Origin: Azospirillum thermophilum
GTDB taxonomy: Bacteria > Pseudomonadota > Alphaproteobacteria > Azospirillales > Azospirillaceae
Assembly (NCBI RefSeq): GCF_003130795.1
Contig: NZ_CP029353.1
Location: 1 to 64,000 of the forward strand
Length of the DNA: 64,000 bases
Reading direction: 5' to 3'
Shown here one piece after another: positions 1 through 64,000 of the stretch. Each line of letters starts with the position of its first letter. Position 1 is the stretch's first letter. A program made the position numbers and the translations under genes. The notes under the pieces were generated by a model. It was given only the letters and a program-made list of their open reading frames with translations, was not told where the DNA came from and did no database searches.

Positions 1-113
1 CCGGCAACGGACAAAGGCTGCAGCCAGCTGCGGTAGGCGATCTCGCCCACCTCGTCCTTGAGCCGGCCCCGGATGCGGGCCCATTGCTGATCCAACGACA
101 CGCCGACCGACAT
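1..113 (-). CDS. dnaA: Chromosomal replication initiator DnaA (N-terminal fragment, runs off the left edge)
   Basis: The minus strand from 113 reads MSVGVSLDQQWARIRGRL followed by KDEVGEIAYRSWLQPL. This is the typical start of DnaA domain I (Trp, then a helical stretch, then the conserved W-L-x-P-L turn). Domain I recruits DnaB helicase and partner proteins at oriC. Only about 37 codons are in the window; the AAA+ and DNA-binding domains lie beyond base 1. The next gene upstream is rpsT, about 870 bp away and on the same strand. The assignment rests on a short but characteristic stretch. Confidence 0.85.
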   Translation of the reverse strand, partial: MSVGVSLDQQWARIRGRLKDEVGEIAYRSWLQPLSVA

Positions 114-926
114 GCTCCCCTACTCCCCGCCCCATCCCCCGGCACCGGCCCTGCGGCTCATGACATCAACGGTCCGCCGAAGCGACCGGCTCATGACCAC
201 CGCGATGGCCGCCGGAAGAGCGGGATCCGCCCGCCATCCGACCTCGCCATCCGATACGGGTCCCGCCCTGGAGACCCGGGATTCCCGGTCACCGCGGCCC
301 CGGCCGTCAAGCCTGAAGCGCCGTGACCGGACGGATCGCCCGAAGTCTCCCGCGCCTGCTCCGCAACGCGCGTCACGACTCGAGCCTCATCCCTTATCTG
401 GTGCCTGCCCCGCGACACCGTCCTTCCCCGGAAGACTCCAAGGACGGATAGCCCCGACCACGCCGGTACCGTACCCCCGGGGGCGGACGCAAGGCCGTCC
501 CCCGATCCCCCACACGCCTGACGGGTGAAGCGCGCGGCGTCACCCATATGGCTCTCCAAGTGGAGCCGAAGACTCCACCCGGTAAACCCTGAGTTTTAAG
601 AAGTGGAAAGCCGCACGACCACAAGCTGGCCGACCGTTTCCCCTTGGCTCTTACGTCCGGGTTCCGGTCTGCGACCTTCGCTGTCCCGTTTCGGATCGTC
701 TGACGAGCGATGCGTGATGCACGAAAGCGCAACATCATTACACCGGTCCGAACGGAACAAAAGTCTAATCGCCGCCCCCGGCCCTGGCAATGGGACAGAA
801 AGCGAACAGAAAAAAAGAAAAAATTGTTCGCGTCGAGGGTACAAGTCGGTAGCGAAATTCATCAGTAGATTTGACGAAAATGCCGTTACGACTCTCCACC
901 CCTCGCCGTCTATTCTTTTAGAACGC
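114..926. other. dnaA-rpsT intergenic region: dnaA promoter region and possible oriC
   Basis: About 0.8 kb without a convincing gene. The half next to dnaA is GC-rich. From about 738 to 925 the DNA is clearly AT-richer than its surroundings, with A-tracts around 808-825. An AT-rich block beside dnaA is compatible with a chromosomal origin or a dnaA control region. I looked for consensus DnaA boxes (TTATCCACA and close variants) on both strands and saw none, so an origin call is not supported. The open frames here have composition typical of GC-rich non-coding DNA. Confidence 0.3.
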
Positions 927-958
927 AAAAAGCCGCGCACCATCTCTGGGCGCGGCTT
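927..958 (-). terminator. Rho-independent terminator of rpsT
   Basis: On the minus strand a GCCGCGC / GCGCGGC stem with a loop of about 11 nt is followed by TTTTTGC. It lies 23 bp after the rpsT stop codon. Confidence 0.85.
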
Positions 959-980
959 CCAAAGGCGCTTGAGTCTAGTC

Positions 981-1241
981 TCAGAGGGCCTTGATGCGAG
1001 CCGACAGGCGCGACAGCTTGCGGGCGACGGTGTTGCGATGCAGCACACCCTTCGAAACGCCACGCATCAGCTCCGGCTGAGCGTCCTTGAACGCCTCGGC
1101 GGCGGCGGACTTGTCGCCGGCCTCGATGGCGCCTTCCACCTTCTTCACGAAGGTGCGGATACGGCTGACGCGGGCGCGGTTCACTTCCGTGCGACGCGCG
1201 GTTTGACGGATACGCTTTTCAGCAGACTTATGATTGGCCAT
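981..1241 (-). CDS. rpsT: 30S ribosomal protein S20
   Basis: 86 residues beginning [20 protein letters not shown] and ending [10 protein letters not shown]. This is the small, Lys/Arg-rich helical protein S20, which binds 16S rRNA in the body of the 30S subunit. The length matches the family. The ATG at 1241 fits the conserved N-terminus (MANxxSAxKR); an upstream in-frame extension is not conserved-looking and would run through the promoter. A strong sigma-70-like promoter lies upstream and a hairpin-plus-T terminator downstream, so this is probably a monocistronic gene. Confidence 0.97.
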
Positions 1242-1286
1242 GAAAACCCTACTCCGGACGACACGCCTGTCCCAGTGCGAGGGGGC

Positions 1287-1315
1287 CTTATACGCTTGCC
1301 CAAACCGGGAGTCAA
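1287..1315 (-). promoter_or_regulatory. sigma-70-type promoter of rpsT
   Basis: The minus strand has TTGACT (1310-1315) and TATAAG (1287-1292) with a 17-bp spacer, 46 bp upstream of the rpsT ATG. Spacing and boxes are close to the consensus, as expected for a highly expressed ribosomal gene. Confidence 0.75.
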
Positions 1316-1373
1316 GGCGGACAGGATCGTCCGTATTCGATGAAATCGTCGTGACGATATCTTGGGTGAAGAC

Positions 1374-1415
1374 TGTCCTCTCCCACCAGATGCAGGGCAC
1401 TGGTGGGAGAGGACA
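1374..1415. terminator. Perfect 16-bp hairpin between rpsT promoter and crotonase gene
   Basis: TGTCCTCTCCCACCAG and its exact complement CTGGTGGGAGAGGACA are separated by 10 nt. The hairpin lies 13 bp past the crotonase stop codon (minus strand). There is no T-run, so it may act as a transcript-end stabiliser or a dispersed palindromic repeat rather than a classical terminator. Confidence 0.55.
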
Positions 1416-1427
1416 GGGCGGCGGGAC

Positions 1428-2204
1428 TCAGCGATTCTTCCACTCGGGCTTGCGCTTCTCGGCGAAGGCGGCCATGCCCTCCTTCTGGTCCTCGGTCGCG
1501 AAGGTCGAATGGAACAGGCGACGCTCGAATCGGATGCCCTCGGCCAGCGTGGTCTCGAAGGCGGCGTTGACCGCCTCCTTGGCCATGGCGACGACCGGGC
1601 GCGACAGGCCGGCGATCTTGGTGGCGACCTTCACCGCCTCCTCGACCAGCTCGGCGGCCGGAACGACGCGGCTGACGAGGCCGCAGCGCTCCGCCTCGGC
1701 GGCGTCGATCTGGCGGCCGGTCAGGACCATCTCCATCGCCTTGGACTTGCCGACGAAGCGGGTCAGGCGCTGGGTGCCGCCGGCGCCGGGGATGGTGCCG
1801 ATGGTGATCTCCGGCTGGCCGAACCTGGCGGTGTCGGCGGCCAGGATGAAGTCGGCCATCATCGCCAGTTCGCAGCCGCCGCCGAGCGCGTAGCCGGCGA
1901 CCGCCGCGATGGTCGGCTTGCGGCACTTGGCCAGCCGCTCCCACTTCGCGGTGATGAAGTTGGAGGTGTAGACGTCCATGTAGGAGAAGCCGGCCATCTC
2001 CTTGATGTCGGCACCGGCGGCGAAGGCCTTTTCCGAGCCGGTGATCACGATGGCACCGATGGCGTCGTCGGCCTCCAGCGCGTCCAGCGCATGGCCCAGC
2101 TCGGTCACGAGCTGGTCGCACAGGGCGTTCAGCGCCTTGGGGCGGTTCAGAGTGATCAGCCCGACGGGGCCACGGGTCTCGACCAGGATGGTTTCGTAGG
2201 ACAT
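1428..2204 (-). CDS. Enoyl-CoA hydratase (crotonase family)
   Basis: 258 residues with the crotonase fold. It would add water to trans-2-enoyl-CoA in fatty acid or amino acid beta-oxidation. Visible features are the oxyanion-hole region [15 protein letters not shown] (about residues 56-70), [19 protein letters not shown] (about 100-118) and [16 protein letters not shown] (132-147). Glu112 and Glu132 are 20 residues apart, as are the catalytic pair Glu144/Glu164 of rat crotonase, which supports a true hydratase. Length is typical. The start at 2204 fits the usual MSYETIxVE opening. It lies between rpsT and mutM. Confidence 0.93.
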
Positions 2205-2285
2205 TGCTGCGGCACTCCCGATGTGTCTTGCCCCGGCATGCGGGGGTTCTTGGTTGGTCGGTCTTGTGGTTGGTCTGGCGCGGTC

Positions 2286-2714
2286 CTATCGCGGGTTCAG
2301 CACGAAGCGCACCTTGGTCGGCTGCGCCGTGCCGGACCCGACGAATTCCAGCCGCAGCTCCTCGCCCTCGCGCACGAAGGTGCGCTCGGCCGTGCGTTTC
2401 CAGCCGAGCTGCGGCAATGTCTGGTCATAGAAGGAAACGACGTCCTTGCGGCCGACCCGGCCGGTCATCACCGCCTCGGCGATGCGGCCGCCGGGCTTGT
2501 CGAAGACCATCGGCTCCTCGCCGGCAGGGGCGAGGCCCGGCATGGCCGGCACGTCGCCGAGCCCGGCGACGAAGCGCCCCTGCACGGCCGGCGCCGCTTC
2601 CGCCGCCAGGGCGGAACGAACGGGAAAAGCGAGGTCCCCCAGGCCCGCGACCGCGGGGCCGGCAAGGAGAAGCGCGGCGGATGCTGCGCGCAGCGTGGCC
2701 GGTAGAGCCGTCAT
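2286..2714 (-). CDS. Exported hypothetical protein
   Basis: 142 residues from ATG 2714. The first about 35 residues are hydrophobic and Ala-rich (ALPATLRAASAALLLAGPAVA), consistent with a Sec signal peptide. The C-terminal half (VVSFYDQTLPQLGWKRT, then REGEELRLEFVG) looks like a small alpha/beta periplasmic domain seen in alphaproteobacterial hypothetical proteins. Function unknown. It sits between mutM and the crotonase gene on the same strand, 14 bp after the mutM stop, so it may be co-transcribed with mutM. An upstream ATG-like start at 2750 would overlap mutM and is less likely. Confidence 0.7.
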   Translation of the reverse strand: MTALPATLRAASAALLLAGPAVAGLGDLAFPVRSALAAEAAPAVQGRFVAGLGDVPAMPGLAPAGEEPMVFDKPGGRIAEAVMTGRVGRKDVVSFYDQTLPQLGWKRTAERTFVREGEELRLEFVGSGTAQPTKVRFVLNPR

Positions 2715-2728
2715 GGGCTCCAGGTATA

Positions 2729-3571
2729 TCAACGTTGGCGCGACGCACAATAGAAAGTCGACCGGCCGGCCTGCACGATGCGCCGGATGCCGCCCGTCCT
2801 GGCGACGTCGCAGTCGCAGCCGGGACAGGGCTGCCCCTCGCGGTCGTAGACCGAGAACTGGTGCTGGAAATAACCCAGCTCTCCCGAGGCCTGCCGGTAG
2901 TCGCGCAGGGAGGACCCGCCGGCCGCGATGGCGCGCGCCAATACGTCGCGGATCGCGGCGGCCAGCCGGTCGGCCTCCTCGCCGGTCACGGTGGCGGCGA
3001 GGCGGGTCGGATCGATGCCGGCCTGGAACAGCGCCTCGGAGACGTAGATGTTACCGAGCCCCGCCACCACCGACTGGTCGAGCAGCGCGGCCTTGATCGG
3101 GGTCATCTTCCCCGCCAGCCGTTCCGCCAGCACCGGCCCGGAGAATTCGTTGCCGAGCGGCTCCGGCCCCAGCGCGCGCAGCATGGGATGATCGGCCAGA
3201 GTCTCCGCCGTCGTCAGGTCCATCAGCCCGAAGCGGCGGGCGTCGTTGAAGGTGACGACGGTGCCGGCGTCGGTCTCGAATACCACATGGTCGTGGGTGC
3301 CGTAGGACTCCGGTCGCTGCGGCGTGATGATCATCCGGCCGGACATTCCGAGATGCGCGAGCAGCACGCAGCCGTCGTCGAGCCGGATCAGGATGTATTT
3401 CGCCCGCCTGCGGACCGACTCGACCCGCCGGCCGGTCAGCCGGGCGACGAAATCCGCGGGGAAGGGGGTGCGCAGGTTCGGGCGCCGCTGCTCCACACGG
3501 ACCAGGAGCCGCCCTTCGAGATGCGGGGCGAGGCCCCGGCAGACGGTCTCGACTTCGGGAAGTTCAGGCAT
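2729..3571 (-). CDS. mutM: Formamidopyrimidine-DNA glycosylase (Fpg)
   Basis: 280 residues starting [20 protein letters not shown]. The N-terminal Pro-Glu is the Schiff-base nucleophile and acid of this 8-oxoguanine/FaPy DNA glycosylase-AP lyase. The H2TH region is around [18 protein letters not shown] and the zinc-finger region is at the C-terminus. The finger reads CPGCDCDV...[12 protein letters not shown]: three of the usual C-x2-C ... C-x2-C ligands are present, but the fourth Cys position is Arg; Cys of CDC might substitute. The ATG at 3571 is fixed by the required MPELPE start; an open frame extends upstream but is not coding-like. Divergent from ubiE. Confidence 0.96.
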
Positions 3572-3798
3572 GGCGCACAGGGTGGGGTGCGGCGCGGCGC
3601 GGCGCAAGAGGCGGTTTGAGAGGGGCGGGTTGCGGTTCGGCGGGACGAGGCCTCGTGAGGAGGGGCGCCACGTCCGGCCGGGCAACCGGATGCCCGCGGC
3701 GGAAGCCGCAGGGCAAACGGGCATGGGCGGCCGAATAGCACCCCCTGCGGCCACGCCCCCGCTGGCGGAAGGACACTGCCCGCGCTATGTTCCCCGCC

Positions 3799-4575
3799 AT
3801 GAGCGAGAAGCCCCTCCCCGACCCGACCCAGCCCGCCGGCTCCGAGGCCAACTGGTTCGGATTCCGCCCCGTCGACCCGAACGACAAGTCGGGTCTCGTC
3901 CGCTCCGTCTTCAACAGCGTCGCGACCAACTACGACCTGATGAACGACCTGATGTCGGGCGGCATCCACCGGCTGTGGAAGGACACGCTGATGGACATGG
4001 TGGCGCCGCGGCCCGACATGACGCTGCTGGACGTGGCGGGGGGCACCGGCGACATCGCCTTCCGCTTCCTGCAGCGCGGCGGCGGCGGAGCGGTCGTCTG
4101 CGACATCACCGAGGCGATGGTCCGCGTCGGGCGCGACCGCGCCATCGACCGCAACATCCTGTCGGGCGTGCAGTGGACGGTCGGCGATGCGGAGACGCTG
4201 CCCTTCGCCTCGCGCTCGATGGACGCCTACACCATCGCCTTCGGCCTGCGCAACGTGACGCACATCGACAAGGCGATCGCCGAGGCCTACCGCGTGCTGA
4301 AGCCGGGCAGCCGGTTCTTCTGCCTGGAGTTCAGCCACGTCGTGCTGCCGGGCCTGCGCGAGCTGTACGACGTCTATTCCTTCCAGGTGCTGCCGCGGCT
4401 CGGCCGCGCGGTCGCCCGGGACGAGGACAGCTACCGCTACCTCGCCGAGAGCATCCGGCGCTTCCCCGACCAGGCCTCGCTGGCCAAGCGGATCGAGGCG
4501 GCGGGCTTCGCCTCGGTGCGCGTGCGCAACCTGACGGGCGGCATCGCCGCCATCCATTCCGGCTGGCGGATCTGA
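3799..4575 (+). CDS. ubiE: Ubiquinone/menaquinone biosynthesis C-methyltransferase UbiE
   Basis: 258-residue class I SAM methyltransferase that C-methylates the benzoquinol ring in ubiquinone biosynthesis. It has the N-terminal UbiE signature VRSVFNSVATNYDLMNDLMS (about residues 34-53), SAM motif I LLDVAGGTGDIAFRF (76-90), and the downstream signature around IAFGLRNVTHIDKAI and EFSHV. Start taken at ATG 3799 (MSEKPLP); ATG 3787 is four codons upstream and also possible. It is followed 5 bp later by ubiB, the usual alphaproteobacterial pairing. Confidence 0.96.
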   Translation: MSEKPLPDPTQPAGSEANWFGFRPVDPNDKSGLVRSVFNSVATNYDLMNDLMSGGIHRLWKDTLMDMVAPRPDMTLLDVAGGTGDIAFRFLQRGGGGAVVCDITEAMVRVGRDRAIDRNILSGVQWTVGDAETLPFASRSMDAYTIAFGLRNVTHIDKAIAEAYRVLKPGSRFFCLEFSHVVLPGLRELYDVYSFQVLPRLGRAVARDEDSYRYLAESIRRFPDQASLAKRIEAAGFASVRVRNLTGGIAAIHSGWRI

Positions 4576-4580
4576 CACCC

Positions 4581-6116
4581 GTGTTCCGTATCCTGCGCAA
4601 CCTCGTCCGCCTCGCGGTGATCGGGCGCACGATCGCGCGCTACAACGCGCTGCCGTCGACCCTGCCGCAGATCGCCCCCACCTTCGCCTGGATCTGGCGC
4701 TGGATCGCCCGGCGCGACGTGCCGGGCCGCGACGGCCAGCGCCTCGCCCGCGCGCTGGCCGAGCTGGGACCGACCTACATCAAGCTGGGCCAGCTCCTCT
4801 CCACCCGCTCCGACCTCGTGGGCGAGCGGATGGCGGCCGATCTGGCCGAGCTGCAGGACAAGCTGCCGCCCTTCCCCGGCCATCAGGCCCGCGCCATCGT
4901 CGAGGCCGAGCTGGGGCAACCGATCCACGCGCTGTTCCGCAGCTTCGACGAGCGGCCGGTCGCCGCCGCCTCCATCGCGCAGGTCCATTTCGCGGTGACG
5001 ACGGAGGGCGAGGAGGTCGCGGTCAAGGTGCTGCGCCCCGGCATCGAGGCGGCGTTCGAGCAGGACATCGAGCTGTTCTTCTGGCTGGCCGAGCTGGGGG
5101 AGATCCTGCTGCCCAAGCTCAAGCGGCTGCGTCCGCGCGAAGTGGTCGACACCTTCGCCCGCACCTCGCGGCTGGAGATGGAGCTGCGGATGGAAGCCGC
5201 GGCGGCGTCCGAGCTGTCCGACAACTTCCGCGACGACCCGACCTTCAACGTCCCGAAGATCGACTGGAACCGCACCGCCAAGCGTGTCCTGACGCTGGAG
5301 CGCATCCGCGGCATCAAGGTCGACGAGATGGAGCGGATCAACGCCGCCGGCTTCGACCGCGACGAGATCCTGGCGATGGCCTCGGCCAGCTTCTTCAACC
5401 AGGTGTTCCGCGACGGCTTCTTCCACGCCGACCTGCATCCGGGCAACCTGTTCATCAACGAGCAGGGCACCATCACCGCCGTCGATTTCGGCATCATGGG
5501 CCGGCTGGACCGGGCGACGCGCTACTACCTCGCCGACATGCTGATCGGCTTCCTCACCGGCGACTACCGCCGGGTGGCGCTGGTCCATTTCGAGGCGGGC
5601 TACGTCCCGCCCAACCAGTCGATCGAGATCTTCACCCAGGCCTGCCGCGCCATCGGCGAGCCGCTGCAGAACAAGCCGCTGAACGAGATCTCGGTCGGCC
5701 GGCTGCTCGCCCAGCTCTTCGCGGTGACCGAGCAGTTCCAGATGGAGACACAGCCGCAGCTCCTGCTGCTGCAGAAGAGCATGCTGACGGCGGAAGGGGT
5801 CGGCCGGCTGCTGAACCCCAACGTCAACATGTGGGAACTGGCCCGCCCGCTGATCGAGGAGTGGATGCGCGAGAACCGCGGGCCGGAGGCGCAGTTCCTC
5901 GACGACGCGAGCGCGGCGCTCAGCACCATCCGCCGCATCCCCGCCCTTGTCCGCGAGGCGGAACGGGTGGTGGCGGAGATGGCGCAGGGCGGCCTGCGCG
6001 TCCATCCCTTCTCCATCGGCCAGATCATCGGCGGGCGCGACCGCCAGCATCTCGACCGGCTTGCCCTGTGGGCCGTGGTGATCTTCCTCGGCGTGATCGC
6101 GCTCCGCCTGTTCTGA
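4581..6116 (+). CDS. ubiB: Ubiquinone biosynthesis atypical kinase UbiB
   Basis: 511 residues from GTG 4581, just after the ubiE stop. The UbiB/ADCK family consists of membrane-associated atypical kinases/ATPases needed for CoQ biosynthesis. Visible: the KxGQ motif YIKLGQLLSTRSDL (from about residue 66), the Ala-rich loop AAASIAQVH, the VAIK-like VAVKVLRPG, the catalytic-loop HADLHPGNLF and the metal-binding VDFGIMGRLD. A C-terminal hydrophobic segment (WAVVIFLGVIALRLF) is the expected membrane anchor. Tight spacing to ubiE indicates one operon. Confidence 0.95.
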   Translation: MFRILRNLVRLAVIGRTIARYNALPSTLPQIAPTFAWIWRWIARRDVPGRDGQRLARALAELGPTYIKLGQLLSTRSDLVGERMAADLAELQDKLPPFPGHQARAIVEAELGQPIHALFRSFDERPVAAASIAQVHFAVTTEGEEVAVKVLRPGIEAAFEQDIELFFWLAELGEILLPKLKRLRPREVVDTFARTSRLEMELRMEAAAASELSDNFRDDPTFNVPKIDWNRTAKRVLTLERIRGIKVDEMERINAAGFDRDEILAMASASFFNQVFRDGFFHADLHPGNLFINEQGTITAVDFGIMGRLDRATRYYLADMLIGFLTGDYRRVALVHFEAGYVPPNQSIEIFTQACRAIGEPLQNKPLNEISVGRLLAQLFAVTEQFQMETQPQLLLLQKSMLTAEGVGRLLNPNVNMWELARPLIEEWMRENRGPEAQFLDDASAALSTIRRIPALVREAERVVAEMAQGGLRVHPFSIGQIIGGRDRQHLDRLALWAVVIFLGVIALRLF

Positions 6117-6243
6117 GCCTGCCGCGCCTCATCCCACCCTTTCGGGGTGTGACCCCTCGTCACCCCCGGCCGGGGCGGCTTGACCCCCTGCCGGAGCAGG
6201 CGGACAATGCTTGGTGGCGAAGCTCGCCCGAGGGAGGTCCGCC

Positions 6244-6924
6244 ATGGCCCGCGACGCTTACGACGCCCTTCTCACCTACCTGCGCATCGACCAGATGCAG
6301 CCCCACCGCGCCCGGGGCAGCCTTGCCCCGACGGCCCCGGTGGTCACCATCGCCCGCAGCCACGGCGCCGGGGCCGAGACCATCGCGCCCAAGGTGGCGG
6401 AGGCGCTGGGGGTCGCCTGTTTCGACAAGGAGATCCTGGACGCCATCGTGGCGGAGGCGAAGTCGGACCCCGCCCTGCTCCGCACGCTGGACGAGAAGCT
6501 GCCGGAGCGCGCCGGCATGTTCCTCTACGCCAGCCTGATGGGGCTGCACGACCCGCTGACCGAGTATCAGCAGCTTCTGGCCCGGGTGGTGAACGCCATC
6601 GCCTTCCGCGGCGGGGTGATCGTCGGCCGCGGGGCGCATCTGCTGCTGCGCGGGGCGCCGCGCTTCCGTGTCCGGATCGTCGGGTCGGATGAGCTGTGCG
6701 CCCGCCGGCTGGCCGGCGGCGACGCCGACAAGGTGGCCGCCCAACTCGCCGAGGTCCAGCGCATCAACGCGGCACGGACCCGCTTCTTCCAGGAGAGCTT
6801 CAAGATCTCCGGCGAGGATCCGCTGCACTATGACCTGATCGTCAACACGGACCGCTTCGCCGACCTGGACGCGGTGGCGGACCTGATCGTCCGCGCCTAC
6901 CGCATCCACGGCGCCAAGCCGTAG
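6244..6924 (+). CDS. Cytidylate kinase-like family protein
   Basis: 226 residues. The N-terminal region APVVTIARSHGAGAETIAPKVAEAL, followed by ACFDKEIL, matches the cytidylate-kinase-like P-loop family, in which the P-loop is usually GxxYGSGG. Here it is RSHGAGAE, so the canonical GK[ST] lysine is absent, as is common in this family. Mid-protein FRGGVIVGRGAHLLLRG and the charged C-terminal half fit nucleotide-kinase architecture. Substrate unknown. GGGAGGT lies 6-7 bp before ATG 6244, which decides the start over an upstream in-frame codon at 6211. Confidence 0.8.
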   Translation: MARDAYDALLTYLRIDQMQPHRARGSLAPTAPVVTIARSHGAGAETIAPKVAEALGVACFDKEILDAIVAEAKSDPALLRTLDEKLPERAGMFLYASLMGLHDPLTEYQQLLARVVNAIAFRGGVIVGRGAHLLLRGAPRFRVRIVGSDELCARRLAGGDADKVAAQLAEVQRINAARTRFFQESFKISGEDPLHYDLIVNTDRFADLDAVADLIVRAYRIHGAKP

Positions 6925-6969
6925 CGGGGGACCGGCGGGGTGTCCCTCCCCGCCGCCCCTGCGGGGCGC

Positions 6970-8190
6970 CTACTGCCCCAGCACGTCGAAGCTGGCCGGC
7001 GCGGGGTCGAGCACGCGCGAGCCGGCCGGGGTGACCTCCAGCACGGCGAGGCCGCGTTCCACCATGCCGTTGTCGCGCAGGCGGAACAGACCGTCGATGC
7101 CTTCGAAGCCACCGGGATTGGTCAGCGCCGTCCGGTCGAAGGGAGCGGCCGGACTGCCCATCTTCGCCAGCACCGCCGCGATGGCGGTGGCGTCATAGGC
7201 GAGGGTCGCGATGCGCGGCGGCTTGCGGCCGTAGGTCCGCTCGAACCGTCCCTCGAAATCGGCACGGGACTGCGGCGCCGGAGCGGCGAACCAGGCGCCG
7301 ACCAGCGCCGGCTCCTGCCCCAGGGTCGGATCGTCCCACAGGCCGGTGCCGAGGAACTTCACCTGCTGCGGGCTGCTGCCGTTGGCGGCCAGCGCCTGGG
7401 CCAGCCCCTGGGCGCGCTGCCCGCCCTCGGCCAGCAGCACGGCCTGCGACTGCGGCGGAACCTGCCGCGCCGGCAGCGAGAGGTCGGTGACGGTCTGCTC
7501 ATACCGCTCCACCTGGGCGGAGATGCCGAGGCGCTGGCTGGCGCTCTGCAGCGCGCTGACCACGGCGTCGCCATAGGGGTTGCGCGGCGCCAGCGCGACG
7601 AAGCGGCTGATCCCGCGCGACCGGGCGAAGCCGGCGACGCGGTTCACCTGGTCGGCCGGGACGAAGCCCATGACGTAGGTGCCGCCACCGGCCTGGGTCC
7701 AGTCGTTGGTGAAGGCCAGCACGTCGACGCCGGCATTGATCGCCACCGGCTTGACGGCCGCGACCTCCGCCCCGAAGAGCGGGCCGAGGATGAGGCGCGC
7801 GCCTTCCGCGATGGACTGGCGCGCCGCCTCGGCGGCGCCGGGCGGCGTGCCCTTGGTGTCGCGCGGCAGCAGCTCGAACCGGTCGCCGGCGAGGTCGAAG
7901 AGCGCGAGCTGCGCCGCCTCGAGCATCGCCTGGCCGATCTGGGCGTTCTGGCCGGACAGCGGCAGCAGGATGGCCACCTTCGTCGTCTGCGCCACCGGCT
8001 GCACGGCGGCCGGAGCGGCCTCCGGCGCTTGTGCCACGGGCGGTGGGGCCGTTACAGTCTTGCCGCAGGCAGCCAGGGCGACGACCGCGAGGACGGCAGC
8101 CCCGTGCCGCCACCCCTTCCGTGCCCCGTTCCCCCGGGCAAGACCGTGTGAGAAAGCTTTTGCCAAGCGTACCACCGATTGTCTCCGCAT
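6970..8190 (-). CDS. Penicillin-binding protein activator (LpoA-like periplasmic-binding lipoprotein)
   Basis: 406 residues from ATG 8190. An N-terminal hydrophobic stretch ends in the lipobox VALAACGK (Cys about residue 42), so the product is probably an outer- or inner-membrane lipoprotein. The remainder has a type I periplasmic-binding fold: TTKVAILLPLSGQNAQIGQAM, LILGPLFGAEV, VDVLAFTNDW and FVALAPRNPYGDAV are typical of the LpoA-like family that activates peptidoglycan synthases. Divergent to rsmI, the frequent LpoA-RsmI-YraN arrangement of proteobacteria. The assigned 5' end overlaps the assigned rsmI 5' end by 43 bp. Confidence 0.85.
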   Translation of the reverse strand: MRRQSVVRLAKAFSHGLARGNGARKGWRHGAAVLAVVALAACGKTVTAPPPVAQAPEAAPAAVQPVAQTTKVAILLPLSGQNAQIGQAMLEAAQLALFDLAGDRFELLPRDTKGTPPGAAEAARQSIAEGARLILGPLFGAEVAAVKPVAINAGVDVLAFTNDWTQAGGGTYVMGFVPADQVNRVAGFARSRGISRFVALAPRNPYGDAVVSALQSASQRLGISAQVERYEQTVTDLSLPARQVPPQSQAVLLAEGGQRAQGLAQALAANGSSPQQVKFLGTGLWDDPTLGQEPALVGAWFAAPAPQSRADFEGRFERTYGRKPPRIATLAYDATAIAAVLAKMGSPAAPFDRTALTNPGGFEGIDGLFRLRDNGMVERGLAVLEVTPAGSRVLDPAPASFDVLGQ

Positions 8191-9104
8191 CCGGTCCGGC
8201 TTCCAGTGGCGCTCAAGGTAGCGACGGGAAGCCCGTAAGTAAACTCGCCGCCGGTCTTTATGTGATCGCGACGCCAATCGGCAACGCGGCGGACATCACG
8301 CTGAGGGCGCTGGACACGCTGTCCCGGGCCGACGCCATCGCCTGCGAGGATACGCGGGTGACGGCGAAGCTGATGGGCATCCACGGCATCCACACCCCCT
8401 TCGTCTCCTACCATGAACATAACGCGGCACGCATGCGTCCGGTCCTCATCGGTCGCATGCGGCAGGGGGAGGCCATCGCCCTGGTCACCGACGCCGGCAC
8501 GCCGCTGGTCTCCGACCCCGGCTACAAGCTGGTGCGGGAGTGCGTGGCGGCCGGGGTGGCGGTGACCACCCTGCCCGGCCCGTCGGCGCCGCTGGCGGCG
8601 CTGGTGCTGTCCGGCCTGCCGACCGACCGCTTCCTGTTCGCCGGCTTCCTGCCCAACAAGGCGAGCGCCCGGCGCACCGCCATCGGCGAGCTGAAGGGGG
8701 TGCCGGCGACGCTGGTGTTCTTCGAGTCGCCGCAGCGCCTGCCCGACTCGCTGGCCGACCTGGCCGAGCTGCTCGGCCCGCGCGAGGCGGCGGTGGCCCG
8801 CGAGCTGACCAAGCTGTACGAGGAGGTGCGGCGCGGCCCGCTGCCGGAGCTGGCCGCCCATTACGCCGCGGCGGGGCCGCCCAGGGGGGAGGTGGTGCTG
8901 GTCATCGCCCCGCCGGGGGCGGAGGAGACCGCCGGGGCGGACGATGTCGACGGCCTGCTGCGCGAGGCGCTGGGCCGCCTGTCGGTCCGCGACGCCGCCG
9001 CCGACGTCGCCGCCCGCACCGGCCAGCCCAGGCGCGAGGTCTATGCCCGCGCCCTGGAACTCGCCCGCGACGGCACGGTTGCGAAGGGGGAGGAGGATGG
9101 CTGA
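8148..9104 (+). CDS. rsmI: 16S rRNA (cytidine(1402)-2'-O)-methyltransferase
   Basis: 318 residues if started at GTG 8148. Tetrapyrrole-methylase fold: GLYVIATPIGNAADITLRAL, then DAIACEDTRVTAKLM, YHEHN, GEAIALVTDAGTPLVSDPG and TTLPGPSAPLAAL are hallmark RsmI motifs. RsmI 2'-O-methylates C1402 in the decoding centre. The start is uncertain: no ATG lies just before the conserved core, and GTG 8148 gives a roughly 35-residue leader that overlaps the divergent lipoprotein gene. Its 3' end overlaps yraN (ATGGCTGA). Confidence 0.94.
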   Translation: MRKLLPSVPPIVSASGPASSGAQGSDGKPVSKLAAGLYVIATPIGNAADITLRALDTLSRADAIACEDTRVTAKLMGIHGIHTPFVSYHEHNAARMRPVLIGRMRQGEAIALVTDAGTPLVSDPGYKLVRECVAAGVAVTTLPGPSAPLAALVLSGLPTDRFLFAGFLPNKASARRTAIGELKGVPATLVFFESPQRLPDSLADLAELLGPREAAVARELTKLYEEVRRGPLPELAAHYAAAGPPRGEVVLVIAPPGAEETAGADDVDGLLREALGRLSVRDAAADVAARTGQPRREVYARALELARDGTVAKGEEDG

Positions 9105-9465
9105 GCTCGACGCGCTGCGCCGGCGCGCGGAGGGATACGGCCGGCTGGCCGAGGGGCTGTGCCGCCTGTCGCTGCGGCTGAAGGGCTACCGCATCCTGGC
9201 CCAGCGGCTGCGCACCCCGATGGGGGAGATCGACATCGTGGCCCGGCGCGGCAGCACCATCGCGATCGTCGAGGTCAAGGCCCGCGCCGACTGGGGGGCG
9301 GCCAGCGAGGCGGTGGGGGCGCGGCAGCGCGGCCGGCTGGCCCGCGCGGCGCATGCCTGGCTGGCGGCCAACCCGCGCTACGCCGGCTATGCCTTGCGCT
9401 TCGACGTCATGCTCGTTACCCCTTGGTCCTGGCCGCGCCACCTGAAGGACGCCTGGCGGGCCTGA
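9097..9465 (+). CDS. YraN family protein (UPF0102)
   Basis: 122 residues. Conserved UPF0102 features are YRILAQRLRTPMGEIDIVARRG and IAIVEVKARADWGAASEAVG. The E-I-D ... E-V-K spacing is a PD-(D/E)xK-like nuclease fold, but activity is not established for the family. ATG 9097 follows a good AGGAGG and overlaps the rsmI stop, so the two are translationally coupled. rsmI-yraN is a standard neighbourhood. Confidence 0.92.
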   Translation: MAELDALRRRAEGYGRLAEGLCRLSLRLKGYRILAQRLRTPMGEIDIVARRGSTIAIVEVKARADWGAASEAVGARQRGRLARAAHAWLAANPRYAGYALRFDVMLVTPWSWPRHLKDAWRA

Positions 9466-9491
9466 GACGGGAAGGAAGGACCCCGATCGCC

Positions 9492-10340
9492 GTGACCAGC
9501 CCTGCCGACAGCATCGCCACCGCCCGCGGCATCCTGCGCCGGGTCGGCCAACAGCCCGACGACCAGATCGATCTGGCCGAGGCGGCGCTGGCGCTCGGCG
9601 CGCTCGACCGGCCGGAGGCCGACCTGGACGAGTACCGCCGCCATGTCGCGACGCTGGCAGCCGACCTCGCCGCCCGAGTCCCGCCGCAGGGGGAGGACGG
9701 GCTGGAGGCCCGCGCCGCCCTGCTGCGCGAGGTGATCATCGAGCGCCACGGCTATTCCGGCGACCACGAGACCTACGACGACCTGCAGAACGCCAACCTG
9801 CTGCGGGTGATCGACCGCCGCCGCGGCCTGCCGGTGGCGCTGGGCATCCTGTTCCTGCACGCCGCCCGCGCCCAGGGCTGGCGGATGGTCGGGCTGAACT
9901 TCCCCGGCCACTTCCTGGTCCGGCTGGATGCCGGGCCGCAGCGCGCCATCCTCGACCCCTTCAACGAGGGGCAGATGCGCAGCCCCGCCGAGCTGCGCGA
10001 CCTGCTGAAGGCCACCGCCGGGGTGGAGGCGGAGCTGTCGCCCGACCATTACCAGCCGGTCTCCAACCGGGACGTGCTGCTGCGCCTGCAGAACAACATC
10101 AAGCTTCGCCACCTGTCGGCCCATGACGTGGCCAAGGCGCTGGAGGTGCTGGAGGCCATGCGGCTGTTCGCCCCCGACGAGCCGGCCCTGTGGCGCGAGA
10201 CCGGCCTGCTGGAGGCGCATTCCGGCAATCTGGCCAGCGCCATCGACAGCCTGGAGACCTTCATGGACCTGACCGACGACGAGCGGCACCGCTACCAGAC
10301 CGCCTCGCTGATCCAGCAGCTGAAGCAGCGCCTGAACTGA
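9492..10340 (+). CDS. SirB1/transglutaminase-like family protein with TPR-like C-terminus
   Basis: 282 residues from GTG 9492. The core [28 protein letters not shown], followed by [16 protein letters not shown] and [13 protein letters not shown], is the SirB1/transglutaminase-like domain. The C-terminal part ([26 protein letters not shown], then [14 protein letters not shown]) resembles a TPR pair. Function not known. It lies 26 bp after yraN and before gshB on the same strand; the usual alphaproteobacterial order is rsmI-yraN-(this)-gshB, suggesting an operon. Confidence 0.88.
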
Positions 10341-10398
10341 CGCCGCCCGTCCCCCCTTCGCCCCGCCTTTCGCTGACCTCTTGTCCGGAGACCCGGGA

Positions 10399-11349
10399 AT
10401 GAGCCTCGCCGTCGCCTTCCAGATGGATCCGATCGAGTCCATCAACATCGACACCGACTCCAGCTTCATGATGGCGCTGGAGGCGCAGAAGCGGGGTCAC
10501 ACGCTCTACCACTACCACCCGCGCGACCTCAGCCTGACCGGCAACCGCCTGACCGCGCGGGTGCGCGCGATGACGGTGGTCCGCAAGCACGGCGCCCACT
10601 ACACGCTGGGCGAGCCCAAGCCGGTCGACCTGTCGGAGATGGACGTGATCCTGATGCGCCAGGACCCGCCCTTCGACATGGCCTACATCACCGCCACCCA
10701 CCTGCTGGAGCATGTCCAGCCCAAGGTGCTGGTGCTGAACGACCCGGCCGAGGTGCGCAACGCCCCGGAGAAGCTGTTCGTCACCCATTTCCCCGACCTG
10801 ATGCCGCCGACGCTGATCACCAGCGACCGCCAGGCCATCCTGGAGTTCCGGGCGCAGTACAAGGACATCATCGTCAAGCCGCTGTTCGGCAACGGCGGCG
10901 CCGGCGTCTTCCACCTGAAGCCGGACGACGAGAACCTGGGCTCGCTGCTGGAGCTGTTCACCCAGCTCTACCGCGAGCCGGTGATCGTGCAGAAGTACCT
11001 GCCGGAGATCCGCCAGGGCGACAAGCGCATCATCCTGGTGGACGGCGAGCCGGTGGGCGCGGTCAGCCGCATGCCGCTGGAGGGCGAGGCCCGCGCCAAC
11101 TTCCATGCCGGCGGCAGCGCCCGGAAGACCGAACTGACCCGGCGCGAGCAGGAGATCTGCGCCGCCATCGGCCCGGTGCTGCGCGAGAAGGGTCTGGTCT
11201 TCGTCGGCATCGACGTGATCGGCGACTATCTGACGGAGATCAACGTCACCTCCCCCACCGGCATCCAGGAGATCAACCGCCTGAACGGCGGCCAGATCGA
11301 AAGCCTGCTGTGGGACGCCATCGAACGCCGCCGCGCCGCCGCCCGGTAA
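10399..11349 (+). CDS. gshB: Glutathione synthetase
   Basis: 316-residue ATP-grasp ligase that joins gamma-glutamylcysteine and glycine. Diagnostic stretches are [74 protein letters not shown] and [18 protein letters not shown] (the last with L for the first I here). Length is typical. Start at ATG 10399 ([11 protein letters not shown]), with GGAGA about 10 bp upstream; a codon six residues earlier is less likely. Last gene of the rsmI-yraN-SirB1-like run. Confidence 0.97.
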
Positions 11350-11860
11350 GGACGGCGAGGCCGGCATGACGCCCGCGCGTCCCGCGCCGCGCCGTGCGGT
11401 GCGGGGGGCGGTGCGGGAGGCGGTGCGCTGTTGTGCGCGTTGTGCAGCGCGTTTCCGGCGCACAATCCGTTTTTCGACGGTTTCTTGTTCCAGATCAGTG
11501 GTTTAGAGCCGTTTATCGTAGGCGAACGTTGTGCAGGCGATGCACAATGGCCGGTCCGGACCGCCCGGCAGGCCGCGCCGCGCGACGCAGGGGCACGGCG
11601 CGGGGACGGCCGCGGACCGGCGGAGCGGACGGAAGACAGGTCGGGGTGGTGATGCGGCGAGACTACCCGACCGGCCGGAACAGGGCAAGACCGCGAGGAA
11701 ACGGCCGGGGAGAACGGCGGGCGGGACCATCAGCCGCGGCGGCGGATCAGCGCCGGCCGCCCCCACTGCCCAATCGGCTATCCTGCCGCCGGGTGTCTTG
11801 CCGGACCGCGGCATCGCATGCATCGTGCCGGCGGCCGATCAAGCGTGCAGGAGGTTTCCG
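11350..11860. promoter_or_regulatory. 510-bp intergenic region with clustered TTGTGC/GCACAA half-sites
   Basis: No coding-like frame. TTGTGC occurs at 11431, 11440 and 11529, and the complementary GCACAA at 11460 and 11542. The pair at 11529-11547 is a perfect inverted repeat TTGTGCA-GGCGA-TGCACAA. The clustering of five half-sites within about 115 bp looks like operators for a dimeric regulator. The downstream gene (start 11861) begins 310 bp later, so the regulated transcript is uncertain. Confidence 0.4.
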
Positions 11861-12604
11861 ATGTCGGTGCGGTTGCTCGTTGTCCTCGGTCTCGCGGCCG
11901 TCGCGATGACCGGTGCGGCGGCCGGCGTGGCGCAGGCGCAGATGATCAGCCCGATGCTCTATGAAGGGCCGCGGATCCTGCTGCAGGACCATGCGGATCC
12001 TGCCCGGCCCGATGACCGGGCTCCGGGCGCCCGCAACCGGCCGGGCACCGCGGCACCGGCGGCGGTCGATCCGGCGGCGCTGCGCTACACGCCGTCCAAG
12101 GCGCGGCGGACCGCCAACCTGAAGCAGTTCGTCGCCAAGACGCGGGCGGCCGATCCCGCGGGTGCCGCCGACCTGGAGCGGATGTTCGCCGAGGGCGACG
12201 TCATCGAGCGGATCGGGACGGCGCTCGCCCCCTACGGCCTGCGCATCGACGATCTCGCCGACGCCTATACAGTCTATTGGATCAACGCCTGGCAGGCGAC
12301 GCGCGGCACCAACGCCGAGACCTCGCGCGCGACCAATGCGGCGGTGCGGGCGCAGGCGGCGCAGGCGCTGGCCGCGACGCCGGGACTGCTGCGCGCCGCC
12401 GATGCGACCAAGCAGGAGCTGGCGGAGTCGCTGCTGGTCCAGGCCGCGCTGATCGACGCCGCCGTCACCCAGGCCAGGGGAGACGCCGCGCGGCTGCGCG
12501 CGGTGGGCGCCGCCGTCGCCGAGGGCGCGCGCTCCATGGGGCTAGACCTCGGCGCGGTCGAACTGACCGAGCAGGGCTTCGTCCGCACCCGCCAACGGGG
12601 ATGA
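11861..12604 (+). CDS. Secreted hypothetical protein (DUF6683-like)
   Basis: 247 residues with a clear signal peptide (MSVRLLVVLGLAAVAMTGAA, cleavage probably after AQA). The mature part has a low-complexity Pro/Ala/Arg linker, then LRYTPSKARRTANLKQFVAKT and DAYTVYWINAWQA, followed by a helical Ala-rich C-terminus. The pattern 'YxPSxxxRxxNLxxFV ... YWINAW' resembles the exported DUF6683 family; that family name is from memory and is tentative. Role unknown. AGGAGG lies 8 bp before ATG 11861 and decides the start. Confidence 0.8.
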   Translation: MSVRLLVVLGLAAVAMTGAAAGVAQAQMISPMLYEGPRILLQDHADPARPDDRAPGARNRPGTAAPAAVDPAALRYTPSKARRTANLKQFVAKTRAADPAGAADLERMFAEGDVIERIGTALAPYGLRIDDLADAYTVYWINAWQATRGTNAETSRATNAAVRAQAAQALAATPGLLRAADATKQELAESLLVQAALIDAAVTQARGDAARLRAVGAAVAEGARSMGLDLGAVELTEQGFVRTRQRG

Positions 12605-12673
12605 GCGGCGGGCCATCGACTTGCGCGGGTCACCACGTGTACCGGGCGTGGCACGCCGCGGGCTTCGCGCAGC

Positions 12674-13091
12674 GCGTCAATGAGGCCTGAGCATTTCTGC
12701 TCAGGATGACCAGAACCACCTTACCAGATCACAGCAAGCCCAAATGATGCTTCAATGAGGCCTGAGCATTTCTGCTCAGGATGACGGGTCGATCTTCGCG
12801 TAGCCGCTGGCCTGCTTCGTCACGAGGCTTCAATGAGGCCTGAGCATTTCTGCTCAGGATGACACCGAGTACCTGACCGGCAAGCCGAACACGGCCGCCC
12901 TCGCGCTTCAATGAGGCCTGAGCATTTCTGCTCAGGATGACCAGATCGATGAGACCTTGACCCGCGAACTCGGCTTCAACGCTTCAATGAGGCCTGAGCA
13001 TTTCTGCTCAGGATGACCCATGATGGGCAGGTGGGTCTTGGCGCACGTCCAAGAGCTTCAATGAGGCCTGAGCATTTCTGCTCAGGATGAC
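12674..13091 (-). CRISPR. Orphan CRISPR array, 6 repeats and 5 spacers
   Basis: Six 37-bp repeats at 12674-12710, 12749-12785, 12827-12863, 12905-12941, 12981-13017 and 13055-13091. Five are identical; the first differs at its third base (GCGTC for GCTTC). Each holds the palindrome CCTGAGCA-TTTC-TGCTCAGG. Spacers are 38, 41, 41, 39 and 37 bp and all different. Read on the minus strand the repeat ends in ATTGAAGC, the usual form of the 3' end that becomes the crRNA 5' handle, and the degenerate repeat is at the far end. Transcription is therefore probably leftward with the leader to the right of 13091. No cas gene lies anywhere in the window. Confidence 0.93.
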
Positions 13092-13334
13092 GGGTTACTC
13101 GCAACCCCTTGCGGCGCTTGGGAAAAACGCCGCGGATTCGAGCGGTCCCGGAGTCTGACCGGTTGGTCAGGAAATCTGGTCGCTTTTCGTTCTCAACGAT
13201 GTCAAAGATCCCTGGAAAATCAAAGGCCCCGCCACTGCGAGCGGGTCCCGGGATTTTCCGGGTGCCGGACCGCTCGCAGCCGGGAGGCGGCAGTTGCATC
13301 CTATCACGGATTTTCCACCGGTCCACCCCCCGGC
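13092..13334 (-). promoter_or_regulatory. Putative CRISPR leader and XRE gene downstream region
   Basis: 243 bp without a gene between the last CRISPR repeat and the XRE gene. It is less GC-rich than the flanks near 13160-13230 (TCGTTCTCAACGATGTCAAA), as leaders often are. It also contains a long imperfect hairpin with arms CTGCGAGCGG (13235-13244) and CCGCTCGCAG (13270-13279), which may end transcription of the XRE gene. Confidence 0.4.
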
Positions 13335-13730
13335 TCAGCCGCGCGGCGGGCGGCGGCGGGCGGGCTTCCGACGGACGGGGGCCTCGTCGAGGATCGCCAG
13401 CATGCGGTCCAGCGCCGGCTCGTCGAGGTCGTGGATGCGCTCGGCCAGACGGTTGGCCAGCTCGGTCGCCCGGGGCGTCAGGCCGGAGGTGTCCACCGTC
13501 ACCCGCGGGTGCGACAGGTCGGCCAGACGCTCCAGCTCCTCCGCCTCGTCCCAGATGATGCCGAAATAGGCGCAGATCTGGCGCAGCAGCATCGGCGAGG
13601 GCTTGCCCCGCTTGCCGTGCTCCAGCGCCGACAGATAGGCCGAGGAGATGTGCAGGTCGGCCGCCATCTGCTTCAGCGTGACGCCCCTGGTCTCGCGCAG
13701 GGACCGCACCCGTTCGCCGAAGGGGGTCAT
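13335..13730 (-). CDS. XRE-family helix-turn-helix regulator
   Basis: 131 residues. The HTH_3 domain spans roughly residues 5-60 (FGERVRSLRETRGVTLKQMA, then SSAYLSALEHGKRGKPSPM). A helical region rich in acidic residues and a basic tail (RRKPARRRPPRG) follow. A cytosolic DNA-binding regulator; targets unknown. The start ATG overlaps the stop codon of the Smr gene (ATGA at 13727-13730), so the two are translationally coupled. This pair is common in alphaproteobacteria and is not evidence for CRISPR regulation even though the array is adjacent. Confidence 0.88.
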   Translation of the reverse strand: MTPFGERVRSLRETRGVTLKQMAADLHISSAYLSALEHGKRGKPSPMLLRQICAYFGIIWDEAEELERLADLSHPRVTVDTSGLTPRATELANRLAERIHDLDEPALDRMLAILDEAPVRRKPARRRPPRG

Positions 13731-14290
13731 GCGTGGTCCCGGCGCCGCTTCAGCAGGACATAGAGCGCGCCGTCGCCGCCGTCCTTGGGCTGGGCCGGGT
13801 GGATCGCCAGGATCATCGGGCGCAGCGCGCTGTCGGCCAGCCAGCGCGGCACCGCGGCGCGCAGCACGCCGGCCCCGCCGGACCAGGTGCCCTTGCCGGT
13901 GATGACCAGCACGCAGCGCCGCCCCTGCGCCCAGGCGTGATGGACGAAGCCGGCCAGTGCGCCGTGCGCCTGGGCCTGGGTCATGCCGTGCAGGTCGATG
14001 CGCGCGTCGATGACCAGCTGCCCCTTGCGGAAGCGGTCGCCGGTGCGGCGGTCCATGTCGGTGATCGAGCCGGGGGTCAGCGGCGGCAGGCTGGGCCGCC
14101 CGGCCGGCCGGGCGTCGCGCGGCGGCATCGGCGCCGGCGGCGGGGCGAGGCTGGTGGCGACCGGCTCCGCCTCGGGAACAGGGGGCTCCTCCGGCAGCTC
14201 GGCGGCGCGGCCGGGCAGCGGATCGGCATCCCGCATGGCGAGCCGCCACAGGCGCCGCTCTTCGGCGGTCGGCGAACGGTGGCGTGTCAT
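13727..14290 (-). CDS. Smr/MutS2-type domain protein
   Basis: 187 residues. The first half is a Pro/Ala-rich, probably disordered region. The C-terminal Smr domain shows IDARIDLHGMTQAQAHGAL (the LDLHGxxxxxA motif) and RCVLVITGKGTWSGGAG, followed by VLRAAVPRWL (the HGxGxG-like region has TGKG here). Smr domains are nucleases or nucleic-acid-binding modules. First gene of a two-gene unit with the XRE regulator. Confidence 0.88.
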   Translation of the reverse strand: MTRHRSPTAEERRLWRLAMRDADPLPGRAAELPEEPPVPEAEPVATSLAPPPAPMPPRDARPAGRPSLPPLTPGSITDMDRRTGDRFRKGQLVIDARIDLHGMTQAQAHGALAGFVHHAWAQGRRCVLVITGKGTWSGGAGVLRAAVPRWLADSALRPMILAIHPAQPKDGGDGALYVLLKRRRDHA

Positions 14291-14443
14291 GGGCGGCTCT
14301 TCACGGCGGTCGGCGACGAAAGGGACGGGGCGGGCGGGACTGTCCCCTGGGATAAATCCCGCGCGCCCCGCCCTGTCAATCTGTGTTGCCGCAGCGCGAA
14401 GAAAAAGTGGCCGGACCTCGGACGGCGAAGAGAAAGGCGCCGC

Positions 14444-15133
14444 CTATTCCTCGACCAGCAGGATGTGCAGGCGGCGGGGACCGTGGGCGCCCAGCTCGAT
14501 CTTCTGCTCGATGTCGCCGGTGCGCGACGGGCCGGTGACGAAGTTGACGGTGCGCGGCATCCCGGTGGCGAAGCCCCCGGCCGCGGCGCGCAGCCGGTCC
14601 CACGCCTCCTCGTAGGTGCCGACGACCTTGCCCTTGCGCAGCACGACGATGTGGGTGTCGGGCAGGAAGTTCAGCGTGGTCGGGTGGCCGTCGCCGGAGG
14701 CCAGCATCAGCGTGCCGGTCTCGGCGATGGCGGCGAAGGCGCCGGTGACCGAGGCGCCGTCGCCGTCGCGCGCCGCACCGCGGCTGACGGTCAGGGTCGG
14801 CCGCTCCGCCCAGGGGACGGAGTCCAGCTCCGGATCCGGGGCGACGCGGATCTCGGCCGGCAGGTTCAGCCCGGCGAGGTAGGAGGCGACGGCGGCCGGA
14901 ACGTCGGCAAGGGCGGGCAGCCGCTCCACCGTCGCCGCGACCTCCGCCGCCATGCCGGCGAACAGCTCGACCTGCTGGTCCTGCGGGAGCTGGCCGCGGG
15001 CGGGGACGAGGTTGCGCGGGTGGCGGGACAGCCGCTCCGCCACCGCGGCACGGGCATCCGCCCCGCCGCCGGGGCCGAGCGCCTTGCGGATCCCCGCCAG
15101 CATCTGCGCGCGGGCCGAATTGCCGCCGGTCAT
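14444..15133 (-). CDS. lutC: Lactate utilization protein C (LUD domain)
   Basis: 229 residues of the LutC/YkgG family. Conserved LUD features are ASVTGAFAAIAETGTLMLAS, then HIVVLRKGKVVGTYEEAWD and TGPSRTGDIEQKIELGAHGP. It is the third subunit of the LutABC L-lactate oxidation complex that feeds the respiratory chain. Its ATG overlaps the lutB stop by 4 bp. Last gene of the lutA-lutB-lutC operon. Confidence 0.92.
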   Translation of the reverse strand: MTGGNSARAQMLAGIRKALGPGGGADARAAVAERLSRHPRNLVPARGQLPQDQQVELFAGMAAEVAATVERLPALADVPAAVASYLAGLNLPAEIRVAPDPELDSVPWAERPTLTVSRGAARDGDGASVTGAFAAIAETGTLMLASGDGHPTTLNFLPDTHIVVLRKGKVVGTYEEAWDRLRAAAGGFATGMPRTVNFVTGPSRTGDIEQKIELGAHGPRRLHILLVEE

Positions 15134-16581
15134 CGCTTCGTCCCCTGCCCGGTTCCCTGTGTGGTCGCCGCCCGGCGTTTCGCCCATTGCTGCTGGAAGG
15201 TTTCGCCCTGCGGGGCGGGCATGTCGCGGAACGCGGTCCAGCCGCGGGCGAGCGGCAGGCTGGCGAAGCGCCCCTTGCCGCGGGCGAGCCTGCCGAGCAT
15301 CCCCACCGCCATGCGGGTGGCGGCGTGGTAGAGCGCCGGGCGGCGGGCGAACCAGCCCCAGAGGGACAGGCCCTTGCGGATCGAGGGCGGCTGCAGCCCG
15401 GCCTCGAACTCCTTCTCGCGCCAGTGGCGCATCATCTTGGGCAGCGGGATGCGCATCGGGCAGACCGCCTCGCAGCGCCCGCAGAAGGTGGAGGCGTTGG
15501 GCAGGTGCCCGGCCTCCTCGACGCCGAGCAGGGCCGGCTGCATCACCGAGCCGATCGGCCCGGGATAGACCCAGCCATAGGCATGGCCGCCGACCGCGCC
15601 ATAGACCGGGCAGTGGTTCATGCAGGCGCCGCAGCGGATGCAGCGCAGCACGTCCTGGAACTCGGTGCCCAGCAGGGCGGAGCGGCCGTTGTCGAGCAGC
15701 ACGACGTGGAACTGCTCCGGCCCGTCGAGGTCGCCCGGCCGGCGCGGGCCGGTGGAGACGGTGGTGTAGGCCGACGCCTCCTGCCCGGTGGCGGAGCGGG
15801 CGAGCACCCGCAGCACCAGCGTCGCGTCCTCCAGCGTCGGCACCACCTTGTCGATCGAGGCCAGCACGATGTGGACGCGCGGCAGGGTCTGGGTGAGGTC
15901 GCCGTTGCCCTCGTTGGTGACGATGATGGTGGAGCCGGTCTCCGCCACCATCATGTTGGCGCCGGTGATGCCGACATCGGCGGCGAGGAACTTCTGGCGC
16001 AGCATGCGCCGCGCCTCGGCCACCAGCACGGTCGGCTCGGTCAGCGGGCGGTCGGGCGGCAGTTCGGTGTGGGCGGCGCGGAAGGTCTCGGCCACGTCCT
16101 CCTTCGACAGGTGGACGGCGGGGGCGATGATGTGGCTGGGCGGCTCGTTGCGGAGCTGGATGATGTATTCGCCGAGGTCGGTTTCGACCGGCGTCATCCC
16201 GTTGGCTTCCAGGTAAGGATTGATCCCGATCTCCTCGGAGATCATGGACTTGCCCTTGGTGACGGTGCGGGCGCCGGCCTGCTGGCAGATGCGCAGGATG
16301 GCCTCGCGCGCCTCGGCGTCGGTGCGGCACCAGTGGACCTCGCCGCCGCGCTCCGTCACCCTGGCCTCGAAGGCCTCCAGATAGAGGTCCAGGTTCGCCA
16401 GCACATGGTTCTTCATGTCGCGCGCCTGGTCGCGCAGCGCCTCGAACTCCGGCAGGCGGGCGGCGGCGGCGCGGCGCTTCTCGATGAAGCCGACGCCGGT
16501 CTTGTTGAGGACGCCCTGCAGCCGCTCGTCGCTCAGCGCCTTGCGGGCGTTTTCGGGAAAGGCGTGGGTGGTCGGATGCAT
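15130..16581 (-). CDS. lutB: Lactate utilization iron-sulfur protein LutB
   Basis: 483 residues. The N-terminal LUD domain (RTVTKGKSMISEEIGINPYL, GANMMVAETGSTIIVTNEGN) is followed by two 4Fe-4S motifs, CIRCGACMNHCPVYG and FCGRCEAVCPMRIPL, and a Trp-rich C-terminus. It belongs to the LutABC (YkgEFG) L-lactate dehydrogenase complex. ATG 16581 is 3 bp after the lutA stop, consistent with tight operon coupling. Length is normal. Confidence 0.94.
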   Translation of the reverse strand: MHPTTHAFPENARKALSDERLQGVLNKTGVGFIEKRRAAAARLPEFEALRDQARDMKNHVLANLDLYLEAFEARVTERGGEVHWCRTDAEAREAILRICQQAGARTVTKGKSMISEEIGINPYLEANGMTPVETDLGEYIIQLRNEPPSHIIAPAVHLSKEDVAETFRAAHTELPPDRPLTEPTVLVAEARRMLRQKFLAADVGITGANMMVAETGSTIIVTNEGNGDLTQTLPRVHIVLASIDKVVPTLEDATLVLRVLARSATGQEASAYTTVSTGPRRPGDLDGPEQFHVVLLDNGRSALLGTEFQDVLRCIRCGACMNHCPVYGAVGGHAYGWVYPGPIGSVMQPALLGVEEAGHLPNASTFCGRCEAVCPMRIPLPKMMRHWREKEFEAGLQPPSIRKGLSLWGWFARRPALYHAATRMAVGMLGRLARGKGRFASLPLARGWTAFRDMPAPQGETFQQQWAKRRAATTQGTGQGTKR

Positions 16582-16584
16582 GGC

Positions 16585-17373
16585 TCAGCCCCCCTCCCCG
16601 ATCGCCGGCGTGGCGGTGTCGCCGGCCAGCACCTCCGCGACGTGGCGCACCTTGATGGGCGAGCCCTCGCGCTTCAGCTTGCCGGCCATGTTCATCAGGC
16701 AGCCCATGTCGCCGGCCAGCAGCGTGTCGGCGCCGGTCGCCGCGATGTCGGCGGTCTTGGCCTCGACCATCCTGTTGGAGATGTCCGGATACTTGACGCA
16801 GAAGGTGCCGCCGAAGCCGCAGCAGACCTCCGCCGAGGGAAGCTCGTTGAGCGTCAGCCCCTCCACCTTCGACAGCAGGCGGCGCGGCTGCTCCTTGATG
16901 CCCAGCTCGCGCAGGCCCGAGCAGCTGTCGTGATAGGTCACCACCCCGTCGTAGCGCACGCCGGGATCCTCGACCCGCAGGACGTCGGCGAGGAAGGAGA
17001 CCAGCTCGTAGGTGCGGGCGGCGACATGGCGGGCGCGCGGCGCCCAGGCGGGGTCGTCGGCCAGCAGCTCCGGGTAATGATGCCTGATCTGCCCGCCGCA
17101 GGAGCCCGAGGGGACGACGACATAGTCGAACGCCTCGAACGCCCGGATGGTGGCGCGGGCGAGGTCCTGCGCGGTCCTGCGGTCGCCGCTGTTGAAGGCC
17201 GGCTGGCCGCAGCAGGTCTGCGCCTCCGGCACCTCGACGGTGCAGCCGGCGCGCTCCAGCAGGGTGACGGCGGCGAAGCCGACGGACGGGCGCATCAGAT
17301 CGACGAGACAGGTCACGAACAGCCCGACCCGCGGACCGGGGCTGTGCGGGGTGGAGGAACGGGAATCCGGCAT
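16585..17373 (-). CDS. lutA: Lactate utilization protein LutA (Cys-rich Fe-S oxidoreductase)
   Basis: 262 residues from ATG 17373. Two cysteine-rich CCG domains are visible: EAQTCCGQPAFNSGD with SGSCGGQIRHHYP, and YHDSCSGLRELG with EVCCGFGGTFCVKYPDIS. These bind Fe-S clusters in LutA/YkgE and GlcF-type subunits. In-frame upstream starts exist at 17403 and 17436, but the conserved sequence (RVGLFVTCLVD) starts only after 17373. First gene of lutABC. Confidence 0.92.
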   Translation of the reverse strand: MPDSRSSTPHSPGPRVGLFVTCLVDLMRPSVGFAAVTLLERAGCTVEVPEAQTCCGQPAFNSGDRRTAQDLARATIRAFEAFDYVVVPSGSCGGQIRHHYPELLADDPAWAPRARHVAARTYELVSFLADVLRVEDPGVRYDGVVTYHDSCSGLRELGIKEQPRRLLSKVEGLTLNELPSAEVCCGFGGTFCVKYPDISNRMVEAKTADIAATGADTLLAGDMGCLMNMAGKLKREGSPIKVRHVAEVLAGDTATPAIGEGG

Positions 17374-17425
17374 GTCGCTATGGTCTTCCTCGGCAGGGCC
17401 CATGCTCAGGGAGGGAGAGCTTAGG

Positions 17426-17436
17426 TTGTCCCACAA
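17426..17436. promoter_or_regulatory. Candidate GntR-type operator upstream of lutA
   Basis: TTGTCCCACAA is an 11-bp palindrome (TTGT-N3-ACAA), 53 bp upstream of the lutA ATG. GntR/FCD regulators of lactate genes bind sites of this general shape. No regulator gene is adjacent, so the assignment is inference. Confidence 0.35.
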
Positions 17437-17516
17437 ACGATAGCAACGGCCGCAGCCGGATGGCAGACCGGCGCAAAGGCAAGATCCGCCTGTTTTTTTC
17501 GTCCTGGCCGGCGCCC

Positions 17517-17544
17517 TTAAAAAGCGGGCTCTGTCAGAAGAGCC
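17517..17544 (-). terminator. Rho-independent terminator after the cupin gene
   Basis: On the minus strand GGCTCT-N6-AGAGCC is followed by CGCTTTTTAA. It lies 6 bp past the cupin stop codon. Confidence 0.75.
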
Positions 17545-17549
17545 ACCCG

Positions 17550-17987
17550 TCAGAAAGCCGATCTGGGCTTCAGCCGCGGGCCGAGCAGTCCCTTCACGAA
17601 CCCCTTGACGCGGGCGATCGGCGAGGGGCGGCGCTGGATCGCGTAGTATTTGCGTACGGTCTCCCGGATGTCCCAGGTGCCGGTGAAGCCCTTGGGCAGC
17701 ACCAGCGCGTCGCCCGCCTTGTATTCCCGCGGGCTGCCGCCGTCGGGCGTGATGACGACCCGGCCGGTCAGCAGGACGCAGAACTCGTCATAGGGCCAGT
17801 CCGTCATGGCGACGAGGCCCGGGCTGCACTGCCACACCCCGCAGGAGAAGCGGCCGGTCGCGTCGTCGAACAGGTTGCGGTGGATCTCCATCGGCTGGCC
17901 GTCGAGCACGGCGCCGAAGACGGCGGGGATGCCGGTCTCGTCGTCGGCGATGCGGCTGCGCTCGATGGGCACGACCGTGTGGCGCAT
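17550..17987 (-). CDS. Cupin domain-containing protein
   Basis: 145 residues. A single small cupin barrel: SCGVWQCSPGLVAMTDWPYDEFCVLLTGRVVI, then EYKAGDALVLPKGFTGTWDI. It has the WPYDEFxxxLxG pattern of the cupin_3 (DUF861) group, related to ureidoglycine-type cupins. The classical two-His metal motif is not obvious. Substrate unknown. It starts 37 bp from the trehalase gene on the same strand. Confidence 0.82.
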   Translation of the reverse strand: MRHTVVPIERSRIADDETGIPAVFGAVLDGQPMEIHRNLFDDATGRFSCGVWQCSPGLVAMTDWPYDEFCVLLTGRVVITPDGGSPREYKAGDALVLPKGFTGTWDIRETVRKYYAIQRRPSPIARVKGFVKGLLGPRLKPRSAF

Positions 17988-18024
17988 GGTCTTTCGAAGC
18001 TCCCGGATCTCGAGTGGTGAGTTT

Positions 18025-19587
18025 CTAGTGGCGATGGAGGTCGGGATAGCGGGCGATCAGCGCGCGGGTGACCCCGTTGGTCCAGCCGAAGCCGTCCTGC
18101 AGCGGGTACTCCCCGCCGCCGCCGGGCAGCCGGTCCTCGACATTGTATTTTTCCAGCAGCTTGCCGGTGTCGCGATAGGCCTGCTCCACCGTGCCGATCC
18201 AACGGCCGGCGATGTCGCGGGCCAGCGCCTCGTGGCCGTAGCGCGACAGGCCGATCACCCCGACCCACTGCAGCGGCGGCCAGCCGTTCGGGCTGTCCCA
18301 CTGCTGGCCGGTCCGCAGCAGCGTGGTGCGCAGCCCGCCGGGCGCCACCAGCAGCCGGGCGGTCAGGGCGGCGACGGCATCGGCCTGCTCCGGCGTCGCG
18401 AGATCGACGAAGAGCGGATAGAGGGTGGCGGCGCTCACCACCGGCGTGACGGCCCCGCTGCCGCGGTCCCAGTCGCCGAAGCGCCCCTCTCCCGGCACCC
18501 AGAGATAGCGGAGGATGGCCGCCTGCCGGGCGGTGGCCCTGCCTTCATACTCCCGGACGCAGACGACGTCGGCCAGGAAGACGCAGCGCCGGGAGATGGC
18601 GCGCTCCAGCGCCCACAGCAGGCTGTTGAGGTCGACGGGCACGATCCCGGTCGTGCGGATGCTCGCCAGCGACTGCGGATCGGCGAGCCAGCGCGCGCTG
18701 AAGTCCCAGCCGCTCTCCGCCGCCGCGCGCAGGTCGCGGTAGACCTGCTCCTTCGGCCGGCCGGAGGCGGAGGCGGTCGCCACGTCCTCGGCATAGGATT
18801 CGTCGCGCGGGGTGGCGCGGTCGTCCCAGTAGCGGTTCAGCAGGCTGCCGTCCGGCATGCGCACCACCCGCGCGCAGGCGCCGGAGGCGTCGAGGCACCC
18901 GGCCCCCGCCATCCAGAAGGCGTGCTCGCGCTGCAGGGCGGCGACCCGCCGCCGCTCGGTCGCCGGATCGGCCTCCCCCACCAGGTCGAGCATGTAGGTG
19001 AAGAAGGGCGGCTGCGAGCGGCTGAGGTAATAGCTGCGCGTGCCGTTGGGGATGTGGCCGAACCGCTCGATCAGGCTTTCGAAGTCGGCCAGCATCGAGT
19101 CGACCAGCGCGTCCTGCCCGTCCTGGACGAGGCCGAGCATGGTGAAATAGCTGTCCCAGTAGTAGATCTCGCGGAACCGCCCGCCCGGCACGACATAGGG
19201 CGCCGGCAGGCCGAGCGCGGAACTGCCCGGCGGCGGGGTCAGCGGCGGGCGCTTCAGATGCGGCCACAGCGCCGCGATGTGGCGCAGCAGCGGGCGGCGG
19301 TCCTTGTTTTGCGGCGAGGGCACCGCCGTTTCGGGCGGGAGCTGGAAGTTGGCCTCGACGAAGGCGCGCAGCGCCTCGCCGGACGGAGCGGTGCGGCGGT
19401 AATCCTCCAGGATCGCCTGGGGCGCGCGCTTCGGCACCGCATCGACGAAGGTCTTGCCATCCTTGAACAGCCGGCCGAGCTGCACCGCCTCGAACAGCGG
19501 GCCGTAGAGGTCGGCCGGCGTCGGCGGTGCCCGGTCGAAGGCGCAGAGCAGAAGGGCGGCGAGAACCAGAACGACCTTGCGCTGCAT
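18025..19587 (-). CDS. treA: Periplasmic alpha,alpha-trehalase (GH37)
   Basis: 520 residues with an N-terminal signal peptide (MQRKVVLVLAALLLCAF). Hydrolyses trehalose to two glucoses. GH37 signature 1 is PGGRFREIYYWDSYFTMLG (about 134-152) and signature 2 is QWDSPNGWPPLQW. The general-acid region AAESGWDFSARW and the catalytic-Glu region PGGGGEYPLQDGFGWTNG are both present, so the enzyme should be active. The signal sequence favours TreA over the cytosolic TreF. A cupin gene follows on the same strand. Confidence 0.94.
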   Translation of the reverse strand: MQRKVVLVLAALLLCAFDRAPPTPADLYGPLFEAVQLGRLFKDGKTFVDAVPKRAPQAILEDYRRTAPSGEALRAFVEANFQLPPETAVPSPQNKDRRPLLRHIAALWPHLKRPPLTPPPGSSALGLPAPYVVPGGRFREIYYWDSYFTMLGLVQDGQDALVDSMLADFESLIERFGHIPNGTRSYYLSRSQPPFFTYMLDLVGEADPATERRRVAALQREHAFWMAGAGCLDASGACARVVRMPDGSLLNRYWDDRATPRDESYAEDVATASASGRPKEQVYRDLRAAAESGWDFSARWLADPQSLASIRTTGIVPVDLNSLLWALERAISRRCVFLADVVCVREYEGRATARQAAILRYLWVPGEGRFGDWDRGSGAVTPVVSAATLYPLFVDLATPEQADAVAALTARLLVAPGGLRTTLLRTGQQWDSPNGWPPLQWVGVIGLSRYGHEALARDIAGRWIGTVEQAYRDTGKLLEKYNVEDRLPGGGGEYPLQDGFGWTNGVTRALIARYPDLHRH

Positions 19588-19694
19588 GCCACCTCCCCTT
19601 CCCGGCCGGTTTTTCTATAGCCGGTGGTAGGCGGCCGAGTCAGGGGAGAACCGGAGGTAGTACGGCCGGAGGTCCGGCGCCCCGGGGAGCGGAC

Positions 19695-20318
19695 CTATTC
19701 GCCGAGATTGACGATCTCCACCCGGCGGTTGGCCGCCGCCTTGGGCTCCTCGGGCAGCAGCAGCTCGCGGGCGCCGAGGCCCGACGCCTCCAGCCGGTCG
19801 CGCCGGACCTGGTGACGGGTGACGAGATAATCGACCACCGCCTGCGCCCGCTTCCGGGAGAGGGCGAGGTTGACGGAGTCGCCGCCCACCGCGTCGGTAT
19901 GGCCGACGATGCGGAAGCGGGTGCGCCCGGCCTCGCGCGCCGTCATCACCGCCGCCACCCGGTCCAGGGTCTCCCGCGACTCCGGCCGGATGCGGGCGGA
20001 GTTGAAGTCGAACTCCACCCGGAAGGCGGCACGCAGCACCGGCTTCGCCAGGGCGGCCGGCGCCACCGGGGCCGGTAGGGCGACGGCGGGCGGCAGGGCC
20101 GGAGCGGTGGCGGCCGGCGATCCCGGCGCGGGGGCCGGTCCGCGCGGCAGGATGACCGCGCTGCAGCCCGGCCCCGCCGTGCCGAGCAGGGCGGCCTGGA
20201 TCTCGCACTCGCTGGGGTTCGGCCCCATCGGGACGGCGGGGGACGCGGCCGGCGACTGGGCGGCGGCAGGTTGCGCAACCGCGAGGAGAATCAGGGGCAG
20301 GAAGGATGAAAAGCGCAT
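19695..20318 (-). CDS. OmpA-family protein
   Basis: 207 residues from ATG 20318. A signal peptide (MRFSSFLPLILLAVAQPAAAQ) is followed by a Pro/Ala linker and a C-terminal OmpA-like peptidoglycan-binding domain: VEFDFNSARIRPESRETLDR, FRIVGHTDAVGGDSVNLALS, RKRAQAVVDYLV and NRRVEIVNLGE. No N-terminal beta-barrel is seen, so it is a soluble periplasmic or peptidoglycan-tethered protein. A longer in-frame start at 20360 would add 14 residues before the signal and is less likely. Confidence 0.88.
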   Translation of the reverse strand: MRFSSFLPLILLAVAQPAAAQSPAASPAVPMGPNPSECEIQAALLGTAGPGCSAVILPRGPAPAPGSPAATAPALPPAVALPAPVAPAALAKPVLRAAFRVEFDFNSARIRPESRETLDRVAAVMTAREAGRTRFRIVGHTDAVGGDSVNLALSRKRAQAVVDYLVTRHQVRRDRLEASGLGARELLLPEEPKAAANRRVEIVNLGE

Positions 20319-20434
20319 GGCCGCATTGTCGGTGGTCGCGAGGCGGGGGTCAAATTCCACATGGAACGGATGTGCGCGGATGGGTACGATCCCGCTTCAA
20401 TCTTTCGTGTAAGCCCCTTGGGAGGAAAGAAAGC

Positions 20435-21472
20435 ATGAAGTCGATGAAGGCTCTGCTCGCCGGGCTGGCGCTCGCCGCCATGGTCGCGCCGGCGATGCTG
20501 CCGGGCAAGGCGGACGCCGCCGATTACAAGGCGGAGTACAAGCTCTCCACCGTGCTGGGCAAGCCGTTTCCCTGGGGCGTCGGCGGCGACCGCTGGGCGG
20601 AGCTGATCAAGGAGAAGACCGGCGGCCGCATCACTGTGAAGATGTACCCCGGCACCTCGCTGGTGAACGGCGACCAGACCAAGGAATTCACCGCCCTGCG
20701 CCAGGGCGTCATCGACCTCGCCGTCGGGTCGACCATCAACTGGTCGCCGCAGGTGAGGGAGCTGAACCTGTTCTCCCTGCCCTTCCTGATGCCCGACCAC
20801 AAGGCGATCGACGCGCTGACCCAGGGCCCGGTGGGCAAGCAGCTGTTCGAGCTGCTGTCGACCAAGGACGTGGTGCCGCTGGCCTGGGGCGAGAACGGCT
20901 TCCGCGAGATCTCCAACTCCAAGCGGCCGATCCGCACGCCCGACGATCTCAAGGGCCTGAAGATCCGCGTCGTCGGCTCGCCGCTGTTCCTCGACACCAT
21001 GACCGCGCTCGGCGCCAACCCGACGCAGATGAGCTGGGCCGACGCGCAGCCGGCGCTGTCGACCGGCGCGGTGGACGGGCAGGAGAACCCGCTGGCCGTC
21101 TTCGTCGCCGCCAAGCTGCCGACGCTGGGCCAGAAGCACCTGACGCTGTGGGGCTATGTCGCCGACCCGCTGATCTTCGTCGTCAACAAGGAGGTCTGGG
21201 CCTCCTGGTCGAAGGAGGATCAGGAGGCGGTGCGCGCCGCCGCCCTGCAGGCCGCCGCCGAGGAGATCGCGATCTCCCGCAAGGGCATCACCGCCGCCGA
21301 CGACAGCCTGCTGAAGGACATCGCCGCCCAGGGCGTCGAGGTCGTGCAGCTGACGCCCGAGCAGCAGAAGGCCTTCCAGGCCGCGACCAGGTCGGTCTAC
21401 GACAAGTGGGCCAAGCAGATCGGCCCCGACCTGGTGAAGGCGGCCGAGACCTCGATCGCCGGCGCCAGGTAA
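20435..21472 (+). CDS. TRAP transporter solute-binding protein (DctP family)
   Basis: 345 residues with a signal peptide (MKSMKALLAGLALAAMVAPA). DctP-fold landmarks are GGRITVKMYPGTSLVNGDQT, WGENGFREISNSKRPIRTPD with DLKGLKIRVV, and QPALSTGAVDGQENPLAVF. The Arg in the GLKIR motif is the carboxylate-binding residue of the family, so a C4-dicarboxylate or similar organic acid is likely. GGAGGAAAG precedes ATG 20435. dctQ and dctM follow, giving a complete tripartite uptake system. Confidence 0.95.
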   Translation: MKSMKALLAGLALAAMVAPAMLPGKADAADYKAEYKLSTVLGKPFPWGVGGDRWAELIKEKTGGRITVKMYPGTSLVNGDQTKEFTALRQGVIDLAVGSTINWSPQVRELNLFSLPFLMPDHKAIDALTQGPVGKQLFELLSTKDVVPLAWGENGFREISNSKRPIRTPDDLKGLKIRVVGSPLFLDTMTALGANPTQMSWADAQPALSTGAVDGQENPLAVFVAAKLPTLGQKHLTLWGYVADPLIFVVNKEVWASWSKEDQEAVRAAALQAAAEEIAISRKGITAADDSLLKDIAAQGVEVVQLTPEQQKAFQAATRSVYDKWAKQIGPDLVKAAETSIAGAR

Positions 21473-21552
21473 GGCATCCCCGCCGGTTCATGCCCCCGCC
21501 GCCGGACCGGCCGGCGCGGGGGCTCCCCTTCCGTCCCTCTCTTGAGACCCTC

Positions 21553-22062
21553 ATGAGCAACGACCTGCTGGAAGCCGGGCTGGAGACCGCCCCACCGAAG
21601 ACCGCGGTGCCGATCGGCCTGGAACGGGCGGTCGCCGCCCTGTCGATGGCGGCGCTGTGCGTCATCACCTTCGCGAACGTGGTGGCGCGCTACCTGACCG
21701 ACGTCTCGCTGGCCTTCACCGAGGAATATTCGATCTTCCTCCTGGTGGTGATGACGCTGACCGGATCGGCGGTCGCCGCGGCGGCCGACCGGCACATCCG
21801 CATCACCTTCGTCACCGACCGGCTGTCCACCGGCGGCCGCCGCGCGGCGGCCATCGTCAGCGCCGCCGCCTCCGTCGCGATGTTCGGCTTCCTCGTCTGG
21901 TACGGCGGCCGGCTGACCTACGACCAGTGGCGCTTCGAGGAGACCTCGCCCGGCCTCGGCAACCCGCAGTGGATCTATACGGTCTGGCTGCCGCTGCTGT
22001 CGGCGGTGGTGGCCCTGCGCGTCGTCGGCCGCACGGTCCGCTCGCTGAAGGAACACCGCTGA
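21553..22062 (+). CDS. TRAP transporter small permease (DctQ family)
   Basis: 169 residues with four hydrophobic segments (about residues 26-46, 56-80, 95-115, 135-155). The motif FTEEYSIFLLVVMTLTGSAVA, with AAADRHIRI after it, is the DctQ signature region. It forms the membrane complex with DctM. It is 80 bp after the binding-protein gene, and its stop overlaps the dctM start (TGATG). Confidence 0.93.
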   Translation: MSNDLLEAGLETAPPKTAVPIGLERAVAALSMAALCVITFANVVARYLTDVSLAFTEEYSIFLLVVMTLTGSAVAAAADRHIRITFVTDRLSTGGRRAAAIVSAAASVAMFGFLVWYGGRLTYDQWRFEETSPGLGNPQWIYTVWLPLLSAVVALRVVGRTVRSLKEHR

Positions 22063-23345
22063 TGGCGATGACCCTGCTGTTCGCCGGCTTCCTCGTTCTG
22101 ATGCTGCTGGGCGCGCCGCTGGCGGTGGCGCTGGGGCTGGCGGGAACGCTGGCGATCCTCGACGCCCAGCTCGGCATCCTGTCGGTGCCGACCAACGTCT
22201 ATGCCGGCATCGCCAAGTACCCGCTGCTGGCCATCCCCGTCTTCATCCTGGCCGGCCTGATCTTCGAGCGCGCCGGGGTGGCGAAGCAGATCGTCACCTT
22301 CGCCTCGTCCATCGTCGGGGCGAGGAACGGCGGGTTGGCGGTGGTCGCCATCCTGGTCTGCATGGTGATGGGCGGCATCTCGGGCTCCGGCCCCGCCGAC
22401 GCCGCGGCGGTCGCCACCGTGATGATCCCCTCGATGCACAAGGCGGGCTATCCGAAGCCCTTCTCGGCCAGCGTCATCGCGTCGGCCGCGGCGACGGCCA
22501 TCCTGATCCCGCCGTCGGTCGCCTTCATCATCTACAGCGTGCTGGTGCCGCAGGCGTCCGTGCCGGCGCTGTTCGCCGCCGGCCTGATCCCGGGAATCCT
22601 GGCCGGCCTGTCGCTGGTGATCCCGACCGTCTGGCTGTCGCGCCGGCACGGCTTCGGCCTGTCCGACACGGGACCGCGCCCGCCCTTCTGGCAGAGCCTG
22701 AAGGACGCCGCCTGGGGCCTGTTCGCCCCGGTCATCATCCTGGGCGGCCTGCGCGCCGGCGTCTTCACCCCGACCGAGGCGGCGGTGGTCGCCGTCTTCT
22801 ACGGGCTGGCCGTCGGCGTCCTGGTGTTCCGCACGCTCTCCTGGCGCAGCCTCTACGAGCTGCTGGCCGAGGCGGCGGAGATGTCGGCGGTCGTGCTGCT
22901 GATCATCGCGCTGGCCAGCGTCTTCGCCTGGGCGGGCAGCACGCTGGGCGCCTTCGACCGGGTGGCCGCCGCGGCGCTGGCCGCGACCAGCAACGAGATC
23001 GTGATCCTGCTGCTGCTGAACGTCGCGCTGCTGGCGCTGGGCATGCTGCTGGACGCGGTGTCGATCTTCCTGATCCTGCTGCCGCTGCTGACCCCGATCA
23101 TGACGGCCTTCGAGTGGGATCCGGTGTGGTTCGGCGTCATGCTGACCATGAACCTGGCCATCGGCCAGTTCACTCCGCCGATGGCCGTCAACCTGATGGT
23201 CACCACCCGCGTGGCCGGCATCACCATGGAGTCGACGGTGCGCTGGGTGCTGTGGATGGTCCTGGCGATGGTCGGCGCATTGGTGCTGGTCACCTTCGTG
23301 CCGGACCTGTCGCTCTGGCTGCCGCGGCGGCTCGGCTATCTGTAA
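22062..23345 (+). CDS. TRAP transporter large permease (DctM family)
   Basis: 427 residues, very hydrophobic, about 12 membrane segments. DctM features are AIPVFILAGLIFERAGVAKQ, VMGGISGSGPADAAAVATVM, IPPSVAFIIYSVL, RAGVFTPTEAAVVAVFYGL and IGQFTPPMAVNLMVT. It is the ion-coupled transport subunit. ATG 22062 overlaps the dctQ stop. A strong terminator follows 25 bp after the stop. Confidence 0.95.
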   Translation: MAMTLLFAGFLVLMLLGAPLAVALGLAGTLAILDAQLGILSVPTNVYAGIAKYPLLAIPVFILAGLIFERAGVAKQIVTFASSIVGARNGGLAVVAILVCMVMGGISGSGPADAAAVATVMIPSMHKAGYPKPFSASVIASAAATAILIPPSVAFIIYSVLVPQASVPALFAAGLIPGILAGLSLVIPTVWLSRRHGFGLSDTGPRPPFWQSLKDAAWGLFAPVIILGGLRAGVFTPTEAAVVAVFYGLAVGVLVFRTLSWRSLYELLAEAAEMSAVVLLIIALASVFAWAGSTLGAFDRVAAAALAATSNEIVILLLLNVALLALGMLLDAVSIFLILLPLLTPIMTAFEWDPVWFGVMLTMNLAIGQFTPPMAVNLMVTTRVAGITMESTVRWVLWMVLAMVGALVLVTFVPDLSLWLPRRLGYL

Positions 23346-23370
23346 GGCTGCCCGAGCGGGTAAGGATACG

Positions 23371-23402
23371 AAAAAGGCCCGGTGGTGACACCGGGCCTTT
23401 TC
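23371..23402. terminator. Bidirectional rho-independent terminator
   Basis: AAAAAGGCCCGGTG-GTGA-CACCGGGCCTTTT: a 9-10 bp GC stem with A-run before and T-run after. It can end the TRAP operon (plus) and the convergent EamA gene (minus). Confidence 0.9.
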
Positions 23403-23425
23403 CTGTTGCGTCAAGCGCGGTCGCG

Positions 23426-24367
23426 TCACGTCCGGCGCCGCGTCGCCAGCAGGATGCCCAGCGCGATCAGCGCGATGCCGGCGCCGTGGTAGAGGAAGGG
23501 CTGCTCGCCGAGGAACAGGATGGCGAGGATGCTGCCGAACACCGGGATCAGGTGGATGGTCAGGCCCAGCGTGTTCGGCCCGACCAGCACGGCGGCGCGG
23601 TTGTAGCAGAGGTAGGCGACGATCGACGGGAACAGCGCGACATAGCCGACCGCGGCGGCGGTGACCAGCGTCGGTTCGACCGCCCGCCGGGTCATCGTCT
23701 CCCACACGTAGAAGGGAAGCTGCTCGACCGCGCCGATCAGGAAGGTGACGACGACGAGGCTCAGCCCGTGGACGCCGGGCCGCCGCCGCAGCAGCGCGGT
23801 GTAGAAGGCATAGACCGTCACCGCCAGCAGCATCCACAGGTCGCCGGTGTTGAGCCGCAGGTTGAGAAGGACCTGCAGGTCGCCGTGCGAGATCAGGGTG
23901 CCCGCCCCCATCAGCGACACCACGATGCCCAGCCCCTGCAGCGGGCGCACCCGCTCGCCGTACAGCACGAAGGTGACCATGACGATCAGCACCGGCATGA
24001 CCGACTGCATCATCACCACGTTCAGCGCCGTGGTGCTGTTCAGCGCGATGTACTGGAAGGTGTTGTACATGCCGATGCCCAGCGTGCCGAGCAGCAGCAC
24101 CCCCTTCCACTGGCGCGCCAGCACCGGCAGGTCGACCCGCAGGTGCCGCCAGGCGAAGGGCAGCACGATCAGCGCCCCCACCAGCCAGCGCCAGAAGGCC
24201 AGCCCGATCGGCGGCACCTCGCCCGCCACGGCACGGCCGACCACCGCGTTGCCCGCCCAGAACAGGGGCGGCAGCAGCATCAGCAGCCAGGCCTGGTCGG
24301 CGATGCCGCGGCGGCCGGACGGATGGGCCTGGGCCGGCGACGGACTGCGGTCGGCGGGCGCACTCAT
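23426..24367 (-). CDS. EamA/DMT-family transporter
   Basis: 313 residues with ten predicted hydrophobic segments in two EamA repeats (first around LLMLLPPLFWAGNAVVGRAV, second around GDLWMLLAVTVYAFYTALLR). Typical of drug/metabolite exporters of the RhaT/EamA family; substrate unknown. Convergent with the TRAP operon and separated from it by the shared terminator. The 98-residue coiled-coil gene lies upstream on the same strand. Confidence 0.92.
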   Translation of the reverse strand: MSAPADRSPSPAQAHPSGRRGIADQAWLLMLLPPLFWAGNAVVGRAVAGEVPPIGLAFWRWLVGALIVLPFAWRHLRVDLPVLARQWKGVLLLGTLGIGMYNTFQYIALNSTTALNVVMMQSVMPVLIVMVTFVLYGERVRPLQGLGIVVSLMGAGTLISHGDLQVLLNLRLNTGDLWMLLAVTVYAFYTALLRRRPGVHGLSLVVVTFLIGAVEQLPFYVWETMTRRAVEPTLVTAAAVGYVALFPSIVAYLCYNRAAVLVGPNTLGLTIHLIPVFGSILAILFLGEQPFLYHGAGIALIALGILLATRRRT

Positions 24368-24376
24368 GGTGTCGGG

Positions 24377-24673
24377 TCAGCTCCGCCGGCGGGGGGAGGC
24401 GAAGGCCTGCGGCGCATCGCCCCGCGGCTCGCGGCGCGGCGGACGCGGACCGTCGCCGCGGCCCTCGCGGCCTTCCCGCGGCGGCTTGGGGGGCTGGCGC
24501 AGCTCCGCCTCCAGCTCGCCGATCCGCTTCACCAGCGCCTCGCGGATGGCGGGCGCCGCGTGGGACTTCAGCGTCGCGAGCTGCTCCTTGAGCTGCTGAA
24601 GCTGGATCTGCTTCTGCTCGCGGGTGCGCTTGATGGCGACGTTGTCGGAGTGCTGGCCGTCGAAGGCGCGCAT
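24377..24673 (-). CDS. Small hypothetical coiled-coil protein
   Basis: 98 residues from ATG 24673. The middle (REQKQIQLQQLKEQLATLKS, then IREALVKRIGELEAELRQ) is a strongly predicted coiled coil. The C-terminal third is a Pro/Arg/Gly-rich basic disordered tail. No family recognised. Nine bp separate its stop from the EamA start on the same strand, so the two may be co-transcribed. Upstream lies the first iteron block. Confidence 0.65.
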   Translation of the reverse strand: MRAFDGQHSDNVAIKRTREQKQIQLQQLKEQLATLKSHAAPAIREALVKRIGELEAELRQPPKPPREGREGRGDGPRPPRREPRGDAPQAFASPRRRS

Positions 24674-24830
24674 AACACTGGTCCTCGTATCAGGAAGTAA
24701 GGTTCCCGGCCGGGCTCCCGCTGCGGGCCCCGGCATGGAGGCCGGATTATTGGGAGGCGCCCGGGGCAAAGCAAGGCGGAGTTGCCCTTGACAACGCCGG
24801 CCGGACCATGGGGCGGCGGCCCCCACGGGT

Positions 24831-25143
24831 TTGGCAATCACCGACCGGGCACCGACCGGGCACCGACCGGCCGGAGCCCGAAAGCCGGGACGGCCGGATT
24901 TGGCAATCGCCGACCGCCGCGGCGGCACCGGCAAGCTTTGGCAATCGCCGACCAGGATGAAGCGGCGGAAGCCGGAATCGAGTCGGGGTCGAGTCGAGCG
25001 GAATCCACAGCCCGGCTTGGCGAACGCCGACCGAATCCTTGGCGAACGCCGACCGCGACTCGCGCTCATCCCCTGGCAATCGCCGACCATGCAAATAGAC
25101 TCCAGCAAATAGGTCCACAAATAGCCTGGTCGGCGATCGCCAA
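24831..25143. repeat. Iteron block upstream of repA
   Basis: Seven copies of a 16-bp iteron, consensus TTGGCAATCGCCGACC. Direct copies: 24831-24846 (CACC variant), 24900-24915, 24938-24953, 25017-25032 and 25039-25054 (both with GGCGAACGCC), and 25073-25088. One inverted copy is at 25128-25143. Two further GGGCACCGACC half-copies follow the first iteron at about 24848-24869. Direct repeats next to a RepA-type initiator are the usual initiator-binding sites of theta-replicating plasmids; they also set copy number and autoregulation. Confidence 0.85.
25089..25127. other. AT-richer spacer with AAATAG repeats in the iteron block
   Basis: Between the last direct iteron and the inverted iteron lie three AAATAG motifs (about 25093, 25107 and 25119), each preceded by C or GC. 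It is the least GC-rich stretch of this intergenic region and is a candidate unwinding element or promoter of repA. This reading is inference from position and composition. Confidence 0.4.
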
Positions 25144-25214
25144 ATGGACTCCCGGCCGCCCCCATGATCCATTCCGATCCAGTGACGGGGTCACACAAGG
25201 GATGGGAGATCGCG

Positions 25215-26138
25215 ATGGGAGACGTACATCAGCTTGTCATGGCGCATGGCCGGCAAGAGGCGCGCAACCTCGTGGATCCCAAGCGCGCCAGCGTCGTCGA
25301 CGTCGCCGCCGCGGTGCTGGAGGAGGAATCCAACGCGCTCGGCATCACCTATTCCGGATTCTGCCTGACCAGCCTGCCGCACCGCCGCCTGCCGGCCGAC
25401 GTCGAGTGGCGCCGCGACCAGGGGCGCGTCACGCTGCTGATCGAGCCGGGGCGGGAGCGCAAGCGCGACGGCAGCTTCGCCCATGTCGGCGTGCCCTACG
25501 GCGCCAAGGCCCGGCTGATCCTGCTGTATCTGCAGACCCGGGCGATCCAGGACAACAGCCGGGAGATCGAACTCGGCCGCTCGATGAACGCCTGGCTCGA
25601 CCGCATGGGGGTGTCGGCCGGCGGCTCCACCTACAAGGCGGTGCAGGAGCAGGCGACCCGCATCAACCTGTGCCGCCTGACCTTCTTCTGGGACAAGAAC
25701 GGCGCCGAGGGCTTCGCCAAGGAGAACATCGTCAGCGGCGGCATCCGCCTGCGCGACGACGACGGCCAGGGCACGCTGTGGCAGGAGACGGTGCAGCTCT
25801 CCGAGACCTTCTTCACCGCGCTGAAGCGCTCCCCGGTGCCGATCTGGGAGCCGGCGATCCGCCATATCGGCGGCTGTTCGATGGCGATCGACGTCTATGT
25901 CTGGCTCGCCTACCGGCTGCATGTGCTGCGCGAGCCGACGCCGGTCACCTGGGCCGCGCTGTTCAACCAGTTCGGCGGCGGCTACAAGGCGATGAAGCAC
26001 TTCAAGCCGGAGTTCCGCGAGGCGCTGGATCTGGCGCTGGCGGTCTATGAGGCGGCGCGGGTCGAGGTCAACGAGGCCGGCGTGATGCTGCGCCCCTCCG
26101 CCCCGCCGATTCCCGAGCGGATGATCGCCTGCCGGTGA
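25215..26138 (+). CDS. repA: RepA-family plasmid replication initiator
   Basis: 307 residues. The sequence matches the 'plasmid encoded RepA protein' family of alphaproteobacteria: ALGITYSGFCLTSLPHRRLP, GVPYGAKARLILLYLQTRAI, EIELGRSMNAWLDRMGVSAG, RLTFFWD and SMAIDVYVWLAYRLH are hallmark stretches of its winged-helix initiator core. It binds iterons and opens the origin of large plasmids or chromids. GGGAG lies 8 bp before ATG 25215, favouring it over ATG 25164. A partial iteron overlaps the stop codon. No parA/parB pair is next to it. Finding it on a dnaA-bearing chromosome is unusual. Confidence 0.88.
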   Translation: MGDVHQLVMAHGRQEARNLVDPKRASVVDVAAAVLEEESNALGITYSGFCLTSLPHRRLPADVEWRRDQGRVTLLIEPGRERKRDGSFAHVGVPYGAKARLILLYLQTRAIQDNSREIELGRSMNAWLDRMGVSAGGSTYKAVQEQATRINLCRLTFFWDKNGAEGFAKENIVSGGIRLRDDDGQGTLWQETVQLSETFFTALKRSPVPIWEPAIRHIGGCSMAIDVYVWLAYRLHVLREPTPVTWAALFNQFGGGYKAMKHFKPEFREALDLALAVYEAARVEVNEAGVMLRPSAPPIPERMIACR

Positions 26139-26389
26139 TTGCCGCCGGTGATTGCCAATGGCTCCGGCCGCGCGAATCGCGCGGAGTCGGCGATTGCCAA
26201 GAGCCGGGCCACGGGTTTGGCCGGACGGTTGGTGGAGTCGGCGATCGCCAAGGACGCCGGTCAGGGGGCGGCCGGAAACGGAAGGCGCCGGGCGGCGGGA
26301 AGCCGCTCCGGCGCTTCGGCTTTGGGGAATCCTGCTGATTCCGGTCGGTGATTGCCAAAGCGTAACGAGAATCTTGGCAATCGCCGACC
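26132..26389. repeat. Iteron block downstream of repA
   Basis: Inverted-orientation copies of the iteron (consensus here GGTCGGCGATTGCCAA) at 26145-26158, 26185-26200, 26236-26251 and 26343-26358, and one direct copy at 26374-26389. A partial copy at about 26132-26142 overlaps the repA stop codon. The last two copies face each other across 15 bp. Iterons on both sides of the initiator gene, mostly in opposite orientation, frame the whole module. Confidence 0.82.
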
Positions 26390-26393
26390 GCGC

Positions 26394-27647
26394 TCACTTC
26401 CCGGCGCCGGGAGCCGCCGGCTCGCGGCTCTGGAACAGCCGGCCGCGCTCCGTCACCAGGACGGTCAGCAGGGCGAGCGCGCCGAGGCTGAGGAAGCCGA
26501 TGCACAGCGGGCGGACCGTCCCGTCGAAGGACTGGCCGACCATCCAGCCGCACAGGGCCGCCGCCGCCGTCGTGTAGAAGCCGATGAAGGAGGAGCCCAT
26601 GCCGGCGACATGGCCGAGCGGCTCCATCGACAGCGCGTTGAAGTTCGGGCCGATCAGGCCGAAGCAGAAGAAGCTGACGGCGAGGAAGCCGCAGAAGACG
26701 AAGAGCGGCAGTTCCTGCGGGAAGCCCAGCACCGCCAGCACGCCCCAGGACAGCAGGTTGATGATCAGCGCCACATGCGACACCCGCCGCATGCCGAGCC
26801 GGCCGACCAGCCGCGCGTTGGTCAGCGAGGCCAGCGCCATCGCCGCCGCGATCGCACCGAAGGCCAGCGGGAACAGGTCACCCAGCTTGTAGACGTCGAC
26901 GAAGATCTGCTGGGCCGAACCGACGTAGCTGAGCAGCCCGCCGAACATGAAGCCGGCGGCCACCGTGTAGCCGACCGTCACCCGCGTGGTGACCACCCGG
27001 TGGAAGGCGTTGCCCAGCGCCGCCGCGGTCAGCGGCATGCGGTCGCCGGCCGGCCGCGTCTCCGGCAGGCGCAGGCCCGACCAGACGAGCGCGACGGCCG
27101 AGGCGAGGAACAGCACGCCGAACACCCATGGCCAGGTGCCGACCCACAGGATGCTCTCGCCCACCATCGGCGCGATGATCGGCACGATGATGAAGACCAT
27201 CATGACGAAGGACATGACGCGCGCCATCTCGCGTCCGACGAAGCAGTCGCGCACGATGGCGATGGCGACGATGCGCGGCGCCGCGGCGCCGAAGCCCTGG
27301 AGCGCGCGGGCCGCCAGCAGCAGCCCGAAGCTGGGCGCCAGCGCCGCCCCCAGCGACCCGATGGCGAAGATGACGAGCCCGACCGCCAGCACCGGCTTGC
27401 GTCCGAAGCGGTCCGACAGCGGCCCGTGGAAGGGTTGGCCGACGGCGAAACCCAGCATGTAGGCGGTGATGATGAACTGCTGGTCGTTGGCCCCGGCCAG
27501 CCGGTACTCGTGCGCGATCTCGGGAAGGGCGACCAGCATGATGTCGATGGACAGCGCCGTCATCGCCATCAGCAGCGCGGTCAGGGCGACGAACTCGACG
27601 AATCCGAGCCCGATCGTCCGCGAAGAGGAGGAGGAATTGTCAGCCAT
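26394..27647 (-). CDS. MFS drug-resistance transporter (Bcr/CflA family)
   Basis: 417 residues from ATG 27647, with 12 hydrophobic segments. The Bcr/CflA signature is visible: ALSIDIMLVALPEIAHEYRL, the loop GQPFHGPLSDRFGRKPVLAV and RALQGFGAAAPRIVAIAIVR. Proton-coupled efflux of drugs such as bicyclomycin or of sulfonamides is known for the family; the actual substrate is unknown. An in-frame extension to 27731 exists but is Arg-rich and not membrane-like. Its 3' end abuts the last iteron. Confidence 0.92.
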   Translation of the reverse strand: MADNSSSSSRTIGLGFVEFVALTALLMAMTALSIDIMLVALPEIAHEYRLAGANDQQFIITAYMLGFAVGQPFHGPLSDRFGRKPVLAVGLVIFAIGSLGAALAPSFGLLLAARALQGFGAAAPRIVAIAIVRDCFVGREMARVMSFVMMVFIIVPIIAPMVGESILWVGTWPWVFGVLFLASAVALVWSGLRLPETRPAGDRMPLTAAALGNAFHRVVTTRVTVGYTVAAGFMFGGLLSYVGSAQQIFVDVYKLGDLFPLAFGAIAAAMALASLTNARLVGRLGMRRVSHVALIINLLSWGVLAVLGFPQELPLFVFCGFLAVSFFCFGLIGPNFNALSMEPLGHVAGMGSSFIGFYTTAAAALCGWMVGQSFDGTVRPLCIGFLSLGALALLTVLVTERGRLFQSREPAAPGAGK

Positions 27648-27741
27648 GGCGCGACTGTGAAGCGGTCTCACCGGTTCGGCAAGCCGCCACCGTCGCTCCG
27701 GCCGCATGGCTGCCCTTAGGGCAGCCCCCATGGCAGCCGGC

Positions 27742-29135
27742 CTACCGGAGTCCCGGCATCCCGTCTCCGGCCCGTCGCCGGCGATAGCGGCTTGCCAGCC
27801 CCGCCGCCAGCAGCCCGACCGCCACGGCGATCGAGGGGACGGCCGTCATCTGGTACCGGGGGATGTTCAGGCTGATCAGCGGGTAGAAAATCAGGTTGAA
27901 CATGCCGATCGAGAGGACGATCGCGACCAGCATCCTCCGGTTTCTGATCGATTGCCACAGGACGATGAAGAATGCCGGCAACCCGACGACGATGAATTCA
28001 TCCACCCAGATGCCGCGATAGAAAACCGGAACGGTCGACAGGACGTAGCGGACGGGATTCGTGACGATATCCCTGATGATGCTGCGATCCAGTTCCTTGA
28101 CGGCGTCCGCCTCGCTCAGCCCCTTGGCCCTCCTCAGCTCTTCGACCCGGCGTCCGTAGCCGAACTGCCCGACCTGGTAGAATCCGGTGGGGTGGCCCAG
28201 ATCGAAGGGATCCACCACCTCGGCCGGAAAGAGACGCATCGCCATGTCGTCGCCGAACCCGCGCGTCCAGTAGAGGAACGCGGCGGCATATTGCTGCGCG
28301 GACATGTGGTTGAAGACTTCGCGGGTGCTCAGGGCGATCCCCGAGCGGGAATCCGTGAAGGTCAGACGCCCCGCGGACAGGTCGTTGCGGGCCACCCACC
28401 CCCGATCATCAGGGAGTAGACAACGAAAACAGCCAGTCCGGCCGAAGAGACCAGACGCCGTGTCTGCGGCCTTGCAAGCGCAACGACCGCTGCCGCGACC
28501 AGCGACAGCATCGTGAAGTACAGGAAGACGGCCTTGACCAAGGTCAGCGCCGCCAGCGTCCCGCCGACGACCAGCCAGCGCCCGCCCCCCTTGGATCGGG
28601 CCGCCCAGACGGTGGCGAGCATCACGAGCGTCAGCAGCCACAGCGCAAGATGGTCGGAGGCGATGTAGTACCATCCCTTGTGCATCTGCAGGTTCAGGAG
28701 GAGATAGCCGCCCGCCACCGTCGCGGCCAGCGGGCTGCCGGTCAGCAGCCAGGTTGCGGCAAACAGCGTGAGGCCGGCGAGGCCGATCAAGACGGCATTC
28801 GCCAATTGCGGAGCGCGATAGATGCGATCGTCACAGCTCCGCGGCTCCTCCACGCAGTCGGGCATGAACCGGGAAAAGGCCGGGTCCACCGCCATGATCA
28901 TCGCGAGGACCGTCGCGTAGCCCGGTTCCCTGCCGATGCCGGGAGTGGCGCCATCGGGGGACGGGGACGACGAGAACACACCATGATTATAGATGTGGTA
29001 GGCTTCCAGCAGATATTCCGGACTGTCCCCGGCCTCTGCCTCCGGTGGCCGGATGTGAGCCGCGTAAAACAATGAACACAAGATCGAAAAAACGACAAAA
29101 CCAGAAATAATTACCCGCTTCTTCCCTATGGTCAT
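27742..29135 (-). pseudogene. GT-C-like polytopic membrane protein, frameshifted
   Basis: Two overlapping frames together make one about 465-residue multi-membrane protein. The first starts near ATG 29135 (MTIGKKRVIISGFVVFSILC) and has the extracytoplasmic-loop pattern GDSPEYLLEAYHIYNHGVF ... REPGYATVLA typical of ArnT/GT39-type lipid-linked sugar transferases. Reading continues in the other frame from WVARNDLSAGRLTF to the C-terminal membrane segments. The break is at a C5 run (28399-28403, plus strand) where six bases would restore the frame. The 5' end is AT-richer than its surroundings. The transferred sugar and acceptor are unknown, and a sequencing error is possible. Confidence 0.7.
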
Positions 29136-29319
29136 TTTTTGCTCTGTCACAATGGGATGGTCGTTCAATACAGGGGAAAACCGGAACGGCGCGTATTTTT
29201 CCGAAGTACAGACCGGTCGCTGCGTTTGGCGGGAAATTATGCAAGCACGGCCTGCAGCTTCCAGGGAGCACCGGTCCCCGCGGGCCCGGCAAAACCAGGA
29301 CACCGCGATCAGGACATGG

Positions 29320-29353
29320 AAAGGCCCCGAAACGCGTGGCGTTTCAGGGCCTT
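29320..29353 (-). terminator. Residual tRNA-Thr terminator at the left island end
   Basis: AAAGGCCCCGAAACGC-GTG-GCGTTTCAGGGCCTT hairpin. It corresponds in place and outer stem to the hairpin downstream of the intact tRNA-Thr at 42217-42250, and marks what was the original chromosomal 3' flank of the tRNA. Confidence 0.65.
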
Positions 29354-29359
29354 GAAAAC

Positions 29360-29405
29360 TGGTGCCGCAACAGGGATTTGAACCCCGGACCTACTGATTA
29401 CGAAT
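29360..29405. repeat. attL: 46-bp duplicate of tRNA-Thr 3' half
   Basis: Identical over 46 bp to 42255-42300, starting at the CCA-encoding TGG and running through the T-arm, variable region and anticodon stem to the anticodon loop. After 29405 the sequence diverges (AAGGC instead of CAGTTG), so there is no functional tRNA here. Confidence 0.92.
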
Positions 29406-29537
29406 AAGGCGCTCCATACCGAAACGGGATGACGCAATCCGACGCGGACCCCGCTAAACACATTGATATGTCGTCTTATTTCGAGTTACCCTCTGACTCT
29501 GTGACGACACAGGGCGACACTAAATGCGGGTCCGCAA

Positions 29538-29557
29538 GGTCCGCTACGGGTCCGCTG
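29538..29557. repeat. Candidate integrase arm-type site, left
   Basis: GGTCCGCTACGGGTCCGCTG, identical to 42167-42186 near the other island end. The unit GGTCCGC recurs at 29529, 29538, 29549 and 29560, giving a small tandem cluster 130 bp inside attL and just before the integrase start. Confidence 0.5.
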
Positions 29558-29586
29558 TAGGTCCGCTGAAACGTCCGGGGGAAGAC

Positions 29587-30888
29587 ATGAAGCTCACTGA
29601 AAGGACCATTGCGGCGCTGGCTTGCGAAGAGGGCAAGCGCGACCGGCTGGTGTTCGATGACACGGTGTCCGGGCTGGGCGTTCGTATCACTGCATCCGGT
29701 AGCAAGACCTTCCTCGTTCAGTACACGGTGGCCGGACAGAAGCGCCGCGTTCCCCTGGGACGCTGGGGAAGCCTGTCGCTCGACCAAGCCCGCACAGCCG
29801 CCCGTGGCATCCTGGGCGACGTGGCGAAGGGTGCGGACCCAGCTGCGGACCTGAAAGCCGCCCGTGAAGCCGCCGCGACGGAGGCGCAAGCCGAAAAGCT
29901 CACGCTGCGCGTCCTGCTGGAAGATTGGGACAAGCTCGGGCTGGTCAGCCGGCGGGACAGCTACCGCAAGGAAGCGGTGCGCGCGGTGTCCACCGTCTTC
30001 GCCGCCTTCCTCGACCGGCGGGCCGACGCCATCACCCGCGCCGACGCGGTGCGCACCCTCGACGCCCTGGTGAAGAACGGCAAGCATGCCATGGCCGGGC
30101 GCACGCTGGCCTATGGCCGCGCCTGTTTCGGCTGGGCCGTGAAGCGTGACCGGCTGGCCGCCAACCCATTCCAGGGGCTTCCCATCCCCGCCGCCATCAC
30201 CGCGCGGGATCGGGTGCTGTCGGATGAGGAGGTGGGCGCGATCTACGAGGCCGCCGGGACGCTGGGCTATCCCTTCGCCCCGCTGGTCCGCCTGCTGCTG
30301 TTGACCGCGCAACGGCGCGATGAGGTGGCGGGCATGCGCTGGTCCGAAATCAGCGACGACATGACCGTATGGACGTTGCCGGGCGACCGGGCGAAGAACG
30401 GCAAGCCCCATGTCGTTCACCTGTCCGACGAAGCCCGCGCCGTTCTGGCGACCGTCCCCCGGCAACAGGACGATGAGGGACACCCCATTGACCTGCTGTT
30501 CACCACCACCGGCAAAACCCCCGCGTCGGGCTTTTCCAAGGCTACGGAGCGGCTAACCATCGCGGTTGAGAAACACCGGATCGCGCTGGCGGAGAAAGCC
30601 GGGAGGAAGCCGCCGAAGCCGATGCCGGAATGGCGGCTGCATGATTTCCGCCGGTCCTGCGTCACTTGGCTGGCCGGGGCGGGCTTCTCCCCCCATGTCG
30701 CGGACAAGCTGCTGAACCATGTCGCGGCGGGCGGGCTGTCGGACGTGGGCCGCGTCTACCAGCGCAACGCCTTCCTGCCCGAACGCAAAGCCGCCCTGGA
30801 AACCTGGGGGAAGCATGTCCTGGCCTGTGTGGACGGCAAACGGTCGGAAACCGGCAACATCGTACCCCTTCCGGTGCGGAGCGCCTGA
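29587..30888 (+). CDS. int: Tyrosine-type site-specific integrase
   Basis: 433 residues from ATG 29587. The N-terminal Arm DNA-binding domain (DUF4102-like: KLTERTIAALACEEGKRDRL, then DTVSGLGVRITASGSKTFLVQY) is followed by a core-binding domain and a catalytic domain. Catalytic residues are visible: Arg in LLTAQRRDEVAGMRW, Lys near GDRAKNGKPH, His-x-x-Arg in LHDFRRSCVTWL, and Tyr in GRVYQRNAFL. It should integrate and excise the island at tRNA-Thr. An in-frame codon at 29524 is possible but would run through the GGTCCGC repeats. Confidence 0.95.
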   Translation: MKLTERTIAALACEEGKRDRLVFDDTVSGLGVRITASGSKTFLVQYTVAGQKRRVPLGRWGSLSLDQARTAARGILGDVAKGADPAADLKAAREAAATEAQAEKLTLRVLLEDWDKLGLVSRRDSYRKEAVRAVSTVFAAFLDRRADAITRADAVRTLDALVKNGKHAMAGRTLAYGRACFGWAVKRDRLAANPFQGLPIPAAITARDRVLSDEEVGAIYEAAGTLGYPFAPLVRLLLLTAQRRDEVAGMRWSEISDDMTVWTLPGDRAKNGKPHVVHLSDEARAVLATVPRQQDDEGHPIDLLFTTTGKTPASGFSKATERLTIAVEKHRIALAEKAGRKPPKPMPEWRLHDFRRSCVTWLAGAGFSPHVADKLLNHVAAGGLSDVGRVYQRNAFLPERKAALETWGKHVLACVDGKRSETGNIVPLPVRSA

Positions 30889-31002
30889 CCACGTTGGACC
30901 GTATGGAACGGCGCGCATAGCCGATCTTGCGAGACTATCTTTCCGCGTAACCGCTATGGCATGAAGGAGGCGCTTTTCGTCCGTTCGTGAGGATTTTTCA
31001 TA

Positions 31003-34000
31003 ATGAACGCCGCCCTTGCTCAACTCCTTGAAGAGTTCCGGTCCTATGCCCAAACGGAACGTGAGAAGGGCGGGTATTTCGAGCGCTTCGCCGTGGCCTT
31101 CATCAAGAACGATCCGGGCATGCGGCAGGAATACGAAGACGCATGGCTCTATTCGGAATGGGCCACGCGGAACGGTCTGAACGCCAAGGACACCGGGATT
31201 GATGCGGTCGCCAAGATCAAGGACGAAGACAGCTTTTGCGCGATCCAGTGCAAGTTCTACCAGACCGGACACCGGATACAGCGCGCGGACCTGGACAGCT
31301 TCTTTACCGCATCCGGGGTGCGGAAGTTCACGCGCCGCCTGATCATCGACACCACGGACGCGCCTTGGGGAACCAACGCCGAAGCGGCATTGGAGGATCA
31401 AGACAAGCCAGTGTCCCGGATCGGGCTGGACCGGCTGAGCGACAGCCCGATTGATTGGTCGGCCTACCTGCTGCGCGATGAAATCCGACTCGCGCCGAAG
31501 AAGGAAATCCGCCCCCACCAGCAAGAGGCATTGGAAGCCGTCCGTAACGGCTTGGCAGAGGCCGACCGTGGCAAGCTGATCATGGCGTGCGGCACCGGCA
31601 AGACCTTCACCGGCTTGAAGATCGCCGAGGATTTGGCGGGCACCGGCAAGACCGTGCTGTTTCTGGTCCCGTCGCTGGCCTTGATGAGTCAGACCATCCG
31701 CGAATGGACCATCGACGCGGCGCTACCGTTGCGCGCCTTCGCCGTCTGTTCAGATGTGCAGGTCGGCAAGCGCCGCCGCTCCAACAGCGACGTTGCCGAG
31801 ATCGAAACCCACGATCTGGATTACCCCGCCACCACCGACGCGGCCAAGCTGGCGCAACGCGCGGCGCAGCCGGCCCCCGACCGCATGACCGTGGTGTTCT
31901 CCACCTACCAATCCATTCAGGTCATTTCCGACGCACAGAACAGGCACGGTCTGGGCGCGTTCGACCTGATCATCTGCGACGAAGCCCACCGCACGACGGG
32001 CGCGACGCTGGACGGTGACGAGGAAAGCAACTTCGTCAAGATCCACAACCAAGACTTCATCGCGGGCGCCAAGCGGCTCTACATGACCGCGACCCGCGCG
32101 TGTTCGGCGATGCGGTCAAGAGCAAGGCCAATGAAGCATCCGCCGTCCTGTGTTCGATGGATGACGAGACGCTTTACGGCAAAACCCTGTTCACCCGTGG
32201 GTTCGGCTGGGCCGTCGAGAACAAGCTGTTGACCGACTACAAGGTTCTTGTGCTGGCGGTAGACGAAACCCTGGTCAGCAGCGGCGTGCAACGCCGTCTG
32301 GCCGATGGAACGTCCGAACTGAAGCTGGACGACGCCACCAAGATCATCGGCTGTTACAAGGCGCTGACCAAGCATGGTCTGCATGGCGACCTGCCGACCG
32401 ACACTCAGCCGATGAAACGGGCGCTGGCCTTCTGCAAGGACATCGCCACGTCAAAGCTGATCCAGCAGGAATTCGCCCAAGTCGTCGCCGAATATCTGGA
32501 GTCTGACGAAGGCAAGGCGACCACGGCCGATGACGAAGTGCTGGAATGCCAGTTGGAGCATGTGGACGGCACCTTCAACGCCAAGGACCGCAACCGGCTG
32601 TTGGAGTGGTTGAAGGAAGACCATGACGGCAACGCCTGCCGCATCCTGACCAACGCCCGCTGTCTGTCGGAAGGGGTGGACGTTCCGGCGCTGGACGCCA
32701 TCCTGTTCATGCATCCGCGCAAGTCACAGATTGACGTAGTTCAGTCGGTCGGCCGGGTGATGCGCCGCGCCACCGACAAGAAGCTGGGCTATGTCATCCT
32801 CCCCGTGGGCGTTCCGGCCGGGGTGACGCCGGAAGAGGCGTTGAACGATAACGACCGTTACCGCGTGGTCTGGCAAATCCTGAACGCCCTGCGCTCCCAC
32901 GACGAACGCTTTGACGCCATGATCAACAAGGTTGATCTGGGCGTTGACGTGTCCGATCACATCGAAGTGGTGGCCGTGGTCAAGGACCTGCCCGAAGCCA
33001 CCGAAAAGGGCACGGGCAAGGCCGATGTTGGCGGCAAGCCGTCGTCCGACAGCGACGATGACCGGGGCGACGACCGGCCGCAGGACACCGGCCCGGCGCA
33101 AGCCTCCTTCGTCTTCGATGAGATTTCCCGCGCCATCATGGCGAAGATCGTCAAGAAATGCGGACGGCGGGACTATTGGGAGGATTGGGCCACCGACATC
33201 GCCAAGATCGCCCAAACCCACATCACCCGCATCACCGCCCTGGTGGAGAAGCCCGGCACCCCGGAACGCAAGGCGTTTGACGCCTTCCTGGCCGAAATCC
33301 GCGACGATTTAAACGACAGCGTGACCCCGGCCGAAGCCGTCGAGATGCTGGCGCAACACATCATCACCCGCCCGGTGTTCGATGCGCTGTTCGAGGGCTA
33401 CAGCTTCGCCCAAAGCAACCCGGTGTCGGTGGCGATGCAGCGCGTGTTGGCCGCCCTGGACGAACACAATCTGGACAAGGAGTCCGCCAGCCTCGAAAAA
33501 TTCTATGACAGCGTGCGGCGCCGCGCGGCTGGAATTGATAAGGCGGAAGCAAAACAGAAGATCATTGTCGAACTGTACGACAAATTTTTCCGCAATGCCT
33601 TCCCGAAGATGACCGAACGGCTGGGGATTGTTTACACCCCCGTCGAGATTGTCGATTTCATCATTCATTCTGTGAATGAGGTTCTTCAATCGGAGTTCGG
33701 CCAGACGCTGGGCAGCAAGGGCGTTCACATCATCGACCCGTTTGTCGGAACCGGAACCTTCATCACCCGCCTGCTGCAATCCGGTCTGATCCGCCGGGAG
33801 GAGATGGAACACAAGTACCGCCACGAAATCCACGCCAACGAAATGGTTCTGCTGGCCTACTACATCGCCGCGATCAATATCGAAGCGGTGTATCACGGCA
33901 TCATGGGCGGGGAGTATGTATCTTTCGATGGTATTTGCTTGACTGATACATTCCAGCTTTATGAGCAGGAAAAGGATTTGGTCAGTGATTTGATGGCGGA

Positions 34001-35933
34001 TAATAGCAATCGCCGCACCCGACAAAAAGATCTGGATATTCGGGTAATCGTTGGCAATCCTCCTTATTCCGCAGGGCAAGGCAATTCGAACGACAACGCT
34101 GCAAATTTGGGATATCCAAAGCTTGATCAAAAGATCCGTGATACCTATGCAGCGCGCTCAAGTGCGACCAACAAAAACGCACTGTATGATAGTTACATCC
34201 GCGCCATCCGCTGGGCTAGTGATCGCATCGGAGATGCTGGCGTTGTGGCCTACGTTTCCAACGCCGGTTGGCTCGACGGCAACACGACCGATGGGCTTCG
34301 GAAATGCTTGAGCGATGAATTCTCAAGTATTCACGTCTTTCACTTGCGCGGAAATCAGAGGACTTCCGGTGAGCGATCCAAGAAAGAAGGGGGGAAGGTC
34401 TTTGGCAGTGGCAGCCGGACGCCGGTAGCCATCACGTTGCTGGTGAAAAATCCAAGCATTACGACCCAATGTCACATTCGTTTACATGATATTGGAGACT
34501 ATCTAACCCGAGAAGAAAAGTTGGCTATCGTATCTCGTTTCGGCAGTGTTGGCGGGATTGACCAAAAGAAAGGCTGGAAAAATATCACGCCTGACGTGCA
34601 TGGCGATTGGCTGGGGCAGAGAGACAAAAGCTTCGATGCGTTTATAGCAATCGGAGACAAAGAGAGTGAACAGGCCGCAGCCGTATTTTCTAACTTCTCA
34701 AGAGGAATAGCAACCGCACGAGATGCGTGGTGTTACAATTTCAGTTACAATTCTCTTGCATCCAATATGAGTGCGATGATCAATTTTTATAACCATGAAG
34801 TCGATAGATTTTCCGCATTGCATTTCGGGAAAGATCGAAATGTGCGCGATGAACTTATAGATGATTTCGTCAACAGTGATCCGTCAAAAATCAGCTGGAG
34901 TCGGGGCCTTAAGAGTGATATCGCGAAAGGAAAAAAGCATAATTTTGATGGTTCTCGGATTCTCCCAAGTATCTATCGGCCATTTACTCGATCCTGGCTT
35001 TATTGCAGTCGTCATTTTAACGACATGATCTATCAAATTCCGCGCATCTACCCGGATGCATCGGTAAAAAATCAAGTGATATGTGTTCCGGGCAAAGGTG
35101 GAGACAAAGGGTTCTCTGCGCTGATGCTCGGCTCAATCCCTGATCTTAATCTTGCGCCTGGAATGGGAGGATATCAGTGCTTTCCCCGCTATCTTTATGA
35201 AGAGGTAACGGTAAAGGCCAGCGATGCCCCGCAACGTGGACTGTTCGATAGCGCCCCCAATACAGCAGGGGATAAATACACCCGTCGCGACGCCATCACG
35301 GACGAAGGCTTGGCGCACTTCCAAGCCGCCTATCCAGGCGAGTCCATCACCAAAGACGACCTGTTCTATTACGTCTATGGCCTGCTGCATTCGGAGGAAT
35401 ATCGGGATCGGTACGCCGACAACCTGTCCAAACAGTTGCCGCGCATCCCCGCCGTCAAGCCCTATGCCAACTTCCGGGCCTTCGTCGAGGCTGGGCGGGC
35501 CTTGGGTACGCTTCACGTCGATTACGAGAGCGTGGAACCCTATCCGCTGACCTTCACCCGTGGCGATGTCGGATTGGCCCCGCCCGCCGACCCGCAGAGC
35601 TTCTATCGGGTGGAACAGATGAAGTTCGCTGGCAAGCGCCCGAAGCTGGACAAGACGACGGTGATCTACAACGCCAACATCACCGTGACCGGCATTCCGC
35701 TGGAAGCCTATGACTATGTGGTCAACGGCAAGTCGGCGATTGATTGGGTGATGGAACGCCAATGCGTGAAGACCGACAAGGCCAGCGGCATCGTGAATGA
35801 CGCCAACCTGTACGCCATCGAAACCGTGGGCGATCCGGCCTATCCGTTGAAGCTGTTGCAGCGGGTGATTACCGTGAGCCTCGAAACCATGAAGATCGTC
35901 CGCGCCCTGCCCCCACTGGGCGACCTGTCGTAA
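31003..35933 (+). pseudogene. Type ISP-like single-chain restriction-modification enzyme, one frameshift
   Basis: The whole reading is about 1,643 residues, the size of Type ISP enzymes such as LlaBIII. Order: Mrr-like PD-(D/E)xK nuclease (GIDAVAKIKDEDSFCAIQCKFY, cut across two lines of evidence: Asp67, Gln82/Lys84), SF2 helicase (MACGTGKTF, IICDEAHRTTG, YMTAT), helicase lobe 2 (SVGRVMRR), gamma-class N6-adenine methyltransferase (DPFVGTGTF about residue 908; NPPY about 1016), then a target-recognition region. The frame breaks at a C3 run (32093-32095); a fourth C would restore the expected TATPRVFGDAV. From about 33915 to 35260 the DNA is much AT-richer, suggesting a swapped specificity module. 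A sequencing error may explain the break. Confidence 0.88.
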
Positions 35934-36167
35934 CCGGGACCATCGGCGCATCCGGTGAAGGGATGGGGCCAGCCGCTTGGCCCTTTCCCGCAAAAGCGAT
36001 ACCTCTGAGGCAAAATTGAGTTCCATTCGCACAACGTCATGTTCCGCAGGTGCTCTGCCTCGTTTAATCGCGAGGTAGAACATGAAAATTTGGCTTCCTC
36101 AGGATGGTTACACAGGAAATATCAACAACATTCCCCAAACAGCACCATAAAAACATGGAATAAAAGC

Positions 36168-36950
36168 ATGCCTGAGTTCAAGTTTTCTTTAATTTCTTCG
36201 TATGAAGCAGTTAATTTGTTAGCGCCGTGCTTTGGGGGAACCGCCCCAATACACAAGTTGCAGGCGGAAAAATGGATAAAATCTCTTTCAGAGAGTCGAG
36301 GCATTTTTGCATTCTACAGGCAAGTCACTCGATACAAAGTGGTGAATGCGTCAACAAACAATGAGGGAACCTTCTCTGACATTATTGAAGATGATGTTGT
36401 TCCGATAATGGATTTTGACAAAGAGATAACTATTGACACAGAGAAACTTTCCACGCTCCCCACGTTGCTTGGCGATACACAGAAGGACGGAGAAATCAGT
36501 GAGAAAGAAGAATTCTTTTGGGGAACACAAAATGGCGGAGCAAGAGTTCTTATAAGAACTCGCAGATATAGCAAATTGTCAGAAGGAGTTATTACAGAAT
36601 ACGTGAATTATTCGTCAGAAATATATCATTCAAAAGAGCATATACTGTGGCTGATAGGTGATCCTGGGGGGATAGAACCTATCAAGCAAGTGAAAGCTGA
36701 AAAAACTTCTGACAAACGTCAATATGCAAAACGCTGGGACTGGGAGGGCGCCCTAATTCACCTAATAAAATTAGCCGACTTAAATGGACTTCCCGAAGGA
36801 AAGGGCGTGAATGAACGCGGCAAACAGGCGCGCCTTGAAGAGATAATGGCACAATGGTTCGCAGATAAAAACAATGGCGACACACCCGCCAATAGCGAGT
36901 TACGCCACAGAGCACGACGTATCATCGACGTCCTTGGTGACATGGATTAG
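36168..36950 (+). CDS. AT-rich ORFan, island cargo
   Basis: 260 residues from ATG 36168 (MPEFKFSLISSYEAVNLLAP). I do not recognise a family. No signal peptide or membrane segment. The middle is acidic and beta-like, and the C-terminus (GKQARLEEIMAQWFADKNNG, then SELRHRARRIIDVL) is helical, with a pattern seen in small phage-encoded helical domains. Base composition is far AT-richer than the host, so it is recently acquired. It sits between the restriction enzyme and the AlpA-like gene, the cargo position of phage satellites. An in-frame earlier start at 36039 is not supported. A 22-codon open frame at 36082 has a GAGG upstream but no other support. Confidence 0.7.
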   Translation: MPEFKFSLISSYEAVNLLAPCFGGTAPIHKLQAEKWIKSLSESRGIFAFYRQVTRYKVVNASTNNEGTFSDIIEDDVVPIMDFDKEITIDTEKLSTLPTLLGDTQKDGEISEKEEFFWGTQNGGARVLIRTRRYSKLSEGVITEYVNYSSEIYHSKEHILWLIGDPGGIEPIKQVKAEKTSDKRQYAKRWDWEGALIHLIKLADLNGLPEGKGVNERGKQARLEEIMAQWFADKNNGDTPANSELRHRARRIIDVLGDMD

Positions 36951-37012
36951 CATCGCTAACGCCAACCATTCCAACCATTCCGGCCGAAACTAGAAGCTCA
37001 ATCCAACACACT

Positions 37013-37042
37013 GCCTTCCATCGACACCAGCCGATGGAAGGC
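37013..37042. promoter_or_regulatory. 11-bp inverted repeat before the AlpA-like gene
   Basis: GCCTTCCATCG and CGATGGAAGGC are separated by 8 bp, ending 5 bp before the GTG start of the AlpA-like gene. It could be an autoregulatory operator or a translation-controlling hairpin. Confidence 0.5.
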
Positions 37043-37047
37043 ACGCA

Positions 37048-37326
37048 GTGACCGACACATCACATATCCCGCTCCTAACAAAGAACTTCGCGCGCCCCGC
37101 TGTTGAATGCGCCAGTTCCCGTTTCTTCAATGAACGCCAAGTTGCTGACCTGCTGGGCGTAACCACGCGGACTTTGCAGCGTTGGCGCGTGACTGGCGAA
37201 GGCCCCGCCTGGGTTCGGATCGGGGTGCGCTTGATCCGCTACGCCGAAACCGATGTGGCTGCCTGGAAGGAACGCCACACCTACGCCCATCGGGCCGCCG
37301 AACTGGCGGGAGGGGCGAACGGATGA
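37048..37326 (+). CDS. AlpA/MerR-type helix-turn-helix protein
   Basis: 92 residues from GTG 37048. The core FFNERQVADLLGVTTRTLQRWRVTGEGPAWVRIGVRLIRYAETD is the HTH_17 winged-helix domain of AlpA/excisionase-type regulators (the wing carries RLIRY). In satellites such proteins activate excision or replication genes. The start is imperfect (no strong Shine-Dalgarno). The stop overlaps the next start (ATGA at 37323-37326). Confidence 0.85.
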   Translation: MTDTSHIPLLTKNFARPAVECASSRFFNERQVADLLGVTTRTLQRWRVTGEGPAWVRIGVRLIRYAETDVAAWKERHTYAHRAAELAGGANG

Positions 37327-37640
37327 AAGTTCGTCCAATGCCTTCCCCCCGGCCGGTATCGTTCGACCGGGTGAACGCTGCGGCGCTGGCCGCGTTGCCC
37401 GCCATCCTGGCCCGCCTGTTTCCCGCCGGGAAGCGGGAGGGGGCCGAATTCGTCATTGGCAACCTGAACGGCGATCCGGGCCGCTCCCTGCGGGTGTCGT
37501 ACCGCAAGGGCTGCTGGCGGGACTTCTCCGCCGACATCGGCGGGGCGGACCCGGTGTCCCTGGTGGCCGCCAAAGAGAGGGTGTCCCAAATCGAGGCCGC
37601 CCGGCTGCTGGGCCGCATGCTGGGGGTGGACCATGGTTGA
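37323..37640 (+). CDS. Primase N-terminal-like small protein
   Basis: 105 residues. The stretch EFVIGNLNGDPGRSLRVSYR, then GCWRDFSADIGGADPVSLVA, is the N-terminal module that precedes Toprim/DUF3987 replication proteins in islands and prophages (it resembles a degenerate zinc-binding primase domain with a single Cys). Its ATG overlaps the AlpA-like stop, and its stop overlaps the next start, so three genes are translationally coupled. Confidence 0.7.
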   Translation: MKVRPMPSPRPVSFDRVNAAALAALPAILARLFPAGKREGAEFVIGNLNGDPGRSLRVSYRKGCWRDFSADIGGADPVSLVAAKERVSQIEAARLLGRMLGVDHG

Positions 37641-39833
37641 CGCCTACGCCCCTTTGACCGTGGCGGAACGGGCGACGCTGGCCCCCGCCGCCAGCGCCCG
37701 GCCGATATGGGAAACGATCCTCCCCGTCCCGGAGGACGCCCCCCGCAGCATTCCGCCGCACCGGCTGGGCAAGCCGTCCGCCAAATGGACGTACCGGAAC
37801 CCGGCCGGCAAGCTACTGGGGCTGGTCTGCCGGTTCGACCATGAGGGCGGCAAGGACGTGCTGCCGCTCACCTACTGCCGCAACGGCGCGACCGGGGAAA
37901 CCGCATGGTGTTGGCAGGCGCTCCCGGTTTCCCGTCCGCTCTATGGACTCGACCGGATGGCCGACCGTCCCGATGCCCCGGTTCTGGTGACGGAGGGGGA
38001 AAAGACGGCGGACGCGGCGGAACGGCTGTTCCCCGACCATGTGGCCGTGACCAGCCCCGGCGGATCGAAGGCCGCCACCAAGGCCGATTGGACCCCGCTG
38101 CGGGGACGCCACGTCACGGTTTGGCCGGATGCCGACGAACCGGGCCGCGCCTATGCCGAAGAGGTTGCCCGGCTGGCGCTGGCCGCCGGGGCGGCTTCCG
38201 TCCGCATGGTGGACGCGCCCATGGTCGAATGGCCGACCGGGTGGGACTTGGCGGACGATCCGCCGCCGGACACCAGCCCCGAAGACCTGCGGGCCATGCT
38301 GGACGGCGCGCGGCAGGTGGAGGGCTTCGGCCCGCCCGGTATTGGCGGAGATGACTGGCCGCCGCTGGTGGAGTTGGACGCACCAACGCTGCCGCGACTC
38401 GACCGGGCCGTGTTGCCCTGTTGGGCTGGTGAGTTCGCCGCGTGGCTGGCGGATGCGACCGAAACCCCTGTGGAGCTTGCTGCGGCTATGGTGCTGGCCG
38501 CGTGTGCCACTGCCGCCGCCCGCCGGTTCCGCGTCATGGTCCGGCCGGGCTATTTCGAGCCGACGAACCTCTGGATTGCCGCAGCACTGCCGCCCGGCAA
38601 TCGCAAGTCTGCGGTTCAGTCCAACGCCGCCGCCCCGCTGCTGGCTTGGGAACGGGAGGAAGCCGACCGGCTGGCCGATGCCATCAAGGCCGCCATATCG
38701 GACGTGAAGACGGCAGAAGCTCGGGCAAAGGAGCTTCGGGCAAAGGCGGCAAAGGCCGCTGACGACACGGAAGCCCGCGACCTTGCCGCACAAGCCGCCG
38801 CCATCGAAGCCGACATGCCGGAAGTACCCCGTGCCCCGCAGCTATGGACCAGCGACGTGACGCCCGAAAGGTTGGGGATGATCCTGGCCGAGCATGGCGA
38901 ACGCATCGCGTGGCTTTCCAGCGAAGGCGGCATCTTCGACCTGTTGGCCGGACGCTACAGTGGTGGAGTGCCGAACCTTGACCTGATCCTAAAGGCGCAC
39001 TCGGGCGACTCGGAACGGGTGGACCGCGCCGGACGCCCGCCGGTCTTTCTGGCGCACCCGCTGCTGACGGTGGGGCTGTCCCCGCAACCGGACGTGCTAC
39101 GCGGGCTATCGAGCAAGCCGGGGTTTCGGGGGCGGGGGTTGCTGGGGCGGTTCCTGTTCCTGCTCCCGCCGTCACCGCTGGGCAACCGGACGCTGAACGC
39201 TCCCCCGATGCCGGATCGCGTCGCCAGCGCCTACGCGGCCGGGCTATGCGCCATCCTCGACGTTCCTCCCGCCGTTGGCGATGAGGGAGAGGAACGCCCG
39301 CACCTGCTGCGGCTGGCTCCCGACGCCTGTGCCGAGTGGTTGGCCTTTGCCCGCCATATCGAAACCACCATGCGGCCGGGCGGGGAATTCGAGCATGCGA
39401 CCGACTGGGCCGGCAAGGCGCCGGGTGCCGCCATCCGGCTGGCCGGTGTGCTGCATGTCATCGAGACGGTACAGGCGCAAGCCTGGGGGCGGGATATCAG
39501 TCTCGACACCATGGCGCGGGCGCTGAACATCATGGCCGTGTTCGCCAAACATTCCCGTGCCGCCCTGGACCTCATGGGAGCCGATGAAGGCACAGCCGCC
39601 GCCCGCAAGGTCTGGGAATGGATCAATGCCGGCCGGCGGGAATGCTTCGCCGTACGCGACGCCTTCAACGCGCTCAAAGGCTCCTTCCCCGCGTGGCGAT
39701 GGTCCGGGCTGCACTCGAAGCCCTAGAAGAACGCGGATACGTCGAAATCGCCGAACCGACCACATCCGGCCGGGGCCGCCCACCGTCGCCCATGGTGACG
39801 GTACGCCCGGACATCGTCGGGGGTTGGCGATGA
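37633..39833 (+). CDS. Toprim/DUF3987-like replication protein (frame break near the C-terminus)
   Basis: The intact frame runs 37633-39726 (697 residues). An N-terminal Toprim-type region shows PVLVTEGEKTADAAERLF, AVTSPGGSKAATKADW and HVTVWPDADEPGRAYAEEVA (Glu and Asp-x-Asp metal ligands). A DUF3987-like helicase-associated region follows (PTNLWIAAALPPGNRKSAVQ, ERIAWLSSEGGIFDLLAGRY). At a C4 run (39687-39690) the expected ending moves to the next frame (RVAMVRAALEALEERGYVEI, then GRGRPPSP), stopping at 39833; one more C restores it. It probably drives island replication. Confidence 0.82.
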
Positions 39834-40389
39834 GTTGGCGCGCGATTATGGGCGTTGCTCCCGCCCCGAAACACGATCCGCAGAAATCGCACAATCCGCA
39901 GAAATCGGAACAGGCCGCCATTTCTGCGGATATTGCGAATATTGCGGATGGCATTTCAACCACGACAGGGGTGGCTTCACCTGCCCCGGACGGTGCGGGC
40001 GACCAGTGGTCCGACTGGGGAACCGTCGCCGACACCAGTCGCCCCCATCGTCTCCCGAGTCGGAACCGGCGGATTGGCTGGCATGGTTCCGAACCGAAAT
40101 CGCCCGCCGCGTTCCCGCCCTTGGCGCTGCTGCCGCAGACCGGCGGGTATGGGGGATCGCGCTGAACCTGTGGCATCGCTGGCATGGCGAGCGGCCGGAC
40201 CCCGGATGTTGCGCGGGCTGTGGCCGTCCTGTCGGACAGGGCTTCCAATTACCGGACGGAGCCGCGATCCATGACGACGCGCGGTTCATCGACTGCCTTA
40301 TCCGCTACGGCCATCGTTGGCGGGGCCGCGCCGCCGCCGGGCTGTCGGCGCTGGGGTTGCGGGAACCGGATGAAGGGGGCGACCGATGA
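39830..40389 (+). pseudogene. Hypothetical island protein, probable frameshift
   Basis: ATG 39830 overlaps the end of the previous gene. The first part (MSWRAIMGVAPAPKHDPQKS, then ADIANIADG) resembles the linker-rich start of proteins that follow DUF3987 genes. The likely C-terminal part lies in the next frame: ESEPADWLAWFRTEIARRVP, RVWGIALNLWHRWHGERPD, then CCAGCGRPVGQGFQLPDG, a possible zinc ribbon. The switch falls around 40036-40062 in C-runs; one missing base would explain it. Function unknown. Confidence 0.5.
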
Positions 40390-40682
40390 CCCGCCCCGAT
40401 CCTGTGGGACCGTGGAAGCCCGACCTTCCCCCCGCCGAACGGCTGGCCCAATGGCGCGGACCGCGGGCGCTGGCGACGCCCCCGTGTCCGGGCGATGGTG
40501 GCGGGCAAGGATTGACCGGGCATAGACGGATTTTCGGCGCAGTACGCGCGGGGGATGGGATGCCCAAAGGGTTTCAGGGGGCTATGCGCGCGGGGATCGT
40601 CAAGGAGTGCCTAGAGTTTTTGGAGTCCAATAAAAAGGGATGCGCTAGGCCAAACAGGTTGACCGGACAGAGACAGGTTTGA
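40386..40682 (+). CDS. Small hypothetical island protein
   Basis: 98 residues from ATG 40386, overlapping the previous stop (ATGA). The start MTRPDPVGPWKPDLPPAERL is similar in style to small proteins at this place in related islands. The rest is not recognisable, and given the nearby frame breaks the true ending may be in another frame. Confidence 0.35.
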   Translation: MTRPDPVGPWKPDLPPAERLAQWRGPRALATPPCPGDGGGQGLTGHRRIFGAVRAGDGMPKGFQGAMRAGIVKECLEFLESNKKGCARPNRLTGQRQV

Positions 40683-42166
40683 CCTGTGGCAATGGTTCGC
40701 AGGCAGGTACGCACTGATTTCACGCGCGCACCGTCAATCCGGGCATAGCCGTTTCGGAATTTTCCGACTCGGAAAAAAGGGGATAGCGTCGGTAATGCCC
40801 ACACCCTTTGCGGCCAGCGCCCGAGAGGGAATTTCGACATAGGTATCGCGCACGCGCGCGAGAGAAGGTCACGGGGGGGCAGTCACGGGCCATGAGCCAA
40901 AAAGGGACGGACCCTTGGCACTGGAAACCTGACTGTGGGGCAGGTTTTGCAACGCCCGAAAGGCTGGGAAGTGAGGGGCCAACTTCGCATCTACTTCGCA
41001 ACCCAATACGCGCGCGAGGGGGCGGATAATGCCGCACGGTGCGGTATTTTCTGACTATGGGGAAGGGGGATAACATCCCCGGCAAAGGCAAGGGGCAGAA
41101 ACCGGACAGGTTCACCTTGCGCGCGTCAACAATTCAGATGTTGACCCTAGGGGGGGGTGCCGATCCTGACCACGGCGCAGGGCGCGACCGGATAGGGAGT
41201 CTTTCCGTGCGCGTGCAAAATGGAGGGGAAAAGGCAGGGGGGCGGTTTCGATCTTTGGGACGATTTGGGGTAGGCATCGGACAGGGGTTGAATTTTCGAG
41301 CGCAGCAAAAACAGGACCGGGAGCTATCGGGGTGCAAGGCCGCAGGATCGCGGGGACCGTCACGGGGCCGGCAGATAGGGAACGGGACGCGACAGGCCAC
41401 CCACGGGGCGGCTGACGGGCGGGGGGAAGGGGATTAAAATCTTCGGAGGGTTGCATAGGAGCGTTACCGGACAGGTTGCACGCACAGATTTAACCGCTCC
41501 GTATGATTTTGATGTGCGAACCATTGGGCTGATTGGTGCGCTCAACCCATTGTGACGTAGCGACAATCTAAATATCCGCCCCCGGATTGATTTTGAAGCC
41601 ACAGGGACAACATGGGCAATCCCCATGTCGGATAGGGGCGATAACCTGTGCGGCACTCAGGTTTCACGGCGCGGCAACTCTCCTTCCTGGGGGCAGTCGG
41701 CCAGTGCGGGGCGCCGATAATGTCGGCTATGACGTCATTTGAAAGATGCGACAGCTAAACCGATTTCATCGGGTCAGTCCAAAGGGGACGCATGCCGTGC
41801 GTGCCCCTGTGAACCCCGATCTGCTGCTGAACGTAGAACCCTGCTGACCGGCGGGCAAGTTACCGGCTGAGTTACCAGCGGGAACCCAAAAAAGGGGTGA
41901 CAGGAAACACCGGGGAAACACCCCCAACGCGCGAGAGAGGCAGCGGCAGAGTGGTTTCCATTTGGTTTCCAGCGCCTACGCGCGCGGACAGTCAACGCCG
42001 GCATCTTGATAGCAATCAAGCAAGGAAGCGAAATTTCAAGATGGGCAGTTTGACAGCGGTTAGACGGCATCGGCCCGGCTGGGGGATGCCAGCCTGGGGC
42101 CTTTGATTGCCTGTCAAAAGATCAGAGGAAATCAGAAAGGGGACGGACCCGGATTTCCGCCCGGCG
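40683..42166. other. Non-coding tail of the island with repeated GCGCGC motifs
   Basis: About 1.5 kb without coding-like frames. GCGCGC-type cores recur near 40726, 40853, 41011, 41118, 41927 and 41975, with two related copies just upstream at about 40548 and 40584. CCGGACAG recurs near 40666, 41101 and 41467. Two stretches (about 40723-40748 and 41973-42003) share ACGCGCGC ... GTCAA ... CGGCAT. A G8 run lies at about 41150. It may be the replication origin or control region of the island; this is inference from repeats and position after the primase genes. Confidence 0.45.
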
Positions 42167-42186
42167 GGTCCGCTACGGGTCCGCTG
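42167..42186. repeat. Candidate integrase arm-type site, right
   Basis: GGTCCGCTACGGGTCCGCTG, identical to 29538-29557, 69 bp inside attR. Paired identical repeats near both ends fit integrase arm sites. Confidence 0.5.
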
Positions 42187-42216
42187 CAAAATTGAGCTTG
42201 CGGACCCCGGACATGG

Positions 42217-42250
42217 AAAGGCCCCGAAAGGCGTTACCTTTCAGGGCCTT
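42217..42250 (-). terminator. Terminator of tRNA-Thr, carried by the island
   Basis: Minus-strand hairpin AAGGCCCTGAAAGG-N4-CCTTTCGGGGCCTTT just after the tRNA 3' end. Its outer stem equals that of the left-end hairpin at 29320-29353, while the inner bases differ. Confidence 0.7.
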
Positions 42251-42254
42251 AGAG

Positions 42255-42329
<75 letters not shown>

Positions 42330-42396
42330 GTCGGGCGCGGACCATAGCGAGTCGGCCAACGGGTTGCAAGAGGTGATTTTCGCGATCCGCGCGGAA

Positions 42397-44324
42397 TCAG
42401 CCATGCCGGCAGATGACCTCCAGGAAGGCGTCGGCATAGCGGTCCAGCTTGCGCGCGCCCACCCCCGGCAGGCGGGCGAAGGCGTCGCGGCTGCGCGGGC
42501 GCTGCGCCACCATCTCCAACAGCGTGCTGTCGTGGAAGATCACGTAGGGCGGCACCGCCTGGTCGCGCGCCAGCGCGGTGCGGCACTCCTTCAGCGCATG
42601 CCACAGCGCGTCGTCGGCCGCCGACAGGGCACCGCGGGCGCCGGAGCGCGACACCCCCTCGCCGGTCAGGCTGCTCGTCCCGCCGCGGGCGACATGGCGG
42701 CGCAGCGAGTCGTGGACGCTGCGGCGCCGCTCCAGCACCGGGTCCTTGCGCAGGCGGACGGTGCGCTGGCCCTTGATGATCCCGACGCCGCTGTCGGTCA
42801 GGCGGAAGCCGCCGAACCCCTCCAGATCGACCGTCAGGTGGCCCGCCGCGACGAGCTGGCGGTAGACCGACTGCCATTCGGCCTTGGACAGCTCCTTGCC
42901 GACGCCGAAGGTCTTCAGCATGTCGTGGGCCTGCTGCACCACCTTCTCGGTGGCGTTGCCCAGCAGCACGTCGATCAGGTGGCCGGCGCCATAGCGCTGG
43001 CCGGTGCGGTAGACCGCCGACAGCGCCTTCTGCGCGGCGATGGTGCCGTCCCAGGTCTCCACCGGCTCCAGGCAGGTGTCGCAGTTGCCGCAGGGCTCGG
43101 CCAGCGTCTCGCCGAAATAGGTCAGCAGGGCCTGGCGGCGGCAGCCGGCCGTCTCGCAGAAGCCGAGCAGCGATTCCAGCTTGCCGCGCTCCACCCGCCG
43201 GTGGGTCTCCCGGCCTCCGACTGCTCCAGCATCTGGCGGAGCGACACCACGTCGGCCATGCCGTAGGACATCCAGGCGTTGGCCGGCAGCCCGTCGCGGC
43301 CGGCGCGGCCGGTCTCCTGGTAATAGGCCTCCAGGCTCTTGGGCGGGTCGAGATGGCAGACGAAGCGCACGTTGGGCTTGTCGATGCCCATGCCGAAGGC
43401 GACGGTCGCCACCATGACGATGCCTTCGCCCTTGATGAAGAGGTCCTGGTTGGCCTCGCGCTGCTCGGCGGGCAGCCCGGCATGGTAGGGCAGCGCCTCG
43501 CGGCCCTGGCTGTTCAGCCAGGCCGCCACCTCCTCCACCTTCGCCCGCGACATGCAGTAGACGATGCCGGCATCCTCGGGATGGTTCTCCCGCAGGAAGG
43601 CCAGCATCTGCTGCCGCTCGCTCTTCTTCGGAACGACGCGGTAGGTGATGTTGGGCCGGTCGAAGCTGGACAGGAACACCCGCGCGTCGGCCAGCCCCAG
43701 CTTCTCGCGGATCTCGGCGCGGGTCTGGGCGTCGGCGGTGGCGGTCAGCGCCACCCGCGGCACGGTCGGGTGCCGTTCGTGAAGGATGGAAAGCTGCAGG
43801 TATTCCGGCCGGAAGTCGTGGCCCCACTGGCTGACGCAATGCGCCTCGTCCAGCGCGAACAGCGCGAGCTTCGTCCGGTCGAGCAGGTCGAGGAAGCGCG
43901 GGGTGACCAGCCGTTCCGGCGCGACATAGACGAGGTCGAGCTCGCCCCGGACCATCGCCCGCTCGACCTCCCGCGCCTCGCCGGCATCGAGGGAGGAGTT
44001 GAGGAAGGCGGCGCGCACCCCGAGTTCGCGCAGCGCAGTCACCTGGTCGCGCATCAGGGCGATCAGCGGCGACACCACCACCGCCACCCCGTCGCGCACC
44101 AGGGCCGGGATCTGGTAGCACAGCGACTTGCCGCCGCCGGTCGGCATCAGCACCAGCGCGTCGCCGCCGCGGACGACATGGGCGATGATCTCCGCCTGCT
44201 GACCGCGGAAGCTGTCATAGCCGAACACCGACCGCAGCACGTCCAGGGCGTCGCTGCCGGGGACCGCGGTGGCGGGCTCCGGGTCGGCCTTGCGGCCGCT
44301 GGTGAAGGAGAACAACGTGTCCAC
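42397..44324 (-). pseudogene. recQ: ATP-dependent DNA helicase RecQ, one frameshift
   Basis: Together the two frames encode about 642 residues. Start chosen at GTG 44324 ([15 protein letters not shown]). Helicase motifs: [17 protein letters not shown] (I), [19 protein letters not shown] (II), ALTATA (III), [15 protein letters not shown] (V) and [15 protein letters not shown] (VI). The zinc-binding and winged-helix part ([24 protein letters not shown]) and the HRDC domain (FARLPGVGARKLDRYADAFL) are in the other frame. The break is at 43209-43211, a C3 run on the plus strand where four would restore [14 protein letters not shown]. Loss of recQ function is possible, but a base-calling error is more likely. 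Confidence 0.9.
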
Positions 44325-44513
44325 GCCGATTCGATGCCGATTCGAGTCCGGATATGGGGCGGCGTGCCGGGCTCTGCCCAAAGGCTATGATGTGGCACAG
44401 ATCGGCCCGCGGGAAAAGGCGCAATCCCCCACGCAAAGGGGACAAGCGTGGTTCATCGCGTTTTACGCGAAGAACTCACTTCCTGATACAGCCAAAAATC
44501 AGTGCGGCAGCGG

Positions 44514-44955
44514 CTACAGAAGGTCGCGCAGCATCGCCACCAGCGGCACGTCGGCCGGGGGCATGGGATAGTCGCCCATGCGGTTCGGATAGACCCAGGC
44601 CAGCGTCTGGCCCTCCATCGCCGTCACCTCCCCTCCCAGACGCGGCAGACATAGAGCGGCATCAGGAGATGGAAGGTCTCGTAGCTGTGGGAGGCGAAGG
44701 TGAAGGGGGCGAGGCAGCTCGCCGCCGTGTCGATGCCCAGCTCCTCCTTCAGTTCGCGGACCAGGGCCGCCTCCGGCGTCTCGTCGGCATGGACCTTTCC
44801 GCCGGGGAACTCCCACAGGCCGGCCAGCGACTTGCCGGGCGGGCGCTGGGCCAGCAGGACGCGGCCGTCGGCATCGACCAGCGCCACGGCGACGACCAGC
44901 ACCACCGGCAGCGCGCCGGGTGCGGGGTGGAGGAGGGATCGAAGCAGGCGCTCAT
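44514..44955 (-). pseudogene. mutT: NUDIX hydrolase MutT (8-oxo-dGTP diphosphatase), frameshifted
   Basis: The NUDIX box is complete: GKVHADETPEAALVRELKEE, then LG (GX5EX7REUXEEXGU). The upstream part LVDADGRVLLAQRPPGKSLA is typical of MutT. The C-terminus (EVTAMEGQTLAWVYPNRMGD, then PMPPADVPLVAMLRDLL) is in another frame. The break at a C4 run (44630-44633) needs one more base. A likely start, ATG 44955, overlaps the GNAT stop (ATGA), but reading from it needs another 1-bp correction around 44918-44937. The core frame alone spans 44624-44905. Confidence 0.8.
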
Positions 44956-45527
44956 GACGCAGTCTCCTGAAGGGTCCGCCAGCGCCCGGCGGTGAGGTCG
45001 AAACAGGGGGCGGTCACCGTCCGGCCACGGGCAGGCAGGTCATAGAGCCTCTCGCCGTCGCGCAGGAAGCCGGCCCGCAGGAGCAGGGCCTGGGAGGCCG
45101 CGTTCCGCGGATCGGTCGCCGCCCAGACGCGGGTGAGGCCGAGGGGACCGAAGGCGGCGCCCAGCATCGCCCGCACCATCTCCAGCCCATAGCCGGAGCG
45201 CTGGTGGGGACGCCCGACCCAATAGCCGAGTTCGCCGCCGTCGGGCCGGTCCCGGTCGAGCCGCAGCCCGACGCTGCCGACCGGCCGGCCGTCCGACAGC
45301 CGCACCGCCAGAAGGTCGAAGGCGGCGCGGTCGGCGCGGTTGAGGGCCGCGAGGTCCACCCACTCCCGCCCGTCGCGCTCCGTGTAAGGATGCGGCACGC
45401 GGCCGAGCCAGCGCGCCACCTCCCACTCGCCGACCAGCGGAACGAAGCCGGGAATGTCGGCCTCGCCGAAGGGGCGGAGCAGCAGCCGCGGCGTGCGGAC
45501 CTCCTCCGGCAGGGCGGCCCCGCTCAT
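44952..45527 (-). CDS. GNAT-family N-acetyltransferase
   Basis: 191 residues of the RimJ/RimL type: RTPRLLLRPFGEADIPGFVP at the start, then VGSVGLRLDRDRPDGGELGYWVG, PHQRSGYGLEMVRAMLG (acetyl-CoA-binding R/Q-x-x-G-x-G/A region, here QRSGYG) and DPRNAASQALLLRAGF. Acceptor unknown. It lies 7 bp after argJ and overlaps mutT, so it belongs to the argJ-GNAT-mutT operon common in alphaproteobacteria. Confidence 0.88.
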   Translation of the reverse strand: MSGAALPEEVRTPRLLLRPFGEADIPGFVPLVGEWEVARWLGRVPHPYTERDGREWVDLAALNRADRAAFDLLAVRLSDGRPVGSVGLRLDRDRPDGGELGYWVGRPHQRSGYGLEMVRAMLGAAFGPLGLTRVWAATDPRNAASQALLLRAGFLRDGERLYDLPARGRTVTAPCFDLTAGRWRTLQETAS

Positions 45528-45534
45528 CGCCGGG

Positions 45535-46773
45535 TCAGCTCCGGTAGCTGCCGTTGATGTCGATGTAGCCGTGGGTCAGGTCGCAGGTCCACACCTTCGC
45601 CTTGCCCTGGCCGATGCCGAGGTCGATGTGGATGTCGATCTCCTTGCCCTTCATGTGGGCGGCGACCGGCGCCTCGTCATAGCCCGGGACCTCCATCCCC
45701 TCGGCGCAGATCAGCGTGCCGCCGACGGTGATCTTGATCAGGTCGCGGTCGGCCCGCTCGCCGGCCCGGCCGATGGCGGCGACGATGCGGCCCCAGTTGG
45801 CGTCCTCGCCCGCCACCGCGGTCTTGACCAGCGGCGAGTTGGCGACGGTCATGCCGATCCTCTTCGCGGCGGCGTCGCTGTCGGCACCCTCCACCGTGAT
45901 GGCGACGAACTTGGTGGCGCCCTCGCCGTCGCGCACGACCTGCAGCGCCAGATCCAGCATCAGATCCTCGAGCGCGGCGCGGAAGCCGGCCAGCCCGGCG
46001 GCGCCGGCGTCGGTCACCGGGGCGTTGCCCGCCTTGCCGGTGGCGAACAGCAGCAGCGTGTCGCTGGTCGAGGTGTCGCCGTCGACCGTGATGGCGTTGA
46101 AGGTGCGCTCGGTGAACTCCGACAGCATCGCCTGCAGCGCCGGGGCGGCGATGGCGGCGTCGGTGAACAGGAAGCCCAGCATCGTCGCCATGTCCGGCGC
46201 GATCATGCCCGAGCCCTTGGCGAAGCCGGCGATGGTCACCGTCGTGCCGCCGATCGTCGCGGTGCGCACCGCCCCCTTGGGGAAGGTGTCGGTGGTCATG
46301 ATGGCGCGGGCGGCCTTCTCCCACGCGGCGCTGTCGGCGGCCAGCGCGGGCACCATGCCCGGCAGGGAGCGGGCGATGGCGTCGGGCGCCAGCGGGATGC
46401 CGATGACGCCGGTGGAGGCGATGTAGACCTCGTCCCCGTCGCAGCCGGCGATCTCGGCGGCGGCCTTGACGGTCGCCTGCACGGTGGCGTCGCCCGCCTT
46501 GCCGGTGAAGGCGTTGGCGTTGCCGGCATTCACCACGACGGCCCGGGCCGAGCCGCGGGGCAGGCTGTCACGGCACCAGACCACCGGGGCCGAGCAGGTC
46601 AGCGAGCGGGTCAGCACCCCGGCCACGCTGGTGCCGGCGTCGAGCACGGCCAGCAGCAGGTCGTCGCGGCCCTTGTAGCGGATGCCGCTGTTCGCGGTGG
46701 CGAGGCGGACCCCCGCCACGGGCGGGAGCGTCGGGAAGGCGGCGGGAGCCAGGGGGGAGACGGTCGTGGCCAT
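45535..46773 (-). CDS. argJ: Bifunctional ornithine acetyltransferase/N-acetylglutamate synthase
   Basis: 412 residues. ArgJ recycles the acetyl group in arginine biosynthesis. The self-cleavage and nucleophile site is KGSGMIAPDMATMLGFLFTD, where the Thr of A-T-M-L becomes the new N-terminus of the beta chain. Other family stretches are VVNAGNANAFTGKAG, NAITVDGDTSTSDTLLLFAT and PLVKTAVAGEDANWGRIVAA. Length is standard. It follows the PpiC-type isomerase gene on the same strand (109 bp). Confidence 0.97.
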   Translation of the reverse strand: MATTVSPLAPAAFPTLPPVAGVRLATANSGIRYKGRDDLLLAVLDAGTSVAGVLTRSLTCSAPVVWCRDSLPRGSARAVVVNAGNANAFTGKAGDATVQATVKAAAEIAGCDGDEVYIASTGVIGIPLAPDAIARSLPGMVPALAADSAAWEKAARAIMTTDTFPKGAVRTATIGGTTVTIAGFAKGSGMIAPDMATMLGFLFTDAAIAAPALQAMLSEFTERTFNAITVDGDTSTSDTLLLFATGKAGNAPVTDAGAAGLAGFRAALEDLMLDLALQVVRDGEGATKFVAITVEGADSDAAAKRIGMTVANSPLVKTAVAGEDANWGRIVAAIGRAGERADRDLIKITVGGTLICAEGMEVPGYDEAPVAAHMKGKEIDIHIDLGIGQGKAKVWTCDLTHGYIDINGSYRS

Positions 46774-46881
46774 GGGTCCGTGTCCGTGCGCAAAGCGTGT
46801 CGGAGAAAGGATGGGGAACAGGCGCAGGCCCGACGCGGCACCGCCCCGGCGGTGGCCGGGGCGGGGCGGTCGGGCGAAGCC

Positions 46882-47820
46882 TTACTTCTTCTTCGGCTCT
46901 TCGGCCTTGGGCGCGGCGTCGGCCGGCTTCGGCTCTTCCTTCGGCATCGGCGAGCCGTCCATCTGGAAGGTCTCGACCGTCGCCTTGGCGCGCAGCTCGT
47001 CCACCAGGGCCGTCACGATGTCCTTGGACAGCGTCTGCTCGAGCTGCGGCTTCACCTCGTCCAGGCCCGGCTGCGGCTGGGTGCGCTTGTCCTCGACCTT
47101 GATGACGTGATAGCCGAACTGGGTCTTCACCGGCTCCTTGCTGATGTCGCCCTTGTTCATGGCGAACGCGGCGTTGGCGAAGGGCTCGACCATCGCGTCC
47201 TTGGTGAAGTAGCCGAGGTCGCCGCCCTGCTGGGCCGCCACCGGGTCCTTCGACTTCTCCTTGGCGAGCTTGGCGAAATCGCCGCCCTTCTTCAGCTCGG
47301 CGATGATGGCCTTGGCCTCATCCTCCTTCTCGACAAGGATATGGGCGGCCTTGACCTCCTCCTGCGGCGGGTTCTGCTTCAGGTAGGCCTGATAGGCATC
47401 GTCCAGCGCCTTCGGGGTGATGCGGGCCTTGATCTCCTTCTGGATGTAGGCGCGCTGGACGGCGCGCTCCTCGGCGCGCTTGATCTCGTCCTTCACCTCG
47501 GGCGTGTCGGCCAGCTTGTCCTTGTAGCCGGCCGAGGCCACCAGCTTGCCGCTGACGAGCTGGTCCAGCACCGCCGGGTAGATCATCTCGATCGGCATCT
47601 GCTGCACCTGCGGCGGCAGCTGCGACACCATGCGGGTGACGTCGGAGCGGTGGATCGCCTCACCGTTGACCCGCGCGACCACCGGATCGGCGGGAGCGGA
47701 CGTGGCGGCCGCCGTGGTCTGGGGCGCCGTGGTCTGGGCTTGGGCCGCCAACGCAATGCCGCAGGCGGTCCCGCAGGACAGCACGGTCAGAAGAGCGGTG
47801 CGGAACACTCGATTCACCAT
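46882..47820 (-). CDS. Periplasmic parvulin-type peptidyl-prolyl isomerase (PpiC/SurA-like)
   Basis: 312 residues with a signal peptide (MVNRVFRTALLTVLSCGTAC ... ALAAQAQ). An N-terminal SurA-like helical region (ARVNGEAIHRSDVTRMVSQL) is followed by a rotamase domain (VKAAHILVEKEDEAKAIIAE, FAKLAKEKSKDPVAAQQGGD, LGYFTKDAMVEPFANAAF, TQFGYHVIKVED) and a Lys/Pro/Ala-rich tail. It folds outer-membrane or secreted proteins. Alphaproteobacteria commonly keep such a gene before argJ. Confidence 0.93.
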   Translation of the reverse strand: MVNRVFRTALLTVLSCGTACGIALAAQAQTTAPQTTAAATSAPADPVVARVNGEAIHRSDVTRMVSQLPPQVQQMPIEMIYPAVLDQLVSGKLVASAGYKDKLADTPEVKDEIKRAEERAVQRAYIQKEIKARITPKALDDAYQAYLKQNPPQEEVKAAHILVEKEDEAKAIIAELKKGGDFAKLAKEKSKDPVAAQQGGDLGYFTKDAMVEPFANAAFAMNKGDISKEPVKTQFGYHVIKVEDKRTQPQPGLDEVKPQLEQTLSKDIVTALVDELRAKATVETFQMDGSPMPKEEPKPADAAPKAEEPKKK

Positions 47821-48136
47821 GACGTATGATTTCCTTCCGGCGGATGAGGGTCGGGTGCCGGGGCCACGACGGAGCCATCCGCCGCCCCGTATCCGGGTCC
47901 GCCGGGATTAAGCATGGCTTCGCCGCACGGGGCAAGGGCTCCCGACGCCCCGCGGGTGCAGCAGGACACGCAATCATGGCAAGGATGCGGCAGGGACGCG
48001 GCAGCGGCGGGAGGCAGGATCCGCCGGGCCGGCTGCCGATGGTTGCGGGACCGCCCAGCCGGTGGTAGGCCATGAGCGTCGATGCCCCCGGGCTTGTGCG
48101 GGGGCGCCGGCTTCTTTCCCGGGAGTCCCTGGCACC
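47821..48136. other. Divergent intergenic region
   Basis: 316 bp between the isomerase gene (minus) and the DUF1289 gene (plus). No gene seen. A hairpin GCCCCC-N10-GGGGGC lies at 48084-48105, shortly before the DUF1289 start. Confidence 0.3.
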
Positions 48137-48334
48137 ATGGCGATCGACGACGATCACGTTCCGTCCCCCTGCGTGAGGCTGTGCACGCTGGACGACGACG
48201 ACGTCTGCGTCGGCTGTTACCGGACGCTGGACGAGATCAAGGCGTGGGGCGGGCTCGACTCGGAGGGCCGCCGCGCCGTGCTCGCCGCGACCGAGCGGCG
48301 GCGCCCGGCCCGGCGGGGCATCTCCTGCAGGTAA
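48137..48334 (+). CDS. DUF1289 domain-containing small protein
   Basis: 65 residues. The cysteine pattern PCVRLCTLDDDDVCVGCYRT, then LDEIKAW, is diagnostic for DUF1289 (P-C-x3-C ... C-x-G-C-x-R-T-x-x-E-I-x-x-W), probably a metal-binding protein of unknown function. Start at ATG 48137; upstream in-frame sequence lacks conservation. Confidence 0.88.
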   Translation: MAIDDDHVPSPCVRLCTLDDDDVCVGCYRTLDEIKAWGGLDSEGRRAVLAATERRRPARRGISCR

Positions 48335-48367
48335 GGATAAGGTCGGCCCGGGGAAGGACCGGCCGGA

Positions 48368-48835
48368 TCAGGCGACGACGTCGCGCAGGGCCACCATGCG
48401 GTCGCGGTCGACGCGGATGCGGTCGAGATGCTGGGCGATCACCGCGGTGACCGGCAGCGGCAGCTCCTTGGCCAGCGCCTCGTCATAGCGGCGCACGCAC
48501 TCGCTCTCGCCCCGCTCCACCTCGTTCAGGATGGCGGCGCGGTCGCGCCCCATCACCGCCGCCCGCAGCTCCAGGAAGAAGCGGTGGGCGCCGCCCAGCA
48601 TGGTGCCGCCGACATCCGGCGCGCCGCCGATCTCCGCCACCAGCCGCTGCAGTTCGCGCACGATGGCGCCGCGCTGGGCGGCCAGATCGTTGAAGAGGGC
48701 TTTCAGGTCGTCCGCACCCGGCACGCCGTCCGACGCCTCCGCGGCGCTCTCCGCCGCCTGGCGGTAGGCTTCGTGGCTGTCCTCGACGATGCGAATGAGG
48801 TCGTTGAGGGTATCGACGATCTCGTCCTTTTCCAT
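48368..48835 (-). CDS. PA2169-type four-helix-bundle protein (DUF2383)
   Basis: 155 residues. The pattern DEIVDTLNDLIRIVEDSHEAYRQA at the start, then GAIVRELQRLVAEIGG, RDRAAILNEVERGESECVRRYDEAL and ITAVIAQHLDRI-like helices match the DUF2383 ferritin-like family (YciF/PA2169 relatives). These proteins are usually stress-induced; biochemical role unknown. A putative EcfG-type promoter lies about 40 bp upstream. Divergent from the DUF892 gene. Confidence 0.85.
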   Translation of the reverse strand: MEKDEIVDTLNDLIRIVEDSHEAYRQAAESAAEASDGVPGADDLKALFNDLAAQRGAIVRELQRLVAEIGGAPDVGGTMLGGAHRFFLELRAAVMGRDRAAILNEVERGESECVRRYDEALAKELPLPVTAVIAQHLDRIRVDRDRMVALRDVVA

Positions 48836-48876
48836 GGCCTGCGCCCTCCCCTGGCGCGAATCCCGTGCCCATCGAA

Positions 48877-48901
48877 AACCTGCGGCTCTGCCGAAGGTTC
48901 C
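48877..48901 (-). promoter_or_regulatory. Putative EcfG (general stress sigma) promoter
   Basis: Minus-strand GGAAC (48897-48901), 17 bp, then GTTTTC (GTT at 48877-48879), about 41 bp upstream of the DUF2383 ATG. GGAAC-N16/17-GTT is the alphaproteobacterial EcfG consensus. The stress-type gene downstream supports the call. Confidence 0.5.
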
Positions 48902-49066
48902 GCAACCGAACCGTTCCGCCTCCAGGATGAGGAGCGGTTCAAAAAGGAGTAGCGAGGAAAAGCGGCAACGGAACGCACCTGCGCCTGTTGAGCGGATCAA
49001 GTGATGCCGGAGCGGGGCCGGTCCCCGTCCCGTGTCGGACCACTTCCGCAACGATGGAGAGTCACC

Positions 49067-49579
49067 GTGGCCAACAGCAAAGACAACCTGATCGACTGGC
49101 TTCGCGACGCCTATGCAATGGAGAGCCAGGCGGTCGAGATGCTGGAGCGGCAGGCCGAACGCATCAAGAGCTACCCGGACGTGCTGGCCAAGGTGCAGGA
49201 GCACATCCAGGTGTCCAACCGCCAGGCCGACCGCCTGAAGCAGTCGCTGCAGCGGCTGGGCGCCGACACCTCGGCGATCAAGACCGGCATCGCCATGCTG
49301 ATGGGCAATGCCCAGTCGCTGTCCGGCATCGTGGTCGGCGACGAGATCGTGAAGGCCGGCATCTTCAACTATGCCTTCGAGCATTTCGAGATCGCCAACT
49401 ACCGCTCGCTGATCGCCGCCGCCGAAAGCTGCGGCGAGACGGAGATCGCCGGCCTGCTGAAGCAGAGCCTGGACGAGGAGCTGGAGATGGCCGGCTGGCT
49501 GGAACAGCGCCTGCCGCAGCTGACCAAGACCTATCTGGAGCGCAAGGACGCCACCTCGACGGCCGAAGCCAAGCGCTGA
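49067..49579 (+). CDS. Ferritin-like DUF892 (YciE-type) protein
   Basis: 170 residues from GTG 49067, with GGAG about 9 bp upstream. The start DNLIDWLRDAYAMESQAVEM, then PDVLAKVQEHIQVSNRQADR and VKAGIFNYAFEHFEIANYRS, match DUF892, a ferritin-like four-helix bundle with Glu/His metal ligands (E19, E/H in later helices). The family is linked to general stress responses. It is divergent from the DUF2383 gene, and together they form a small stress module. Confidence 0.88.
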   Translation: MANSKDNLIDWLRDAYAMESQAVEMLERQAERIKSYPDVLAKVQEHIQVSNRQADRLKQSLQRLGADTSAIKTGIAMLMGNAQSLSGIVVGDEIVKAGIFNYAFEHFEIANYRSLIAAAESCGETEIAGLLKQSLDEELEMAGWLEQRLPQLTKTYLERKDATSTAEAKR

Positions 49580-50243
49580 TCGCCAGGCCGCGGCGAGCAT
49601 CGGGCACCGGAGCCATCCGGTGCCCGGGCGCCCGCCCCGACAGGCGGGATGCGGCGCGCGCGATGACGGGTCTGTAAGGGAGCCGCGCCTGCGGCTCGCC
49701 CAACGGCGGATTTCTGCCACTTTTTATATTGCAATTGCGAAACCCGGCCCGTCCGGCACCGCCGACGGCCGGCGCCCGCCCCCTGCCCCGACGGTATACC
49801 CCGTGGGAGGCGGGGCGCCTCGTTGTGTCCGATGCGCAACAGCGGATGCAGCAGGCAATTCGCCGAAATCCCTGCAAACTTCCCGCAAACTTCCGGGCGA
49901 TCTCGACGAAAATGCAACGGAACCCCGTAGATGTTGCACATCTGCCACGAGACCTGGACGACGGTTGACCGCATAGCCGGTGAAAATCCCGGGGAACCTT
50001 TGCCAAATCCAAGGAATTCCAGGCTTTTCCGACCGTTCACCGTCGCCGGGCATACCCCCGCCGAGGGGGAGATGGCAGTTTTCCTACCCGTTCGTGACGT
50101 TGGATTCACGGCAGGGGCCGGTCATTCTCCCGGCCGGCAAGGTTTGGAGCTTGACCGCGGCAAATCGGACTCAGCAGTGGGGGAGCCGGAGTTTCGCGGT
50201 CGTCGACGAACCCAGGGAATCACCAACAGGGGAAGCCGGTGCC
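49580..50243. other. 664-bp region without a recognised gene
   Basis: No frame looks coding. There is an AT-rich spot at 49718-49740 (CCACTTTTTATATTGCAATT), which could be a promoter, and further less GC-rich sequence up to about 50100. No tRNA or clear terminator is seen. Confidence 0.3.
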
Positions 50244-50645
50244 ATGACCACGTCCCGCGCACAGACCACCGCCACGACCGCCGCCACCCAGTCGGACGCC
50301 CGGACCGGGGCTGCCGCCGGGGCCGATCCGGCCGATGGGGTGCCTGCTGCCGCGGCGACCGGCGGGCAGCAGGCACCGCGGGCGACGCCCCCTTCGGCGC
50401 CCTGCCAGCCGGCCGCGGTCCAGCACCCGCTGGCGGCGGAGGCCGCGGTGAAGCCCAAGCAGCAGATCTGCTGCCATTGCGGCAAGCCGGTACGCCCGGG
50501 CGAGCCGCATTGGGCCGGCGACCTGGAAAACCGTCCCTGGCACTATGGCTGCGCGGAGAAGGCCGGGCTTACGATGCCCTGGTTCCTGATGCGCCAGCGC
50601 GGGCGTCCTGCTTCGGGCCTGACCAAGCGCAATCGTCGGGACTGA
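50244..50645 (+). CDS. Hypothetical protein with LIM-like zinc-binding motif
   Basis: 133 residues from ATG 50244 (GGGGAAG about 8 bp upstream). The first about 70 residues are Ala/Thr/Pro-rich and probably disordered. The C-terminal module CCHCGKPVRPGEPHWAGDLE, followed by RPWHYGCAEKAGL, has C-x2-C ... H-x2-C, a treble-clef or LIM-like zinc site. The tail is basic (GLTKRNRRD). Function unknown; perhaps nucleic-acid or protein binding. Confidence 0.65.
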   Translation: MTTSRAQTTATTAATQSDARTGAAAGADPADGVPAAAATGGQQAPRATPPSAPCQPAAVQHPLAAEAAVKPKQQICCHCGKPVRPGEPHWAGDLENRPWHYGCAEKAGLTMPWFLMRQRGRPASGLTKRNRRD

Positions 50646-50865
50646 CGGACTCGTCGCGGCGCGATCCGGCAAGGGTGCGCGCCGTCTCCCGGCCGCGGCG
50701 GAACGCCTCCTGCTCCGCCGCCGCGATCGCTTCGGCCAGATGCCGCTCGAAATCGCGCTCCACCACCACGGAAAACAGGTCGATCCGGAAATTCGCCCGC
50801 AGCGCGCGGCTGAGCCGCCTGGCGCGCTGTTCCGCCGTCATGGCTGGACCCTGTGCCGGTTTCAT
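50569..50865 (-). CDS. Small hypothetical protein
   Basis: 98 residues. FRIDLFSVVVERDFERHLAE, then AIAAAEQEAFRRGRETA, looks like a real amphipathic helix-rich protein. No family recognised. Its 3' end overlaps the zinc-motif gene by 77 bp in opposite orientation, so its ending, or the gene itself, is uncertain. A shorter start at 50841 is possible. Confidence 0.4.
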   Translation of the reverse strand: MKPAQGPAMTAEQRARRLSRALRANFRIDLFSVVVERDFERHLAEAIAAAEQEAFRRGRETARTLAGSRRDESVSPDDCAWSGPKQDARAGASGTRAS

Positions 50866-51092
50866 GATCGCCCCCCTGCGCTTTCCCGTGATGCCGCCGG
50901 TTTCAAGCCTAAAGGGTCACCCGCCTCGCACAACGGCGTGACCGGGCGGACGGGCCGGCGCAATCGGACTATACGAAGGGGTTATGCGGACGGGGTGCCG
51001 CCCTCCGCCGCGCCGTGGACGCAGGCCCGATCCGGCAGGGCGGAAACAGGCGGAAAGAAAAGCGCCAGTCGAAGCGAAGCCCGGAAACGACG

Positions 51093-51116
51093 AAGCCCGG
51101 CACTGAGGCCGGGCTT
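51093..51116 (-). terminator. Hairpin terminator near tRNA-Arg
   Basis: AAGCCCGGC-N6-GCCGGGCTT perfect stem, about 30 bp past the tRNA-Arg 3' end. The T-run is weak on the minus side (CGTCGTTT); on the plus side TTTCGT follows. Confidence 0.55.
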
Positions 51117-51147
51117 TCGTATCGTCATCGTCAAGCTTTGGAGAAGG

Positions 51148-51224
51148 TGGCGCGCCCGAGAAGATTCGAACTCCTAACCCTCAGATCCGTAGTCTGATGC
51201 TCTATCCAGTTGAGCTACGGGCGC
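51148..51224 (-). tRNA. tRNA-Arg(ACG)
   Basis: 77 nt with encoded CCA. Acceptor GCGCCCG pairs with CGGGCGC. Anticodon stem TCAGA/TCTGA encloses loop CTACGGA, anticodon ACG (probably edited to ICG). T-arm GTTCGAAT is normal. Confidence 0.95.
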
Positions 51225-51443
51225 ATCCTTCTTTGCTTGCTCTCGACTTCGGCGTTTGGCGCCTCGCGTCGAGGCCGTCTATGTACTGAATTCCGACCGG
51301 GGGCGCAAGCACTTTTTTTCATTTTTTTGGCGGCGGGCGATTTTTCCTCCCCGGCCCCCGGAGGCGAGGCGCGGCCCGGTCGCATTGCCGGGGGCACGGC
51401 CATAGGCTATAAGCGGATCAGCATCTTTTCGGAGTTCCCACCT

Positions 51444-51944
51444 GTGTCTGAAGCCGCTCCCTTCAACAAGCACTTCCCCGTCTCCTGGGAAGAGTTGCAC
51501 CGCAACGCCAAGGCGCTGGCCTGGCGCCTGATCGACAAGGGCCCGTGGAAGGGCATCATCGCGGTGACCCGCGGTGGGCTGGTCCCGGCCGCGATCATCG
51601 CGCGCGAGCTGGAAATCCGCCTGATCGACACCGTCTGCGTGTCCAGCTACGACCACCAGCAGCAGCGCAACGCGACGGTGCTGAAGGGCGTGGACGCCTC
51701 CGGCGCCGGCGACGGCGAGGGCTGGCTGATCGTCGACGACCTGGTCGACACCGGCAAGACCGCCGACATCGTGCGCAAGATGCTGCCCAAGGCGCATTTC
51801 GCCACCGTCTATGCCAAGCCGGCCGGCCGGCCGCTGGTCGACACCTTCATCACCGAGGTGAGCCAGGACACCTGGATCCACTTCCCCTGGGACATCGAGC
51901 TGCAGTTCTCCCAGCCGATCGCCAAGCAGTTCCGCAACGGCTGA
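51444..51944 (+). CDS. gpt: Xanthine phosphoribosyltransferase (XGPRT)
   Basis: 166 residues from GTG 51444. PRPP-binding motif [20 protein letters not shown]. The N-terminal part [20 protein letters not shown] and [20 protein letters not shown] are typical of Gpt, which salvages xanthine and guanine. The C-terminal [12 protein letters not shown] matches the family. Length is close to E. coli Gpt. GGAG lies about 10 bp before the GTG; the reading frame is open far upstream, but only this start fits the family. Confidence 0.94.
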
Positions 51945-51969
51945 CCGCCGGGTCCGGCACCACGGCGAC

Positions 51970-52003
51970 GGGGCGTGTCCTCCCAACCGGGATGACACGC
52001 CCC
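51970..52003 (+). terminator. Rho-independent terminator of gpt
   Basis: GGGGCGTGTC-N14-GACACGCCCC stem followed by GTTTCACTTT, 25 bp after the gpt stop. Confidence 0.75.
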
Positions 52004-52162
52004 GTTTCACTTTGACACGTATCGTTACGCCAAAATTAACCCATCGAAAGTTACAAGGGGTTCGATCGTTCGCCCGCGATCCATCGCGGCCGATCCCCGT
52101 CCGGGGCTGCCAGCCCCCGCCCGGACGCCCGCCCGCAACGCCAGCATGGCCATTGTGCTCGC

Positions 52163-53785
52163 ATGACCGAAGAGTCTCAGGACCCGCTGCGCAGCAAGAT
52201 CGACGAGCTGGTCTCTCGCCTGCCGTCCAGCTTCGTCTACAGCCTGCTGAGCGAGATCGAAGGCATGGACGGGGAGCCGACCGAGCGGGTCCGCCTCGTC
52301 CGCCAGTACGTCATCGAGTATCTGAACCGCCAGCGCACCAACCGCGCCCGGCGCCTGTTCACCAGCCTGTTCGAAGCCTTCCTGACCGACGACGACGCGC
52401 TCTACCATGCCGGCGGCGCCGTTCCCGGCATGCTGCAGCGGGTGGACATCGGCGCCCTGTGGGAGGTGCTGAGCCGCGACGCCTTCCCCCTGCTGGCGGT
52501 CGAGGCGCAGGAGATGCTGGACGAGATGGCGCGCTCCGACGTCATCGACCGGGTGCTGCGCTCGCCCGTCGCGGGGGTCCTGCGCGAGCGCATGCGGGCC
52601 GGCGCGCTGAAGCATCTGGACGGCCTCTTCGCCAACCGCAAGGCGCTGGACGAGACGGTCGCCGCCCTGTCGCGCAACCGGCCGCGCCGCACCCGGCTGA
52701 TGTCGGGGTTCCTCGACAAGACGCCGCCGGTCGATCCCTCCACGCTGCAGCTCATGCGGCTGGTCCTGACCGGGGCGGAAAGCAGCATGAAGGCGGTGGC
52801 CGAGAAGCTGGAGGGCTTCTCCGCCATCCCCGCCGGCGACCGCGAGCGGGAGCGCATGGCCGACGGCCTGCTGGCCGCGGTGGAGAACCTGCGCGAGCGC
52901 TGCGGCGAGGAGGCGGCGCTGCTGCTTCCCCTGTCGGTGCTGACGGTCAAGCGCAACTACGGCGTCGTGGCGCTCTACATCCGGCAGAGCGGGGTCGATT
53001 TCGGCCGCGGCGATCCGGTGACGGCGGCGCTGACCGCGCATTTCCTGGGCGTCATCCGCGCCCTGACCGCGGCGCTGACCGTCATCCTGAAGCTGAACGA
53101 CCGGGTTCCCGGCTCCGCCATCCGCCCCAGCGGCAAGGAGAAGGCGCGGGTCGAGATGCTGATGCAGCGCCTGTCGCAGCTGATCCACGCCGTCGCCGCC
53201 AGCGGCATGATCGAGGACCGGCGCAGCGAGCCCGTCTTCCGCAACGCCTGGCAGACCGCCAGCAAGCTGATCGGCTCGCGCGTCGCCGCAGTGGCGATGG
53301 AACGCACCGGGCAGGCCGCCGCCTCGCGCCGCGGACCGGTCGGCGACCATGCCGACGTCGTCTGGCTCGACCGCCTGGTCTGGACCTGGCAGGACATGGC
53401 GCGCGACTTCGGGTTCGAGACCTACGACCTCGTGAAGTGGCGCGAGACGCTGCTGGAGGAGTTGCGCGCCAACGTCGAGAAGGCGATGAAGTTCGAGGAC
53501 ACCGACCCGCTGGACGAGCGCATGGAGCATCTGCTGCGCATCAACCGGCTGAGCGGCGTGTTCGGCCAGTGCATCAGCGCCTGGATCCCGACCTTCAGCC
53601 ACAACATGGTCCGCCTGCTCTCCCACCGGCTGGAGCATGCCGCGGAGATGGCGGAGGACGAGCGCGCCATCGTCGACGACCTCGTCGCCACCGCCCGCAC
53701 CGAGGTGGGCAAGTCGCGCTACTGGAAAAGCCACGAACTGATGGACCTGATCGAGCTGGCCGACCGGGTCCGCGCCGCGCAGTAG
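52163..53785 (+). CDS. Hypothetical all-helical protein
   Basis: 540 residues. I do not recognise the family. The protein is almost entirely charged amphipathic helix, with no signal peptide or membrane segment, so it is cytosolic. Notable conserved-looking stretches are LVRQYVIEYLNRQRTNRARR, AALLLPLSVLTVKRNYGVVA and FGQCISAWIPTFSHNMVRLL. It stands alone between gpt (same strand, with a terminator between) and a convergent ABC transporter operon. The coding bias is strong, so it is a real gene. Confidence 0.82.
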   Translation: MTEESQDPLRSKIDELVSRLPSSFVYSLLSEIEGMDGEPTERVRLVRQYVIEYLNRQRTNRARRLFTSLFEAFLTDDDALYHAGGAVPGMLQRVDIGALWEVLSRDAFPLLAVEAQEMLDEMARSDVIDRVLRSPVAGVLRERMRAGALKHLDGLFANRKALDETVAALSRNRPRRTRLMSGFLDKTPPVDPSTLQLMRLVLTGAESSMKAVAEKLEGFSAIPAGDRERERMADGLLAAVENLRERCGEEAALLLPLSVLTVKRNYGVVALYIRQSGVDFGRGDPVTAALTAHFLGVIRALTAALTVILKLNDRVPGSAIRPSGKEKARVEMLMQRLSQLIHAVAASGMIEDRRSEPVFRNAWQTASKLIGSRVAAVAMERTGQAAASRRGPVGDHADVVWLDRLVWTWQDMARDFGFETYDLVKWRETLLEELRANVEKAMKFEDTDPLDERMEHLLRINRLSGVFGQCISAWIPTFSHNMVRLLSHRLEHAAEMAEDERAIVDDLVATARTEVGKSRYWKSHELMDLIELADRVRAAQ

Positions 53786-53860
53786 CCGCCGGGGGCGGCG
53801 CGGGCGGCTTGCCGGCGCCGCGCGATCCGCGAAAGCCGGGCCGTCCCGAACGGCCTCCTC

Positions 53861-54715
53861 CTACAGCACGCCCGACGTCCGGTGCCGCGGGTCGAGCAGG
53901 TCGCGCAGGCCGTCGCCCAGCAGGTTCAGCCCCAGCACCGACAGCGCGATCGCCACGCCGGGGAAGACCGCCTGCAGGGGGTTGGTGAACAGGAAGGTCT
54001 GCGCGTCCCCCAGCATCTTGCCCCAGCTCGGGCTCGGCGGCTGGATGCCGAGGCCGAGGTAGCTCAGCGCCGCCTCGTTGACGATGGCGACGGCGAACAG
54101 CACGGTCGCCTGCACCACCACGACGCCGGCGACGTTGGGCAGCACGTGGACCAGCGTCACCGACAGCGGTCCGCGCCCCAGCGCCAGCGCCGCCCGCACG
54201 AACTCCCGCCGCCACACCGCCAGCGCCGCCCCGCGGGTCACCCGCGCCAGCACGGCCGCGTTGAACAGCGCCAGCGCCAGCACGACGTTGACCGCCCCCG
54301 CCCCCAGCACCGCGGTCAGCAGGATCGCCGTCAGCACCGCCGGGAACGCGAAGACGAGATCGCCCATGCGGGCCACCGCCTCGTCCCCCCAGCGCCCGGC
54401 CGCGGCGGCGAGCAGCCCCAGCGGCACGCCGGCCGCGGCGCCGAGAGCGACCGCCGCCGCCCCGACCGCCAGCGAGTTGCGCGCGCCGACCATGATCATC
54501 GACAGCACGTCGCGGCCGAAATGATCGGTGCCGAGCCAGTGTTCCGCCGATGGTCCGCGCAGCCGGGCGAGCACGCGCACCTGCTCCGCCGGGAAGGGGG
54601 TCCAGGCGAGCGACAGCAGCGCCACCCCGACCACCAGCCCGGTCAGCACGGCCCCCAGCAGCAGCGGAGCCGGCAGGCGGCGCAAGCTGCGGATCAGGAG
54701 CAGGGTGCGGATCAT
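53861..54715 (-). CDS. Dipeptide/oligopeptide ABC transporter permease (DppC type)
   Basis: 284 residues with six hydrophobic segments. It contains LGTDHFGRDVLSMIMVGARNSL, the DppC periplasmic signature, and the EAA-type region MVREF-like ALAVWRREFVRAALALGRGP. The C-terminus (LNLLGDGLRDLLDPRHRTSG) is characteristic. Its ATG overlaps the DppB-type stop (4 bp). No ATPase genes follow within the window, so they may be elsewhere. Confidence 0.93.
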   Translation of the reverse strand: MIRTLLLIRSLRRLPAPLLLGAVLTGLVVGVALLSLAWTPFPAEQVRVLARLRGPSAEHWLGTDHFGRDVLSMIMVGARNSLAVGAAAVALGAAAGVPLGLLAAAAGRWGDEAVARMGDLVFAFPAVLTAILLTAVLGAGAVNVVLALALFNAAVLARVTRGAALAVWRREFVRAALALGRGPLSVTLVHVLPNVAGVVVVQATVLFAVAIVNEAALSYLGLGIQPPSPSWGKMLGDAQTFLFTNPLQAVFPGVAIALSVLGLNLLGDGLRDLLDPRHRTSGVL

Positions 54716-55659
54716 GAGGACACCTTCGGCCGCGGGTCGACCAGGGCGCAGGCGATGTCCACCAGCGCGTTGACCACCACCACGAAGACGGCGAGCAGGA
54801 CCACCACCCCCTGCACCACGATCAGGTCGCGCTGGCCGATCGCCTGGTAGAGCAGCCGGCCGAGCCCCGGCAGGGTGAAGACATTCTCCACCACCACGGC
54901 CCCGGCGATCAGGAAGGCGAACTGCAGCCCCAGGATGGTGGTGACCGGGATCAGCGCGTTGGGCAGGACGTGACGCAACAGGATGGCGAGGCGCGATACC
55001 CCCTTGGCGCGGGCGGTGCGCACATGGTCCTCGCGCAGCACGTCGAGCGCCGCGGTGCGGGTGACGCGGGCGAGGATGGCGGCCTCCGGCAGGGCGAGCG
55101 CCACCGCCGGCAGGACCAGCGCCTTCAGCGCCGGCCAGACCCCCGCCTCCCAGCCGGGAAAGCCGCCGGCGGGGAACCAGCCGAGCTGTACCGAGAAGGC
55201 GATGGTCAGCAGGATGGCGATCCAGAAGCTGGGCATCGACACGCCGAGCTGCGCGAAGCCCAGCACCGCCCAGTCGCCGGCCCGGCCGTGGCGCGAGGCG
55301 GCGAACAGGCCGAGCGGGATGGCGAGCAGGGTGGACAGGACGAGCGACAGCAGCGCCAGCGGGCCGGTGACCACCAGCCGCTCCGCCACCAGCCCGGCGA
55401 CGGGGCGGGCGTAGGTCAGGCTGGTGCCGAAGTCGCCGGTCAGCAGCCCGCCCACCCAGCGCAGGTAGCGCCAGAGCAGCGGCTGGTCGAGGCCCATCTG
55501 GGCCCGCAGGGCGGCCAGCGTGTCGGGCTGCGCGCTGGTGCCGAGCATCAGCAGCGCCGGATCGCCGGGCACCACCTCCAGCACCAGGAAGACGGCGACG
55601 GTGGCGAGCCAGGCGGTCAACGCCAGGGTCAGGAGCCGCCGCACCAGGAAGGCGAGCAC
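54712..55659 (-). CDS. Dipeptide/oligopeptide ABC transporter permease (DppB type)
   Basis: 315 residues with six hydrophobic segments. DppB features: PGDPALLMLGTSAQPDTLAA, RAQMGLDQPLLWRYLRWVGG, GDFGTSLTYARPVAGLVAER and the EAA-type loop DVLREDHVRTARAKGVSRLA. Paired with the DppC-type permease and the binding protein upstream (16 bp after its stop). Confidence 0.93.
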   Translation of the reverse strand: MLAFLVRRLLTLALTAWLATVAVFLVLEVVPGDPALLMLGTSAQPDTLAALRAQMGLDQPLLWRYLRWVGGLLTGDFGTSLTYARPVAGLVAERLVVTGPLALLSLVLSTLLAIPLGLFAASRHGRAGDWAVLGFAQLGVSMPSFWIAILLTIAFSVQLGWFPAGGFPGWEAGVWPALKALVLPAVALALPEAAILARVTRTAALDVLREDHVRTARAKGVSRLAILLRHVLPNALIPVTTILGLQFAFLIAGAVVVENVFTLPGLGRLLYQAIGQRDLIVVQGVVVLLAVFVVVVNALVDIACALVDPRPKVSS

Positions 55660-55675
55660 GCGCCGCGACCCGCCC

Positions 55676-57169
55676 TTACTTCCACCGGACTTGCGTCATG
55701 TCGTTCACCTGGATCGGCCGGTTGACCCACATGCCCTGGACATTGGCGTTCTGCACGGTGGCGAGCGGCAGCATGAAGAGGAAGGCGTTCACCGCATCCT
55801 CCGCCAGAACGGTCTGCTGCTGCCCGTAGAGCGCGGCGCGCTTGGCGGCGTCCTGCGTGCGGTCCAGCTCGGCCTGCAGGGCGTTGAAGCGCTCGCTCCG
55901 ATAGCCGAAGTAGTAGTCGGGGCGCGCGTAGATGTCGATGTCCAGCGGTTCGGTGTGGGCGACCACGGTCAGGTCGTAGTCCTTGCCCTTGAAGACCTTC
56001 TCCAGCCAGGCCGCCCATTCCATCGGCTCGATCTTCGCGCGGATGCCGGCCTCGGCCAGCATGGCGGCGATCAGCTCGCCGGAGCGGCGGGCGTAGACGG
56101 GCGGCGGCAGGCGCAGGGTGGCGTCGATCCCGTTGGGATATCCGGCCTCGGCCAGCAGGGCCTTCGCCTTCTTCGGGTCGTAGGGATAGAGGCTGGTCAG
56201 GTCGACATGGCCGGCGCGGTGCGGCGGGAAATGGCTGCCGATGGCGGTGCCGGTGCCGAACAGCACGCCCTCGATCAGCGTCTTGCGGTCGATGGCGTGG
56301 GAGATGGCGCGGCGCACCCGCACATCGTCGAACGGCTTGCGGGCGTTGTTGATGGCGAGCAGCGTCTCCCCCTCCGTCGTGCCGACCGTCACCGAGTATT
56401 TCGGGTCGTTGCGGAACTGCGGCAGGGCCTCGTAGGTGCCGAACTGCGGGAAGCTGTCGATGTCGCCGGCCTTGAGGGCGGCGACCTGTGCCGCCGGGTC
56501 GGCGATGAAACGGAAGGAGACGCGCTCCAGCGCCGGCTTCGGTCCGTCATAGTCGGGGTTGCGCACCAGCACCACCCGGTCGCCGGCCACCCAGCGGTCG
56601 AATTTGAAGGGGCCGGTGCCGACCGGCTTCTGCTTGTTGGTCGCCGCACTCTGCGGCGAGACGATCGCGGCGTCGCCCGAGGCCATGTGGAAGAGGAAGA
56701 GCCCGTCCGGCCGCGACAGGGTCACCACGACGGTGCGGGCATCCGGCGTCTCGATCGAGGCGATCGGGGCGAACCAGCTCTTCTGCGCATTCACCGAATC
56801 GGCGCCCCGCGCCCGGTCCAGCGAGAACCTCACGGCGGCGGAGTCGCAGGGCGCGCCGTCGTGGAACCTCGCCCCCGGCCGCAGGTGGAAGCTGTAGGTC
56901 AGCCCGTCCTCCGACACCGTCCAGCGCTCGGCCAGCGCCGGCACGACGTTGCCGTCGGCGTCGATGCGGGCCAGCGGCTCGAACAGGTTGACGTAGGTGA
57001 CCTCCTTGATCGCGGCGGCGGCGCCGGCGGTGGGGTCGAGGTGGGGAGGCTCGAGCTGCATGCCGACGACCATGTCGGTGCGCGCCTGTGCCCAACCCGC
57101 CGCGGGAGCCAGGACGGCCGCCCCCAGGGACAGGGCGGCGAATGCAAGTCGCAGGCGGCTGTTCGGCAT
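55676..57169 (-). CDS. Peptide ABC transporter substrate-binding protein (SBP family 5)
   Basis: 497 residues from ATG 57169, with GGGGGGAG upstream. Signal peptide MPNSRLRLAFAALSLGAAVL ... GWAQA. Family 5 landmarks: MQLEPPHLDPTAGAAAAIKE, YSFHLRPGARFHDGAPCDSA, VGTGPFKFDRWVAGDRVVLV and FDDVRVRRAISHAIDRKTLI. It delivers peptides or similar ligands to the DppBC-type permease. The gene upstream encodes a pyroglutamyl-peptidase homologue, which fits peptide use. Confidence 0.93.
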   Translation of the reverse strand: MPNSRLRLAFAALSLGAAVLAPAAGWAQARTDMVVGMQLEPPHLDPTAGAAAAIKEVTYVNLFEPLARIDADGNVVPALAERWTVSEDGLTYSFHLRPGARFHDGAPCDSAAVRFSLDRARGADSVNAQKSWFAPIASIETPDARTVVVTLSRPDGLFLFHMASGDAAIVSPQSAATNKQKPVGTGPFKFDRWVAGDRVVLVRNPDYDGPKPALERVSFRFIADPAAQVAALKAGDIDSFPQFGTYEALPQFRNDPKYSVTVGTTEGETLLAINNARKPFDDVRVRRAISHAIDRKTLIEGVLFGTGTAIGSHFPPHRAGHVDLTSLYPYDPKKAKALLAEAGYPNGIDATLRLPPPVYARRSGELIAAMLAEAGIRAKIEPMEWAAWLEKVFKGKDYDLTVVAHTEPLDIDIYARPDYYFGYRSERFNALQAELDRTQDAAKRAALYGQQQTVLAEDAVNAFLFMLPLATVQNANVQGMWVNRPIQVNDMTQVRWK

Positions 57170-57253
57170 CACGGTGCTCCCCCCATGGTTGTTATCGGGG
57201 ATGATGCGGTGCGGCGGGCGGCAGCGCAAGATCCCGACTGGAGCGGGACGGGC

Positions 57254-57898
57254 TCAGGCCGGCATTCCGCCGCCGGCGCCGAGCGCGTCGCGCAGCATTG
57301 CCACCAGGGTGCGGGCCGCCAGGATCTGCCGGTCGAGCGCCAGCCCGGAGCGGTTGGACATCCCCTCCACCTGCACGGGCAGCGGCGGCATGTGGATGAA
57401 GCCGAGCGGGAGATCGGTCCCCGTCTCCGGCATCCAGCGGGTCTCGATCCAGTGGCGGGCGCGGTAGAACAGGTGGTTGCCGACGAAGCCGCCGGCGAAG
57501 TCGCTGAAGGTCACCGGCACCCCGGCCATCGCCAGCCCGCGCATCATCTGCGGCACCGGCAGGGTGGAGCCGTAGGCGGTCGGGCCGTCGGGCACGATCG
57601 GCTGGTCCTCGCGCACCACCCCGGCATTGTCGGGCTGCGGGTTTTCGTCCCGGTTCCAGGCGATGCGGACGATCTGGACGAAGTCGGTGCGCGGCGACAG
57701 GGCGAAGCAGAGGACGGCGGCCGGCCGCTGCTCCTCGACCAGGGCGGCGAGACCCTCGCCGCACCGGTCGTATTCGACGGGCAGGATGGCCGTGACCACC
57801 CCCGGTTCGCCGGCCAGCGCCTCCATCACGAGGGCCGTCGGGTTGACGGCATGCTCGCCGAAGGGCTCGAAGCCGGTGAGGAGGAGGGGTGCGGTCAC
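57254..57898 (-). CDS. Pyroglutamyl-peptidase I homologue (C15), catalytic Cys absent
   Basis: 214 residues. The fold is clearly peptidase C15: LLLTGFEPFGEHAVNPTALV, then ILPVEYDRCGE, PQPDNAGVVREDQPIVPDGP and GFIHMPPLPVQ (with the catalytic His). The nucleophile region reads SDFAGGFVGNHLFYRA, where the family has Cys (x-V/L-C-N-H/Y-x-x-Y); here it is Gly (codon GGC). The usual catalytic Glu region (ERVAIN) reads IVRIAWN. It is probably not an active peptidase as written. It is followed by the peptide transporter genes on the same strand. Confidence 0.85.
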   Translation of the reverse strand: MTAPLLLTGFEPFGEHAVNPTALVMEALAGEPGVVTAILPVEYDRCGEGLAALVEEQRPAAVLCFALSPRTDFVQIVRIAWNRDENPQPDNAGVVREDQPIVPDGPTAYGSTLPVPQMMRGLAMAGVPVTFSDFAGGFVGNHLFYRARHWIETRWMPETGTDLPLGFIHMPPLPVQVEGMSNRSGLALDRQILAARTLVAMLRDALGAGGGMPA

Positions 57899-57932
57899 GG
57901 CATTCCTTTGGCCGGATCCTGCCGGTGGAGCC

Positions 57933-58931
57933 TTACGGCCGCAGCAGGCCGATGATGTCCTTCACGTCGTTCAGGTTCTTCTCGGCGATCGCCGCGGCCC
58001 GCTCGCCGCCCTTGCGCAGCAGCCGGTCGATCTCCGCCTTGTCGGCCAGCAGGTCCTTCATGCGCCGGGTGATCGGGGCGAGCTTGGCGACCGCCAGATC
58101 GACCAGCGCCGCCTTGAAGCCGGAGAACTGGGCTCCCGCGAACTGCTGCACGACCTGCTCGCGCGTCTGGCCCGCCAAGGCGGCGTAGATCGTGACGAGG
58201 TTGTCGGCCTCCGGCCGTTTCTCCAGGTCGGCGACGGTGTCGGGCAGCGGCTCCGGATCGGTCTTCGCCTTGCGGATCTTCTGCGCGATGGTGTCGGCGT
58301 CGTCGGTCATGTTGATGCGCGAATACTCGGACTCGTCCGACTTCGACATCTTCTTGGTGCCGTCGCGCAGCGACATGACGCGCGTCGCCTCGCCCAGGAT
58401 CTGCGGCTCGGGCAGCGGGAAGAACTCGGTCTCGTAGCGGCGGTTGAAGGCGCCGGCGATGTCGCGCGCCAGTTCCAGATGCTGCTTCTGGTCCTCGCCC
58501 ACCGGGACGTGGGTCGCCTTGTAGAGCAGGATGTCCGCCGCCATCAGCACCGGATAGGCGTAGAGGCCGAGGTTGGCGAGGTCGCGCTGCTTGCCCGCCT
58601 TCTCCTTGAACTGGGTCATCCGGTTCAACCAGCCGATCGGCGCGTGGCAGGACAGGATCCAGCTCAACTCCGAATGGCCGGGCACGAAGGACTGGTTGAA
58701 CAGGATGTTCTTGTCCGGGTCGATGCCGGCCGCGATGTAGGCGGCGGTGACCTCGCGGATGTTGTTGCGCAGGACCTCGGGATCCTGGTCGATGGTCAGC
58801 GCATGCAGATCGACGACGCAGAAGATGCACTCGAACGAATTCTGCAGCTCCACCCAATTGCGCAACGCCCCCAGATAGTTGCCGAGGTGAAGCTGCCGGG
58901 TCGGCTGCATGCCGGAGAAGATGCGGGTCAC
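57933..58931 (-). CDS. trpS: Tryptophanyl-tRNA synthetase
   Basis: 332 residues from GTG 58931. Class I signatures: [20 protein letters not shown] (HIGH-type HLGN) and [17 protein letters not shown] (KMSKS). [20 protein letters not shown] is conserved. It charges tRNA-Trp. The open frame extends upstream to 59030 but that part is not conserved; the usual bacterial start is MxRxFSGxQPTG, which fixes the GTG. Confidence 0.97.
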
Positions 58932-59027
58932 GGGGGATCTCTCGCTCGAAAACTCTGGAAGGCCGGTGTTATCGCGCCGCAGCGCCGGATGGTCAAGGCA
59001 CGGCGGGACCGCCGTTTCACGAGACGC

Positions 59028-59063
59028 CACCTTAAAGGTGTTGCAGCACCACCTTCAGGGTGG
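59028..59063. promoter_or_regulatory. Tandem palindromes resembling MqsA operators
   Basis: CACCTTAAAGGTG (59028-59040) and CCACCTTCAGGGTGG (59049-59063) contain ACCT-N3-AGGT and ACCT-N3-GGGT. MqsA of E. coli binds AACCT-N2-4-AGGTT palindromes upstream of mqsRA. The sites end 15 bp before the mqsR ATG. Confidence 0.6.
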
Positions 59064-59077
59064 CTATCTCGAAGGCC

Positions 59078-59348
59078 ATGGAGAAGCGTCGCCCGACCTA
59101 CGACCTCGAAGCCTTCAAGGCGGCCATAGGACGCGCGCGCTCTGGGCTTCATGATCGCGGACATCGTCGCCACGATCGCCAGCATGGAGCGGCGGCACTT
59201 CTTCAAGTCCATGACGTCCCACGCCGATCATCGCGAGTGGCAGGACGTCTACCATGTCCCCTTCAATGACGTCGTGATCTACACCAAGTTCCGCGTGGAT
59301 GTCCTGACCGGGTTCCGGATCTTGTCCTTCAAGGAGAAAGGCCAATGA
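59078..59348 (+). pseudogene. mqsR: mqsR-type toxin, internal deletion with frame shift
   Basis: The start MEKRRPTYDLEAFKAAIG (from ATG 59078) and the later ALGFMIADIVATIASMERRH, FFKSMTSHADHREWQDVYHV and LSFKEKGQ are MqsR, a mRNA interferase of the RelE/YoeB-like fold. The two parts are in different frames. Compared with the about 98-residue E. coli protein, roughly 12 residues are missing between them at about 59130-59140, so a 37-bp-type deletion rather than a single-base error is likely. The C-terminal part, with the catalytic Lys/Tyr/Arg region, remains. Its end overlaps the antitoxin start. Confidence 0.75.
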
Positions 59349-59782
59349 TCGATCATCCCGAAACCATGATTTCCGATCGTGGGCGCGTGCTGCGCCGGGG
59401 CATCCGGCATGTGACCGTAACCTGCAAGGGTCTGTCGAAGACCATTGAGCAGCCGGGATACTATCCGGATGATCCTGTGGATTTCGACGACGCCATTCTG
59501 GTTGGAAGCGATCTGGAGCCGGGCGACGTCGCCCTGCGCGAACTGAAGGAGATCGCCGACCGCATCCCCCGGCCGGAGACGGTCCGGCGCATCCGTACCA
59601 AGCTTGGCCTGTCGCAGAAGGCGGCGGGGGCGATCCTGGGCGGCGGGCCGAGCGCCTTCGACAAGTATGAGCGGGCCGAGGCGGAGCCGAGCCAGGCGAT
59701 GGGCAACCTGCTGCGGCTGCTGGACCGGCATCCGGAACTGCTGCAGGAGCTTCGCGCGGAAATGCCGGACGAGCATCGCTGA
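59345..59782 (+). CDS. mqsA: MqsA-family antitoxin
   Basis: 145 residues. The C-terminal HTH domain TVRRIRTKLGLSQKAAGAIL, then GGGPSAFDKYERAEAEPSQA and LLRLLDRHPELLQELR, matches MqsA. The N-terminal domain keeps the shape (VTVTCKGLSKTIEQPGYYPD) but lacks the CxxC zinc ligands of E. coli MqsA, as in several alphaproteobacterial relatives. ATG 59345 overlaps the mqsR stop (ATGA). It probably represses its own promoter at the palindromes 5' of mqsR. Confidence 0.88.
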   Translation: MIDHPETMISDRGRVLRRGIRHVTVTCKGLSKTIEQPGYYPDDPVDFDDAILVGSDLEPGDVALRELKEIADRIPRPETVRRIRTKLGLSQKAAGAILGGGPSAFDKYERAEAEPSQAMGNLLRLLDRHPELLQELRAEMPDEHR

Positions 59783-59910
59783 CCCACGGACCGGAGGACG
59801 GCGGAGCGCGCGGGACGCGCGTCCGCCTCCTCGGCCGAAACTGCCGTGCGGCAGAAGCTGCCGCGGCGGCGGGGACAAAACGACCTGCCGCCGGTCCCCG
59901 TCGGGCGTCC

Positions 59911-60165
59911 CTACCAGACGATGGACACCGGCGGCTTGTAGGCGGAGGCGGCGAACATGGTGCGCACCGCCAGCTCGATCTTGATCTGGGCCTCCGACCT
60001 CTTCACGAAGGACAGGTCGATGTCGCCCAGCGGTTTCACCAGGCAGCCCGAGCGGCTGAGGCTGCGCAGGGCCGCCTGGGACTGGACGCTCTTCTCCTCG
60101 GGAATGGCGGTGACGGTTGCGAGACCTTCGGGCGGTCGGACCACGTACAAATCGAATCGGGCCAT
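59911..60165 (-). CDS. Small hypothetical protein
   Basis: 84 residues starting MARFDLYVVRPPEGLATVTA, with GGAGA 7 bp upstream. No family recognised; no signal peptide. The mix of beta-like N-terminus and helical middle suggests a small folded cytosolic protein. It is divergent from the type VI secretion genes (219 bp between starts), so it might share control with them. Confidence 0.6.
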   Translation of the reverse strand: MARFDLYVVRPPEGLATVTAIPEEKSVQSQAALRSLSRSGCLVKPLGDIDLSFVKRSEAQIKIELAVRTMFAASAYKPPVSIVW

Positions 60166-60383
60166 GCGTGTCTCCGTTCGGGAAATGACCGCCGGGCCAT
60201 CGCAAGTACCGGGCCAATCGAAGGCGGGCCGATCGAAGGCGGGCAGGCCGCGGACCGGCCCGACACCGGACAGCCGCCCGGACCATTTCCCTTCGCCGCG
60301 ACTGCCCTGCTATACCATGCGCCGATGAGGGGGAGCCGCCGGATCGGGGATGGCGGCCCAATCCAGGCAACAGGCGGGCTGGA

Positions 60384-61745
60384 ATGGGTTTGGGGGACGA
60401 GTTGGGCGGGCGCGGCGGGACCGGGACCGCGGCGGACGAGAGGGCGCAGCGTCACGTCATGGGGGCGGTGCCCGCCTTCCTGCGGGCCGGGCGCGCGGAT
60501 GGGCGGACGGCGGCATCGGCGCCGGCCGCCCCGCCGGGGCCGCCCCCGCCGGCGGTCGAGGGACCGCTGAACCCGCTGCTGAGCGCCGCCGGCCGGTTGC
60601 TCGACCTTGCCGCCCATCTGCGCGACCGCGAGAGCCAGGAGGATCCCGACGGGGTGCGCCGGCTGGCGCTGGCCGAGTTCCGGCGGTTCGAGAGCGCCTG
60701 CGCCACGGCGGGCGTCTCGCCGGAGGGGGTGCGGGTCGCCCGCTTCGCCCTGGCGGCGCTGCTCGACGACGTGGTGCGCGCCACCCCGTGGGGCGCCGCA
60801 GCAGGAGCCTGGACCAGAGAGGGGACCAGGGAGGGAATGCAGGACGGGCCGGTCGCGCCGGCCGACCGCTTCTTCGAACTGCTCGACACCATGTTGGGCG
60901 ACCCGCGCCTGCACCTGCAGGAGCTGGAGCTGTTCTATGTCTGCCTGTCGCTGGGCTTCGAGGGGAAGTACCGCGACCGGCCGCGCGGCGCCCACGAGCT
61001 GGCCCACCTGCGCGACGCGCTGTTCCGCGTCCTGCGCCGCGCCCGCGGCGAGCATGGCCGCGAGCTGTCGCCGTCCTGGCGGGGGCTGGCCGGGCGCGAC
61101 CCCGCCGGACGGTTCCGCCCGCCGGCCCCGGTGGCGCCGCCCTGGGCGGCCTGGGCCGGGGCGGCGGTGGTCCTGATCCTGCTTTACGGCAGCCTCGCCG
61201 GGTCGCTCGCCCGTCAGGCCGAGCCGGTGGCGGGCCGGCTGGCCGCCCTGCTGCCCGAGCAGCCCATCGAGATCGCCCGCGTCGCCCCGCCGCCGCCGCC
61301 CACCGCCGGGCCGGCGCTGATCGCCCGGGTCAGCAGCCTGCTGGGACCGGAGCTGCGCACCCGCGCGGTCGAGGTGCTGGCCGGCGAGGACGGCGCCCTG
61401 GTCATCCGCATCCCGGCGGCGGCGATGTTCGCCACCGGCAGCGACGCCATCAAGGCCCGCCACCGCGCCATCGTCGACCGCGTCGCCCAGGCCCTGGGGC
61501 CGGAGGGCGGGCATGTCGTGGTGGTCGGCCACACCGACGACCAGACCCCGCGCACCGGCCGCCTGTCCACCGCGCAGGCCCTGACCGAGGCGCGCGCCGA
61601 GGCGGTGCGCAAGCTGCTGGAGCGCTATCTCGGCGCCTCCCGCGTCACCTCCGAAGGGCACGGCGACAGCGAGCCCATCGCTCCGAACGACAGCCAGGCC
61701 GGCCGCGACGCCAATCGGCGGATCGACGTCCGCCTCTATCCGTAA
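60384..61745 (+). CDS. tssL: Type VI secretion protein TssL with C-terminal OmpA domain
   Basis: 453 residues. After a Pro/Ala-rich N-terminus comes the DotU/IcmH domain (NPLLSAAGRLLDLAAHLRDR, ALAALLDDVVRATPWG, HLQELELFYVCLSLGFEGKY), a single transmembrane segment (WAAWAGAAVVLILLYGSLAG), and an OmpA-like peptidoglycan-binding domain (MFATGSDAIKARHRAIVDRV, VVVVGHTDDQTPRTGRLS, NRRIDVRLYP). TssL-OmpA anchors the T6SS membrane complex to the cell wall. The next gene, tssM, is 13 bp downstream. Confidence 0.93.
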   Translation: MGLGDELGGRGGTGTAADERAQRHVMGAVPAFLRAGRADGRTAASAPAAPPGPPPPAVEGPLNPLLSAAGRLLDLAAHLRDRESQEDPDGVRRLALAEFRRFESACATAGVSPEGVRVARFALAALLDDVVRATPWGAAAGAWTREGTREGMQDGPVAPADRFFELLDTMLGDPRLHLQELELFYVCLSLGFEGKYRDRPRGAHELAHLRDALFRVLRRARGEHGRELSPSWRGLAGRDPAGRFRPPAPVAPPWAAWAGAAVVLILLYGSLAGSLARQAEPVAGRLAALLPEQPIEIARVAPPPPPTAGPALIARVSSLLGPELRTRAVEVLAGEDGALVIRIPAAAMFATGSDAIKARHRAIVDRVAQALGPEGGHVVVVGHTDDQTPRTGRLSTAQALTEARAEAVRKLLERYLGASRVTSEGHGDSEPIAPNDSQAGRDANRRIDVRLYP

Positions 61746-61758
61746 GCAGGGACGACCG

Positions 61759-63867
61759 ATGCGCTTCCCCCGTTTCCGTCCCGGATCCGTCCGCCCCTCC
61801 CTCCGCCCCCGCGTCGCCGCGGCGCTCCGCCCGGTGCTGGAGCGCGTGAGGGCCGGCACCCTCCTCCCCGTCCCCGCGGCAGCGCAGGGCGGCCGGCGCC
61901 GGCGCCCGTCGCGCGGCGGGCTCAGCCCGATGCCGGCGCGCCGGCGCTGGACGCTCTCGCTGCTGGCGGCCCTGGGCGCCGGTCTCGTCGGCTGGCTTCT
62001 GCTGTCCGCCGCCGGGGCCAGCGGCGTCCCGCGGCTGCTTCCCCTTCTGGTGGCGCTGGCCGGCTGGGCTCTGTGGAACCGCCGCGTCGACGGCGAGGAG
62101 CGGGCCGCCAACGCGCGGCTGGTGGAGGATCTCGCCGCTGCCGGCGATCCGGAGCTGCGCGCCTCGCTGGACGAGCTGGACATCGTGCACCGCCGGATGG
62201 ACGCGGTGCTCGCCCGGCTGAGGACGCAGCGCTTCGGAGCCGGCTGGGGCTCCCGCTGGGGAGGCCGCTATCTCTACCAGCTTCCCTGGTACCTGGTGAT
62301 CGGCGCCCCCGGTTCGGGCAAGACCACCGCGCTGGCCGCGTCGCGGCTGGGCGCCCCGCTGGCCGATGGCGGTGAGGCCCAGCCGATCGCCAACCTGGGC
62401 GGCACCCGCCAGTGCGACTGGTGGTTCACCGACCATGCGGTGCTGATCGACACGGCCGGCCGCTACACCACCCAGGACAGCCGGAGGGCGGTCGACGGGC
62501 GGGTGTGGTCGGGGCTTCTCGACCTCGTCAAGGCGCACCGGCCGCGCCAGCCGATCAACGGCGCGATCGTCACCGTCTGCCTGCCCGACCTCGCCGCCTG
62601 GACGGTCGGCGAGCGCCAGGCCCACGCCCTCGCCCTGCGCCAGCGGCTGAACGAGCTGCATGCCCAGCTCGGCCAGCGCGTGCCGGTCTATCTGCTGGGC
62701 ACCAAGGCCGACCTGCTGGAGGGCTTCACCACCTTCTTCGACCCGCTCGACAGCACGGAGCGGTCGCAGGTCTGGGGCCTGACCCTGCCGGCCGGACAGG
62801 CGCCGGGCGATCTTCCGGCAACCGTCCGCGCGCTGTTCTCCGGGCTGGTCCGCCGGCTGGACGACCGGCTGCTGGAGCGCCTGCACCAGGAGCCGGACAT
62901 CCGCCGCCGCACCGCCGTCTTCGCCCTGCCCCAGCGGGTGGCCGGGCTGGAGCCGGCGCTGGCCGAGCTGGCGCAGATCGTCTTCACCGCCCCGCCCGGC
63001 GAGGAGCCGCCGCTGCTGCGCGGCATCTACCTGACCAGCGCCACCCAGGCCGGCACCCTGCCGGCGACGGCGCTGGAGGACCCGCCCCGCCCCTATTTCC
63101 TCGACCGGCTGCTGCCCGAGCTGGTGTTCCCCGAGGCCAATCTGGCCGAGGTCGACCGCCGGCTGGAACAGGAACGCCGCCGGCGCGCCCGCCTGTCGGC
63201 CGGCGGAGCGCTGGCCGCCACGCTGGCGCTGGCGCTGTTCTGGCTGAACAGCCACGCCGGCAACAGCGCCCTGCTGGCCCGCGCCGACGCCGCGGTCGGC
63301 CAGGTGGAGGCGCTCGTGAAGACGCTGGACACCCCGCCGCGGTCGCTGTCGCGGGTGGACGATACCGACATGGCGGCGATCCTGCCCGTGCTGGACGCCC
63401 TGCGCAGCCTGCCGGCCGGCCATGCCGAGCGCGGCTCCTGGCCGGCGGTGACGCTGACCGGCGGGCTCCATCAGGGGGAGCGGCTGGCCGGACCGGCCGA
63501 GGAAGCCTATCGCCGGGCCCTGCGCAGCCTGTTCCTCGCCCGCATCGTGCTGCGGCTGGAGGAGCAGCTCCGCACCAACTGGGCACGGCCCGACCAGCTT
63601 CGCCTCGCCCTGCGCGCCTATCGCATGATGGGCGGGCAGGATCCGCTGGACCGCGCCTTCCTCGCCGAATGGCTGGCGCTCGACTGGCAGCGGACCTTGC
63701 CCGGCCCGGCCAACGACGAGAGGCGGCGGGCGCTGGGCGACCATCTCGCCACGCTGTTCGAGGTCGGCTTCGCCCCGATCCCGGCCGACGAGCTGCTGCT
63801 GTCGCGCGTGGCGGAGGTGCTGGCCCAAGCCGACCAGCCGAAGGGACCCGTGCGGGCGGCTCCCTGA
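61759..63867 (+). CDS. tssM: Type VI secretion protein TssM (IcmF), short form
   Basis: 702 residues. A basic N-terminus, two membrane segments (about residues 73-110), and the NTPase domain: YLVIGAPGSGKTTALAASRL (Walker A), WWFTDHAVLIDTAGRYTTQD (Walker B, DTAGRY) and LLGTKADLLEGF. A third membrane segment follows near 490 (ALAATLALALFWL). The usual family length is about 1,100-1,200 residues; here the large C-terminal periplasmic part is missing and the frame ends after LLLSRVAEVLAQ. tagF follows 43 bp later, so a hidden continuation is not possible at this site. It may be a compact TssM or a deletion product. Confidence 0.9.
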   Translation: MRFPRFRPGSVRPSLRPRVAAALRPVLERVRAGTLLPVPAAAQGGRRRRPSRGGLSPMPARRRWTLSLLAALGAGLVGWLLLSAAGASGVPRLLPLLVALAGWALWNRRVDGEERAANARLVEDLAAAGDPELRASLDELDIVHRRMDAVLARLRTQRFGAGWGSRWGGRYLYQLPWYLVIGAPGSGKTTALAASRLGAPLADGGEAQPIANLGGTRQCDWWFTDHAVLIDTAGRYTTQDSRRAVDGRVWSGLLDLVKAHRPRQPINGAIVTVCLPDLAAWTVGERQAHALALRQRLNELHAQLGQRVPVYLLGTKADLLEGFTTFFDPLDSTERSQVWGLTLPAGQAPGDLPATVRALFSGLVRRLDDRLLERLHQEPDIRRRTAVFALPQRVAGLEPALAELAQIVFTAPPGEEPPLLRGIYLTSATQAGTLPATALEDPPRPYFLDRLLPELVFPEANLAEVDRRLEQERRRRARLSAGGALAATLALALFWLNSHAGNSALLARADAAVGQVEALVKTLDTPPRSLSRVDDTDMAAILPVLDALRSLPAGHAERGSWPAVTLTGGLHQGERLAGPAEEAYRRALRSLFLARIVLRLEEQLRTNWARPDQLRLALRAYRMMGGQDPLDRAFLAEWLALDWQRTLPGPANDERRRALGDHLATLFEVGFAPIPADELLLSRVAEVLAQADQPKGPVRAAP

Positions 63868-63910
63868 CGCAGCGGGACGGAGACGCAGCGGTAAGGATGG
63901 GGCACGCCGC

Positions 63911-64000
63911 ATGACCAGCCCCTTCGTCGTCGGCTTCCACGGCAAGCTGCCGGCCCGCGGCGATTTCGTCGGGCACGGGCTGCCGCGCGGGGTGCTGGAG
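63911..64000 (+). CDS. tagF: Type VI secretion-associated protein TagF (start only)
   Basis: 30 codons to the window end: MTSPFVVGFHGKLPARGDFV then GHGLPRGVLE. F-x-GK-L-P-x-RGDF-x-x-x-x-LP is the N-terminal signature of TagF, a post-translational regulator of T6SS. It follows tssM on the same strand. Confidence 0.85.
   Translation, partial: MTSPFVVGFHGKLPARGDFVGHGLPRGVLE

Follow-up and report, generated by a model that had tools for sequence, protein, structure and literature searches.

An intact plasmid-type RepA/iteron module on the dnaA-bearing chromosome of Azospirillum thermophilum, a candidate accessory origin

Introduction

The usual teaching is that a bacterial chromosome has a single origin. 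Exceptions that carry an additional one, of plasmid or chromid type, are already known, and the accessible passages of the respective papers describe V. cholerae NSCV1 and NSCV2 as carrying one (PMC6284228), a dicentric chromosome of A. tumefaciens in which CcrM methylation affects ori2 (PMC11514494), and a chromosome-chromid fusion in C. necator KK10, where it is the fusion and not origin activity that is reported (PMC8729776). With NSCV1, NSCV2 and the A. tumefaciens chromosome, as characterized in those passages, the locus presented here shares a second plasmid- or chromid-type origin on the molecule that carries the main one; whereas all of these cases, KK10 included, join a whole second chromosome or chromid, the present one concerns a bare origin found in many species. 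The repABC chromid origins of alphaproteobacteria are GANTC-rich according to the available portion of PMC6090056, a property that recurs here next to an initiator of a different family and without partition genes. The nearest relatives in architecture are the RepA_C iteron plasmid replicons, for example those of Azospirillum plasmids, with which the locus has in common a RepA-family initiator, repeat arrays and an A+T-rich repeat placed between direct and inverted repeats, but from which it differs in residing on a dnaA chromosome with its own oriC and in having no adjacent parAB.

In the strains studied in PMC3899980, the accessible passages assign a typical oriC to the largest replicon only and plasmid-type systems to all others, and they mention no chromosomal RepA; the accessible passages of PMC13342612 and PMC3245306 likewise contain nothing on chromosomal RepA in Azospirillum. 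Within the open literature, a scope that leaves most subscription papers aside, we found no account of Azospirillum chromosomes with a conserved RepA/iteron origin, nor of clade-wide retention of a plasmid-type origin without a fused chromid.

Results

The window (the whole analysed stretch of 64,000 nucleotides) makes up the beginning of contig C2, which is 2,538,983 bp long and belongs to a genome of 6.78 Mb in nine contigs, hereafter G000. It opens within dnaA, whose frame is continuous across the joined ends of C2, so that C2 looks like a closed main chromosome with repA 25 kb from dnaA. The features considered below are the following.

1-113, minus strand: 5' end of dnaA (start codon 113-111), the remainder lying at the other end of C2
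23426-24367, minus strand: EamA transporter gene, left neighbour, outside the module (Pfam)
24831, 24900, 24938, 25017, 25039 and 25073, plus strand: six direct iterons of 16 bp each (range 24831-25088)
24975-25151: eight GANTC sites in the upstream flank of repA
25091-25125, plus strand: A+T-rich tandem repeat of three CAAATAG units, presumed unwinding element (DUE; from sequence and conservation)
25128-25143, minus strand: inverted iteron, presumed autoregulation operator, 71 bp upstream of the RepA start
25215-26138, plus strand: repA, RepA_C family initiator of 307 aa (Pfam, structure model)
26108-26373: seven GANTC sites in the right flank, the first one inside repA
26143 (minus), 26185 (minus), 26236 (minus), 26343 (minus) and 26374 (plus): five right-flank iterons (range 26143-26389)
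26394-27731, minus strand: MFS transporter gene, right neighbour, outside the module (Pfam)

The preliminary description of this DNA, made from the letters alone, had proposed a RepA-family initiator at 25215-26138, and a profile search bears this out: residues 93-238 match Pfam RepA_C (PF04796) at 81.8 bits against a curated cut-off of 26. The open frame spans 25164-26138, and homologue alignments begin at the ATG at 25215. A search of NCBIfam gave no match, and a sequence search of the PDB with RepA gave no usable one; the structure model (pLDDT 86.5) has as its best PDB matches domains 2-3 of RctB and RepE54, both replication initiators, with TM scores of 0.44-0.53 over the model for RctB domains 2-3 (5ubf, 5tbf). 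The predicted fold is thus closest to the initiator of ori2 of Vibrio chromosome 2, although sequence identity in these alignments is 11-12% and RctB runs a separate chromosome. Four further RepA_C genes are found in the genome, on contigs C1, C5, C8 and C9, those of C1 and C5 having a ParB gene within 3 kb; the chromosomal RepA is 52-60% identical to the RepAs of C5, C8 and C9 and 40% identical to that of C1.

Flanking repA are 12 copies of the iteron TTGGCRATCRCCGACC at two mismatches or fewer, seven on the left (24831-25143) and five on the right, in agreement with the count first proposed and against a chance expectation of 0.28 per window on average and 4 at most (100 dinucleotide shuffles of the 64-kb window). 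A thirteenth match in the window, at 62604, looks like chance. At one mismatch or fewer the 6.78-Mb genome holds 16 matches, 11 at repA and five scattered on C2, and no second cluster was found in it; titration of another replicon of the same cell by the same iterons was rejected on this ground.

Toward repA, the direct iterons give way to the A+T-rich repeat, an element absent from the preliminary description, and then to one inverted iteron and the repA leader. The last three direct iterons are spaced by 22 and 34 bp; in five relatives (G032, G017, G029, G010 and G004) the corresponding spacings are 22 and 33-34 bp, and the inverted iteron follows 54-56 bp on, values close to whole helical turns. 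RepA modules on other contigs of the same and related cells display the same element order with different repeat sequences, and similar A+T-rich repeats are present in plasmid-type and other chromosomal modules. The locus presents what defines a RepA_C plasmid replicon as regards the initiator scoring above cut-off, the iteron array beside repA and the A+T-rich candidate unwinding element, all within a bare origin of about 1.6 kb, and departs from it in having no partition genes beside repA; nor does a DnaA box, which the family may require, occur at one mismatch or fewer in 24401-26800. As initially noted, the neighbours are ordinary chromosomal genes, with no plasmid genes at the module borders and no adjacent parAB; the two ParB_N matches of C2 lie at 91,019 and 231,064.

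Both flanks of repA are rich in GANTC. The densest 400-bp stretch of the window in this respect starts at 24961 and contains 10 sites, two of them inside repA, and the second densest is the right flank with seven; three of the 17 sites in the two stretches fall within the gene. Upstream of repA, 350 bp contain eight sites, a density of at least eight being reached by one of 3938 sampled chromosomal stretches of that length in what was a post hoc test. The same upstream interval holds 4-10 sites across the six type I modules counted (the type of the window, defined below), 6-7 in three type II and three g10 modules, and a widely varying 2-14 in plasmid-type modules.

A conventional origin region was located at 218-251 kb of the same contig. 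Five DnaA boxes (one mismatch or fewer) cluster at C2:217,769-218,069, and they are followed by three sites at 220,147, 227,519 and 229,511 (the last extending to 229,524) matching what we take to be the parS motif, and by parB at 231,064, where parAB is found close to these sites. An exact search for TTATCCACA was uninformative by itself, one mismatch together with clustering being needed to recognize the DnaA-box clusters. As plain GC skew and third-codon skew in 20-kb samples were too noisy, GGGNAGG counts were used; per 10 kb from 221 kb these read 4/10, 3/8, 4/4 and 8/1, placing the strand switch at about 241-251 kb, 23-33 kb from the DnaA boxes. Clustered DnaA boxes, parS and a skew switch thus stand close together on C2, as expected of a main chromosome driven from a DnaA-dependent oriC. 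Two relatives give the same picture, with DnaA-box clusters of four and five at 90,013-90,304 of contig C1 in G004 and at 2,500,044-2,500,334 of C1 in G027, and with switches at 58 kb (3/11 then 9/2) and 2,461 kb (1/8 then 12/1), respectively. In all three chromosomes sampled the switch lies toward parAB, at a distance of 23-39 kb from the clustered DnaA boxes, and none has a switch at repA, which lies about 192 kb (G000), 72 kb (G004) and 188 kb (G027) from the cluster; an estimate of the chance of such ori-proximal placement gives a product of 0.001, post hoc. With only one clear GGGNAGG switch near an origin, oriC is the dominant origin by strand skew. The suggestions that the contig might be a chromid, or that an iteron/RepA origin might serve the chromosome instead of a DnaA origin, are consequently not supported, and the presence of DnaA boxes, parS, parB and dnaA on one contig led us to reject both a chromid and a RepA-only chromosome.

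From about 40 to 220 kb of C2, the stretch that separates repA from oriC, G000 has a flat GGGNAGG skew. Such flatness is a signature of either two origins or rearrangement, and would fit two origins; it is seen also in G004 but not in G027, and G000 and G004 differ by rearrangement in this region, for which reasons we do not use it as evidence.

The module recurs in related genomes. RepA of the window type (type I, 88-100% identity to the window RepA) is encoded by 20 of the 45 genus genomes, this one included; the orthologues in 19 of the 44 others are 88-94% identical, and each of these 19 modules, in the 3.9-kb loci read, has 10-12 iterons at two mismatches or fewer. Across the genus, the iterons are clustered in G037 and in all 20 genomes of type I; four others have one match each and 20 none. 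Type I repA shares a contig with dnaA in 12 of 20 carriers, the other eight being draft assemblies with the two genes on different contigs. A distance of about 25 kb from dnaA, as the preliminary description gave it, holds here but is no general rule, the 11 type I relatives with both genes on one contig showing 167-257 kb. A second type, 54-55% identical to the window RepA and with iterons of the form GTGGGGNNAAGCGRCCG (read by eye), is present in 17 of 45 genomes, 10 of them placed by the RepA tree and seven by identity and frame length alone; it lies on the dnaA contig in eight of the 17, all eight sharing two neighbouring genes upstream of it and one downstream, and on a different contig in nine. 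In G044 type II repA is only 21 kb from dnaA and divergent from it (843015 and 864839 on C1), like the genes of the window and of g10 (below); in the other type II genomes the distance amounts to hundreds of kb.

Placed RepA copies in the 45 genus genomes are those among the matches listed, weaker copies, such as a second one in G011, being without position. On this basis neither type occurs in eight of the 45 (G011, G012, G014, G016, G023, G030, G040 and G042), of which G030 is very fragmented and G011 has, beside its weaker match, one on a contig other than that of dnaA. The dnaA contig of G014, an assembly of four contigs, has no RepA match at E <= 1e-10 among the matches listed; with eight genomes of neither type in all, G014 among them, the module is not indispensable to the genus. 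Other dnaA contigs carry more than one: among the matches listed, C1 of G018 has one further RepA, C1 of G033, a 7.5-Mb contig with three RepA matches in all, has two, and C1 of G035 (3.07 Mb) has three of other types, the type II RepA of this genome sitting on a separate 1.15-Mb contig. These are either further captures or merged assemblies, so that the chromosomes or else their assemblies are not simple. G037, a type II genome without a type I copy, has on the 15-kb contig C32 a 78% identical RepA (L133, L177) with the same iteron type and, beside it, an autoinducer synthase gene on that contig; this RepA may be a plasmid copy.

At family level, a search at E <= 1e-40 found RepA in 68 of 82 genomes. 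All six genomes covered in genus g10 (G058, G059, G060, G061, G063 and G064; G062 was left out of the count) encode a different RepA, with iterons of the CGGACTTTACCGGCC type, on the contig of dnaA, the two genes being divergent and 33-50 kb apart; the stretch upstream of this repA contains TTATCCACA in five genomes and TTACCCACA in G063. Three genomes of other genera (G053, G067 and G078) have a single RepA match, on a contig other than that of dnaA. Among 72,556 plasmid records searched, from which those close to this genome were possibly excluded, none of the 756 that matched encodes a RepA at least 60% identical.

While the module is kept, its location is not, neighbours differing between lineages. 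In the brasilense group it stands between a GlnD-like gene and, farther on, MurJ and TrpS genes, in G017 near DnaJ- and ClpB-like genes and in G032 next to a Dus-like gene (all by eye from translations, TrpS being Pfam-confirmed for this window); by the same reading, none of these neighbourhoods looks like a plasmid backbone. Over 20 kb around the repA of G004, matches to the window are limited to the module and a pcp-trpS block.

Sequence comparison also speaks to selection. Median dN/dS (NG86) is 0.064 for type I RepA (190 pairs) and 0.039 for type II (45 pairs), and g10 RepA has a median dN of 0.009 and a median dS of 0.27 (21 pairs). Fifty-six type I pairs have identical proteins encoded by different DNA, and one identical protein is common to 11 type I genomes whose genes differ. 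In an alignment of the window with 13 relatives (the 78% identical relative from G037 excluded), invariant columns make up 47 of 64 in the iterons and 27 of 39 in the A+T-rich repeat (25089-25127), compared with 7 of 24 in the spacers, 16 of 62 to the left of the counted iterons, 9 of 56 in the leader and 8 of 15 directly after the inverted iteron. Low dN/dS and invariant iteron and DUE columns together imply that both protein and origin DNA are kept, in line with the earlier argument that intact repeats point to selection; that the module has been kept intact by selection is well supported. An intact second site in related species suggests that it still does a job, although the same signal of selection would be expected if the module served plasmid exclusion or regulation.

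In the RepA tree, types I and II do not form a sister pair. Type II clusters with a RepA that the present strain encodes on a 55-kb contig, and type I with the RepAs of two other contigs, 17 and 252 kb in length. The 55-kb and 17-kb groupings recur in a second tree that includes g10 and omits eight long or divergent sequences retained in the first (L009, L151, L152, L156, L158, L159, L160 and L179), and there g10 RepA groups with that of the G053 contig without dnaA. DnaA proteins in the genus are as little as 83% identical to this one, and a DnaA tree that includes 10 genomes as outgroup unites the type II genomes and four with neither type in a clade, with type I genomes both beside and outside it; type I requires at least three changes and type II at least four on this tree of one gene, which covers 43 of 45 genus genomes (without G005 and G042) and has some weakly supported forks. 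The nesting of type II among type I genomes makes exchange, rather than simple loss, plausible. In the simplest history, type I would have been captured early and given way to type II in one clade, losses would have occurred here and there, and g10 would have made a capture of its own.

Discussion

Capture of a plasmid iteron origin by the chromosome, one of the possibilities raised at the outset, is well supported by the grouping of its RepA with RepAs of smaller contigs, the plasmid-like architecture of the origin, the non-plasmid flanks and the presence of a conventional oriC. The reading we favour, with a rough probability of 0.45, is that the captured origin is retained as an accessory, cell-cycle-coupled origin beside the DnaA-dependent oriC. 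A bare iteron origin consisting of repA, iterons and A+T-rich repeat would have been taken up by the main chromosome of an Azospirillum ancestor. From the anatomy and homology described above we infer that RepA would bind the direct iterons, melt the A+T-rich repeat that separates the last of these from the inverted iteron, and recruit or load the replisome, while RepA on the inverted iteron would repress repA. The GANTC clusters may couple firing to CcrM methylation and hence to the cell cycle; autorepression and methylation would together limit the origin, which would fire rarely, conditionally or late, thus leaving oriC to set the strand skew.

Iteron incompatibility is a known property of iteron replicons, and chromosomal iterons with RepA might titrate and handcuff incoming plasmids of the same group, in which case selection would keep sites and protein but not firing. 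Such plasmid exclusion, which we regard as unlikely, agrees with the difference in iteron family between clades, as shifting plasmid targets would favour, and predicts the lack of closely related RepAs among the 756 plasmid records. It sits poorly with a protein identical in 11 genomes, unlike the outcome of an arms race, and with the 78% identical RepA of G037, which has the same iteron type on a 15-kb contig and indicates that relatives do circulate, albeit in a host without type I. Moreover, the A+T-rich repeat, which titration does not need, roughly equals the binding sites in conservation, and this suits an origin better than a function in titration alone.

RepA and iterons might instead time or switch the chromids from the chromosome, much as crtS does in Vibrio, without initiating replication. 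The ori-proximal placement would provide an early duplication signal, the cell contains several large RepA/ParB replicons to coordinate, and the predicted RepA fold resembles RctB; crtS, however, is not known to carry an initiator gene of its own, and no target in trans was found, since none of the remaining replicons of G000 has a cluster of these iterons and its further RepA modules have different repeats. A coordinating role of this kind also seems to us unlikely.

If the module were a selectively neutral remnant of plasmid integration, still alike between genomes by chance or because it is recent, this would account for the missing skew switch at repA and for the absence of the module from some relatives. 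Such a reading is largely refuted, and its probability is low, given the dN/dS values of both types, the conservation of iterons and DUE beside diverged spacers, and presence across much of a genus whose DnaA proteins diverge to 83% identity. Of the two signs by which the preliminary description would have recognized a relic, a skew switch elsewhere is indeed observed, but iterons and RepA are conserved and not decaying in relatives; a decaying relic is ruled out by dN/dS and column conservation.

Plasmid initiators can replace oriC (integrative suppression), and the flat skew between repA and oriC in G000 could be read in the same sense; that RepA drives the main origin instead of DnaA is nevertheless very hard to maintain in view of three chromosomes that have a conserved DnaA-box cluster, parS and the skew switch at other places, and of a G014 dnaA contig without a RepA match among those listed. 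A plasmid misjoined into the chromosome is scarcely credible, for although a single assembly of the strain was read and some relatives, such as G033 with its 7.5-Mb dnaA contig and three RepA matches, may be misjoined, the module is on the dnaA contig in 12 of 20 carriers and has no plasmid genes at its borders here.

The accessory-origin reading admits an extension that we consider doubtful, namely that two origins are the permanent state of main chromosomes in much of the Azospirillaceae: oriC, and an iteron origin open to exchange. One Azospirillum clade would have replaced the latter by one with unrelated iterons, another genus would have gained its own independently, and selection would thus maintain RepA-driven second initiation and not one particular plasmid. 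If an accessory origin is indeed at work, these culturable soil bacteria would offer a natural, long-lived two-origin system, in which a bare plasmid origin persists intact on the main chromosome of many species while its neighbours have changed and its type has been swapped in a related clade. For annotation, a repA/iteron match does not prove a contig to be a plasmid or a chromid.

Additional features of the window

Apart from the module, an Rfam scan identified a CRISPR array of five CRISPR-DR16 repeats at 12749-13091 (minus strand). A G+C-poor stretch at about 29300-42300, falling to 0.51 in 2-kb windows, contains a tyrosine integrase gene (29524-30888), has tRNA-Thr (42255-42329) near its far end and is probably a genomic island. 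A Type ISP restriction-modification gene at 31003-35933 is split into overlapping frames (31003-32232 and 32100-35933), reflecting a frameshift or an assembly error.
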